A DNA stretch of 64,000 nt, from the NCBI GenBank assembly GCA_032622095.1, contig CP136066.1, positions 102,879,319 to 102,943,318 on the forward strand. The letters run 5' to 3'. A program made the position numbers and the translations under genes. The DNA is from Siphonodentalium dalli. Lineage: Eukaryota > Mollusca > Scaphopoda > Gadilida > Siphonodentaliidae. Of this stretch, positions 1-64,000 are shown one piece after another. A model generated the notes under the pieces. That model saw only the letters and a program-made list of their open reading frames with translations. It searched no databases and was not told the origin of the DNA. Numbering within the stretch: the stretch's first letter is position 1; the number at the start of each line of letters is the position of its first letter.

Positions 1-1867
1 AAGCACACCTATATCGCTAAATATATACTATATACTATGTTTACATTAAGCAACAATAATTTTAGATGGAATTTTTAAAAACAATTTACTTCTATCAAAA
101 TACATGTATGTCCATTTGTGGTTGCAGATGAATCCCAATCTCACCAATAAATATGCAGTATTTAAAACATGCCTGTGGTAATCTTGTTTGTTCAACTCCC
201 ATCTTGTGGGAAGAAGTCTTATCTGTTAGAGAGCAATATACATGTAGTAGACTTTCTATATCAGAATTTAAAGTTCCTCTCCCCAGTCAATCAATGATTC
301 ATAGTGTCCATGCATAGTTACTAGTATGGATACAGACAGTATAAATATGACTGCATGTCTACCATATCAACACCCTTCTGGGATGGGCACTATTTAAAAA
401 CAGCATATGGAATTATTTACTGGTTTGTATGGGTGTATAAAACTTACAAGCATGCAATGCCAGTGTGCATAAGGAACTTCAAAGTTGGGGGCAATTTGAA
501 TCAGCGCTGATGTGTGGTACCTCAGTCAAGGTGTGGCCTGTGGTACCGGTACCATTTTCAATGTGGTGAGGGTCTTTATATTTCAATGCAATCGAGGGAC
601 ATTTACACCCTGTGCAATGTGACTGAGGCGCATGTGAGATATCCTGCCAGTGGAGGTGTGTCTTAGGTCCTGAGGTGTATGACCAAATATATAAGTGAGG
701 TTTGAATTAATATCATACAAGTTATGTTATTATAAAGTCATAGAAAAGCCCTATTATGGTGTTCATCTTGGGCCTGTTGATATGTCAATATTGTGCTCTG
801 AGGAAGATGTGCCACCACAATCTAAACTGAGAGAATAATTACAAGAGAACTGCATAGTTGAGTGCTTGGGAGGCATTTGTTTGTCCACATGACAATACTT
901 ATCATATTATTGTGCTACATTAACTGTTTTCTTACAATATACATGGACAGCATTAACACAAGTATAAAGAGTAAGCATTAATGCACTTAACTGTTCGGGG
1001 AAAAAATAAAAAAATATTACCAAAAAAAAAAAATCCCTACCTACCTACTAGTACCTGGATTTTTTGGCATAGTAATACGAAACAAATATTTTATTTTTTT
1101 CGGCCTAATCGTGCTTGTTCCGTACCGCAAGCATTTGCTCATTTCTCGGGATACCAAACGCCACATAGAAATAGGGCATGCGAATATGCTTGACATGGGC
1201 ATCTTTTGACATATAGTTTGCACCACAACATATATGTGTGCGATATTAATATATACATATGTGTTTTATTATAAATGAAGTAAATGATGGGAATATATAT
1301 ATATAACAACATGACATTTATTGTCAGGTATTATTTATTTCCATCTTTCACTTCAATTAACTCACATTTTATTAATATTGAACATGTATACAACATAGCA
1401 ATGAGTTGAATTGAATCAACTTTACTTGGTTCATCTATGCCGAGCTGGAAATAAATAATAAATAATAAATACCTCCCCCCGCCCCAATTTTCAAAAAACT
1501 TCCGATGATCATCTAGGAATATATTTATTATGGCCTAATGTGTCTTCATATGAGAATGTCCCGGTCAAGTTTGAATTTGGGTCCCGTTGTTAAATTTCTG
1601 ATGGAGTTATCCCTCTTTTTGATTTAGAATTTGGGAACCTACTTTTTTCTGGGGATGTGTGGACAAGTTGCCTTATATAATGAAAGCCAAATCATTCCTC
1701 GAAATTGGCAATGGCAACAGGCAACTTGTGGAATCTAACATGCTACAGCATTAATTTTCCTGAGACATTTTTCCGAATTTCAAGGGCTGCCAACTACTAA
1801 GGATCGCATGTTTAGTATTTTTAATAAATAACATACACCAGGTACTTGTGTTTATATTTGCCTTTAA
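1..1867. other. Upstream intron or flank, no supported gene
   Basis: AT-rich sequence with short frames only and no exon I can support. Around 1085-1110 there is a 'ttttttcggcctaat' end of the GGCC-ended MITE family. At 1560-1680 there is a decayed 'gagttatccctctttttgatttagaattt' copy of the dispersed CCGTCC-type repeat. The preceding zinc-finger-gene exons must lie here or further upstream, because exon A begins inside a codon. Confidence 0.5.
1696..1790 (+). repeat. Dispersed diverged relative of the 41-64 kb satellite unit
   Basis: Shares, in the same order, 'ctcgaaattg', 'atggcaac', 'ttgtggaatct', 'gctacagcatta', 'gagacatttttccgaattt' and 'aagggctg' with the non-subrepeat part of the array unit (for example 41490-41620). 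It lies about 38 kb upstream of the array within the same gene. Confidence 0.75.
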
Positions 1868-2130
1868 CCCTTTCATGACTGTAGCTTCCTGAAATTTGGC
1901 GAAAACCCTGTGCCAATGCATTCTCTTGTATATGTGAGTCTCCTATACGGAGCCTCGTATATATAAGAGAATATATTGGCCTAACAATATTTTAAAACCT
2001 TGACCTGGTAAGCCATTGCAGTCTCATATATATGGGAGGCCCCCCCATGGGAGACTCACTTATATATAAGGGAATGCACCTGGTACATGATCTTCAATGC
2101 TGCACCAGTTCAGCTCCCGACATGAAATGG
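1868..2130. mobile_element. piggyBac-like MITE, copy 1
   Basis: Flanked by TTAA at 1864-1867 and 2131-2134, with inverted ends CCCTTTCATGAC and its diverged partner GACATGAAATGG. It contains internal near-palindromes of TATATAAGAGAATGCA type. TTAA duplication with CCY-ended inverted repeats is the piggyBac superfamily pattern. No coding capacity. A second copy is at 27424-27678. Confidence 0.8.
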
Positions 2131-2182
2131 TTAAAAAGATTGATGGTTTGCAAGAAATGCAATTAAAATGTCTTTGTTTCAG

Positions 2183-2291
2183 TGAACTTGATGAGAAAGA
2201 CAAGCCGAAGTGTAATCTCTGTGAGAGGCGATTTAAAAGCATTCCAGCTCTAAATGGTCATATGAGGCTTCATGGCGGATACTTTAAAAAG
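2183..2291 (+). CDS. Exon A: C2H2 zinc finger
   Basis: Acceptor tttgtttcag and donor gtaagc bound 109 bases. The exon opens with the last base of a split codon (phase 2 intron before it) and ends in phase 0. It encodes C-x2-C-x12-H-x3-H with the core FKSIPALNGHMRLHGG, a finger signature I associate with the TRERF1/ZNF541 family. It is preceded by a short acidic/basic linker (DEKDKPK). The preceding exon is not identifiable in this window. A MITE ends 53 bases upstream of the exon. Confidence 0.9.
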
Positions 2292-5200
2292 GTAAGCTCA
2301 AAGTATTCCAGCTCTAAATTGTCACATGAGGCCTTTATTATACCCCCACTGAATTGACTGCGTCCATCCGTGTTTATCTGTCTGGATATATATCTCAGCC
2401 TAGGTTTATTGTATTTGAATGAAATTTGGTATTGAGGTTTGCCATCATGACTGCTTTCAAAAGAGGGGTAAATGACGTTCACATTTACTGTTCTATAGTT
2501 ATCCTTCTTTATTTATCTGGAAATAAAGGGTTTTTTTTGTCCATCCATGCAGACAACTCAGCCATGGGTTATCAGATCTGAATTAAATTTGGTATGCAGG
2601 TTCACCATATATTTAGGACAAATAATTTGAATATAATAATTTTAACTACTAGCTATGACATAACAGCCTTTCCTGGCTAATAATTTTTAACACAGCTGTT
2701 TTTAAACGGACATGGCTCATTCAAGCTTAAACATTTTGTCTACGTAATTTTGGAAGGAAATATAAGATAGATTGACAAATACACAAAATATCAACATACT
2801 AGTAATGGCTACATATGCTCTGAAAAATACTGTCAATGGCCATAGCCATTTTCCAGCTGTTTTCAATTTTTCTCACAGAAGCTCATCATTTCTACCATAT
2901 CAGGGATAGACTAGCATGGAATCCTCTATTCTGTTAAATATTTTGCACATGGCTGCAAACACTGTGTTTAAAGTTGTATTTGTTATGACTTCAATACATC
3001 TTTCTTGGACATATGATGTTCGTAGAAAGGTAGTTAAAGTATTTATCGACCTATTGCGATACCGGAAAAATTCAAAAGCAGATATTATTAAGTGTATTTT
3101 GGAGCTCAAGCTGCCATGTGGCTTTAAGATCACCACTACTGTGTGCAGTACAGTTCTTTCCTTGCACATTCCAAAAGAACATTAATAGCTTATTTATGGC
3201 ATATATCGATCTCTGTTGTAAACATCATGTTTTTCCATGTTTTATGCATTAAACCAATAAATTACACTATATTCTAATAGTATCTACTTAGTTTTATTAT
3301 TTTATAGTCAATACAAACAAGGAGAAGTCTTGGGGCGCATTCATATTTATTTTGAGCAAAGTTGAAAATAAAATGAAAAAATTAAATTAAATGAAAAGCC
3401 ACCCCCTTTCCCACCCCTATTTTTTTCTTGCATGTCACCAGAAACACATATTATTTTTTTTTGGCCTTATAAACCAGAAAAATATGTATGATAGTTAGCA
3501 ATGATGTGTGGAAAACTACTGCAGCCCTCTTAATTCAGATTTGTATGGCTTCGGCAATTTGCTACGGCAACCCTTTGCCATGGCCCAGTTTGCTTCAGCA
3601 TTGCTGCCTGCCATAGCCAATTATGAGGGCTGTACTGTTACCAATAAAACTATAAAAAAAGTAAAAACTTTAATGCTATTGCAGGATGAGGAAGGTAAAA
3701 AGGGTAAGAAGATTGCTGGTGGCGGAAAGCCTGTATCTGGTAAACCTCTCTCTGGTAAGCCACTATCTGGTAAGCCACTATCTGGTAAGCCTCTATCCGG
3801 TAAGCCTGTGTCTGGTAAGCCTCTATCTGGTAAGCCTGTGTCTGGTAAACATGTAGGAGCCAAACATATCGGTGAGAAGCACATCGATGGATCAGAAGCG
3901 ATTGTGACATCTGTGTCAGACAACAACCATTCCAGCCTAGCACATTTCTTCGGAGATTCAGCTGTCGGAAGTCCTGGTCCAGGGGAAGCTGCTCAGTCTC
4001 AAACAGTTCACATTCTGGATAAAGATCCTCAAGAGGGCGCCCCTCAGTTACAAACTGTGCAGATACTGAGAAATGTGCAGCTTTTAGGAGGGGACATAAC
4101 TCAGCAAGGTGCGCCTGACAACCAATCAGTACACTTGTTACAGCAACATCCTATACAGCCATCTCAGGATATATCTCAACAGGTTAGTTTAGTTTGCTTT
4201 GATGCCATTGGCAGATCTTAACTCTTCCTATACTAAATGGATTCCCCCACTCCTTTATAAAAGAATACATCGGAATTGTCTGTTGGTCATCTGGAGGGAT
4301 TTTCAGGCAAAATAAGCAGATGACAGATAATACAAGTACAAAATGAGTCCTATTTATTGGTGGAAATGTTCGGATTATTATCGATTTTAACATTTCCTAA
4401 GGGAACACTACGTGCCAATTAATATTTAGTGTAGAAAGGGTTAAAGGGACTCTAGTTCTTTGCAGTGGGTAAACAGGGCTTATATTTAGGTGAGAATCAA
4501 AATCTAGATTCTCGTAAATATTCTCGCAAATTACCCTGGATTCTCGTGAAAAAGTATGTATGGATTCTCACAAAATCAGATGAAATATATGCCCTGGTAA
4601 ATGTGCAAAAAATATAAAAGTCTGTAAAAACATTACTAAGAGCATGACGATATAGATAACCATTGTTCTCATATGCATTGTTGATTTTTATCCGATTACG
4701 AAATTTTATGTGTTGAAACCATTGTAATATAAACAAAACTGTGACGGTGATCTGTCAACAAACATCGTTGATGGTGCAGTAAGTTAAATATTTTAGTCCC
4801 ATGTCAAAAAACATTACTAATCGTGTAGTAAGTTAAATATTTTAGTCTGAATATGATTTTCAGAATATTTTTCATTGTTTTGACCTTTTCCAATGTTTAC
4901 TGTCAAGTTTTGATTAAACTTTGGTATCTTTTAATATATTGGACTTTTATTGGTAATTCCAAGTGATGATGGTTTTGCTATGCGAAATTTAATAATTGGA
5001 GAGTTATTAATAATGAAATTAGAACAAAGTAAATCTATTTCTGTCATCTGCAGTGACAATCCAGGGATAATTTGAGGACACCTGTTTATATGCCAAAGGC
5101 ATATCCATAGGCCTATGCCAGGGGGGGGTGGATATGGGAAGGGGTGACCTTGACATTCATATTTTACGTTCTAGAGTTATCCTTCATTGTTTATCTGGAA

Positions 5201-8200
5201 ATTTGAGTTCTTTGTCTGTCCACACATATAACAACCACAGGTTGTTAGATCTGCTATGGAGGTTAGCCATCACGACTGCTTTCAAAAGAGAACCAATAAC
5301 CTTGTTTGAATTTTTGCTTCAGTTACGGCACTTTGTTTGTCAATTGCATGATTTTTTTTAGGGTCCGGCTTGATTGCTCCCTCAAATATGAACATTGAAA
5401 TAATTTTTGGTATACATGTTGTTTGCCACACTCTCTAATTAGTGTGAAAATCAGGTTTATCCTTTATTTTTTGCCTGAGTTATGGCCCCTTAGTTTGTCT
5501 ATTTTTTTTCCATCCCGCTCTTCTGTTGATGTTTTTTAACAATTAGATGGTTAAATGTAGTGTATGTGTGTCTCATTATTATAAATGAAACTTGACATGT
5601 CTCTATTAAGGGAAATTAATGTTGAGAAACTACATACTTGATATTTGTTAGCATGTGATGAGTTTTGGTTACCCGGTACAAAATCATGATGGACATTGCA
5701 GCCCTAATTCCCATGGGCATAGCCTAGGTATTGCAGTGTAAAGTCTCTTCACTACGATATAGTGAGACAATTGACACTGACCCCTGGGTTCATGTCAACT
5801 GGTCTTGTAACTGCTCTAAAGAACGATTATATATATTTTTTTTCAGGTTGAAATAATTGAGCGGTGTTCTCCGAAGCTTCAACAGAATCAGCTGAGTCAG
5901 CAAGCCCATATTACGATCCTGGATCAGTTACAACAACAGCAGCAGAGCATTCACTCCCTGCAGGAACAACTTCAACTACAGGTACATTAGTGACGTTACC
6001 AAGGCTGTGCTGCGGTGAACGTTAGACCAGCATAATGTGTGTTTTGGACAAAACAAATCACAATTATAGAAGTAACATTTTACAATATAAATACCAATTT
6101 AAAATGCTAAATAGTTTGCCCCCCCCCCTGCGAGCTTTCACTGAGTTTCAGAACACAGTAAATATGAAAGCTTCTCTGGCAACAGGTTGCAAACGTGGCG
6201 CCGGCTTCAGTAATTTTTATTGTTGGAAATAAAAGTTACCTTGGCAGGTTTATAGCGTGAAAATCTTCATAAAATCAACAAAAATTGTCAAATAACTTGG
6301 GAGATACCTACCTTATAATCTCAGCTTTCTACACATACCAATATTGTTATAGTTTTTTATTGTAAAAAATGTCCTTCATGTGGTGCGAAACAAAAAGTAA
6401 CAAATAAGTCTTTTTTACGGCCGGTTTCAGTCAGTTTGAATGCTGACATAAAAGACATAAATGACCAGTTTGTTGGGTAAAGGGCTAAAGGCAGAATAAA
6501 GTGGTTTATTCCTGATGCTGGGCATGACATTTGTGGCGAACGGAAAAGTTATGGTGACCTGTCAACAGGTCCCTTTAAATTACCATGGTGATCAAATCAC
6601 AGCATTGTCCAGAATTGAGTACATCAGGCGAGGGGTCTGGGACCCAAGCCTTAGTCTAGTGTGCCTGTCATTTGCAGAATGAGGTCCCCAGATGGTGAAT
6701 TTAGTGACGCTATCCCACATAGCGGGCTAGCATCACCAAATTTACCCTCTGGGGACTCATTCAGCATGGCCTCATCTGCTATGGGAGACAGACACAGATT
6801 GAAGTTCCCAGATGGTGAATATTGTGATGTACACCCATTGGGAACATATGTATTTTATCTTCTGCAAATTAGGTGATATAGAAACTTCCCAGAAGAGAAA
6901 AAGTAACTAAACCAATGTTAGGCCACATTAACTTAATTATATGTTTCTCAGGCACCGCCGCCCCCTTAAAAATCCGCCGCTGGGAGCTTTTTATTCAACA
7001 ATGAAAATAAAAAGTATATAAAGTACCCGCCGCCTGCTATAAATGTGCACCGCGTGTTCCGTTTATATCATGTGTGTAACTGCAGTAAGCCGGTCATTGG
7101 GTAACAGGGATAACTCTACTTCCAACTACTCCGAACGCACCACCTCAAAAACATGGGTTAGCGATGATCACAATACGATAGGGGAACACCGTGTGCGTAA
7201 CGTAACCATCACAAGTATAACGTACTCTGATAACAACTTATCGCCAAATTCATGCTTCAAACATTTTAAACATGTCATCTTCGGCTTCTTTTATTTTATT
7301 TTTATGAAAATGAATAATAAATGGGGTGATAAATATGTATATAACGACAAATAGAATCAAATTAGCCATTTTCCCGTGAAACTTAGGACAGGCAAGCTAG
7401 GTACAAAAATTGGTGAAATATGAGTACGAACGTCAGTGTTCCCCTACCGTATTGCGATAATTGCCAACCAAAAACTTGGCGCTGCTAAATATTTGCGTGA
7501 TTGAAAATGGACATGTATTGATTCCATGGAGGATAATCAACATAGACACTTCCGACACAACACAATTTTATGAAGGATAATTCTGTTCATTGTGAATGTA
7601 ATGAGAGTTCCGTAAATGTCAGTGTTTCCAAACGAAAGAGGGATGAGTTTGACCGTGTATCGATGGAGCTGCATGCGGCTGAAGTTGCGAACATATTTGG
7701 CCGCTTCTTCCAAATAAATATACGAAAAACCAATAGCACAGTAGTACAGATGGATTACCTGCATCTTCAATTCACTTTTTATTTTACATTAAAATTTCAA
7801 TAAAAATCAAAACAGCCAGTCATATTTTAATTTACCCCCAAAATTCAAGGGTTTTCAATCTGCAAACATGAAAGTTTGTAAACTACAAGTTCTTCTCGTT
7901 CCTACAGGAAGCTCAATATGATGTCGAATATATCTCCATGCTGTATATTAAAAACTAGTTTTAAATTCTACTACATGCAGTACATGTATGGCAAATTTAT
8001 ATTAATAAGATTGACTGAACTGAATATTTTAAATATCACTTAAAGGGGTACTGTACGCCAATTTCAATAAATTCTTGGTAACAATTGCGATCTAATATCA
8101 TTATTATATTTTAAAATAATGTATTTGAGTCGACGATGTCTACTGAAAATGTTCCGGTTAACAGGCTATCATAAAAGTCAAATTGAATTATTTAATATAA

Positions 8201-11200
8201 ATGAATTTATGGCTGGAGTCATAAAATGGCGAATTATGCCATTACGAGTTACCGTTCTTGAAATCTCACATGTTGGGTGTCTTTTATCGACGGCCGTTTA
8301 CGACGAACATTATTGAGTTGCGAACAAAACATGTTACATGCAAAAGGAAGTCCCGCTATAACCAATTTGGAAAAAATGAGAAGAAACAAGATTCATAAAG
8401 CGTCAAGTATTTTTATAGGGGGTGAGATTGTTCGATGGAAGAGATTTGCATCCTGCAACCTGCAACTACGGTATTGAAAGGATTTGAAATATTTAGGTTC
8501 AAAAAATCTTCGCGGGCGAAAAATACCTTACCACGCACAAACGCTCTTTATTTTTCATTCTGATGAAAATTCTGGCACAGATTTTTATACATTGAATGGA
8601 CGGCAGTAAATTCCAAAAGCAGGCCCACATGGGTGGATGTAGTCAGTATATAATTCAAACCAAATAATATTTTTAATTAATGTAAAAAAAAATTATTTCA
8701 ACAAGAGAAAACAACATCACAATAACAAATATTTAAACATGGGCAAACAAACAGTTCAAAGGAGGATGCGACAACAAACCATAATCCTTATTTTATAATC
8801 AATCAAACCACATTTATGGTGCCCTCTTTTGTGTTTTTCAACATCATTCTAAAAACGGCAAGTACACCGCGGCCGAACGGCAAGTACACCGCGGACGAAC
8901 GGCAAGTACACCGCGGCCGAACGGCAAGTACACCGCGGCTGAACGGCAATTACACCGCGGCCGAAAGGCAAGTACACCGCGACCGAACGGCAAGTACACC
9001 GCGGCCCAACTGCAGTCAGCTTTTAGTTTAGTTTAGTTAGGTTTAGTTGCAGTTCGGCCGTGGTGGCAACGCAAACCGCACCGCGGTTAAGTGGACACTT
9101 ATTTTGTCCAGTGGGGTATACACGTATTATACCACAAATATATCTAAATAAAATCAATATTAATTTAAAGAAGCATTTCCGGACAGCTGTCTTTGACTCA
9201 TATTTATTATTTTTTTAATCTGGAAATTACATAAATCTTTTTAGGAAAAGATGCACCATCTACCATCTTTAACGCTTTGTATACTAGATACTCCGTTGTT
9301 CTGTTAGGAAATGATTTATTGGAACTTATTATCTAGACATTTCCCACCTACTAATAGAAATCCTTCTGCACTTTTATTATCTTTTCATCGTACCGTCGTC
9401 TGATCATTTTATCTCAACATCCCTCCAAATGAGTAATAGACCATTCCAAGGTATGCAGTAATGCCCTGAATAATCGACTCCTTAACCACAGCAGAATTAT
9501 GGGTAATTTTTCAGGATTTAGTCGGAAATATGGCTTGTTGCCATTTATCGGAAAGCTCTCACTGAAAGATTTCCGATGAATGGCAACAAGCCATATTTCC
9601 GACTTAATCCTGAAAAATTACCCATAATTCTGCTGTGGTTAAGGAGTCGATTATTTAGGGCATTACTGTACTTTCATAACTGAATGGGAGAATCTATTTA
9701 GTAAAGAAAGGGTTAACTGCTCACAGGTTCAGCAGCTTCGTCAGCAACAGGAGCAGCTGCATCAGAGCAGCATGCAAGTCCAGCAACAGAATGCTGAATC
9801 ATCATTTCAACAACAGGTGCAGAAACAGCAACAACAGCAGATACAGGAACAGCAGATACAACAGCTTCAACAACAGCTGCAACAGCAGATTCAGATCCGC
9901 ATTCATGATCAACAACAACTGGAGCAGGTAAAATTAAAAAAAATACCGGAGCAGGTAAAATTAAAAAAATACCGGTTTATACCAGTGTTCTCAGGCAATT
10001 GTATATGGAAAATTGGATGACGGATGGAGACTTTTTCTAACTATTTGTTTAGATTTCTAGAAGTAATGGATATATCAATAATTTAAGGAATATATCCTTC
10101 AATTTAAAAACAATATAAAATCTTACTTCAAGTGCATTTCAGTTATTAAATATTCAACAGAAACATATCTGAACTTCTACATTTGAAAAAATGTGTAGAT
10201 TGAAATTTTATCTATTTGGAAATTCTGGGTCGATTTTATTAATAAAAAGTTTCAAGCAGGCAGGCGGTTTCTATATTTATTTTTTTATGGCCAAAAGTTA
10301 ACGGCAGACAGGTTTTTATTTCCATATTTTATGACCATAATGTTCCGACAGGCAGGTTTTTACTTGTCTATCCCTGAATTGAATAACCAATGTTATGGAC
10401 TTAAATTGGACTATTTGATTTGGTTTTAATAACAAATTTAATGTATTAAGTTTAATACTGGTCAGACTTGACTGGGCATCTTCTATATATACAATGTATA
10501 CAATACAAAACAAAAACATATTAACTTTTATAACAGTGAAATAACAGATCAATTACCAGATCGAAATTCACTTGGGAAGTTGGGAAGGTTCAACTTGTTG
10601 ATAGTGCAACCTTGTATATATGTATCCAATAGCTACATGTACAATGTTATGTGTAACCCAGTTAATTCAGGTTTATTAGGGAAAAAAAGTCCTAAGCAAA
10701 AAAAATGCCTAGGAAAAATAACGATTAGCAGTCTCCATTAATCTCAGATAATAAGTAGTATTGGAGTTCAACAGGTGTAGAAATAATTTTGTACAACAAA
10801 GGTGAACATACACCACCATGTTGCCGGAAACTATAAAATAAAAGTTTCCAAAAAAATTACGAGAGGCAGGATGTTATATTTTTTTTGTAGCGGCGCGTAT
10901 TTTAAGGGGGCGGCGTGTCTGAGAAACAACAGATCATTAACTTTGTGCGGCTTAAGTCTGAAATATTTATATCCATTATGGTACATTTTAGAGATGGGTG
11001 GTTAACCGTGGAATCAGTTCGGTTTCGGTTGTCGGGGGGAAAAACCGGAAATGACAACCGTGGTAAGTTGGGAAAACCCGTAGTTTCGGTTGTCACAACT
11101 TCCTGTAATCATGGCAGAGCACGACGAACAAACGAGTCCTGTGTGGAAATATTTTTCAAAGAAAGATAAGAAATTAAGTGTGCCGCCTGTAATATATGCA

Positions 11201-14200
11201 GAAAGGAGTTCATGGTGAAATCGCGCAAAGAATTAATTACGTTGCTTCCGTGTACACCTATTTTCGCGTAGTAAACACAACACAAGTCAGTTTATTTCTC
11301 ATGATCTTTTAATCATTAAGGCCGTACAAATACTCTGAAAGGTGAATTTGATAACGAGGATACGATATCAAAAGGTATCAATCATTGTTACCCGCATTCT
11401 ATTAGTTTTTATCACTGTTTGGATGTTAAATCGTCAAATATATTTGTGCGCCGTTGATTAAAAATGTTATGCTGGAATCGGAGCCGGAATGAATTATACC
11501 GTTTGTTGGTAAACTGTTGAGAAATAGCACTCATTCAGGTGACTTGTATTGGATGCATGTATAGTGTGTACAGTATTATGTTCCCTAAATATGTTAATAG
11601 TAGAGCTGGGACGGTTATGGGTTTTTCGTGACCGGTTATGAACGGCAAAAAACTGCGATTAACCGGTTAACCACATATTATAGGTACTATTATGGGTGGG
11701 TAAGCCCAGTATGCTGAACGGCGATGATTGTGATGCTCACTGACATGGTAAGTTTGAGAACGGCTCCTGCCCATTATACAAAGAAGTTGTCACCCATGAC
11801 ACACATAATCACATATCTAATTAATTACTGTATACATCCCCGTCAGTAAGCCCTGGGGGCACGTGCACGTTTTTGTCCAAAAAGTGGGTACTGCATGGGC
11901 TTACTCACGGGGATCCCCCCCGTGCAAAATCTCAGTTAGCCTTGAGATGCTGGTTTACCATCGTATTTTATACTGATACCAAGAGTAGTTGCGTTATATA
12001 AAGAGAATGATGCGTTTTATTAAGATAAAATCATATAATAATAACAAGATACAGATGTCGACAGGTAAAACAAAAAATACAATTTATACGTTGTAAACAT
12101 GCGTATGGAACGGTTAATAGCGCACATAAATAGCACAAAGTTCAAACAACAAAGTTCAGAAGACGACAAGTCCATCGTCGTCGAAACCATCGAACTCCAG
12201 GTCGTCGTCAGAATCTTCCTCGAAGAAGAAATTTTTTATGAATTTCGCGGTAATCGACGAAACGTATTATGTACGTTCTGCAACAAGAACAATAACTCTA
12301 TAAATTCGAGGTGGATTAATATTCGAATGGAAAAACTCATTATCTGATACTATTTTAAATGTAATTGTTCAAAAATGATTTAATATAAATATTAGCTGCT
12401 CTGATATATATATTGCCTCATGTTAAAATGAAATAATCCAAGATTAATTAACGGCAATTGAGCCACAAAGATTGTAAACGAATTAACACCAGAGAACGTG
12501 GCAACTTTTAAAAGTATATCATAGAAAGCAGGACTGCTCGTGGAAATTATTGGGCTCAATTTATATTTTCTTGGGATCAATTTGAAAACACAATAGTTGT
12601 GTAATGAGTTCACACCCAAATTTAGCCTTCAAAGAGCCGACACACTGCGTTTGATGTTGTTCCGTCAATCTCGGATTCATTTTAATTGACGGAGACAGAT
12701 TAACCCTCTTATAGCCAGTTATAGCTGACCATCACAGTGATCATACAGTATAATAGTGATGTTACGGTTAACCGACCACGGCAAATCCGTGACCGGTCAC
12801 GGCCATAGTTGGTGGTTAACCGGTTAACCGCATAACCGTCCCAGCTCTAGTTAATAGGCATATAGCCAGATAATGTGATTGAGAGATTCTAGTCATGTTT
12901 TATTTTCATTTTGTTTATTTAAAATTTTATTTTCAAATCATAACTATACACATATATCTAGTCACACACATTAGTTTTATGCCAATATAAATGATCATTA
13001 TATTATTTCACACTTATGATCATATGATGCTGAATTGCAGTCATACACAATACACAGACTCACTTGCATTCTAGCACTGCCACTCGACATGGACATTAAA
13101 GACACGGTTGGCCTTGGCGGTGGGTATCCTGTGAAAATATTTCCACCCATCAAAAACCGCCACAAACAGAAAGAACATCAAAATGTAGACAGACTTTGTC
13201 CGTATACAAATAAGAAATATCGCATAAACAGTATGTTATTGTCATTTGTTTGACCATTGTTATGTAAACAAAAGCATAAAAAGTTACTTTTCTGGTGTTT
13301 GTTTATATTATGATGGTAAACATAAAGAGCGTTCTTTGTTGGTGAATACCTGATATGGAACTAATAAAGAGCGTTTATATCATTTGTGTGTGATTAGCCA
13401 GTGACACTGTGCTGTCTTCTGTAACACAATCAGACTCTTGCTTATGTAAAATATAGTAAGTCTTTGTGATAGCACGCTGTTTACGTGATGGTCATGGTAT
13501 ATATGAACGAAACTGTATGCGTTTTAATGGGTGTCTGTTTACGGTGTTCGGAACAAATATGAATATTTTCGACAACTAAGGCCAATCGTGCCTTTAACAA
13601 TATACATGTAATAGTAACAATATGATACATAATTTACAATTATAAAAGGACATGTACCTCACAAGTTATGGTAATAAAATTGGTGTGTTTTCTTTGTAAT
13701 ATGATGAAGCATAATTAGATTTTGTTCACATTAGTCATTTTTATACGCCCTTTTTGAAAAAAGGTCGTATTATGTTATCAGTCTGTCCGTCCGTCCGTCC
13801 GTCCGTCCGTCCGTCCGTCCGTCTCGAGCCGTCCGTCTGTCCGTCCGTCCGTCCGTCCGTTAACATTTTTGGTTTCCGATTGATAACTCCAGTTTGGATT
13901 ATTTGATCTGAACCAAAGTTGTTATGTGTATTTCCCAGCTAAAGATACAGGCCAAGTTCGTATATGGGTTATGTCCAATTATTTTTACATAAGTTACGGC
14001 CCTTTTTCGACTTAGAATTTTACCGTGTTAACATTTTTGGTTTCCGACCGATAACTCCAGTTTGGATTATTTGATCTGAACCAAAGTTGGTATGTGTATT
14101 TCCCAGCTATAGATACAGGCCAAGTTCGAATATGGGTTTCGTCCAATTATTTTTACATGAGTTACGGCCCTTTTTCGACTTAGAATTTGACCGTCTGTTA

Positions 14201-17200
14201 ATATTTTTGGTTTCCGACCAATAACTCCAGTTTGGATTATTTTATCTGAACCAAAGTTGGTATGTGTATTTCCCAGCTAAAGATACAGGCCAAGTTCGAA
14301 TATGGGTTCCGTCCAATTATTTTTACATGAGTTACGGCCCTTTTTCAACTTAGAATTTGACCAATTTCATAACATTTTGGTTTCCGACCGATAACTCCAG
14401 TTTTTATTATTTGAGCTGAACCAAAGCTGGTATGTGTATTTCCCAGCTAAGACTTCATGCCAAGTTTGAATATAGGTTCTGTCTAATTATGTTTACATGA
14501 GTTATGGCCATTTTTCGACTTAGAATTTGACCACATTTTGGCATTGAAATTAGGGGTATATCAGATTTTCTTTAAATGTAAGCTCAAAGTATTATCTTAT
14601 TTTGCGATAGTACAATTCGAAATGGCTAAAGGGCGTATTTTGCCACGCCCTAGCGATGCTCTTGTTATTAAGAAAAACCGAAACCGAGACTCAACTCTTT
14701 TTCCACAACCGAAACCGAGGCAAATTTTCACAACCGCCCATCTCTAGTACATTTTAATACAAACTTGCACGGAACTGAGACCTGTTTCCCCAGTTAAAAT
14801 TTCTTGATTCTTTACTGTAATTGGTAGCCATGTGTTCAACACTTGATGTATAGCATCTGAAAACTCAATAGAAAATGTGTCAATAATGATTTATTGGGTG
14901 ATTTTTGACTAAATAAATCACGTGGACTCTATTAACTAAGTTTTTTATGGACATATGTTTGGGAATTCATGGCCACCGGCAACTGAAATTAAACCCAGAG
15001 GTAAACGATGCAAAGGTGTAATGCTTCTTTGAATCGTGCCCCAGAAATAAAATAAAATTAATTGTTCAAGCGCGCTTTTCATTTTGTTTTTTGCCTGAGA
15101 AATAGGAAATTGACTTCGAAAAAATTTGGCCTTATAAATTGCGAATTGACTTTGCACTGCCTTATTTATATATTTTATAGGTCCAGCAGCTACAATCTGT
15201 ACAGCCCACCGAAGCGGTACAGCTACAGACTGTCTCACACCAGGATGTAGTGCGCCTCACTCCTGTTCAGGCATCAGAACCTTCTCAGTTACAGACCATC
15301 AACCACCAAGACATAGTACGTCTCACCCCTGTGCGGGTATCCGAACCCTCCCAGCTACAGGCTGTCTCTCACCAAGATGTGGTGCGTCTTACCCAGGCAG
15401 AACCCGGACAGACTACAACAACTGACCAACAGGATATATTCCAAAGACTGGTGAGCTATTTTTATACGGTTTCAACATTTGTTTAGGATATGTAAGAAAA
15501 AATCAACAGGGTGCTAGTCATATCAATTTAGTTTTACACCTCTTAGAATCTTTAGGGAATTGTGCCATTCCAATTTCTGTTCATGTAATATGAACTCAAT
15601 GGTGTCAAACAGTCTGATTGTGTATGTATCTATCCCTCCATCCCTGATTGTTTCCAGTAATAATAAGTGAAATGATTTAATCTTTGGTATTTGTGCTTAT
15701 TAATTAGGGGGCGCTGGTGAGATTGGTATATGGGAGTGGTCACCCTATTTTTTTCTGAGTTATGGTCCTTCTCATGACTATTGACAGAGTAATATATTTC
15801 CTGCCTTGGAAATTGCCAAATATTTTGGTTTCTGGATAATGTCTTATTAGGCCAAAAAAAAAAAAGGTTTTGGTTCTCAGGCACCGCTGCATTGAATAAA
15901 AAGGGCCGCATTAGGCCTTTTTATTGCAATGCCTGATGTTATGACAAAAAAACTTACGAAAAAAATAAAATTACTTCTTTTTTTTTCGGGGGATACAGAT
16001 ATGTGTTGAATAATAGTGTGCATTGAGCTCTAACATGTAATGTGTTAAAAAGTGACTTGCAGGCTTACAACATGAAGTAGATGACTACAATTAAGAAAAT
16101 GATAAGCTGACCCTCATGCTCTTCTTACAATTAGTCATTGTGAACTAACTTACACTAATTGTAACAAAAAAACATAATAGTCAATGATGTGCGAAAATAT
16201 TTCTTTTCCCAGAGAGTGATTACAAACTGGAATAGTTTATCAGATTACATTGTTTCCACTGAATCGGTTCAACAATTCAAGGAGTTATTCGATAACAACT
16301 GTTATAACGAGCGATATATGTACGACTAAACGTCATGGATAATTTTAAAACAATTAATTCATTTACGTTATTCTATACATGTATGTTATTATGTGAAAGG
16401 GGTAAAAGTCATGGATGATGATGATGTAACTTTATACAATTGAAAGGCACAGAACTAAATTCAGGATCACATATTAGAATGGAGCGGTATAAGTTTTTAG
16501 ACAACAATAACAGTAGTTAATGTCAGGTGCATTATATAATGTTAGGTAATCCCAGTCATACACTGGTAGTACAATGTCATTTTTATATAAGATTAAATGA
16601 GTTTATATGCAATTATGCATAACAGTTCCCTCTACATTTCTGGTTATTACTAGACAGAGGAAGGTATCTTTGTCCATGCTTACTATGCGCAGAAAAAAAT
16701 AAAAAATAAAAATAAATAAAATAAAATTGCCCGAGAACCAAAACTTTTTTTTGTTGGCCTTATACCCCAATATTTTTATGAAAAATGTGGGTAGATACTG
16801 GATTGATATTGTCTGTCGTCCCTCTGTATGTCTGTCCTGGCATATATCTCAGCCATGGGTTATTTGCTCTGAATGAAATTTGGTATGGTGGCTCAGGATC
16901 AATAGAGGGCCAAATGACATTAACATTTTGCAATTCTAGTTGATATGTGATTGCTTTCATTCCATTGAGGGTTGTTTATAGTGAATTTCATATTTTTTTT
17001 TAGATCACTAAAGCGAATCAACAACCTGAGCAACAGACAGGAATATCGGAGCAAGCAAACCCCTTGCAGAAACAAAACCCTGTAGTTCGTCAATTACCAC
17101 CGCAGTCGCAACCCCCACCAATTCAACATCAACAACAATTTCCGCCACCGCGACATCTCAATCAAGGACACCAAAATCGTCAACATTTGGGAGGAGTAAC

Positions 17201-20200
17201 TACATCGATGCAGCCGCAAGCCTTAAGCATTCAAATTGATTCTAATAATAGTAGCATAGACCAGATAGGGATACGGACTCCGCCAATATCTCTAAGTTCG
17301 GAGGCTATTCAGACGAGCTTACAGTCTGTTCTTGCTCAGATGCAGCTTCCCCAGTTATCTCTTCAGGAAGTTGATAGTAATATAAACAATCACAATGCCG
17401 TCGTGGGATTTAATTCTGAGCCGCAGCTGATTAACTCTATCAGCCGGCTACCTGATAATTCCGCAATGATGGTTAGTCAAATTATGGACCAGATGTTACC
17501 CGCTGAAGCAAAAGCTTCATCACAAGGACAGAGCCACGTTCCTAAAGTGCCACCTAGTGGTCCATCCCGACAATCTTCAGACGGATTTCAATTCGGGTTT
17601 GGGAATTATTCGACAGATGCTCTGATGACGCTTTTGAATTCAAAATCTGGATCCAACAAAAGTGAAGTGAAAAATGTTTCCATATCTTCGAGTGTTCATT
17701 TAAGTAGTGTTCAGAATGACTTAGTCAGAGATGGCAGGGATTTCTCGTCTACAAATAGGCTCAATCAACTTTCTCATAATAATTTCTCACAAAACGACAT
17801 TGTAAATGAAAGTTCTAGTAGTCGTCTGCTACCAACTACAAATCAAGTTGATTCTCTCCTGGCAGCTTCATCGTCATCATTACCCCAATCATCATCATTC
17901 CATGTTCCGTCATCGTCATCATCAATTCCTGGCAGCAGTTCATTTAACATCAGCATTAACTCACTTAACGAAAACATTCACAGTCATGGTCAGTTTAAGC
18001 CAATAGCCGAGCCAACAATACGAAAACGGAGGTATTCCTGTGATACTGAAACCAAACGGACAACTCCGCCTAGTAACTTGATAATGTTGTTAAACAGGGG
18101 AGTTTCCAGTGGCACACTGAACAAAGCAGGGTCCAACCCGAACATTGAGGGCAAGCAGCGAATCCGGATGCGAAGCAAATCTGGTGATTCGCACGGATTG
18201 ATGCGATCAAAAAGTATAGATCATTCCTTAATGCGGCCGCGCAGTCAAACCAGTGAGATATTTGCACGACCTCGTGACTTTATTGACAATAGCCCTTTGT
18301 CAAAGTCTGACGGGGCAGGATTATTCCGAAATCCAAGTAGTTTGCCAGGGTCGTTTAAATTCAAACGGAAACACAGACCTGCTCCATTGTTCATTCCTCC
18401 ATACGCAAATAATTCCGGATTTCACAGTAGGCTTCGATCTCCACGCATAATCGATGGACTGGAGAGACGTATGGGGACTCCACCTCCTTACACGCCCCCT
18501 CCGATGTTAAGTCCAATGAGAAGTGGTTCTGGGCTATTTTGGACTTTGAAACCTGTGACTCCGAAATCGGCTCCAAACACACCCAGAGGACTGCTAAGCG
18601 CTCACAGGAGAGGTAAGATTCTATCGTTTTATACACCGGTTATCGGTTCGTCCGTTGGTCCGCGCCAATAAAAGGGGTTTATGGGGTTTGGACTTTGGTA
18701 TATACACGGTTCATGGGCTATTTGGGTTTGTGGGTTTATGAGCTTAAGCCCTTAAGCCTTTTTTTAAGCCTTTGTGTCCAATGCCATGTTAACTGTTGTT
18801 TGGGGTGTTTAAATCATTCAAACACAACTTTCTAATAACCACAAAAAGCTGGACAATGTCGATGTCCATACTGTCCTTGCATACTGGACAGCCTGATTAA
18901 GGGCTTAAGCTCACTATGGACGTTTCTAATCATATATATACTTATACTTTTATTTTCCTCCAACAATAAAGAGTTACATAACACATAGCTATATACACAT
19001 TAAATTACTAATAACAGAGTTTACAGAGATAATATATGTTGTATATATGTTGTATGCTAATATAAATATTCAAACTAGCTCTTAACCCTTTGAACCCGAC
19101 TGGCCGCAAAAGCGGCCAGCCAGAAAACGTTCATATACCCGGCTGGCCGCTTTTGCGGCCAGGAGCATTCAGTGACGTCATAAACCTATATACATGTTTA
19201 GGCCACACAAAAAAAATATTGTGTTTCTCAAGTTTTTTTTCAAAAAAACCCAGCAGGCAGGCAGATTTTTATTTTTATTTTTTTGGGCTGAATTTTACCG
19301 GCAGGCAGGTTTATTATGCCGAATTTTTATGTATAAAAATGATGGGCAGGCATGCTTTTTTTTATTAAAGATTGACTTAAGACAAGGTTTGGCTGTTCGT
19401 AACATGGTGTGTAATGTATATTTACATTGTTTGTTCATGATCATGATCTGTTTTCATATGTTGTTGGAAAATGAAGCTGTTTATTTTATATTTATGCAAA
19501 GTTATGTACCCTATGGATGCTGTATTAAAATAAGATCTCTCATTTATAGCATTAAAATTTATTGCAGAAATAACAGATGTTTAACAATAACAAGAATATT
19601 TTGGTTTAAAACAAATCCAGTCTACCTTATTCACAAGGAGATCCTTTACGCCTCGCCAATTTGGTTTTTGTATGAATGGTTGTTCCATTACAGCAACAAG
19701 TTGTCCAGAATATTCTAACATTTTTGAGAGTTCAAGCACCGGCAGTTTGTCTTTACTTTTTCTGGGATCATTGTATCCAAGAAAAATTTGAAGTCCATCC
19801 GGAATGTGACAACATCTCTCAGTTAGTTTATTAACATGAGGGTCCAGATACTAAAGCATGTTGCACACAAGCTGCACAAAATTCCTGCCTACAGGCCTTA
19901 ATAACATTCGATGAGAATCACCTAATCGATTCTCGTAATGATTCTCGTGAAACTTTTCCATTTTCAGTGCTTTATGACTAACTTGGTTCGGCATTTGATT
20001 CTTGCAAAATGAAATGTATTTTGAGCCCTGGCCTATATTGTCAACGGTTCTGACACATTCTTATCAGCGCCATGCTGGTTATTTGTTTACCACGTGTTCG
20101 CTGGTGCGTTACGGGTGAACTCGATTGGCATTCGGAGCACGCAAGGAATGCTTTCATTTTAGAATTACTGCCCTTGCATTGCTGGCGGAGATGATTTGAG

Positions 20201-23200
20201 CTTATTGTGTTGTTTGCGGGTATCGACATCGCCAAGATTTTGTGCGGCGGCATGTTTTTATATTTTTATTTGTTGTAAGCTATAAAAAGTAGCCAGCGGG
20301 GGGTATTTTGCGGACGCGGCGATACTTGAGAAACATATTTTTTTTTGTGTGTGGCCTTAAACTACTATACCAATTAGTATATCGACTTATATCTATATCC
20401 ATTATCCCCCAGCAACTTCAGCAGTGTCATGCATGTGCGTGTATGGGTTTGTTTCCCACTAGCTGGGGTAGGAAAACATGCGCATGCGCATAGGGCAGCA
20501 TTCAACGAACGTGCATTATTTGAGTCAAATAGCTTGACGCTCTATCATTGTTGGGCGGTTCGCAGGATTGTGAAAAAGATAATGTTTCCATAAATCTTCA
20601 TTATTTAAATCATAATTGGGTATATGATCAGTGTCCAAGAGCATGTGAGGAAGGCGCAGTATCTTACTTGGGACGATTTATTCGCGCATGTGCATATGAT
20701 ACAATGATAAATGTATGGCTCTTTGCAAAATTGCATTTTACTTTCAATTTGGGGTAGTTGCCTAGCAACAGTCACCAGGTAGTGACCGTGTGGCAATGTA
20801 ACCCGATCTTAAAATACTTTGTGGTACATGTGAACATATCGGTAAAGTTTCAGACCTGTGCCCCCACAGGAACATAACAAACACCATGCGCCTAAACACT
20901 GGCTACATTGAATCGAAATACCGCTGGGAGCCCAGGGTCAGGGTGTCGATCATTGTGGGGAGCCAGGGTTCAAAGGGTTAAACCTCTTTTGTTGGTGCAA
21001 TTTTTGAAGGCCCATTAATATGGACTGACCTAAGTTATAGTTCTTTAGTTCGTCCATTTTCAGTGATTCTCGGTCAGACAGATTTACTCTTATGGGCAAA
21101 ATAACTTGACCAGAGCCATCTTTGATGTGCAATCCTTGTTTTTTTTATGCTGACTCGAGTTTCCCTACACAAATTCAAGAAGCGTAACTCTATATATATA
21201 TATAGTTGCTTCTAACCTTTACATGATTATGTAACATTAAGTTTTGAAGAACATTATAATCGATCAATTTTGGTATTGTATTTTTCTGAGATTTTAAATT
21301 GTGAGATGTGGAGGATGCTTTATTACAGTCATCTCCTTTGATTGTTACTTCTGAATCAGAAGAATTTATTTAAGAAATGAATGTAGTGGGTGTGTGTGTT
21401 ATTGGGGGATACGGCACTGGTCATTGACACATGCACCCACTACATTGATTTATATAGCTTTATGATGATCAATTCCCATAAAAAAAGCTGAGTATTCTTA
21501 TTTATTTTCACAAAATTTGGTGATAATTTGAGTCTAGCCCACGCAGTACATTACGTCAACCCAATATCAGATTTCGAAACTCTTAGCTACGATAATGTGA
21601 TCGATATAAATAACTGGCTTCAGATGTAATTTGGCTGAAAAGTACTCCCAATCAAGCCTTGAAATAGTGTGTCTGTCATTTGCAGAATGAGGTCCCCAGA
21701 GGGTGAATTTAGTGACGCTACCCCACATAGCGGGTTAGCATCACCAAATTCACCCTCTGGGGACCTCATTCTGCTTACACCTCAGCAGAATGAGGTTCCC
21801 AGAGGGTGAATTTGGTGATGCTACCCCACATAGCGGGTTAGCATCACTAAATCCACCCTCTGGGGACCTCATTCTGCAAATGACAGACACACTATTTCAA
21901 GGCTTGCGCCCAATTATTCTGCTGACCGTGTTTAGTGATTAGTTCAGATTAGGTCAACGGTTTGTAACTTCCTGTTTGTGATGCAATTTTCTACCGGGTG
22001 ACCCAATTGGCAGAACTTTGACCAATCACCAAACATGATTTAGTGTAACACAGATGGGCTATGTAAATATTTAAGTGTACTTTCATACGAATATGTTCCA
22101 ATGATCCATTTTCTTCTGTTCCAGATGAGAATTTACACATGATCATTATTTATAAACGAACATCGATAGTTAACAAATTTCAAAAATATATGGTATATGA
22201 AATTTCTCATATACTGTATCTATATGATACTCAAAGCAGTCACTAGTATTCACATTACTATTTCACATCATTGAGCCTGTTACAGTACACTTCGGCTCTG
22301 CATAGCAAGCAATTAATTCCAGCATTTGGTAGGCTGTTAATATGTCATGCTTTTAACACATTTAATAAAATACTTTATCATAGATCTTAGAGAAAAATTC
22401 ATAACATGACATGTCATTAATTTTTTAGGCAGTTTTGGTTTAGGCATTCCCACTAGTATTGAAGAGGTAATCGTGACAACAGAGCCTTTTATTCACGAAG
22501 AACCACCACCAGAAACTGATGTTCAACCGTGAGTATACAAGGCTTGAGAAGATTATATGTTCTGTTGGAGTTATATATTAGAGAATTCAATGGCCTATAG
22601 GTATCCTTCAAAGTTTTATTGGTCAAGTTTTTATCAAAACTCAACTCATGGTTTCGCGAGGGATGGTTTGTAGGTGGCAATAAACCTAACTAACAGCAGT
22701 TTATTGATTGATTCTGACAATTTTTGGTATTTGAGTTAATTGTCATTTGCAACAGCTGTACATACACAGAGATTCGGGTCTGCCCACACTTTCTAACCGG
22801 AGTTATGCCACTTGTTTCTATTTATAGAAATTGTATGTTCATTAGCGCAATAACTTGAACAAACATCAATCAATTTCATTCATATTTGGTATATGGATCT
22901 TTCACAACAAAATATCGATCGAGTTCGAAAATCAGTTTTGTCCGATTTCTTTTATCTGAGTTACGGCCATTCGTTTGTCTATTTTTTGCCATTTTGGGAA
23001 ATTTTATGTCCGTTAAGCCATTACAAATTTAAGTCTGGGTTCACGGGCCCCGCCCGCATTACTAAAAGTCTGCCGCATCAAAACTATTTATCGCAATCTC
23101 AATTTTTTTTTTTCCCTCCATACGCTAGTGATAGGGACTTATTTTTGGATCACCGGTCACATTTTTAAGAGACATGTTTTGATAGCAATGGTGGGATACC

Positions 23201-26200
23201 AGTTATCTTTTTGTTAATTAAAAAATAAAAATGAAGTTATTCACAAATACCTTCTTCTTGAAGTTACTCCCAATTACTTCAACCAATTTATCAGAACTGT
23301 CACTTTGACACCACATGCACAGACATGTACCCACATCAGCAGCCATCAGACTCAGTACAAAAGTATAATATGGTATAAACTGGTATATAGGATTCTTGTG
23401 GCACACTAGAAAAATAACTTCAGTGTCACTGAGAATTGTTCCCGATGGTTGATATTCATGGGCATTGCAATTGCAGTAAATAAATACATGCAGAGCAATT
23501 TATGGCACTGCTACATTTGAATCAGCTTTCTCAGAATTCCTAATTCAATTGTCAGAAGTTTTTGTGGTGTGTGTTTCTCTACATGTGTGGCTCATTGTAC
23601 AGTTCTGATATTTGGTGGGAGACATTGAGCGGTTCTGAACTTCTTACTTTATAAACCATATCCCTAACCCTATCATGAATATAACCAGACAAAACTCATG
23701 CTATGCCTTTCCTCAATAGCCATTTAGAGCCATGCTTTGGGAATTGGGGCAACAGAGGTGTCCGAATATACCCAAGTATTGAGCTATACATGTGATTACA
23801 CAGAGACAAGTTGTATTACCTGGAATCATGAAAAAAGATTTTTCGATTTTGAGGTATGTTTTGAAGAATTTAAAATAAATAATAAATATAAAAAGCCTCC
23901 TCTCTCATCAAATTTTTTAGACATAATGGCCAGTGAACCCAGACTTTAAATTTTAATGGCCTTAGCACGATAACTTAAACATCAACCAATTTAATTCATA
24001 TTTGGTACATGTATCTTTTACAACAATATCTCACAATATATCAAACGAGTTCGAAAACCAGATTTGTCCGATCCGTTTTACCTGAGTTACAGATCTTAGT
24101 CTATTTTTATTTTTTTTAGCAATTTTAGGAGTTATGTCCGTTGGCACAATAACTCGAACAAACATCAACCAATTGAATTTTCACTATGTACAGACATCTC
24201 TCCATCTCAGCTTTCTCAAATATCAACAGATTAATTTGAATAATTTGGAATGGTGATAGGTCAATATGAGTGAAAGGATACACCAGGGTTTCCGCTATGG
24301 CGGCAGAGGATCCCTTTTTGGGCCCCATTCCCCCAGCCAATTTTTCCCCTTCTGTCATACCACAGGACATATTACAGATGTATACAGGACTATTACAGGT
24401 ATAAAGATGTTTACTTCTCAATTTCGTTTGGACAATACTAAGACATTTAAATAGTTGACAACTTTATTTGATAATTATAGCAAGAATACACACTCGGACC
24501 GATCTAACACGAACTGAGGAAGTGATCAAAACCGACATCGCTAGAACACATGCTTCGGAGTCCGCTGGTTACGTTGCTGCGGTTAGGTTACGAAAAATGA
24601 CTGCCGTTAATTTAATCATGTTATATTCCGGTACGTTTTGCATCCGAACTTTCTGCCGAGTCTTGAATAGTGGTCGTTTAACTTCCAACGGGCGTGTTTC
24701 TGTATACAGCAATTAATTTTTATCTAATAAATTTTCGATGTTTTAAAGTTATTGCGGTTGATAGCATAGTAACTTAGGTAGAAAATGGATGCAAAACGAT
24801 CAGCAAATCTACTCTCTTTTTCTTCTATTGGCCGATACAACAAAAGTAGGTCCGCTAGTGTTTCCACAACATTGAAAACATTGACTGCATTTTCCCCCTC
24901 GGCTGATACAGGACCCGTTCCCCAAAACCTAGCGGAAAGCCTGGATACACTGTATCCATTGATTTCCTCATAGTGACGGACCTTCTTGGATTTAGAAAAT
25001 ATTTATTTTTTCCATCCATACAAATATATAGTTACCCACTACTAAACTGAGCATCAGGAGCATATGACATGCTTGGCATTGCACTTGTATTATTTTAACA
25101 GGAAATAAAATCCCAATTATCTATAAATTCAAAATTTCATATTTTCATATATTGAAAAATGTTGTGTATTGGTTAATAATGGACCATGATTTTTTGGGAA
25201 AATTTATTAATTTTTGTTTCCAATTTTGTGATTATAATTACATTTATTATCTTTCAGGCATATTAATATTGGTACACAATTCCAAGCTGCGCTTCCACCC
25301 TATAATCGTGAGTTAATTTTCTAACTTAGAAGTTCTCAAAGCATTCTGGTTAATTACAGTTTATACAAAGAAAATCAAAATTAATCTCCACTCAATCTTG
25401 AAGAAGATATGAAAAGCCACAATAATATGTCAAAATAAAACAATAATTGAAAAAATAAATCATTAGCCTACCTGTCGACCCTAAGTTTTTCGGGCCTCTA
25501 ACCTGAACCAGACATTTCAATTTCTTTGGCCTTAATAACATGACGCTGATTTGTTGGTTAGATGGCATAGTGCTTTAATAGTCTTTCATTTACTCGGTGA
25601 ATTTCCCAGTGTGAGTTGGTGAAATTGTTTGCACTAAAATGGGATCCAAAGTGAGTGGTCAGGCGGCAGATGATCACATCAGCTTTGTCATAAGAAGCTA
25701 CCAAACGATATATATACACTGCGCTGAATAATGTTAACTATAGTTTTTTGTTTGTTTTTTATCATTTTTATGTTTACCCATACCATGTATGGTAAACATA
25801 GTGTCGTTGTCCGGATTGACCACTCGTCGTTCGTCCGTCCGTCCGTCCGTCTGTCCGTCCGTCTGTCCGTCCGTCTGTCCGTCCGTCCGTAGACACTTTA
25901 CGTGTAATGCGATAACTCAAACATTTTTTACCTGATCAAAACCAAATTTTGTATATGGGGTTTTCAGCCCAAAATACAGATCGAGTTCGAATATGGGTTT
26001 GATCCAACTTTTTTGTACAGAGTTATGGCCCTTTTTCGACTTAGAATTCACGCATTCTGCCATAACTCAAACATTTTTTATCTGATCGGAACCAAATTTG
26101 GTATGTGAGTTTCTCGGCCCAAAATACAGATCGAGTTCGAATATGGGTTTGATCCGATTAATTTTAAAGGAGTTATGACCCTTTTTCGAAAAAAATTTGA

Positions 26201-29200
26201 AAAATTGAATTGATTTTTTTTTAAATTTATTTTTAACTTTTATAATAATAATAAAAAAAATGTCATTGACATTGTCATTTGTTTTCATTTAGATATTGAT
26301 GATTATGATAAAAAGATTTCCAATGTGTCCCTTTAATTTTTTTAAATAAGTTAAAAAAAATTGAAAAACTAACACCATTATAACTCTGCCAAGGGTACCC
26401 CGAATCACCACACCAAATTTGATTAAATCGGTCCAAAATCTTGTGTTATGTACTGGTAAATCTGTTTGGAGCAACATTAAATCCAATTCACCAATTGCCT
26501 TTGGACTTGTGCCAATGTGCAAATAATCTGATACATAAGGCTATGGCATCTAATTTAAAATAAAGATTCAACAATAAACATCACATGCTATTAACAGTAG
26601 ACATGGACATCTGTGCTGCTATATAATTGATATTAATGGGTCAGTGGTGAGGTTGCTTATCTGTATACTAGGACACATTATTATTGTAAACTTAAATTGG
26701 ACTCTCTTAACCCAAGTATTCCATGTCCAGGTCACACCTACACATTTAACCCATGGGCTTGCTGGCTGTGGCGGTTTAGCATTACAGATTCTGTACCAGT
26801 GCATTCTCTTATATAAATGCCAGTGACCCATAAATTCCAATAATTTGTGTTATGTACATTTGTCTATAATAGTACATAACAGTATACTCTATAATTGAAC
26901 ACCAAAACTCTCATTTATCCGATCATATTAAATTTTTATCGCCAAGGGATGGGTTAACATCTGCCGATCGTGATCGGCCTCTCGTTTATTTGAACCAGAA
27001 AAAACAGCAACATACATAACATGTGTAATACAATATAAACCTGCAAGTATAATATACGTACAACATGATTCAATAGTATATATGTGGTTTGTATTGCATT
27101 CAGTTTAGCTGAAATCACTGGTTCTATTTTAAGAGGAAAGAAAAGGGTATATGTATATATAATATATATATACAAGGATGGTTAATAAGATATAGAATAA
27201 TGAATATAGTTGGGAGAAAATAGCGTCTTTACATGAGTTCATTGAGAAAAGTTAAATTGTGGTATTTCATGCAAAACATCTTAGTTGTATTTTAATGTGA
27301 TGTTAACTATAGTTAGGTACTTCGTCAAGTTGTTTCCTGTAACATCATACCAGGGTTGTTCGATTTGCATTTCATATTATTGTGTTATCACTTAATCAAC
27401 TGGAATATTGTTGTAATCATTAACCCTTCCATGACTGGAGATTCCTGAAATTTTGCGAAAACCCTGTGCCAATGCAGTCGTTAATATATGCGAGTCTCCC
27501 ATAGGAAGCATCGCATATATAAGAGAATGCATTAGCCTGACAATATTTACCTTGACCATGTAAGCCAGTGCATTCTCTTATATATGCGTGGCTCCGTATG
27601 GGAGACTCGCATATATAAGAGAATGCACTGGCACTTGGTCTTTAATGCTGCACCAGCACAGCTCCCGTCATGAAAGGGTTAAGCTCAACATTTTATTTAT
27701 CATGGTGGCTCTCTATTTGTTTATTCATAATTCTTTGCAGCTAATAAACTAGCTGCCCATAGGACAGTTGGTAAAGAAGACTTACTCTGGGAATCAAGTG
27801 TGATGACTGATATTACAGATGAGGATGGTGAGTGGGTTGTGATCAGGGTTTACACTGGTCAGATAATTCATTGAATTTCTCTGGCCATTTTTCAGAAACT
27901 TCAGCTAAATTGAAAAACCAAAATTTTGAATCATTGCGAAAACCAAAACAAAAACAAATATATAAAACAAAAATAAAAAAATTACAATGGAAATGTGTAC
28001 GGATGGGAACTACAAAAACTTAAATACAGCAATGCTCTAATAATTTACCCCCTTGAGTGTGTTCGCGAATGTACCGCACACTTTGGCCGAAACAGATTTG
28101 AGAACCATGGTTGACTGATGGTAGCCTATGTCATGACCATGATCGACTTATGGTAATGTAATGTAATGGTTTATATATTCAACTGCAGAAGCATGGTTTT
28201 AAAACAGATTGAGTGATTTCAATGAGTTTAGCCTGGAGTAGATTTCGGAATTGATATTTTCGAACGTAATCAACTACCTTGCGACGTCGCATTCATGCCA
28301 TGCTCCTTCATCTGATGTAATTGTTGCCAATTCAGAGGACCTGTAACTATGTGTGACAGTTCCCATATCAGCTCACATCACTGCTGATTCTATGGCTTTT
28401 TCTATGGCATGGCCTTTTGCCGTAGTTACTAGTAATTTCAAGGGCTGCTAATATGGCAGTACTAAAGAGTTATCAAAGCATGTAAGTGTAAATGCTGTTT
28501 TCTTTTTGTTCTGGTCCCACAAATGCATGTGGTTAATTTAATAATAGACCATTCCAATGTATAGTTTTGTAGCTGAATTGAAGATTCCATTCAGTATAGA
28601 AAGGGATAAATCGCTTGATTTAAATCAACCAACACTGTATCCGGGTTTTGCTTGTTCCAATGCTTTTGATTTTTGCGTTGAATCTATTGATCGTATGTTT
28701 TATCCTTGTCACGCATTACTGCCACAATTTTGCTTGTCCAATGATGCTATATCAAATGGTTTATTAAATAATGAATATGCTCCCATCTTATTTGAGTCTT
28801 TTTAGAGCAATGATGAATTATGCTCCATCTATTTTAGTACAATGCTATCAGGATTTTGCTTGCTCCAGTGCTATTAAAGGAAATGGTTGTAATGTTGAAT
28901 ACGCTCTACATTTGCTCTATATTGCCAAAGGAAATATCGCCGTAAGTACCCTGTCTTGTGTCCAGCATTGTAGCATGCTTGGTAATGGTAATCTTTTTCA
29001 TATTTACCCACTGCGAGTCCCGTATGTCCTCTAAGAAGTTTTATTTGCCCCCGATCTCCGATGGAGATTTGGGGGTATATAGTGGAGCCCTCCGTCCGTA
29101 CGAACGTTTCAACTCATAACTTTGGTTTCGCTAATTCAATTCAGTTGATCTTTGGTATGCCAATAGACCAGCCGGGGGGACAAGATTTCCCCATAGCCGT

Positions 29201-32200
29201 GGTTTCGTCCGCCCATTTTTTCCAGAGTTACGCCCCTTTTTGGACTTTTTGGTTTCCAGATGATAACTTGATTTTGGATTGTTTATTTGCAAAACCCGTT
29301 TTTTTTGTGTATTACCAATATCGCAATACAGGTCAAGGTAAAATTTTGGTTCAATCGGATAATTTTTGTGAGAGTTATGACCCTTTTTCCGACTTAAAAA
29401 ATTCATATTTTTTTTTTAGAAAATTAGAAAATTCAGTTTTCCTTAGTGTTGAAACGATTAGTGGTTTTGAGGAATCGACTAGTCGCCAGAGGGAATCGAC
29501 TACTAGTCGACTAGTCGGACCCCTTCCGAAACTTACCGTTTTGTGCTCATATACGTATATAATTTGCCGTTTGTTTTGAGTACCAGTAACCAATCCGACA
29601 GAGTCAAACAAAAGTTACAATATAAATGTTATAACAGCTGTAGTGCATACAAGCCTTTTATGCTCGCAGATGTCATGTACATATATCGGACACGGAATGT
29701 GGTAAAGTTCCCTGTAAATATAGAGTCCGCCTATATTAAAAATGGGCCATGCATTGCGTACATAATGTTGTTCCTTGTATTCATTGCAAGATCACGATAT
29801 GACATAGCTTAATCACGGAGTCATTTTCCCGCCAAAACGCACGTGTTTTCACTGTTTGATTTGATCGCGTACATAATTGTCTCTCGTGCATGGTACATTG
29901 TAAATATATATACAATTTTACTCGCGAGTCCCCGAATACACAATCGATCGTGTCAGTTTCGGAAATAAAACTGCGCAGACCAGCGATGTTAATAGTACAT
30001 TTCAATGTGATGTCGTAAGTTCTATATTTAGCCCGATTCCAGGAATTTGTGTCATCCAGATTACGTTTCTGGGAACAGCTTTGTCACCGCCCAATTCCAC
30101 GAAGGATTTAAGTTTGAGGTGCTAAAATACATTGTAATTTTTCACAAACCGTAGCCCATAAACGACTGGGATTTCCGAAGTGACTCGCCAGTTTAGTTCG
30201 AAATACGCGACGCTATTCGATGCATAGCATGGCCGACCGCGGGTTGGCTTTATATTTATATCTATAATACAATATATCTAGAACGTGCGATCGTATACGC
30301 TCACCCATGCGTCAGTTGATGCATGAGGTGGTTGTAAAAAAATATCACACAATTTTACAAATAAACTTTAAAGGTATACTGACATAGTGCTTCAATAAAC
30401 TATAATAAATTGGATTTGTTATTAAACTTAAAACTTAATAATGTCACCTCGCAACTAACTTGATTGAAGTTGAGTCCTGCACACCTGCAAACACGTTGAA
30501 CAGTTATCACTCAGATCAATTCCGTCACGCCGAAATAGACACGGTTGCGATAGGCGCTGATTCTTTGAAGTTGATTATCAAAGCCGGTCGTCTCAAAGAA
30601 TAAGCCGCCGTGGCGCCGACAAATACATTGAGTTGAGGTCATTGGGTTTCGCGCTCGTGCATGACCACCAAATACTGAAAGCAGTTATGGCATCAAAGGG
30701 ACAACAAAGAAGGCTTTAGCTAATTGTGATTGTGTATTTCGATAGCCTGATTGTTTAAATTGTCCAGTAATTCGACAACGGCAGCAACGGCACTGCTTTC
30801 GCGATGGCATAATGGTGGTGGGTGTGTTCCGACTAGTCGACTAGCCGATTTCGGAATCGACTAATTTAATAATCGCGTCGATTTCGATTAGTCGATTAAT
30901 CGTTTCAACACTAGTTTTCCTTCTATTTTTGTGGCACCTGACCAAATTTGAAGCTAATATAGAACAACATGTGGCATTTTTATAGCGCTTAACCAGAAAG
31001 TTTCTCTGATTGTACAGTCGGGGGCATTACCTCCGCCCAGCGGTGCACTTGTAAAATGTGTCATGTCGAGCGGCAACTTATCACAGTGAGTTATGTGGAG
31101 TGCTTCTGTAACAGTGTCCAAATGACATTGTTTGCATGTTCCGTTCTGGTGTTATCCCTCATTATTAATCAAGAAATCTACTTGTTTTATGTCCACCGTG
31201 CGGATATCAATTGTTTATCAGATCCCAGTGAAATTTGGAATGAAAGTTTAGCAATGCTTACATAAGAGGGTCCAATCACGCCCTCATTTTCTGCTCTAAT
31301 TTTCTTTCTAATTTGGTTTCCTTCCTGCCCATGTTTTAATTTGGCACTGAAGAAGTATGTCAACACCCATGGTTCAATTGTTTTTTTTATCCACTGCTCA
31401 CTACCTCTATTGCCTACATAAATGTTTTGTTTATTACGTCAATGTAGCTTTATTACCTCAACATAGCTTTATTAGGTTAGTACTACTTTCATGACATAAT
31501 TATAAGCAAATTGTGCAGGTAACTAGGAACGTCAACTGGCCTAAATAATGTCATTGTGATTATCAGAAGAATGTCGGCTTAGAATAACTTTAAAAAAGCC
31601 AATAAGCTATTTCACTCTAAGCTACACTTCGGTTTGCCCACGTCATGAAAGCTCTTTAGTTTTCTTTCCCTCATAAATGTAATGGTATCATCGAAGGAAC
31701 AAATGAAAAACTTCGGAAAATGATAGAATTCCCCCACAAAAGCCAAGATCTATTGGACTCAGCAGACCCTCGCCCAATAGATGCTCAAATCCCCCTCAAG
31801 CACATAAACCGTTTAAGCGATGGCACATATTCTATATATATATCTCACTGACTCATGTATTTTTATATTTCAGGATGCTTTATTAATGCTTATGAACACA
31901 AATCCCAAATTACCAAAGAGCCATTGTCTGTTAACTTATGAATATCAAGGTGAGTGTAGGAAGTAGTTATAATTCATTTTTGTGGTAGAATTTTAAAGAT
32001 ACATGCAGTGCCTAAGAACTGACTTTTTATACGCCTGTTTAAAAAAAATGTTTATAGTCTATATCCATTTATCCACCCTTTCATAGTTCATTTCTGGATG
32101 ATAAAAGTTCAATTTTGGGTTCCATTTTTACCAGAGATATGGACATATTTCATTTTGGAATTTGGATTTTTCTTGGTTTCGAGACTATAACATCAGTTAA

Positions 32201-35200
32201 TGTTGACTGAATGGAAGATATTTGGTATGCAGTTTTGAAATCATAACGTACAGGTCAAGATTGATCTTTTGTTCTGTCCACCCATATTAGGTGCTCTATT
32301 TTAACACACTTTCTTTACTAAATACTCATTGATGAGTAGTTCCCTTATGAAATTTTCAGATAATAAGTTAAAAAATAAAAAAACATAGGCCGGCCCTTAG
32401 TTTGTCTATAGCAATTTTAAGGCTGTTAGCTTGATAACTTGAACCGATTTCATTAATATTTGGTATAGGGATTTCCATAACAATATCTCGATCAAGTTCA
32501 GAAACCAGGATTGTCTGAATTAATTTTTTTTACCTATAAGATCATTGGAATGATAACTTGAACAAATGTCAACCAATTTAAATTTTGCATCGTCCACTTC
32601 TTGATTATATAAAAAGTAGAATCGATATATAAATAAATAATTTAATTTTCAGAAAAAGAGAACTGGACTGTTTCTGAGATAGAATCTTTCCAGCAAGCTC
32701 TGCATAAACATGATAAAGATTTCTTTGCTGTCTCAAGAGAGGTTTGTATTAAATAAAGAAAGTGAAAAAATTGAGATCTTGAAATTTTTTCATTGTTCCA
32801 CTACTTTGATGTCATGTAAAATATTAAAACAAAAACAAAAAAACATAAACACCCAGATAAAGGTGTATACTTTCAGAACAGATGTGTAAAATAAAAATTC
32901 TTTGTTTTTCAAACAGTTATCTCCATCTGATTAACTCTATAATATTTATCTGCAGAGAAATATAGATCCAGCATACTTCCATTGATTTCCCCAATTTGTT
33001 GAATTTCAGTAGCAAATTTATTATTATATTTTTATTAATTTTTTTTTTTGCCAAATAAAAATTGTATCCCAACTCTCGGGAGTACCAAAATATTACCCTA
33101 CTCCCAGGAGTTTATCCTACTCCCAGCGATGCCTGACTATTTATCCCAAGCTCGCTAGCACGTTCTGATTTACGTTTTTTTAAATCATGGAATTAAATGA
33201 TGTTATTTGCCTTACATGTGGGATGGTATCATTTCTCGTCATTTTATGATTTGCCTTACTTGGATTATTTTGGTATCCTTATGCGTAATTTTAATGGAAA
33301 TGTTAGGTAAATTTTCAGTATCGGAAGCATTCTATAAATGCTTTTTATTAGAGTTTGGTCGTGACAAACTGTTGTGGTAAAATATAATGAACACAGTAGT
33401 TCACTGTTCTCCATGAAGGACGAAATTTCTCCTCTCGGCTAACTCCTCATGAATATAATCCTCCGCATCTCACTCAAGAAATTTATTCGTCACTAAGTAC
33501 TATATTAACTGATTCTATCACACTGACCTTTGAACCCTGAGATATATATCGTCTATATTCATATGTGTATCAAAATGTAGACAAGACATTCATAAATTAG
33601 AATACTATATTTAGTTAACAATATATTATGTGGACAGACATCATATTAGGTTACATATTTGCCCTACATCTGGGTAATATCGCTCAATAATATGCCATAT
33701 TCGGCACATGTTTAATCTTGAATCATCATGGAGGTACAATTGGATGAATATGGAGGCCACATATTTGTGAATTTCATCAACGGTAAGATGCATACATGTA
33801 TTTCCTTGAGGATCCAATTTTTTGGATATTATTATATTCGGATCATAATTGTTTGATCACGTGATATATATATATCCAAGATGACTGCCTGTTAATCCAA
33901 GATGGCTGCCAAATTGATGAAAATATCTAATAGTATGCTTCATTTCACAAAGAGGTACCAATTTGGAAAATATACTGGTAATGTAAATCAAAACAAAATG
34001 ATTATGAATAGATTGTGTATTGATTATGTAGTGAGTAATAGCTTGTGCTCCTACTATATTGGTCACGTGGTATGAAAAGCTAAGATGGCCATCTGAAAAT
34101 CCAAGATGGCTGCTAAATTGACAAAAATATCCATAAAAATTGTTCTTCGAGCTCATAAAGAAGTGCAACATTAGAAGAATGTCAATAAGAAATTCTGATG
34201 TCGAATGGTACCCAGAAATAGAAAATCAACATGGGAATTTCTCCATCTCCGGGTGACACCTACCTCAGCCACAACCCGGTCTAAATGATTGAATCTGTTA
34301 TATTGAGGGTGCATTTTTGGGTTATTGGCGACATGAGTTTGTGCTTGCATGATAAGCATTGATAGCTTTTGAATAGATTTAGCACTGGTTTCTCAACCAT
34401 TATAAAGTGTTGTGGAAAGGGGGATACGATATTAGTGAGAGCCGAGAGCTTTCCGATGAATGGCAACAAGCCATATTTCCGACTGAATCCTGAAAAGTTA
34501 CCCATAATTCTGCTGTGGTTAAGGAGTTAAAATCGTTTATTTTTTCGATTAATTAGAGCATTACTGTACATATTGCAAAGTTTTATTACAGTGACTGATA
34601 TAATACTAATAGCATGAAAATTAATACTAGTAAGTGCAGAATAATTGTGCCATGTCTCCTTCAATTTATAGGCCTATGCATACAGTGAAACCTGTTATGA
34701 GAGACCACCCATTTGGTCGTTCATGACAGGTGGTCGTCGACGACAGGTTTGTTCCAATTTCGACTGAACTGACGTCTATCATCAGTGTTAGATGTCTGAG
34801 CAAGTGAATTATTTTTATACACAAACTGGTTGAAAACGATTGTGATTATACCGTACTGACCCGCGTTTAGGCCCAGGGGGCCTTTGTTTTATTTGAGCTC
34901 AAAAATCCAAGTGGGCTTAAACTTGGATATGGCCCTTTGCAAACGAAAAATCCTAAGAAATCGGGACAGTAAAACTGATGAAAGCCAATCTAACGCCGAT
35001 TATTTGGGAAATATACCCGGCTTCCAGATTAAGTAAAGGTAAGTATAAGTTACTTTGAGAAAGTAATTTTTCAATTAAATGTGAATATTAAAATAATATA
35101 ATATCACTTTAAGTCTTGTGGTTTTATTGCCCAAAATTCCCATGTTAAAATGAAACTATTTGTAAGCGGCAGTGTGGGTTATGGGTAAATCCTGTATCTA

Positions 35201-38200
35201 TAGTCTATAGTAGTCTATAGTTTATATCAATGTTCAAACTTCATCCGATTAGGAAAATAATAAACCCGGCGCTTTATTCGTGATCCATTGTCCACATATA
35301 GGATGTTACAATAGCGACTAATTGCATGTTTAACAAAAGCCAGTGAGTAATTATTTAACAGTACTGACAAAAGACAGTTGTAATTCTGCTAAAACGTATG
35401 AAAAAAGCACGTGTTTGAATATTTAGAGTTATCGCTCCTGAACTGTTTATACTGTAAAACGTGAACAAAATGCATTTTTTAAATGTTATTGTCGATAACC
35501 TTTATTTTGGTTTCGAGTGGATAACGTTGACGTAGTTTTGGAAGACATTGTTGTTGAATTACAAGTTCCCCTTCTGCTCCATTATTATACCCACTGTGTG
35601 TTTACATAACCAAGAAGCCAGTTCTTTGTGTTTGGCCACATGTAGGAACATACCTACGTTGTCACTGAACACGAAAAATATGTTTTTACAGTACTGTAGT
35701 TGAACAGGTGCGCTTTGCACGTGCATAGCCGCGCATGGCTTTTGAAGCTATACGCCGTTAGCGATTGGGTTCTTTTGTATTTGATGTCTGTTAACGATTG
35801 GTTTCCCCGGGAATTATAATTTAATTTTAAGATTCACTTTATTTTATTTTATTGAATATTCTCACTTGCCTACGAAGTATAATTTTCCGTTTTGAATATA
35901 AATATTATATTTCTCGAGTTAGTTAATCTTTTTTTCTGTCTACAAGCTGATAGCAAATACTTACTTACCACCGCTGAAATTGAACAAAATTTGGGGTGGG
36001 CCTAAACTCGAATATACCCCTGTGCATGGAATTTGGCCAAAAGATATGGGTGAGCCTAAACACGGGCAAGGGCTTTGAGCCAGGTCAGTACGGTAGGATT
36101 AATCTTTTTTAAGTAAAGTATACTTTAAATTTATATTAGTAAAAAACAAAACATAAGAGATTTATACAGGTAAATGCATGTTAAATAATGCAGTAGAACA
36201 GCTGATCAGAGAAGACATCGGGCACGTGAGTCGTGACAGTAGGAAGAACAAGACAGTTTGCCTGGGCGCAAATCAACTCCCAACATGATAAAAAGGGAAT
36301 AAATAAACGTCGTCACTGCGTGTCTTTATTTCATTCTTGTCTCACATATTATATCATTTTGAATGTATTAGTATCTTCGAATAAAACTGCAAACAGCAGA
36401 AAATTCATAAACAGTGGGTGTCCTTGACCTGACCTGTAATGATTCTGGACACATGCATGATTGACCTCAATTTCGCGACTACGGAATATCTCTTTGATGT
36501 TTCTATTGTTGCGACAGTTCATTGCATAGTGTCTGCAAACTTCTACTAGTATTTGATGATGTCACATGGAATGATTTTAATTTAATATGAAGCCCGGGAA
36601 TGAGCATTATAAAAACTTGGAAAGCATGCATTGTCAGTGTGTTGATGGTTCTTTAAATGAGGACGCGAACTCCTGTATTTATTAAACAAAGGTTTGACAC
36701 TTTGCCCTAAGCGTTTTCATGCTTCGCCACAATGAGGCAGCGACTGGATTAATGATAGGCCTATCGCTAAAAACAACAGTACAGCCAGGCAGAGTCTCAA
36801 TTTTATGCTACTATGGAATATAGGATCTTTTTTGTATTTCATCATACATTAATTAGTTAGGTCAAACACTTCGTCAACATTCACGGCAAAAATAATAAGA
36901 CTGATGAAGTTTTTATAATCCACGTTCCCAAATACTACTTTTGGATTAAAATGAACCAATGTTATATCCCCCCCTGCTGGGAATTCCGCTTAGTCACATG
37001 TCCCAGTGGGGAATCCCCAAATCATAGTCTGTAATGAAGCAACTGATTGCAAATAATTTTAATCAAAGAAATGCATATGGGGCTCACGTTGGAAAAGCAC
37101 TGGTTAAAGACTTATTTTTCATGTCTGGTGGTCGTTCATAACGGGTATATTTTGTCATTTTTTCCACAAATCGCCAACCACTGGTTGTGTTTGACAGGTG
37201 GTCGCTCACGGCAGGTCATTTATATAGTAAAACCAGTCCGTACAAAGCCAATCCGGTCGTTAAAGCGAGGTGGTCGCTCTTGGCAGTGGTCGCCCAAAGC
37301 AGGTTTCACTGTATTGTATTCATTTTCATATTTTGTATTTGTGATGAGCAAACCAAATAAAGCTTGGTAATGTTTACACTGTTTCTTGATTAAAGTTTTT
37401 TTTTTTATAAACAATTTGTTTGCAAAGTGAAGCAAATTAAAACATAGAATAAAATTGAATTATATTCATCTCTCAGGTCCATACCAAGTCAACAAAACAG
37501 TGTATCCTCTTCTACTATCTATGGAAAAAAGCTTGTCCTGACGATTATAAACGGCTGCGGATAATCCGGCGGAAAAAACAAAACGAAGAACTATACAACC
37601 TTCGGTCACAGTCAAACCAGAATGAGGCCCATCCTCATCAGCAGGAACTGGAATCTGATTCTGAGAGCTCAATCGACAGATCTGATGATACAACGGTAAG
37701 ATTGCAATGCTTTGCTCTGTTACTTGCCAAATATGCGAAATTCAAAATAGTTCTCATTTTGCAAAATATCTGTTAAATTGTTTCAAAACATTTTTGTAAG
37801 TGCAGCGATAGATCTGTCTTGAAATTAGTGTTACAGTAATGCCCAAAGTAATTGACCCCTTAACCACAGCAGAATTATTGGTAATTTTTCAGGATTTTGT
37901 CGGAAATATGTCTTGTTGCCATTCATCGGAAAGCTCTCACCAGAGCTTTCCGATGAATGGCAACAAGCCATATTTCCGACTAAATCCTGAAAAATTACCA
38001 ATAATTCTGCTGTGGTTAAGGGGTCAATTACTTTGGGCATTACTGTACAATAGCAAGCCATATTGTGATAATGGTTCTGGCATCGTTAAGAAGGTTTTCC
38101 ACATTCAAAATTAGTCACATGACCTCATTAAAGTAAGAAACTCTTTGAACAACTAGCCTCAGAAGAGTAATAGACTACTCATAAATTAAATTTTGAATCC

Positions 38201-39474
38201 AGGAAAGTTTTGAAATTTTAAAATACTGTCACCAGGCCAGGAAAAGTTAAAGACATATTATGGACTTGTTCGGGTGTGTGAAACTGATAAATTAGTACTC
38301 AGGTACTATGCCAACTGGATGAATGTAGCTCTCTACTAACATCGCCGAAAATCTCAAGCAAATTTACTCAACACTCCATATAAAACATTGTCTGAACTAC
38401 GTGCAATTGTAAATATTTACCTCTCAATTCGGGACGCAACTATCGGCGATAACTAACGTAAATGATTTCGCCACCGAGAGTCATTGCATTTAATTAATAT
38501 ATAAGAATGACGATGTGTGTTGTCAATTTGGATATAATATTTGTAAAAAATAACTACTTTGAGCAAGATTATTATTCATTTATATATGATCACCCTACCG
38601 GAGTATTTCACATCACTTTAAGGAAAAGGGCACCTTTTTAACCTAACTTTATATTAGTCAAGTTTTTTTGAATGCGAATAAAAAAAAAGAAGAAGCCATC
38701 TTCGATGCTCAACCCTTGTTTTATTTCTGAAAATCTTTGACTTTTATGGAATTATATCTTTGGATAGGTGTATGAACCTTTTTTGTTGTTATTTGTCATA
38801 CGCCATCATTACCAGATGTCAAGTAAGGAATGGATGTGGTAAAATTTACTATATTGTGTGTTTAAGAGATATGATATCTCCATGGCAACATACTTAAAAA
38901 TTTATCCAGGGTTCCAGACCTCCCCTTACAACAACATACAAAAGATATAAATTCAAACACTGTAGGAGTTTATTTGGGCTGTTTACATATATGTTGAGTA
39001 GTGTCCTGGAAACCATGTTTTCCCAAAACGCTAAGATGACAGTAATGAATAAATTATATTTATCCATGTTGTCAGCCTGATTAAAAAAAATTTTTGCTAA
39101 GGGTGATGTCTTCCACCTAAACAAAAATATTGCCTTGGCATTTTCTCTTAATTCCCAGGCTTGCGATTCTAACAGATATATTCTAACAGATAAAGTTATA
39201 ATAGTCTACTCACAAATCTAATTATGAAGATTTGGTTTTTCAAGTTGCGTACGCTTGTCTGGAATCCTGGAAAGTTTTGGAATACATTAGAATCTTAATA
39301 AACAGTAAAGGGATCATATAAAATCTAGCTCTTTGCACATCTTTAATTTCTTAAACTTATTTATCATCTACATGACTAATATTGTAGGAGAAGGAAGAGG
39401 ATGACACAGATCGACCTAGTTCCGTGTCTCCAGTCACAATCACATACGGCTGTCCTTATCCCGGGTGCTCTTCT
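2183..39474 (+). CDS. ELM2-SANT / C2H2 zinc finger corepressor scaffold, TRERF1/ZNF541/MIDEAS family (partial, 14 exons)
   Basis: Fourteen exons flanked by AG/GT sites join without a stop: 2183-2291, 3685-4182, 5847-5981, 9727-9927, 15181-15450, 17004-18612, 22429-22528, 25258-25307, 27741-27827, 28838-28941, 31874-31949, 32653-32741, 37477-37695, 39388-39474. The lengths sum to 1,211 codons plus one leading nucleotide, and every split codon resolves. Domain order: C2H2 finger (residues 11-31), low-complexity linkers, conserved Pro-rich block before ELM2, ELM2 (about 974-1075), SANT (about 1080-1135), acidic tail, and the first Cys pair of a second finger. In vertebrates this order is found in TRERF1, ZNF541 and MIDEAS; their ELM2-SANT segment binds HDAC1/2 in nuclear deacetylase complexes. 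The start codon and first exons lie upstream, and the C-terminal finger continues beyond 39474. Family assignment is confident; which paralogue it represents is not decidable here. Small unseen exons in the larger introns cannot be excluded. Confidence 0.9.
2292..3684. other. Intron A-B: dispersed repeat, otherwise unremarkable
   Basis: A decayed dispersed repeat runs from about 2340 to 2610 ('atatctcagcc...gaatgaaatttggtat...gcctttcaaaag', 'gttatccttctttatttatctgg'). A GGCCTTATA-type MITE end is at about 3450-3472. Frames open on both strands at 2900-3185 have no family signature. Confidence 0.5.
3685..4182 (+). CDS. Exon B: SGKPL/V pentapeptide-repeat and Gln-rich segment
   Basis: Acceptor tgctattgcag and donor gttagt; 498 bases, phase 0 at both ends, 166 codons. 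It starts DEEGKKGKK, then carries about eight tandem S-G-K-P-(L/V) pentapeptides that degrade into GKH, AKH and EKH variants (residues about 50-85 of the joined product). A Gln/His/Leu segment follows with a repeated S/L-Q-T/S-V-H/Q-I/L-L motif. The frame is open upstream to 3508, but the acceptor and the run of A/T before it favour the internal start. No known domain; it is probably a disordered linker. The 15-base DNA repeat makes repeat-number polymorphism likely. Confidence 0.8.
4183..5846. other. Intron B-C: short repeats and a dispersed element
   Basis: 4490-4575 has four 'gattctcgtaaa'-like iterations, echoed at 19908-19962. 4770-4850 has a direct repeat of 'gtagtaagttaaatatttt'. 5150-5520 is a decayed dispersed CCGTCC-family relative ('gagttatccttcattgtttatctgg', 'gagttatggccccttagtttgtc'). 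No coding potential is supported. Confidence 0.5.
5847..5981 (+). CDS. Exon C: Gln-rich linker
   Basis: Acceptor tttttttcag and donor gtacat; 135 bases, phase 0 both ends, 45 codons. It begins VEIIERCSPKLQQNQLSQQ and ends with a Gln/Leu-rich heptad-like stretch containing QQQQQ. This could be a coiled coil or a prion-like Q-rich segment. There is no catalytic or binding signature. It is supported by strong splice sites, matching phase and compositional continuity with exon D. Confidence 0.85.
6655..6860. mobile_element. Degraded copy of the 21653-21906 foldback element
   Basis: Shares 'gtcatttgcagaatgaggtc', 'ggtgaatttagtgacgcta', 'cccacatagcgggctagc' and 'accctctggggac' with the foldback at 21653-21906. 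The second arm is strongly diverged and the terminal segment is missing. Confidence 0.75.
6920..7030. mobile_element. Terminal part of a GGCC-ended MITE (left-facing end)
   Basis: Starts AGGCCACATTAACTTAAT and continues GTTTCTCAGGCACCGCCGCC, then CCCTTAAAAATCCGCCGCT. The same terminal sequence appears inverted at about 10870-10952, and related ends occur at 15849, 16760, 19200 and 20357. Confidence 0.7.
7168..7457. mobile_element. Small MITE with CAATACGRTAGGGGAACAC inverted ends
   Basis: 'caatacgataggggaacac' (7171-7189) is matched inverted by 'gtgttcccctaccgtattg' (7436-7454), with one mismatch over 19 bases. The interior is AT-rich and non-coding. I could not define a clean target duplication. 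Confidence 0.65.
8854..9008 (+). repeat. CpG-rich 22-bp minisatellite, about 7 copies
   Basis: Tandem copies of ACGGCAAGTACACCGCGGCCGA with a few substitutions (ccgcggacg, ccgcggctg, ccgcgaccg). It is strikingly GC/CpG rich in an AT-rich intron and contains repeated CCGCGG. It is followed by 'tagtttagtttagttaggtttag' and a partial unit at 9040-9090. Confidence 0.9.
9456..9668. mobile_element. Palindromic mariner-type MITE, copy 1 (CAGTAATGCCC ends)
   Basis: A near-perfect ~213-bp hairpin. It begins CAGTAATGCCCT, ends AGGGCATTACTG, and the arms (about 100 bases each) carry 'cttaaccacagcagaattat'. TA follows on the right; the left flank is TG, a likely mutated TA. Same family as 37834-38045 and the half copy at 34446-34566. 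Confidence 0.85.
9727..9927 (+). CDS. Exon D: polyglutamine-rich exon with a duplicated donor site
   Basis: Acceptor ctgctcacag and donor gtaaaa; 201 bases, phase 0 both ends, 67 codons. About half the residues are Gln, in QQQ/QQLQ patterns compatible with a coiled coil. A 27-base direct duplication of the exon end and donor provides a second gtaaaa at 9955. Its use would add nine in-frame residues (VKLKKIPEQ). A palindromic MITE ends 59 bases before the exon start. Confidence 0.85.
10240..10952. mobile_element. GGCC-ended MITE fragment, right-facing end
   Basis: The terminal segment (about 10870-10952) is the inverted counterpart of 6920-6985 ('taagggggcggcg', 'ctgagaaac'). Internal 'caggcaggcgg...atttttttatggcc...gacaggtttttat' at 10256-10375 matches the interior of the element at 19200-20357. 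Confidence 0.6.
11111..11260 (+). pseudogene. hAT transposase N-terminal BED zinc finger remnant, frameshifted
   Basis: Starting at ATG 11111 the frame reads MAEHDEQTSPVWKYFSKKDKK, the opening of a BED finger. One base out of frame it continues KCAACNICRKEF (the cysteine pair). A small indel near 11175 therefore breaks the domain. No catalytic core of a hAT transposase is visible downstream within the element. Confidence 0.75.
11601..12849. mobile_element. Nested second hAT element
   Basis: Inverted ends TAGAGCTGGGACGGTTATG and CATAACCGTCCCAGCTCTA are flanked by a perfect 8-bp duplication GTTAATAG (11593-11600 and 12850-12857). Subterminal 'gaccggttatgaacgg' and 'ggttaaccggttaaccgc' repeats follow. 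It is inserted inside the 10989-14746 element. On the minus strand, about 12156-12225, an acidic frame ending DSDDDLEFDGFDDDGLVVF then stop may be the C-terminal tail of a lost ORF. Confidence 0.92.
13740..14642. mobile_element. Dispersed CCGTCC element with internal ~170-bp tandem repeats
   Basis: Ends ATACGCCCTTT (13743) and AAAGGGCGTAT (14628) form an inverted repeat. A (GTCC)n microsatellite occupies about 13781-13860. Four tandem ~170-bp copies follow, each with 'ataactccagtttggattat', 'gaaccaaagttggtatgtg' and 'gttacggccctttttcgac'. This repeat style is widespread in bivalve genomes (general knowledge). No coding region. Confidence 0.8.
15181..15450 (+). CDS. Exon E: internal ~22-residue repeats (SHQDVVRLTPV...)
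   Basis: Acceptor tatattttatag and donor gtgagc; 270 bases, phase 0 both ends, 90 codons. It opens VQQLQSVQ, echoing the start of exon D (VQQLRQQQ). It then has three copies of a ~22-residue unit around SQLQ-V/I-S/N-HQD-V/I-VRLTPV, and ends TTTTDQQDIFQRL. No recognised domain; likely a disordered interaction region. The similarity of the starts of exons D and E suggests origin by exon duplication (inference). Confidence 0.85.
15451..17003. other. Intron E-F: MITE and decayed dispersed repeat
   Basis: 15630-15780 holds a weak dispersed-repeat relic ('ttttctgagttatggtcc'), then the MITE at 15849-16760, then at 16795-16960 another relic ('atatctcagccatgggttat...gaatgaaatttggtatgg'). Nothing coding is supported. 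Confidence 0.5.
15849..16760. mobile_element. GGCC-ended MITE with ~35-bp inverted ends
   Basis: The left end AGGCCAAAAAAAAAAAAGG followed by TTTTGGTTCTCAGGCA is matched inverted by TGCCCGAGAACCAAAAC followed by TTTTTTTTGTTGGCCT. The 912-bp interior is non-coding. The flanks (tta / tat) suggest a short TA-type duplication, but this is not clean. Confidence 0.75.
17004..18612 (+). CDS. Exon F: large Ser/Pro/Arg-rich exon with conserved pre-ELM2 block
   Basis: Acceptor ttttttttag and donor gtaaga; 1,609 bases, entering in phase 0 and leaving in phase 1. It encodes about 536 residues. The first part is Gln/Pro rich (QSQPPPIQHQQQFPPP), the middle has Ser runs (SSSSLPQSSSF), then a basic stretch (TIRKRRYSCDTETKR, a possible nuclear localisation signal), arginine-serine repeats (MRSKS), and a C-terminal block with FKFKRKHRPAPLFIPPY and PPPYTPPPMLSPMRSGSGLF. 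That last block resembles the conserved segment preceding ELM2 in TRERF1/MIDEAS proteins (family knowledge). The frame stays open 46 bases past the donor, but the next exon joins only from phase 1. Confidence 0.92.
19086..20977. mobile_element. piggyBac-like element, 1.9 kb, non-autonomous
   Basis: TTAA at 19082-19085 and 20978-20981 flank inverted ends CCCTTTGAACCC and GGGTTCAAAGGG. A striking subterminal palindrome CTGGCCGCAAAAGCGGCCAG is followed by its inverted variant at 19141-19162. It contains a nested GGCC-ended MITE (19200-20357). The interior is non-coding. Confidence 0.85.
19200..20357. mobile_element. GGCC-ended MITE nested in the piggyBac-like element
   Basis: AGGCCACACAAAAAAAATAT followed by TGTGTTTCTCAAGT is matched inverted by ACTTGAGAAACATATTTTT followed by TTTTGTGTGTGGCCT. 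The interior has 'ggcaggcaggcag' and 'accggcaggcaggttta', which match 10256-10375. A decayed 'gattctcgtaatgattctcgtg' cluster at 19908-19962 is echoed at 4490-4575. Confidence 0.8.
21653..21906. mobile_element. Long foldback (hairpin) element, 254 bp
   Basis: CAAGCCTTGAAATAGTGTGT at the left is matched by ACACACTATTTCAAGGCTTG at the right. Each arm is itself a smaller inverted repeat of 'gcagaatgaggt...cccagagggtgaatttagtgacgctacccc' around 'acatagcgggttagcatcac'. The result is a palindrome of palindromes. A decayed copy is at 6655-6860. Confidence 0.85.
22429..22528 (+). CDS. Exon G: pre-ELM2 segment
   Basis: 100 bases between acceptor ttttttag and donor gtgagt, from phase 1 to phase 2. A second AG four bases downstream (ggcag) would give an immediate stop, which fixes the acceptor. 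It encodes GSFGLGIPTSIEEVIVTTEP followed by FIHEEPPPETDVQP, acidic and proline rich, leading into ELM2. Confidence 0.85.
22529..25257. other. Intron G-H: dispersed repeat relics and a hAT-like MITE
   Basis: 22850-23000 and 23990-24170 are related relics ('gaacaaacatcaaccaattt', 'gagttcgaaaaccagatttgtccgat'). 23030-23110 has a GC-rich tract followed by poly-T. The element at 24284-24943 is listed separately. No gene is supported. Confidence 0.5.
24284..24943. mobile_element. hAT-like MITE with CAGGGTTTCCGCTA ends
   Basis: CAGGGTTTCCGCTA and TAGCGGAAAGCCTG are inverted with one mismatch, flanked by the direct repeat GATACAC (24277-24283 and 24944-24950). Seven bases match; the usual eighth differs. 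The 660-bp interior has open frames but no recognised transposase motif. Confidence 0.75.
25258..25307 (+). CDS. Exon H: start of ELM2 domain
   Basis: 50 bases between acceptor tatctttcag and donor gtgagt, phase 2 to phase 1. It encodes HINIGTQFQAALPPYN. INIG-x-x-FQA-x-(L/I)-P is the canonical opening of ELM2 domains (MTA, RCOR, TRERF1 and relatives). ELM2 with SANT forms the HDAC1/2-binding platform. Confidence 0.9.
25770..26545. mobile_element. Dispersed CCGTCC element
   Basis: Starts near 'accataccatgtatggtaaac' and has a CCGTCC/CTGTCC microsatellite (25833-25890). Two ~165-bp tandem units follow with 'cgataactcaaacatttttt', 'cagatcgagttcgaatatgg' and 'gagttatggccctttttcgac'. Same style as 13740-14642. 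Confidence 0.75.
27424..27678. mobile_element. piggyBac-like MITE, copy 2
   Basis: TTAA at 27420-27423 and 27679-27682, inverted ends CCCTTCCATGAC and GTCATGAAAGGG. Internal 'gcgagtctcccat' and 'tatataagagaatgca' inverted repeats match copy 1 at 1868-2130 along the whole length. Confidence 0.85.
27741..27827 (+). CDS. Exon I: ELM2 domain, middle
   Basis: 87 bases between acceptor ttctttgcag and donor gtgagt, phase 1 to phase 1. It encodes PNKLAAHRTVGKEDLLWESS followed by VMTDITDED. The L-W hydrophobic pair followed by an acidic linker is typical of the ELM2 middle in this family. A TTAA MITE ends 62 bases before the acceptor's exon start. Confidence 0.88.
27828..28837. other. Intron I-J
   Basis: 27830-28560 shows no gene. 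'taatagaccattccaatgta' at 28543-28562 repeats the sequence just left of the palindromic MITE at 9430-9455. The degenerate exon J copies lie at 28635-28795. Confidence 0.5.
28635..28795 (+). pseudogene. Two degenerate tandem copies of the ELM2 exon J
   Basis: Copy 1 (about 28637-28697): 'tatccgggttttgcttgttc' aligns to exon J 'tatcaggattttgcttgctc' and reads FACSNAF...VES. Copy 2 (about 28722-28788) reads FCLSNDAISNGLLNNEYAPI against exon J FACSSAIKGNGCNVEYAL. Neither has the full exon or a good donor. They look like decayed exon duplicates. Confidence 0.65.
28838..28941 (+). CDS. Exon J: ELM2 domain, C-terminal helices
   Basis: 104 bases between acceptor ctattttag and donor gtaagt, phase 1 to phase 0. 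It encodes VQCYQDFACSSAIKGNGCNV followed by EYALHLLYIAKGNIA, matching the ELM2 pattern of ACSSA, N-x-E-x-A-L-x-L-L and G-x-I. Other AGs at 28805 and 28807 were considered. AG at 28837 gives the correct phase and the best domain continuity; 28807 also keeps phase and would add ten residues (AMMNYAPSIL). The upstream intron carries degenerate copies of this exon. Confidence 0.85.
29045..31270. mobile_element. Dispersed repeat interrupted by the third hAT element
   Basis: Left part 29045-29443 begins 'gggggtatatagtggagccc' with 'ccgtccgtacgaacg' and 'gagttatgaccctttttccgac'. It resumes at 30922 after the hAT element and decays by about 31270 ('ttgtttatcagatcccagtg'). Confidence 0.65.
29444..30913. 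mobile_element. Third hAT element, 1.47 kb
   Basis: Inverted ends TAGTGTTGAAACGATTA and TAATCGTTTCAACACTA, with a perfect 8-bp duplication GTTTTCCT (29436-29443 and 30914-30921). Subterminal repeats are of GGAATCGACTAGTCG type. It is inserted inside a CCGTCC-type dispersed repeat. The interior is non-coding. Confidence 0.93.
31874..31949 (+). CDS. Exon K: end of ELM2 / ELM2-SANT linker
   Basis: 76 bases between acceptor tatatttcag and donor gtgagt, phase 0 to phase 1. It encodes DALLMLMNTNPKLPKSHCLL followed by TYEYQ. The D/A-A-L-x-x-L-L ending of ELM2 is visible. The following P-x-x-H-x-L-x-x-Y-x-Y-x stretch is the usual linker just before the SANT tryptophan. Confidence 0.9.
31950..32652. 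other. Intron K-L: decayed dispersed repeat
   Basis: 32030-32600 is a degenerate relative of the dispersed family ('gtttataacatcag', 'gatatttggtatgcag', 'aacttgaaccgatttcattaat...tatttggtataggg'). No gene is supported. Confidence 0.5.
32653..32741 (+). CDS. Exon L: SANT domain, helices 1-2
   Basis: 89 bases between acceptor ttaattttcag and donor gtttgt, phase 1 to phase 0. It encodes EKENWTVSEIESFQQALHKH followed by DKDFFAVSRE. W-T-x-x-E-x-x-x-F-x-x-A-L-x-x-x-x-K-D-F is the SANT signature of HDAC-associated corepressors. Confidence 0.92.
33835..34165. repeat. Two tandem 'CCAAGATGGCTGCC' repeat units
   Basis: 'gatcacgtgatat...ccaagatggctgccaaattgatgaaaatatc' at 33855-33930 recurs as 'ggtcacgtggtat...ccaagatggctgctaaattgacaaaaatatc' at 34062-34132. 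Each is followed by a similar 'ttcatttcacaaagaggtacc' or 'gagctcataaagaagtgc' segment. Non-coding. Confidence 0.7.
34446..34566. mobile_element. Half copy of the CAGTAATGCCC palindromic MITE
   Basis: Contains only the right arm: 'gagctttccgatgaatggca', 'agccatatttccgactgaat', 'ttctgctgtggttaagga' and a diverged end 'gagcattactg' followed by TA. The left arm is absent. Confidence 0.85.
34683..37311. mobile_element. Tc1/mariner-type element with CAGTGAAACCTG ends, 2.6 kb, non-autonomous
   Basis: TA at 34681-34682 and 37312-37313 flank CAGTGAAACCTG and CAGGTTTCACTG. Subterminal GGTGGTCG repeats face inward at both ends (34732 and 37195-37290). TA duplication with CAGTGAAACC ends fits the pogo/Tc1-mariner group. 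No transposase frame is left. It holds the nested element 34851-36093. Confidence 0.85.
34851..36093. mobile_element. Nested TA-flanked element with CCGTACTGACC ends
   Basis: CCGTACTGACC and GGTCAGTACGG are inverted, flanked by TA at 34849-34850 and 36094-36095. Subterminal 'gcgtttaggcccagggggcc' and 'gagcctaaacacgggcaag' face each other. The 1.24-kb interior is non-coding. Confidence 0.82.
37477..37695 (+). CDS. Exon M: SANT helix 3 and acidic/basic tail
   Basis: 219 bases between acceptor catctctcag and donor gtaaga, phase 0 both ends, 73 codons. It opens VHTKSTKQCILFYYLWKK, the last SANT helix (K-T/S-x-x-Q-C-x-x-F-Y-Y-x-W-K-K). Then come CPDDYKRLRIIRRKKQNEEL, basic, and a Ser/Asp/Glu-rich stretch SDSESSIDRSDDTT that looks like a casein-kinase-2-type acidic tail. 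Confidence 0.92.
37696..39387. other. Intron M-N
   Basis: After the palindromic MITE, 38050-39387 is plain intron with no supported gene. 38161-38230 and 39190-39300 share a 'gtaatagactactcataaat...aatcctggaaagttttg' segment, an old direct repeat. Confidence 0.5.
37834..38045. mobile_element. Palindromic mariner-type MITE, copy 2
   Basis: TA (37832-37833) CAGTAATGCCC ... GGGCATTACTG TA (38046-38047). The arms are about 100 bases, nearly perfect inverted copies, with a minimal loop at about 37943. It can form a ~100-bp hairpin. Confidence 0.92.
39388..39474 (+). CDS. Exon N: acidic linker and first half of a second C2H2 finger
   Basis: 87 bases between acceptor attgtag and donor gtaagt, phase 0 both ends. 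It encodes EKEEDDTDRPSSVSPVTITY followed by GCPYPGCSS. C-P-Y-P-G-C (C-x4-C) is a zinc-finger cysteine pair, cut by an intron before the histidines. No exon supplying the His pair is visible before the satellite array, so it should lie past the window end, with the array inside the intron. Confidence 0.82.
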
Positions 39475-39984
39475 GTAAGTTCTACACTTAATATATCATT
39501 TTCACAAAAAGCATTGTTAAGGATGCAAACAACACCGCTTGATCTCACGAGTTGAAAGATATATGTTATAGGTGGGACAAATATTTAATTAGAAGCTCTG
39601 CATACCATAACACAATGTAAAAGTTATAAGTGTATTCGAATCCACGTTTTTTCGCGGATGGTAGACCACCAAGACATAATCCACATGTGATGATTCAAAC
39701 ACCGAGAACAGGCCAAGAATAGACCAACAACATGTTCTCGGGTTAGGATGTTCGTTCCACAGTTATTGGGGAGTGAAAATCCAAACCTGCGAAGTTGACA
39801 ACAGTGTTCCCGGCAAATTATCACTGTTCAAATCGTCAGGAACCTGTTCGCAGTGTTAAATCTTGAGAACAACAAGAATGCAGATTCAAATACACTAGGC
39901 TAGATCCCCAGTGCAAACACTAGTGTCTTAAAGGTTTCTTTTTACATTTTTTTATTGTCGGGCCTCGAGTATTTTCTAATGAAT
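39475..39984. other. Intron between exon N and the satellite array
   Basis: No gene is supported. 'gtgtattcgaatc' (39630-39642) and 'gattcaaatacac' (39882-39894) are inverted, possibly the ends of a ~265-bp MITE; the support is weak. Confidence 0.4.
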
Positions 39985-40235
39985 TTCTCCACCCATTGCA
40001 GACTGTTCTTATGGACATATTTGTAAGAAACAGAGATAAAATAACCTTATCTAGGGAAACAAGTCAACAACTCATTGAAAACTGTCTCTCACCAGATAAT
40101 ACACATAACTCTTATTATGATGCCTTGACAATTGCAGATTATTGCTACAATTTAGAGGGCTGAACATCTCCTTAACTTATCCACACATTCCAGTCTGTTT
40201 CAAGGCTACACTTCATTTGCCCATTGCAGATTATT
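39985..40235 (+). repeat. Diverged edge unit of the satellite array
   Basis: Reads through the unit in order: CCATTGCAG-ACTGTTC, 'catatttgtaagaaac', 'agataaaataacc', 'attgaaaactgtctctcacc', 'agggctgaacatctcc', 'cagtctgtttcaaggctac', 'cccattgcagattatt'. It has substitutions and an internal deletion of the 'gaccacggcaatactc' part. It is the most diverged unit, as expected at an array edge. Confidence 0.85.
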
Positions 40236-40880
40236 ATACCCCCTTTTAAAACTGTTTTGCACCTGTTTGTGCGTGCGTACGTCTGTCCGATGTCTGTTCA
40301 GGTCATAACTTGGAACAGTAGTGCTCGGATCTCAATGAAATTTTGTATGGATGTTCACTGCTATGGGGGCATTCAATAGACGGTTACATCGTTTTGTTCA
40401 GATTTTCCATTCTAGAGTTATACATCTTTGTTTATCTGGAAATGTTGGCTTTTTGGTCCGTCTGGTGTCTGTTCATGTCGTAACTTCAACAGTTGTACTG
40501 GGATCTCAATGAAATTTGGTATGGATGTTCACTACTATGATGACATTCAATAGAGGGTTCCATTGTTCTGTTCTGCTTTTCCATTCTAGAGTTATTCATC
40601 TTTGTTTATCTGGAAATGTTGGCTGTTTGGTCCTTCTGATGTCTGTTCAGCTCATAACTTGAACAGTAATGCTCGGATCTCAATGAAATTTTGTATGGAT
40701 GTTCACCACTATGAGGACATTTAATGGCACATTCAACTGTTTTGTTTTGGATTTTTGTTCTATAGTTATATGCTGATTTTTGGGTCCATCTGAGTATAGC
40801 AGTCATAAGTTATAGATATGCCCACACTAGGCGGTATGCCACAAGGGGGTATGCACCGGACGACAGTCCATCTCTTGTTC
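40236..40880. mobile_element. Dispersed element inserted inside a 37-bp subrepeat of the array
   Basis: The array stops at ATTATT (40235) and resumes at CTACAG (40881). Between them, ATACCCCCTT and AAGGGGGTAT (40843-40852) are inverted ends, and three ~174-bp tandem units repeat 'gatctcaatgaaattttgta', 'tggatgttcactgctatg' and 'tctagagttatacatctttg'. A short tail (40853-40880) follows the right end. Confidence 0.75.
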
Positions 40881-43800
40881 CTACAGTTGTACATTCTCCA
40901 TCCATTGCAGACTGTTCCCATAGACATGTCTGTAAGAAAAGGAGATAAAATAACCTATCTCGGAAAACTGAGTTAGCAATGTCACTTCAGATAGTACAGA
41001 AGTAACATTCCCTAGATATTACCACTGTCACTGACATGGAACATCCAGTTCTCGAAATTGACCACGGCAATACTCAATGCTATGGGAAATGCCATGGCAA
41101 CATGTGGAATTTATAATCCAATAGCATTAAATTTGCCGTGGGACATTTTTCCTAATTTTAAGGGCTGAACATCTCATTAACTTATCCACTCATTGCAGTC
41201 TGTTTTCAAGGCTACACTTCATTTGCCCATTGCAGATTATTGCTACAGTTGTACATTCTCCATCCATTGCAGATTATTGCTACAGTTGTACATTCTCCAC
41301 CCATTGCAGATTATTGCTACATTTGTACATTCTCCATCCATTGCAGACTGTTCCCATAGACATGTCTGTAAGAAAAGGAGATAAAATAACCTATCTCGGA
41401 AAACTGAGTTTGCAATGTCACTTATTGAAAACTCTGTCACCAGATAGTACAGAAGTAACACCCCCTAGATATTACCATTGTCACTGACATGGAACATCCA
41501 GTTCTCGAAATTGACCACGGCAATACTAAATGCTACGGGAAATGCCATGGCAACATGGAATCTCTATAATGCAACAGCATTAAATTTGCCGTGGGACCTT
41601 TTTCCTAATGTTAAGGGCTGAACATCTCATTAACTTATCCACTCATTGCAGTCTGTTTTCAAGGCTACACTTCATTTGCCCATTGCAGATTATTGCTACA
41701 GTTGTACATTCTCCATCCATTGTAGATTATTGCTACAGTTGTACATTCTCCACCCATTGCAGATTATTGCTACAGTTGTACATTCTCCAGCCATTGCAGA
41801 CTGTTCCCATAGACATGTCTGTAAGAAAAGAAGATAAAATAACCTATCTCGGAAAACTGAGTTTGCAATGTCACTTATTGAAAACTCTGTCACCAGATAG
41901 TACAGAAGTAACACCCCCTAGACATTACCATTGTCACTGACATGGAACATCCAGTTCTCAAAATTGACCACGGCAATACTCAATGCTACGGGAAATGCCA
42001 TGGCAACATTTGGAATCTATAATGCAACAGTATTAAATTTGCCGTCGGACATTTTTCCTAATGTTAAGGGCTGAACATCTCATTAACTTATCCACTCATT
42101 GCAGTCTGTTTTCAAGGCTACACTTCATTTGCCCATTGCAGATTATTGCTACAGTTGTACATTCTCCACCCATTGCAGATTATTGCTACAGTTGTACATT
42201 CTCCACCCATTGCAGATTATTGCTACAGTTGTACATTCTCCATCCATTGCAGACTGTTCCCATAGACATGTCTGTAAGAAAAGGAGATAAAATAACCTAT
42301 CTCGGAAAACTGAGTTTGCAATGTCACTTATTGAAAACTCTGTCACCAGATAGTACAGAAGTAACACCCCCTAGACATTACCATTGTCACTGACATGGAA
42401 CATCCAGTTCTCAAAATTGACCACGTCAATACTCAATGCTACGGGAAATGCCATGGCAACATTTGGAATCTATAATGCAACAGCATTAAATTTGCCGTGG
42501 GACATTTTTCCTAATGTTAAGGGCTGAACATCTCATTAACTTATCCACTCATTGCAGTCTGTTTTCAAGGCTACACTTCATTTGCCCATTGCAGATTATT
42601 GCTACAGTTGTACATTCTCCATCCATTGCAGACTGTTCCCATAGACATGTCTGTAAGAAAAGGAGATAAAATAACCTATTTCGGAAAACTGAGTTTGCAA
42701 TGTCACTTATTGAAAACTCTGTCACCAGATAGTACAGAAGTAACACCCCCTAGACATTACCATTGTCACTGACAAGGAACATCCAGTTCTCGAAATTGAC
42801 CACGGCAATACTCAATGCTACGGGAAATGCCATGGCAACATGTGGAATCTCTATAATGCAACTGCATTAAATTTGCCGTGGGACATTTTTCCTAATGTTA
42901 AGGGCTGAACATCTCATTAACTTATCCACTCATTGCAGTCTGTTTTCAAGGCTACACTTCATTTGCCCATTGCAGATTTTTGCTACAGTTGTACATTCTC
43001 CACCCATTGCAGATTATTGCTACAGTTGTACATTCTCCACCCATTGCAGATTATTGGTACAGTTGTACATTCTCCATCCATTGCAGACTGTTCCCATAGA
43101 CATGTCTGTAAGAAAAGGAGATAAAATAACCTATCTCGGAAAACTGAGTTTGCAATGTCACTTATTGAAAACTCTGTCACCAGATAGTACAGAAGTAACA
43201 CCCCCTAGACATTACCATTGTCACTGACATGGAACATCCAGTTCTCAAAATTGACCACGGCAATACTCAATGCTACGGGAAATGCCATGGCAACATGTGG
43301 AATCTCTATAATGCAACTGCATTAAATTTGCTGTGGGACATTTTTCCTAATGTTAAGGGCTGAACATCTCATTAACTTATCCACTCATTGCAGTCTGTTT
43401 TCAAGGCTACACTTCATTTGCCCATTGCAGATTATTGCTACAGTTGTACATTCTCCACCCATTGCAGATTATTGCTACAGTTGTACATTCTCCATCCATT
43501 GCAGACTGTTCCCATAGACATGTCTGTAAGAAAAGGAGATAAAATAACCTATCTCGGAAAACTGAGTTTGCAATGTCACTTATTGAAAACTCTGTCACCA
43601 GATAGTACAGAAGTAACACCCCCTAGATATTACCATTGTCACTGACATGGAACATCCAGTTCTCGAAATTGACCACAGCAATACTCAATGCTACGGGAAA
43701 TGCCATGGCAACATGTGGAATCTCTATAATGCAACTGCATTAAATTTGCCGTGGGACATTTTTCCTAATGTTAAGGGCTGAACATCTCATTAACTTATCC

Positions 43801-45854
43801 ACTCATTGCAGTCTGTATTCAAGGCTACACTTCATTTGCCCATTGAAGATTATTGCTACAGTTGTACATTCTCCACCCATTGCAGATTATTGCTACAGTT
43901 GTACATTCTCCATCCATTGCAGACTGTTCCCATAGACATGTCAGTAAGAAAAGGAGATAAAATAACCTATCTCGGAAAACTGAGTTTGCAATGTCACTTA
44001 TTGAAAACTCTGTCACCAGATAGTACAGAAGTAACACCCCCTAGACATTACCATTGTCACTGACATGCAACATCCAGTTCTCGAAATTGACCACGGCAAT
44101 ACTCAATGCTACGGGAAATGCCATGGCAACTTGTGGAATCTATAATGCAACAGCATTAAATTTGCCGTGGGACATTTTTCCTATTTTTAAGGGCTGAACA
44201 TCTCATTAACTTATCCACTCATTGCAGTCTGTTTTCAAGGCTACACTTCATTTGCCCATTGCAGATTATTGGTACAGTTGTACATTCTCCATCCATTGCA
44301 GACTGTTCCCATAGACATGTCTGTAAGAAAAGGAGATAAAATAACCTATCTCGGAAAACTGAGTTTGCAATGTCACTTATTGAAAACTCTGTCACCAGAT
44401 AGTACAGAAGTAACACCCCCTAGATATTACCATTGTCACTGACATGGAACATCCAGTTCTCGAAATTGACCACGGCAATACTCAATGCTACGGGAAATGC
44501 CATGGCAACATGTGGAATCTCTATAATGCAACTGCATTAAATTTGCTGTGGGACATTTTTCCTAATGTTAAGGGCTGAACATCTCATTAACTTATCCACT
44601 CATTGCAGTCTGTATTCAAGGCTACACTTCATTTGCCCATTGAAGATTATTGCTACAGTTGTACATTCTCCACCCATTGCAGATTATTGCTACAGTTGTA
44701 CATTCTCCATCCATTGCAGACTGTTCCCATAGACATGTCTGTAAGAAAAGGAGATAAAATAACCTATCTCGGAAAACTGAGTTTGCAATGTCACTTATTG
44801 AAAACTCTGTCACCAGATAGTACAGAAGTAACACCCACTAGATATTACCATTGTCACTGACATGGAACATCCAGTTCTCGAAATTGACCACGGCAATACT
44901 CAATGCTACGGGAAATGCCATGGCAACATGTGGAATCTCTATAATGCAACTGCATTAAATTTGCTGTGGGACATTTTTCCTAATGTTAAGGGCTGAACAT
45001 CTCATTAACTTATCCACTCATTGCAGGCTGTTTTCAAGGCTACACTTCATTTGCCCATTGCAGATTATTGCTACAGTTGTACATTCTCCACCCATTGCAG
45101 ATTATTGCTACAGTTGTACATTCTCCATCCATTGCAGACTGTTCCCATAGACATGTCTGTAAGAAAAGGAGATAAAATAACCTATCTCGGAAAACTGAGT
45201 TTGCAATGTCACTTATTGAAAACTCTGTCACCAGATAGTACAGAAGTAACACCCCCTAGATATTACCATTGTCACTGACATGGAACATCCAGTTCTCGAA
45301 ATTGACCACAGCAATACTCAATGCTACGGGAAATGCCATGGCAACATGTGGAATCTCTATAATGCAACAGCATTAAATTTGCCGTAGGACATTTTTCCTA
45401 ATGTTAAGGGCTGAACATCTCATTAACTTATCCACTCATTGCAGTCTGTTTTCAAGGCTACACTTCATTTGCCCATTGCAGATTATTGCTACAGTTGTAC
45501 ATTCTCCACCCATTGCAGATTATTGCTACATTTGTACATTCTCCATCCATTGCAGGCTGTTCCCATAGACATGTCTGTAAGAAAAGGAGATAAAATAACC
45601 TATCTCGGAAAACTGAGTTTGCAATGTAACTTATTGAAAACTCTGTCACCAGATAGTACAGAAGTAACACCCCCTAGATATTACCATTGCCACTGACATG
45701 GAACATCCAGTTCTCGAAATTGACCACGGCAATACTCAATGCTACGGGAAATGCCATGGCAACATGTGGAATCTATAATGCAACAGCATTAAATTTGCCA
45801 TGGGACATTTTTCCTAATTTTAAGGGCTGATCATCTCATTAACTTATCCACTCA

Positions 45855-48800
45855 TTGCAGTCTGTTTTCAAGGCTACACTTCATTTGCCCATTGCAGATT
45901 TTTGCTACAGTTGTACATTCTCCACCCATTGCAGATTATTGCTACAGTTGTACATTCTTCACCCATTGCAGATTATTGCTACAGTTGTACATTCTCCATC
46001 CATTGCAGACTGTTCCCATAGACATGTCTGTAAGAAAAGGAGATAAAATAACCTATCTCGGAAAACTGAGTTTGCAATGTCACTTATTGAAAACTCTGTC
46101 ACCAGATAGTACAGAAGTAACACCCCCTAGACATTACCATTGTCACTGACATGGAACATCCAGTTCTCAAAATTGACCACGGCAATACTCAATGCTATGG
46201 GAAATGCCATGGCAACGTTTGGAATCTATAATGCAACAGCATTAAATTTGCCGTGGGACATTTTTCCTAATTTTAAGGGCTGAACATCTCATTAACTTAT
46301 CTACTCATTGCAGTCTGTTTTCACGGCTACACTTCATTTGCCCATTGCAGATTATTGCTACAGTTGTACATTCTCCATCCATTGTAGATTATTGCTACAT
46401 TTGTACATTCTCCATCCATTGCAGGCTGTTCCCATAGACATGTCTGTAAGAAAAGGAGATAAAATAACCTATCTCGGAAAACTGAGTTTGCAATGTAACT
46501 TATTGAAAACTCTGTCACCAGATAGTACAGAAGTAACACCCCCTAGATATTACCATTGCCACTGACATGGAACATCCAGTTCTCGAAATTGACCACGGCA
46601 ATACTCAATGCTACGGGAAATGCCATGGCAACATGTGGAATCTATAATGCAACAGCATTAAATTTGCCATGGGACATTTTTCCTAATTTTAAGGGCTGAT
46701 CATCTCATTAACTTATCCACTCATTGCAGTCTGTTTTCAAGGCTACACTTCATTTGCCCATTGCAGATTTTTGCTACAGTTGTACATTCTCCACCCATTG
46801 CAGATTATTGCTACAGTTGTACATTCTCCACCCATTGCAGATTATTGCTACAGTTGTACATTCTCCATCCATTGCAGACTGTTCCCATAGACATGTCTGT
46901 AAGAAAAGGAGATAAAATAACCTATCTCGGAAAACTGAGTTTGCAATGTCACTTATTGAAAACTCTGTCACCAGATAGTACAGAAGTAACACCCCCTAGA
47001 CATTACCATTGTCACTGACATGGAACATCCAGTTCTCAAAATTGACCACGTCAATACTCAATGCTACGGGAAATGCCATGGCAACATTTGGAATCTATAA
47101 TGCAACAGCATTAAATTTGCCGTGGGACATTTTTCCTAATGTTAAGGGCTGAACATCTCATTAACTTATCCACTCATTGCAGTCTGTTTTCAAGGCTACA
47201 CTTCATTTGCCCATTGCAGATTATTGCTACAGTTGTACATTCTCCATCCATTGCAGACTGTTCCCATAGACATATCTGTAAGAAAAGGAGATAAAATAAC
47301 CTATTTCGGAAAACTGAGTTTGCAATGTCACTTATTGAAAACTCTGTCACCAGATAGTACAGAAGTAACACCCCCTAGATATTACCATTGTCACTGACAT
47401 GGAACATCCAGTTCTCGAAATTGACCACAGCAATACTCAATGCTACGGGAAATGCCATGGCAACATGTGGAATCTCTATAATGCAACAGCATTAAATTTG
47501 CCGTAGGACATTTTTCCTAATGTTAAGGGCTGAACATCTCATTAACTTATCCACTCATTGCAGTCTGTTTTCAAGGCTACACTTCATTTGCCCATTGCAG
47601 ATTATTGCTACAGTTGTACATTCTCCACCCATTGCAGATTATTGCTACATTTGTACATTCTCCATCCATTGCAGGCTGTTCCCATAGACATGTCTGTAAG
47701 AAAAGGAGATAAAATAACCTATCTCGGAAAACTGAGTTTGCAATGTAACTTATTGAAAACTCTGTCACCAGATAGTACAGAAGTAACACCCCCTAGATAT
47801 TACCATTGCCACTGACATGGAACATCCAGTTCTCGAAATTGACCACGGCAATACTCAATGCTACGGGAAATGCCATGGCAACATGTGGAATCTATAATGC
47901 AACAGCATTAAATTTGCCATGGGACATTTTTCCTAATTTTAAGGGCTGATCATCTCATTAACTTATCCACTCATTGCAGTCTGTTTTCAAGGCTACACTT
48001 CATTTGCCCATTGCAGATTTTTGCTACAGTTGTACATTCTCCACCCATTGCAGATTATTGCTACAGTTGTACATTCTTCACCCATTGCAGATTATTGCTA
48101 CAGTTGTACATTCTCCATCCATTGCAGACTGTTCCCATAGACATGTCTGTAAGAAAAGGAGATAAAATAACCTATCTCGGAAAACTGAGTTTGCAATGTC
48201 ACTTATTGAAAACTCTGTCACCAGATAGTACAGAAGTAACACCCCCTAGACATTACCATTGTCACTGACATGGAACATCCAGTTCTCAAAATTGACCACG
48301 GCAATACTCAATGCTATGGGAAATGCCATGGCAACGTTTGGAATCTATAATGCAACAGCATTAAATTTGCCGTGGGACATTTTTCCTAATTTTAAGGGCT
48401 GAACATCTCATTAACTTATCTACTCATTGCAGTCTGTTTTCACGGCTACACTTCATTTGCCCATTGCAGATTATTGCTACAGTTGTACATTCTCCATCCA
48501 TTGTAGATTATTGCTACATTTGTACATTCTCCATCCATTGCAGGCTGTTCCCATAGACATGTCTGTAAGAAAAGGAGATAAAATAACCTATCTCGGAAAA
48601 CTGAGTTTGCAATGTAACTTATTGAAAACTCTGTCACCAGATAGTACAGAAGTAACACCCCCTAGATATTACCATTGCCACTGACATGGAACATCCAGTT
48701 CTCGAAATTGACCACGGCAATACTCAATGCTACGGGAAATGCCATGGCAACATGTGGAATCTATAATGCAACAGCATTAAATTTGCCATGGGACATTTTT

Positions 48801-50092
48801 CCTAATTTTAAGGGCTGATCATCTCATTAACTTATCCACTCATTGCAGTCTGTTTTCAAGGCTACACTTCATTTGCCCATTGCAGATTATTGCTACAGTT
48901 GTACATTCTCCACCCATTGCAGATTATTGCTACAGTTGTACATTCTCCACCCATTGCAGATTATTGCTACAGTTGTACATTCTCCATCCATTGCAGACTG
49001 TTCCCATAGACATGTCTGTAAGAAAAGGAGATAAAATAACCTATCTCGGAAAACTGAGTTTGCAATGTCACTTATTGAAAACTCTGTCACCAGATAGTAC
49101 AGAAGTAACACCCCCTAGACATTACCATTGTCACTGACATGGAACATCCAGTTCTCAAAATTGACCACGTCAATACTCAATGCTACGGGAAATGCCATGG
49201 CAACATTTGGAATCTATAATGCAACAGCATTAAATTTGCCGTGGGACATTTTTCCTAATGTTAAGGGCTGAACATCTCATTAACTTATCCACTCATTGCA
49301 GTCTGTTTTCAAGGCTACACTTCATTTGCCCATTGCAGATTATTGCTACAGTTGTACATTCTCCATCCATTGCAGACTGTTCCCATAGACATATCTGTAA
49401 GAAAAGGAGATAAAATAACCTATTTCGGAAAACTGAGTTTGCAATGTCACTTATTGAAAACTCTGTCACCAGATAGTACAGAAGTAACACCCCCTAGACA
49501 TTACCATTGTCACTGACATGGAACATCCAGTTCTCGAAATTGACCACGGCAATACTCAATGCTACGGGAAATGCCATGGCAACATGTGGAATCTCTATAA
49601 TGCAACTGCATTAAATTTGCCGTGGGACATTTTTCCTAATGTTAAGGGCTGAACATCTCATTAACTTATCCACTCATTGCAGTCTGTTTTCAAGGCTACA
49701 CTTCATTTGCCCATTGCAGATTATTGCTACAGTTGTACATTCTCCACCCATTGCAGATTATTGCTACATTTGTACATTCTCCATCCATTGCAGGCTGTTC
49801 CCATAGACATGTCTGTAAGAAAAGGAGATAAAATAACCCATCTCGGAAAACTGAGTTTGCAATGTCACTTATTGAAAACTCTGTCACCAGATAGTACAGA
49901 AGTAACACCCCCTAGATATTACCATTGTCACTGACATGGAACATCCAGTTCTCGAAATTGACCACGGCAATACTCAATGCTACGGGAAATGCCATGGCAA
50001 CATTTGGAATCTATAATGCAACAGCATTAAATTTGCTGTGGGACATTTTTCCTATTTTTAAGGGCTGAACATCTCATTTACTTATCCACTCA
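45855..50092 (+). repeat. Higher-order repeat, 2.12 kb, two adjacent copies
   Basis: Subrepeat counts run 3-2-3-1-2 in 45855-47973 and again 3-2-3-1-2 in 47974-50092 (2,119 bp each). Unit-specific variants recur at the same place: 'ttttcacggctac' with 'tctactcattg' in the second unit, 'catatctgtaag' with 'ctatttcgg' in the fourth, and 'gcaggctgttcc' with 'aatgtaactt'. Confidence 0.85.
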
Positions 50093-53000
50093 TTGCAGTC
50101 TGTTTTCAAGGCTACACTTCATTTGCCCATTGCAGATTATTGCTACAGTTGTACATTCTCCATCCATTTCAGATTATTGCTACATTTGTACATTCTCCAT
50201 CCATTGCAGACTGTTCCCATAGACATGTCTGTAAGAAAAGGAGATAAAATAACCTATCTCGGAAAACTGAGTTTGCAATGTCACTTATTGAAAACTCTGT
50301 CACCAGATAGTACAGAAGTAACACCCCCTAGATATTACCATTGTCACTGACATGGAACATCCAGTTATCGAAATTGACCACGGCAATACTCAATGCTACG
50401 GGAAATGCCATGGCAACATGTGGAACTATAATGCAACAGCATTAAATTTGCCGTGGGACATTTTTCCTAATTTTAAGGGCTGAACATCTCATTAACTTAT
50501 CCACTCATTGCAGTCTGTTTTCAAGGCTACACTTCATTTGCCCATTGCAGATTATTGCTACAGTTGTACATTCTCCATCCATTGTAGATTATTGCTACAT
50601 TTGTACATTCTCCATCCATTGCAGACTGTTCCCATAGACATGTCTGTAAGAAAAGGAGATAAAATAACCTATCTCGGAAAACTGAGTTTGCAATGTCACT
50701 TATTGAAAACTCTGTCACCAGATAGTACAGAAGTAACACCCCCTAGATATTACCATTGTCACTGACATGGAACGTCCAGTTATCGAAATTGACCACGGCA
50801 ATACTCAATGCTACGGGAAATGCCATGGCAACTTGCGGAATCTATAATGCAACAGCATTAAATTTGCCGTGGGACATTTTTCCTAATTTTAAGGGCTGAA
50901 CATCTCATTAACTTATCTACTCATTGCAGTCTGTTTTCACGGCTACACTTCATTTGCCCATTGCAGATTATTGCTACAGTTGTACATTCTCCATCCATTG
51001 TAGATTATTGCTACATTTGTACATTCTCCATCCATTGCAGGCTGTTCCCATAGACATGTCTGTAAGAAAAGGAGATAAAATAACCTATCTCGGAAAACTG
51101 AGTTTGCAATGTAACTTATTGAAAACTCTGTCACCAGATAGTACAGAAGTAACACCCCCTAGATATTACCATTGCCACTGACATGGAACATCCAGTTCTC
51201 GAAATTGACCACGGCAATACTCAATGCTACGGGAAATGCCATGGCAACATGTGGAATCTATAATGCAACAGCATTAAATTTGCCATGGGACATTTTTCCT
51301 AATTTTAAGGGCTGATCATCTCATTAACTTATCCACTCATTGCAGTCTGTTTTCAAGGCTACACTTCATTTGCCCATTGCAGATTTTTGCTACAGTTGTA
51401 CATTCTCCACCCATTGCAGATTATTGCTACAGTTGTACATTCTTCACCCATTGCAGATTATTGCTACAGTTGTACATTCTCCATCCATTGCAGACTGTTC
51501 CCATAGACATGTCTGTAAGAAAAGGAGATAAAATAACCTATCTCGGAAAACTGAGTTTGCAATGTCACTTATTGAAAACTCTGTCACCAGATAGTACAGA
51601 AGTAACACCCCCTAGACATTACCATTGTCACTGACATGGAACATCCAGTTCTCAAAATTGACCACGGCAATACTCAATGCTACGGGAAATGCCATGGCAA
51701 CGTTTGGAATCTATAATGCAACAGCATTAAATTTGCCGTGGGACATTTTTCCTAATTTTAAGGGCTGAACATCTCATTAACTTATTTTACTCATTGCAGT
51801 CTGTTTTCACGGCTACACTTCATTTGCCCATTGCAGATTATTGCTACAGTTGTACATTCGCCCTCCATTGTAGATTATTGCTACATTTGTACATTCTCCA
51901 TCCATTGCAGGCTGTTCCCATAGACATGTCTGTAAGAAAAGGAGATAAAATAACCTATCTCGGAAAACTGAGTTTGCAATGTAACTTATTGAAAACTCTG
52001 TCACCAGATAGTACAGAAGTAACACCCCCTAGATATTACCATTGCCACTGACATGGAACATCCAGTTCTCGAAATTGACCACGGCAATACTCAATGCTAC
52101 GGGAAATGCCATGGCAACATGTGGAATCTATAATGCAACAGCATTAAATTTGCCATGGGACATTTTTCCTAATTTTAAGGGCTGATCATCTCATTAACTT
52201 ATCCACTCATTGCAGTCTGTTTTCAAGGCTACACTTCATTTGCCCATTGCAGATTTTTGCTACAGTTGTACATTCTCCACCCATTGCAGATTATTGCTAC
52301 AGTTGTACATTCTCCACCTATTGCAGATTATTGCTACAGTTGTACATTCTCCATCCATTGCAGACTGTTCCCATAGACATGTCTGTAAGAAAAGGAGATA
52401 AAATAACCTATCTCGGAAAACTGAGTTTGCAATGTCACTTATTGAAAACTCTGTCACCAGATAGTACAGAAGTAACACCCCCTAGACATTACCATTGTCA
52501 CTGACATGGAACGTCCAGTTCTCAAAATTGACCACGTCAATACTCAATGCTACGGGAAATGCCATGGCAACATTTGGAATCTATAATGCAACAGCATTAA
52601 ATTTGCCGTGGGACATTTTTCCTAATGTTAAGGGCTGAACATCTCATTAACTTATCCACTCATTGCAGTCTGTTTTCAAGGCTACACTTCATTTGCCCAT
52701 TGCAGATTATTGCTACAGTTGTACATTCTCCATCCATTGCAGACTGTTCCCATAGACATATCTGTAAGAAAAGGAGATATAATAACCTATTTCGGAAAAC
52801 TGAGTTTGCAATGTCACTTATTGAAAACTCTGTCACCAGATAGTACAGAAGTAACACCCCCTAGACATTACCATTGTCACTGACATGGAACATCCAGTTC
52901 TCGAAATTGACCACGGCAATACTCAATGCTACGGGAAATGCCATGGCAACATGTGGAATCTCTATAATGCAACTGCATTAAATTTGCCGTGGGACATTTT

Positions 53001-56000
53001 TCCTAATGTTAAGGGCTGAACATCTCATTAACTTATCCACTCATTGCAGTCTGTTTTCAAGGCTACACTTCATTTGCCCATTGCAGATTATTGCTACAGT
53101 TGTACATTCTCCACCCATTGCAGATTATTGCTACATTTGTACATTCTCCATCCATTGCAGGCTGTTCCCATAGACATGTCTGTAAGAAAAGGAGATAAAA
53201 TAACCTATCTCGGAAAACTGAGTTTGCAATGTCACTTATTGAAAACTCTGTCACCAGATAGTACAGAAGTAACACCCCCTAGATATTACCATTGTCACTG
53301 ACATGGAACATCCAGTTCTCGAAATTGACCACGGCAATACTCAATGCTACGGGAAATGCCATGGCAACATGTGGAATCTATAATGCAACAGCATTAAATT
53401 TGCCATGGGACATTTTTCCTAATTTTAAGGGCTGAACATCTCATTAACTTATCCACTCATTGCAGTCTGTTTTCAAGGCTACACTTCATTTGTCCATTGC
53501 AGATTTTTGCTACAGTTGTACATTCTCCACCCATTGCAGATTATTGCTACAGTTGTACATTCTCCACCCATTGCAGATTATTGGTACAGTTGTACATTCT
53601 CCATCCATTGCAGACTGTTCCCATAGACATGTCTGTAAGAAAAGGAGATAAAATAACCTATCTCGGAAAACTGAGTTTGCAATGTCACTTATTGAAAACT
53701 CTGTCACCAGATAGTACAGAAGTAACACCCCCTAGACATTACCATTGTCACTGACATGGAACATCCAGTTCTCAAAATTGACCACGTCAATACTCAATGC
53801 TACGGGAAATGCCATGGCAACATTTGGAATCTATAATGCAACAGCATTAAATTTGCTGTGGGACATTTTTCCTATTTTTAAGGGCTGAACATCTCATTTA
53901 CTTATCCACTCATTGCAGTCTGTTTTCAAGGCTACACTTCATTTGCCCATTGCAGATTATTGCTACAGTTGTACATTCTCCATCCATTTCAGATTATTGC
54001 TACATTTGTACATTCTCCATCCATTGCAGACTGTTCCCATAGACATGTCTGTAAGAAAAGGAGATAAAATAACCTATCTCGGAAAACTGAGTTTGCAATG
54101 TCACTTATTGAAAACTCTGTCACCAGATAGTACAGAAGTAACACCCCCTAGATATTACCATTGTCACTGACATGGAACATCCAGTTATCGAAATTGACCA
54201 CGGCAATACTCAATGCTACGGGAAATGCCATGGCAACATGTGGAACTATAATGCAACAGCATTAAATTTGCCGTGGGACATTTTTCCTAATTTTAAGGGC
54301 TGAACATCTCATTAACTTATCCACTCATTGCAGTCTGTTTTCAAGGCTACACTTCATTTGCCCATTGCAGATTATTGCTACAGTTGTACATTCTCCATCC
54401 ATTGTAGATTATTGCTACATTTGTACATTCTCCATCCATTGCAGACTGTTCCCATAGACATGTCTGTAAGAAAAGGAGATAAAATAACCTATCTCGGAAA
54501 ACTGAGTTTGCAATGTCACTTATTGAAAACTCTGTCACCAGATAGTACAGAAGTAACACCCCCTAGATATTACCATTGTCACTGACATGGAACGTCCAGT
54601 TATCGAAATTGACCACGGCAATACTCAATGCTACGGGAAATGCCATGGCAACTTGCGGAATCTATAATGCAACAGCATTAAATTTGCCGTGGGACATTTT
54701 TCCTAATTTTAAGGGCTGAACATCTCATTAACTTATCTACTCATTGCAGTCTGTTTTCACGGCTACACTTCATTTGCCCATTGCAGATTATTGCTACAGT
54801 TGTACATTCTCCATCCATTGTAGATTATTGCTACATTTGTACATTCTCCATCCATTGCAGGCTGTTCCCATAGACATGTCTGTAAGAAAAGGAGATAAAA
54901 TAACCTATCTCGGAAAACTGAGTTTGCAATGTAACTTATTGAAAACTCTGTCACCAGATAGTACAGAAGTAACACCCCCTAGATATTACCATTGCCACTG
55001 ACATGGAACATCCAGTTCTCGAAATTGACCACGGCAATACTCAATGCTACGGGAAATGCCATGGCAACATGTGGAATCTATAATGCAACAGCATTAAATT
55101 TGCCATGGGACATTTTTCCTAATTTTAAGGGCTGATCATCTCATTAACTTATCCACTCATTGCAGTCTGTTTTCAAGGCTACACTTCATTTGCCCATTGC
55201 AGATTTTTGCTACAGTTGTACATTCTCCACCCATTGCAGATTATTGCTACAGTTGTACATTCTTCACCCATTGCAGATTATTGCTACAGTTGTACATTCT
55301 CCATCCATTGCAGACTGTTCCCATAGACATGTCTGTAAGAAAAGGAGATAAAATAACCTATCTCGGAAAACTGAGTTTGCAATGTCACTTATTGAAAACT
55401 CTGTCACCAGATAGTACAGAAGTAACACCCCCTAGACATTACCATTGTCACTGACATGGAACATCCAGTTCTCAAAATTGACCACGGCAATACTCAATGC
55501 TACGGGAAATGCCATGGCAACGTTTGGAATCTATAATGCAACAGCATTAAATTTGCCGTGGGACATTTTTCCTAATTTTAAGGGCTGAACATCTCATTAA
55601 CTTATCTACTCATTGCAGTCTGTTTTCACGGCTACACTTCATTTGCCCATTGCAGATTATTGCTACAGTTGTACATTCTCCATCCATTGTAGATTATTGC
55701 TACATTTGTACATTCTCCATCCATTGCAGGCTGTTCCCATAGACATGTCTGTAAGAAAAGGAGATAAAATAACCTATCTCGGAAAACTGAGTTTGCAATG
55801 TAACTTATTGAAAACTCTGTCACCAGATAGTACAGAAGTAACACCCCCTAGATATTACCATTGCCACTGACATGGAACATCCAGTTCTCGAAATTGACCA
55901 CGGCAATACTCAATGCTACGGGAAATGCCATGGCAACATGTGGAATCTATAATGCAACAGCATTAAATTTGCCATGGGACATTTTTCCTAATTTTAAGGG

Positions 56001-57731
56001 CTGAACATCTCATTAACTTATCCACTCATTGCAGTCTGTTTTCAAGGCTACACTTCATTTGCCCATTGCAGATTTTTGCTACAGTTGTACATTCTCCACC
56101 CATTGCAGATTATTGCTACAGTTGTACATTCTCCACCCATTGCAGATTATTGCTACAGTTGTACATTCTCCATCCATTGCAGACTGTTCCCATAGACATG
56201 TCTGTAAGAAAAGGAGATAAAATAACCTATCTCGGAAAACTGAGTTTGCAATGTCACTTATTGAAAACTCTGTCACCAGATAGTACAGAAGTAACACCCC
56301 CTAGACATTACCATTGTCACTGACATGGAACATCCAGTTCTCAAAATTGACCACGTCAATACTCAATGCTACGGGAAATGCCATGGCAACATTTGGAATC
56401 TATAATGCAACAGCATTAAATTTGCCGTGGGACATTTTTCCTAATGTTAAGGGCTGAACATCTCATTAACTTATCCACTCATTGCAGTCTGTTTTCAAGG
56501 CTACACTTCATTTGCCCATTGCAGATTATTGCTACAGTTGTACATTCTCCATCCATTGCAGACTGTTCCCATAGACATATCTGTAAGAAAAGGAGATAAA
56601 ATAACCTATTTCGGAAAACTGAGTTTGCAATGTCACTTATTGAAAACTCTGTCACCAGATAGTACAGAAGTAACACCCCCTAGACATTACCATTGTCACT
56701 GACATGGAACATCCAGTTCTCGAAATTGACCACGGCAATACTCAATGCTACGGGAAATGCCATGGCAACATGTGGAATCTCTATAATGCAACTGCATTAA
56801 ATTTGCCGTGGGACATTTTTCCTAATGTTAAGGGCTGAACATCTCATTAACTTATCCACTCATTGCAGTCTGTTTTCAAGGCTACACTTCATTTGCCCAT
56901 TGCAGATTATTGCTACAGTTGTACATTCTCCACCCATTGCAGATTATTGCTACATTTGTACATTCTCCATCCATTGCAGGCTGTTCCCATAGACATGTCT
57001 GTAAGAAAAGGAGATAAAATAACCTATCTCGGAAAACTGAGTTTGCAATGTCACTTATTGAAAACTCTGTCACCAGATAGTACAGAAGTAACACCCCCTA
57101 GATATTACCATTGTCACTGACATGGAACATCCAGTTCTCGAAATTGACCACGGCAATACTCAATGCTACGGGAAATGCCATGGCAACATGTGGAATCTAT
57201 AATGCAACAGCATTAAATTTGCCATGGGACATTTTTCCTAATTTTAAGGGCTGAACATCTCATTAACTTATCCACTCATTGCAGTCTGTTTTCAAGGCTA
57301 CACTTCATTTGTCCATTGCAGATTTTTGCTACAGTTGTACATTCTCCACCCATTGCAGATTATTGCTACAGTTGTACATTCTCCACCCATTGCAGATTAT
57401 TGGTACAGTTGTACATTCTCCATCCATTGCAGACTGTTCCCATAGACATGTCTGTAAGAAAAGGAGATAAAATAACCTATCTCGGAAAACTGAGTTTGCA
57501 ATGTCACTTATTGAAAACTCTGTCACCAGATAGTACAGAAGTAACACCCCCTAGACATTACCATTGTCACTGACATGGAACATCCAGTTCTCAAAATTGA
57601 CCACGTCAATACTCAATGCTACGGGAAATGCCATGGCAACATTTGGAATCTATAATGCAACAGCATTAAATTTGCTGTGGGACATTTTTCCTATTTTTAA
57701 GGGCTGAACATCTCATTTACTTATCCACTCA
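50093..57731 (+). repeat. Higher-order repeat, 3.82 kb nine-unit block, two copies plus the start of a third
   Basis: 50093-53912 and 53913-57731 have the same order of subrepeat counts (2-2-2-3-2-3-1-2-3) and the same private variants, for example 'atccatttcagatt' with 'ctcatttacttatcc' in unit 1 and 'aacgtccagttatcg' in unit 2. A third copy starts at 57732 and departs at about 57995 ('ttattgaaattgaccacagc'). Confidence 0.88.
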
Positions 57732-58149
57732 TTGCAGTCTGTTTTCAAGGCTACACTTCATTTGCCCATTGCAGATTATTGCTACAGTTGTACATTCTCC
57801 ATCCATTTCAGATTATTGCTACATTTGTACATTCTCCATCCATTGCAGACTGTTCCCATAGACATGTCTGTAAGAAAAGGAGATAAAATAACCTATCTCG
57901 GAAAACTGAGTTTGCAATGTCACTTATTGAAAACTCTGTCACCAGATAGTACAGAAGTAACACCCCCTAGATATTACCATTGTCACTGACATGGAACATC
58001 CAGTTATTGAAATTGACCACAGCAATACTCAATGCTATGGGAAATGCCATGGCAACATGTGGAATCTCTATAATGCAACTGCATTAAATTTGCCGTGGGA
58101 CATTTTTCCTAATGTTAAGGGCTGAACATCTCATTAACTTATCCACTCA

Positions 58150-61100
58150 TTGCAGTCTGTATTCAAGGCTACACTTCATTTGCCCATTGAAGATTATTGC
58201 TACAGTTGTACATTCTCCACCCATTGCAGATTATTGCTACAGTTGTACATTCTCCATCCATTGCAGACTGTTCCCATAGACATGTCAGTAAGAAAAGGAG
58301 ATAAAATAACCTATCTCGGAAAACTGAGTTTGCAATGTCACTTATTGAAAACTCTGTCACCAGATAGTACAGAAGTAACACCCCCTAGACATTACCATTG
58401 TCACTGACATGCAACATCCAGTTCTCGAAATTGACCACGGCAATACTCAATGCTACGGGAAATGCCATGGCAACTTGTTGAATCTATAATGCAACAGCAT
58501 TAAATTTGCCGTGGGACATTTTTCCTATTTTTAAGGGCTGAACATCTCATTAACTTATCCACTCATTGCAGTCTGTTTTCAAGGCTACACTTCATTTGCC
58601 CATTGCAGATTATTGGTACAGTTGTACATTCTCCATCCATTGCAGACTGTTCCCATAGACATGTCTGTAAGAAAAGGAGATAAAATAACCTATCTCGGAA
58701 AACTGAGTTTGCAATGTCACTTATTGAAAACTCTGTCACCAGATAGTACAGAAGTAACACCCCCTAGATATTACCATTGTCACTGACATGGAACATCCAG
58801 TTCTTGAAATTGACCACGGCAATACTCAATGCTACGGGAAATGCCATGGCAACATGTGGAATCTATAATGCAACAGCATTAAATTTGCTGTGGGACATTT
58901 TTCCTATTTTTAAGGGCTGAACATCTCATTTACTTATCCACTCATTGCAGTCTGTTTTCAAGGCTACACTTCATTTGCCCATTGCAGATTATTGCTACAG
59001 TTGTACATTCTCCATCCATTTCAGATTATTGCTACATTTGTACATTCTCCATCCATTGCAGACTGTTCCCATAGACATGTCTGTAAGAAAAGGAGATAAA
59101 ATAACCTATCTCGGAAAACTGAGTTTGCAATGTCACTTATTGAAAACTCTGTCACCAGATAGTACAGAAGTAACACCCCCTAGATATTACCATTGTCACT
59201 GACATGGAACGTCCAGTTATCGAAATTGACCACGGCAATACTCAATGCTACGGGAAATGCCATGGCAACATGTGGAACTATAATGCAACAGCATTAAATT
59301 TGCCGTGGGACATTTTTCCTAATTTTAAGGGCTGAACATCTCATTAACTTATCCACTCATTGCAGTCTGTTTTCAAGGCTACACTTCATTTGCCCATTGC
59401 AGATTATTGCTACAGTTGTACATTCTCCATCCATTGTAGATTATTGCTACATTTGTACATTCTCCATCCATTGCAGACTGTTCCCATAGACATGTCTGTA
59501 AGAAAAGGAGATAAAATAACCTATCTCGGAAAACTGAGTTTGCAATGTCACTTATTGAAAACTCTGTCACCAGATAGTACAGAAGTAACACCCCCTAGAT
59601 ATTACCATTGTCACTGACATGGAACGTCCAGTTATCGAAATTGACCACGGCAATACTCAATGCTACGGGAAATGCCATGGCAACTTGCGGAATCTATAAT
59701 GCAACAGCATTAAATTTGCCGTGGGACATTTTTCCTATTTTTTAGGGCTGAACATCTCATTAACTTATCCACTCATTGCAGTCTGTTTTCAAGGCTACAC
59801 TTCATTTGCCCATTGCAGATTATTGCTACAGTTGTACATTCTCCATCCATTGCAGACTGTTCCCATAGACATGTCTGTAAGAAAAGGAGATAAAATAACC
59901 TATCTCGGAAAACTGAGTTTGCAATGTCACTTATTGAAAACTCTGTCACCAGATAGTACAGAAGTAACACCCCCTAGACATTACCATTGTCACTGACATG
60001 GAACATCCAGTTCTCAAAATTGACCACGGCAATACTCAATGCTACGGGAAATGCCATGGCAACATGTGGAATCTCTATAATGCAACTGCATTAAATTTGC
60101 TGTGGGACATTTTTCCTAATGTTAAGGGCTGAACATCTCATTAACTTATCCACTCATTGCAGTCTGTTTTCAAGGCTACACTTCATTTGCCCATTGCAGA
60201 TTATTGCTACAGTTGTACATTCTCCACCCATTGCAGATTATTGCTACATTTGTACATTCTCCATCCATTGCAGACTGTTCCCATAGACATGTCTGTAAGA
60301 AAAGGAGATAAAATAACCTATCTCGGAAAACTGAGTTTGCAATGTCACTTATTGAAAACTCTGTCACCAGATAGTACAGAAGTAACACCCCCTAGATATT
60401 ACCATTGTCACTGACATGGAACATCCAGTTCTCGAAATTGACCACAGCAATACTCAATGCTACGGGAAATGCCATGGCAACATGTGGAATCTCTATAATG
60501 CAACTGCATTAAATTTGCCGTGGGACATTTTTCCTAATGTTAAGGGCTGAACATCTCATTAACTTATCCACTCATTGCAGTCTGTATTCAAGGCTACACT
60601 TCATTTGCCCATTGAAGATTATTGCTACAGTTGTACATTCTCCACCCATTGCAGATTATTGCTACAGTTGTACATTCTCCATCCATTGCAGACTGTTCCC
60701 ATAGACATGTCAGTAAGAAAAGGAGATAAAATAACCTATCTCGGAAAACTGAGTTTGCAATGTCACTTATTGAAAACTCTGTCACCAGATAGTACAGAAG
60801 TAACACCCCCTAGACATTACCATTGTCACTGACATGCAACATCCAGTTCTCGAAATTGACCACGGCAATACTCAATGCTACGGGAAATGCCATGGCAACT
60901 TGTTGAATCTATAATGCAACAGCATTAAATTTGCCGTGGGACATTTTTCCTATTTTTAAGGGCTGAACATCTCATTAACTTATCCACTCATTGCAGTCTG
61001 TTTTCAAGGCTACACTTCATTTGCCCATTGCAGATTATTGGTACAGTTGTACATTCTCCATCCATTGCAGACTGTTCCCATAGACATGTCTGTAAGAAAA

Positions 61101-62581
61101 GGAGATAAAATAACCTATCTCGGAAAACTGAGTTTGCAATGTCACTTATTGAAAACTCTGTCACCAGATAGTACAGAAGTAACACCCCCTAGATATTACC
61201 ATTGTCACTGACATGGAACATCCAGTTCTTGAAATTGACCACGGCAATACTCAATGCTACGGGAAATGCCATGGCAACATGTGGAATCTATAATGCAACA
61301 GCATTAAATTTGCTGTGGGACATTTTTCCTATTTTTAAGGGCTGAACATCTCATTTACTTATCCACTCATTGCAGTCTGTTTTCAAGGCTACACTTCATT
61401 TGCCCATTGCAGATTATTGCTACAGTTGTACATTCTCCATCCATTTCAGATTATTGCTACATTTGTACATTCTCCATCCATTGCAGACTGTTCCCATAGA
61501 CATGTCTGTAAGAAAAGGAGATAAAATAACCTATCTCGGAAAACTGAGTTTGCAATGTCACTTATTGAAAACTCTGTCACCAGATAGTACAGAAGTAACA
61601 CCCCCTAGATATTACCATTGTCACTGACATGGAACGTCCAGTTATCGAAATTGACCACGGCAATACTCAATGCTACGGGAAATGCCATGGCAACATGTGG
61701 AACTATAATGCAACAGCATTAAATTTGCCGTGGGACATTTTTCCTAATTTTAAGGGCTGAACATCTCATTAACTTATCCACTCATTGCAGTCTGTTTTCA
61801 AGGCTACACTTCATTTGCCCATTGCAGATTATTGCTACAGTTGTACATTCTCCATCCATTGCAGACTGTTCCCATAGACATGTCTGTAAGAAAAGGAGAT
61901 AAAATAACCTATCTCGGAAAACTGAGTTTGCAATGTCACTTATTGAAAACTCTGTCACCAGATAGTACAGAAGTAACACCCCCTAGACATTACCATTGTC
62001 ACTGACATGGAACATCCAGTTCTCAAAATTGACCACGGCAATACTCAATGCTACGGGAAATGCCATGGCAACATGTGGAATCTCTATAATGCAACTGCAT
62101 TAAATTTGCTGTGGGACATTTTTCCTAATGTTAAGGGCTGAACATCTCATTAACTTATCCACTCATTGCAGTCTGTTTTCAAGGCTACACTTCATTTGCC
62201 CATTGCAGATTATTGCTACAGTTGTACATTCTCCACCCATTGCAGATTATTGCTACAGTTGTACATTCTCCATCCATTGCAGACTGTTCCCATAGACATG
62301 TCTGTAAGAAAAGGAGATAAAATAACCTATCTCGGAAAACTGAGTTTGCAATGTCACTTATTGAAAACTCTGTCACCAGATAGTACAGAAGTAACACCCC
62401 CTAGACATTACCATTGTCACTGACATGCAACATCCAGTTCTCGAAATTGACCACGGCAATACTCAATGCTACGGGAAATGCCATGGCAACTTGTTGAATC
62501 TATAATGCAACAGCATTAAATTTGCCGTGGGACATTTTTCCTATTTTTAAGGGCTGAACATCTCATTAACTTATCCACTCA
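58150..62581 (+). repeat. Higher-order repeat, 2.43 kb, second copy missing one unit
   Basis: 58150-60574 (2,425 bp) is a six-unit block marked by 'gtctgtattcaagg' with 'cattgaagatt', then 'attggtacag', then 'atccatttcagatt'. It restarts at 60575 with the same markers but lacks the unit equivalent to 59360-59775, so this copy is 416 bp shorter. Confidence 0.75.
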
Positions 62582-64000
62582 TTGCAGTCTGTTTTCAAGG
62601 CTACACTTCATTTGCCCATTGCAGATTATTGGTACAGTTGTACATTCTCCATCCATTGCAGACTGTTCCCATAGACATGTCTGTAAGAAAAGGAGATAAA
62701 ATAACCTATCTCGGAAAACTGAGTTTGCAATGTCACTTATTGAAAACTCTGTCACCAGATAGTACAGAAGTAACACCCCCTAGATATTACCATTGTCACT
62801 GACATGGAACATCCAGTTCTTGAAATTGACCACGGCAATACTCAATGCTACGGGAAATGCCATGGCAACATGTGGAATCTATAATGCAACAGCATTAAAT
62901 TTGCTGTGGGACATTTTTCCTAATTTTAAGGGCTGAACATCTCATTAACTTATCCACTCATTGCAGTCTGTTTTCAAGGCTACACTTCATTTGCCCATTG
63001 CAGATTTTTGCTACAGTTGTACATTCTCCACCCATTGCAGATTATTGCTACAGTTGTACATTCTCCACCCATTGCAGATTATTGCTACAGTTGTACATTC
63101 TCCATCCATTGCAGACTGTTCCCATAGACATGTCTGTAAGAAAAGGAGATAAAATAACCTATCTCGGAAAACTGAGTTTGCATTGTCACTTATTGAAAAC
63201 TCTGTCACCAGATAGTACAGAAGTAACAACCCCTAGATATTACCATTGTCACTGACATGGAACATCCAGTTCTCGAAATTGACCACGGCAATACTCAATG
63301 CTACGGGAAATGCCATGGCAACATGTGGAATCTATAATGCAACAGCATTAAATTTGCTGTGGGACATTTTTCCTATTTTTAAGGGCTGAACATCTCATTT
63401 ACTTATCCACTCATTGCAGTCTGTTTTCAAGGCTACACTTCATTTGCCCATTGCAGATTATTGCTACAGTTGTACATTCTCCATCCATTTCAGATTATTG
63501 CTACATTTGTACATTCTCCATCCATTGCAGACTGTTCCCATAGACATGTCTGTAAGAAAAGGAGATAAAATAACCTATCTCGGAAAACTGAGTTTGCAAT
63601 GTCACTTATTGAAAACTCTGTCACCAGATAGTACAGAAGTAACACCCCCTAGATATTACCATTGTCACTGACATGGAACGTCCAGTTATCGAAATTGACC
63701 ACGGCAATACTCAATGCTACGGGAAATGCCATGGCAACATGTGGAACTATAATGCAACAGCATTAAATTTGCCGTGGGACATTTTTCCTAATTTTAAGGG
63801 CTGAACATCTCATTAACTTATCCACTCATTGCAGTCTGTTTTCAAGGCTACACTTCATTTGCCCATTGCAGATTATTGCTACAGTTGTACATTCTCCATC
63901 CATTGTAGATTATTGCTACATTTGTACATTCTCCATCCATTGCAGACTGTTCCCATAGACATGTCTGTAAGAAAAGGAGATAAAATAACCTATCTCGGAA

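Follow-up and report, generated by a model that had tools for sequence, protein, structure and literature searches.

A MIDEAS-like gene and a satellite array share the locus

The window, meaning the whole 64,000-nucleotide stretch of Siphonodentalium dalli DNA that was analyzed, contains nine coding exons of a MIDEAS-like gene, followed on the same strand by a long tandem array (Table 1). When joined, the exons give 817 codons with no stops. Both Pfam ELM2 and Myb/SANT were found over the cut-off in the gene product. The ELM2-SANT part was best matched by MIDEAS in two solved structures, PDB 9r4i (E 9.2e-26) and 6z2j (E 1.1e-25), and the next-best structure was REST corepressor 1 (E 1.9e-10). 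TRERF1 and ZNF541 were absent among the 16 structure matches, so the assignment is to the family and not to one paralogue within it. The matches support a MIDEAS/TRERF1/ZNF541 type ELM2-SANT protein, in agreement with the conserved chromatin regulator proposed in the earlier note. The product is most likely a histone-deacetylase scaffold, since its ELM2-SANT part matches MIDEAS, the scaffold of MiDAC. In excerpts of PMC4344507 and PMC3088716, ELM2 followed by SANT is the order in this family and in nematode SAEG-1, as in the present gene, and SAEG-1 is reported to carry C2H2 finger(s) outside its ELM2-SANT part.

Table 1. Positions of the exons and repeat features in the window
Feature	Position	Strand	Evidence or remark
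Dispersed diverged relative of monomer part (consensus 191-262)	1720..1789	+	blastn 84.7%, E 6e-17
Large coding exon, MIDEAS-like gene, ends in PNTPRGLLSAHRR; 5' limit provisional	17004..18612	+	acceptor, donor, open frame
Coding exon, MIDEAS-like gene	22429..22528	+	frame-consistent join
Coding exon, ELM2 start (HINIGTQFQAALPPYN)	25258..25307	+	frame-consistent join, ELM2 match
Coding exon, ELM2	27741..27827	+	frame-consistent join
Coding exon beyond Pfam ELM2 match, still aligning to MIDEAS	28808..28941	+	frame-consistent join
Coding exon between ELM2 and SANT	31874..31949	+	frame-consistent join
Coding exon, first half of SANT	32653..32741	+	frame-consistent join
Coding exon, second half of SANT and tail	37477..37695	+	frame-consistent join
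Exon N, 87 nt, ends in ITYGCPYPGCSS, Cys half of presumed C2H2 finger	39388..39474	+	frame-consistent join
Diverged partial satellite monomer copy	39985..40235	+	blastn E 7e-23 and 4e-32
Inserted element, about 646 nt	about 40236..40881		2.6 units of 174 nt
Satellite array	40882..64000	+	TRF, marker matches, monomer alignment; reaches window end

The last exon before the array, exon N, is bounded by an acceptor (..attgtag/GAGAAG) and a donor (TCTTCT/gtaagt), with phase 0 on both sides. It ends with the residues CPYPGCSS, just past the Cys pair, as the earlier note had read it. Using untrained score matrices, the acceptor scored -0.7 (second lowest of nine) and the donor 1.4 (third lowest of nine).

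The array extends to the end of the window

The tandem array is at least 23.1 kb long, lies in a single orientation and continues to base 64000; no right edge is found within the window. The marker GACATGTCTGTAAGAAAAGG (up to 3 mismatches) gave 56 matches on the forward strand, from 40923 to 63958, while two array markers (up to 4 mismatches) gave none on the reverse strand. These counts bear out the head-to-tail array of more than 23 kb described in the earlier note. Being head-to-tail, in one orientation and many kb long, it has the arrangement of satellite DNA. TRF reported periods of 416 and 453, together with a 37-nt sub-repeat, through base 64000. The 55 complete monomers fall into three length classes of 342+37k nt, with k=1 in 11, k=2 in 29 and k=3 in 15. 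Their pairwise identity is 93.5-100% (mean 96.6%, gap columns excluded), at which the earlier note's near-identical is slightly strong. The three monomers at the left edge (m01, m02 and m03) differ from their nearest copies in 30, 14 and 10 columns with gaps counted. The remaining 52 are closer to their nearest copies, with m05 at 9 differing columns and the other 51 at 0-5. The last full monomer, m55, shows no differences from m44.

The order of the monomers reveals duplicated blocks. A label-run test based on greedy clustering gave a longest run of 5, equal to the shuffle maximum of 5, and was superseded by a distance-based test. There, monomers matched at a single lag for up to 10 in a row (m22-m31 versus m31-m40, lag 9), a length reached in 0 of 2000 order shuffles, whose maximum was 5. 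Mean identity between monomers was 0.962 at lag 1, 0.971 at lag 9 and 0.974 at lag 22. The array is, therefore, a higher-order repeat in that multi-monomer blocks are closer to each other than neighbors are; it is irregular and has no single fixed block. The clearest duplicated block covers about nine monomers, or 3.8 kb.

A diverged copy lies between exon N and the array

According to the earlier note, the array ran from exon N onward apart from one inserted element. It does reach the window end, but about 510 nt separate exon N from the first, diverged repeat copy, and no array-like match was detected in 39475-39974 at E 0.01. This border copy aligns to the monomer with 80% identity over 125 columns and 93% over 88, in the orientation of the array, leaving consensus positions of about 94-248 unmatched. 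The inserted element separates it from the array and interrupts a 37-nt repeat unit. The ends of the insertion were set by eye and are accurate to a few bases, and related fragments are present at 2418-2607 and 5156-5220.

The border bears on whether the gene and the array were wrongly brought together, by an assembler that used a shared repeat to misjoin a gene contig to a satellite contig, or whether the copy number is wrong. The diverged border copy is the sort of bridge that could mislead an assembler, and duplicated blocks of up to ten matched monomers make the copy number hard to fix. However, orientation is uniform from the border copy through the array and the insertion between the two splits a repeat unit, so the join does not fall at a stretch of identity and a misjoin becomes less likely. 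The first monomers are also diverged, as those at a real edge would be. We consider this class of assembly error unlikely. Exon N and the array are probably true neighbors, given the border copy in that stretch and the insertion inside a 37-nt repeat unit.

Search for the second half of the zinc finger

If exon N supplies the Cys half of a finger, a later exon should carry the His pair. No convincing one was found in 39475-64000 when each AG was scanned for 8-12 residues in phase 0 followed by H-x3-5-H/C. Only 3 matches came from 1150 AGs, and by eye all of them lacked both a pyrimidine tract and a finger-like core. The same scan of a control stretch (1000-39387) gave 42 matches from 1894 AGs, so such matches are commoner there. 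Another His-half pattern gave 3 matches in 39475-42700, none convincing.

These scans leave an alternative in which the array lies downstream of a working gene end, reached either by readthrough of exon N past 39474 or in a short last exon before 39985. Readthrough would add 26 residues before a stop, the donor of exon N scores below the gene's median, and two of the three His-half matches (39631 and 39707) precede the array, the first of them soon meeting a stop. Both, however, follow purine-rich stretches and by eye lack the usual hydrophobic spacing, and matches of this kind are commoner in the control. AATAAA and ATTAAA are absent from 39475-40895, the donor after exon N reads GTAAGT, and a readthrough product would have half a finger. 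An early gene end is quite improbable. We infer that the array lies in an intron that splits a zinc finger and that the exon with the His pair lies beyond the array.

Origin of the array

The reading that accounts best for these observations, and a rather likely one, is that of an ordinary intronic satellite that was seeded by a dispersed repeat, grew by unequal exchange and is passively spliced out. The starting point would have been a dispersed repeat in the intron 3' of exon N, probably either a non-autonomous transposon or the tandem-repeat core of one. A short stretch of this repeat may have multiplied into the 37-nt sub-repeats, after which the whole unit would have grown into a head-to-tail array. 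Multi-monomer blocks could then have undergone unequal crossing over or conversion, which would have homogenized the interior while the left border stayed diverged. The intron would be transcribed whole and removed as one long intron, with splicing presumed normal. A transposon origin for the monomer is suggested here only tentatively, since its dispersed relative amounts to one match of 70 nt. The array itself is probably without a function.

Splice-like motifs in the array

Each full monomer contains ATTAAA and splice-site-like motifs. Across the 55 monomers there are 202 copies of CATTGCAG and 55 of GTAAGA. Between the two lies an in-frame cassette resembling a mini-exon (translation TVPIDMS), which is exactly 21 nt long in 45 cases, 38 of them identical. 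Sites that resemble acceptors and score no lower than the gene's median occur at 7.44 per kb on the forward strand of the array versus 1.04 per kb in 1-39387.

These counts could favor the array as a splicing element, in which the CATTGCAG motifs and the mini-exon act as decoys or stepping stones during excision of the long intron and array length tunes the share of protein with a complete finger. In its fullest form, the array would be a length-variable rheostat in which CATTGCAG, the mini-exon, the U1-like GTAAGA and ATTAAA make the yield of the complete C-terminal finger dependent on copy number, which unequal exchange would keep altering among individuals. The enrichment was rejected as proof of function. 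The monomer copies are not independent and come near to a single observation, the antisense strand is likewise enriched (2.29 versus 0.81 per kb), and the score matrices were not trained. On both strands, all donor-like sites of the array score below the gene's median; the mini-exon donor (TCT/GTAAGA) scores -0.24 versus 1.38 for that of exon N. Both the splicing element and its rheostat form are very improbable.

Comparison with known systems

Large intronic satellites are less rare than the earlier note held. Kourtidis reportedly described in 2006 satellites within the HSP70 introns of Mytilus galloprovincialis; judged by title alone, the present case would resemble this bivalve gene in having satellite sequence in an intron. 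In Drosophila, the Y genes kl-3 and kl-5 have gigantic introns filled with megabases of satellite (PMC6508621, PMC11207136). As there, tandem satellite would have to be transcribed and spliced across within a protein-coding gene. The excerpts of those papers describe simple repeats, Y-linked and expressed in spermatogenesis, in contrast to a complex monomer of 379-453 nt in an array of at least 23 kb, known from sequence alone, in a chromatin-regulator gene.

Oyster satellite DNAs and the central repeats of the Helentron Cg_HINE are described as dispersed through the assembled genome and often transposon-linked, with some elements reported from non-coding gene regions, and a monomer of 436 bp is given for one C. 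virginica satellite (PMC7492417, PMC8268682, PMC11136912, in part). By description, they resemble the present array in being tandem repeats of a complex monomer, but in C. gigas the HINE clusters form mostly short arrays, with monomers of about 140-180 bp. Helentron/HINE elements are marked by subterminal inverted repeats and a 3' palindrome on either side of such central repeats. A standalone oyster satellite array of about 40 kb, containing an assembly gap, is also described (PMC8268682, in part). Our literature search on satellite arrays in mollusc introns returned no report, and one on intronic satellites or tandem repeats and splicing returned Drosophila work only.

Intronic satellites, including megabase ones, and long satellite introns are already known, and the present array overturns nothing and adds no new mechanism. 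Should the intron prove to end past the array, the locus would offer a sequence-resolved case of a conserved chromatin regulator that harbors a long higher-order satellite, next to which a diverged relic copy can still be seen. It would also be a handy place to study length variation of an intronic satellite among individuals and its effect on splicing.

Composition and motif searches

Several candidate identities for the monomer were discarded. No Rfam family reached its gathering score in the 64-kb window, including hammerhead or other RNA families in the monomer; the only matches in 39480-43600 at E up to 5 were five to SNORA38, which were dismissed because their scores of 18.7-20.1 bits fall far short of the cut-off, 60. 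ARAGORN, run with the bacterial code, found no tRNA, and a tRNA-derived origin was dropped. A hairpin or MITE-like core was also rejected, the inverted repeat CCACGGCAA/TTGCCGTGG having a folding z of -1.81 with 9 of 200 shuffles equal or better. No CENP-B-like box was found in the window. Monomer pieces of 32 and 22 nt in viral contigs and of 24 nt in genome contigs gave 0 matches, which is uninformative for animals since the collections were viral and prokaryotic.

The longest stop-free frame in the array has 118 codons, on the forward strand. Outside the gene model, an upstream finger, CNLCERRFKSIPALNGHMRLH, lies at 2211-2273 (zf-C2H2_6, E 2.4e-5, 24.6 bits versus a cut-off of 25). The observed/expected CpG ratio is 0.29 in the array versus 0.75 in 1-39387, where 11% of 416-nt windows are equally CpG-poor. 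An excess of C>T and G>A was seen at the five consensus CpGs of the monomer, three of which vary, and the CpG-poor array is perhaps methylated.

The satellite array

The earlier note had described a head-to-tail array of more than 23 kb running to the window end, and this was borne out: a 20-nt marker gave 56 matches on the + strand of the array, which contains 55 full monomers (m01-m55, left to right), and neither of two monomer markers matched the other strand. Pairwise identity among the complete monomers, computed without gap columns, averages 96.6% (range 93.5-100%). Monomer length is about 342 + 37k nt, that is, it changes by whole 37-nt steps (11 of the 55 monomers have k = 1, 29 have k = 2, and 15 have k = 3), and TRF called the 37-nt unit as a separate repeat. 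The array is, therefore, a satellite that has a minisatellite nested within it. Its right border lies beyond the window, and m55, the last full monomer, matches m44 exactly.

Features of the window and their coordinates
Feature	Coordinates	Strand	Details
Relative of monomer positions 191-262	1720-1789		84.7%, E 6e-17
Probable coding exon	2183-2291		Ends by eye; complete C2H2 finger CNLCERRFKSIPALNGHMRLH
Weaker relatives of inserted element	2418-2607; 5156-5220		
15-nt in-frame coding repeat	3727-3848		8.1 copies; GKPLS/GKPVS pentapeptides; in 238-codon open frame, 3505-4221
Near-perfect palindromes	9456-9668; 37832-38047		106-nt arms, 95-98% complementary; 1-4 nt spacer
Single-arm copy of palindrome family	34444-34551		
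Related short tandem arrays	13853-14532; 25887-26203		Periods 170 and 150 nt; GTCC-type microsatellite precedes each
MIDEAS-like gene model	17004-39474		Nine exons joining in frame; 817 codons, 0 stops
Second inverted-repeat element	21653-21906		123-nt arms, 92% complementary; 103-nt tandem duplication inside
Single arm of second inverted-repeat element	6640-6756		
Exon N, last exon of model	39388-39474		87 nt; both sides phase 0
Diverged partial monomer copy	39985-40235	same orientation as array	About 510 nt after exon N
Inserted element	between partial copy and array		About 646 nt; holds 174-nt units
Satellite array	40882-64000 (last base of window)	+	Head-to-tail copies

The gene and its probable last intron

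The gene model upstream of the array carries ELM2 (E 7.2e-6) and Myb/SANT (E 1.2e-8) domains, both exceeding the Pfam cut-off. Its matches to 9r4i and 6z2j, structures with MIDEAS, have E of 9.2e-26 and 1.1e-25, far ahead of REST corepressor 1 (1.9e-10). The ELM2-SANT domain is common to MIDEAS, TRERF1, and ZNF541 (PMC4344507), and a relative in nematodes, SAEG-1, is a protein of the C2H2 finger type that also has ELM2 and SANT (PMC3088716). The probable coding exon near the left end of the window likely encodes an N-terminal finger of this gene, outside the joined model; it matched Pfam zf-C2H2_6 with an E of 2.4e-5 and a score of 24.6 bits, just short of the 25-bit cut-off.

Exon N ends in CPYPGCSS in phase 0, in agreement with the Cys pair described previously. 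Its splice scores, from untrained consensus matrices, are low (acceptor -0.7, gene median 4.1; donor 1.4, gene median 1.9), but its frame and position favor a real exon, as does the GTAAGT that follows. The eight introns within the model measure 703-4735 nt, and the last would measure at least 24526 nt. That the His half follows exon N is sensibly inferred rather than observed. Among the 1150 AGs in 39475-64000, three were followed by a His half in phase 0 (39631, 39707, and 42777), and on visual inspection none of these has a pyrimidine tract or a core resembling a finger; in the control, 1000-39387, 42 of 1894 AGs matched. An intron that splits the finger and has its far end beyond the window is the probable interpretation. 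Since two of the three matches precede the array, we retained the alternative that the gene ends before it. These two weak matches and the low scores of exon N count slightly for this early end, which we still regard as very unlikely, and slightly against the reading that we consider quite probable: as a whole, the array is a passive intronic satellite after exon N of a MIDEAS-type gene, derived from a dispersed repeat and grown by unequal exchange.

Splice-like motifs in the array

GTAAGA and ATTAAA occur on the sense strand of all 55 full monomers, and CATTGCAG occurs 202 times over them. Forty-five cassettes have the form CATTGCAG-21 nt-GTAAGA (38 identical), and the 21 nt read TVPIDMS in the exon N frame. 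Splice-like sites were scored with untrained consensus matrices at a threshold of the gene's median or higher. Acceptor-like sites number 7.44 per kb on the + strand of the array versus 1.04 in 1-39387, and 2.29 versus 0.81 on the other strand; donor-like sites are absent from both strands of the array, with 2.62 and 1.75 per kb in 1-39387. Because the monomer copies are not independent, this enrichment amounts to roughly one observation of one monomer and is no evidence of function. A role for the array beyond passive baggage is unsupported.

Origin and growth

The partial copy beside the array shows 80% (125 columns) and 93% (88 columns) matches to the monomer consensus and leaves consensus positions 94-248 (approximately) unmatched. 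The flanks of the inserted element are two parts of one 37-nt unit, minus two or three bases, so it was inserted into sequence that was already repetitive. Together with the relative at the left end of the window, the diverged copy and the context of the inserted element point to a dispersed, transposon-like repeat as the likely parent. Monomer pieces had no matches in viral and prokaryotic collections, which hold no animals.

Neighboring monomers are not the most alike: mean identity is 0.962 at lag 1, whereas lags 9 and 22 give 0.971 and 0.974. The spread over lags 1-25 is small, and lag 21 (0.960) falls below lag 1. The order of matched runs is a stronger sign of block growth. Such runs recur at fixed lags, and the longest pairs ten monomers, m22-m31 with m31-m40, at lag 9 with at most four differing columns each; a nine-monomer block of about 3.8 kb is, therefore, present twice, side by side. 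When the monomer order was shuffled 2000 times, no run was longer than five. These repeated runs are a signature of multi-monomer blocks undergoing unequal exchange or conversion. At its left border the array is diverged: m01, m02, and m03 differ from their nearest copies at 30, 14, and 10 columns (gaps counted), and m01 lacks a stretch as well; of the other 52 monomers, m05 stands at 9 and 51 at 0-5.

The array has a CpG observed/expected ratio of 0.29, compared with 0.75 for 1-39387; elsewhere, 11% of windows of the same size are as depleted. At the five CpGs of the consensus, C>T was found in 20/275 cells (76/4825 at other C) and G>A in 30/275 (24/3463 at other G), cells that are not independent. 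The depletion and the excess are compatible with germline methylation, but the excess comes from just five CpGs, three of them variable.

Known cases and other repeats

The array is real, but cases from mussel, Drosophila, and oyster make it one of a known kind. Satellites reportedly lie in HSP70 introns in a mussel study. Published work describes Drosophila Y genes whose introns hold megabases of satellite and are transcribed (PMC6508621), with co-transcriptional splicing (PMC11207136), and oyster satellite-like repeats that are mostly transposon-linked and scattered over the assembled genome, including one standalone array that reaches about 40 kb and contains an assembly gap (PMC7492417, PMC8268682).

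Elsewhere in the window, the palindromes with 106-nt arms form a foldback/MITE-like family. The dispersed repeats have a style that may suggest a bivalve source. The microsatellite-then-array layout of the two short tandem arrays resembles that described for oyster Helentron-type (HINE) elements.
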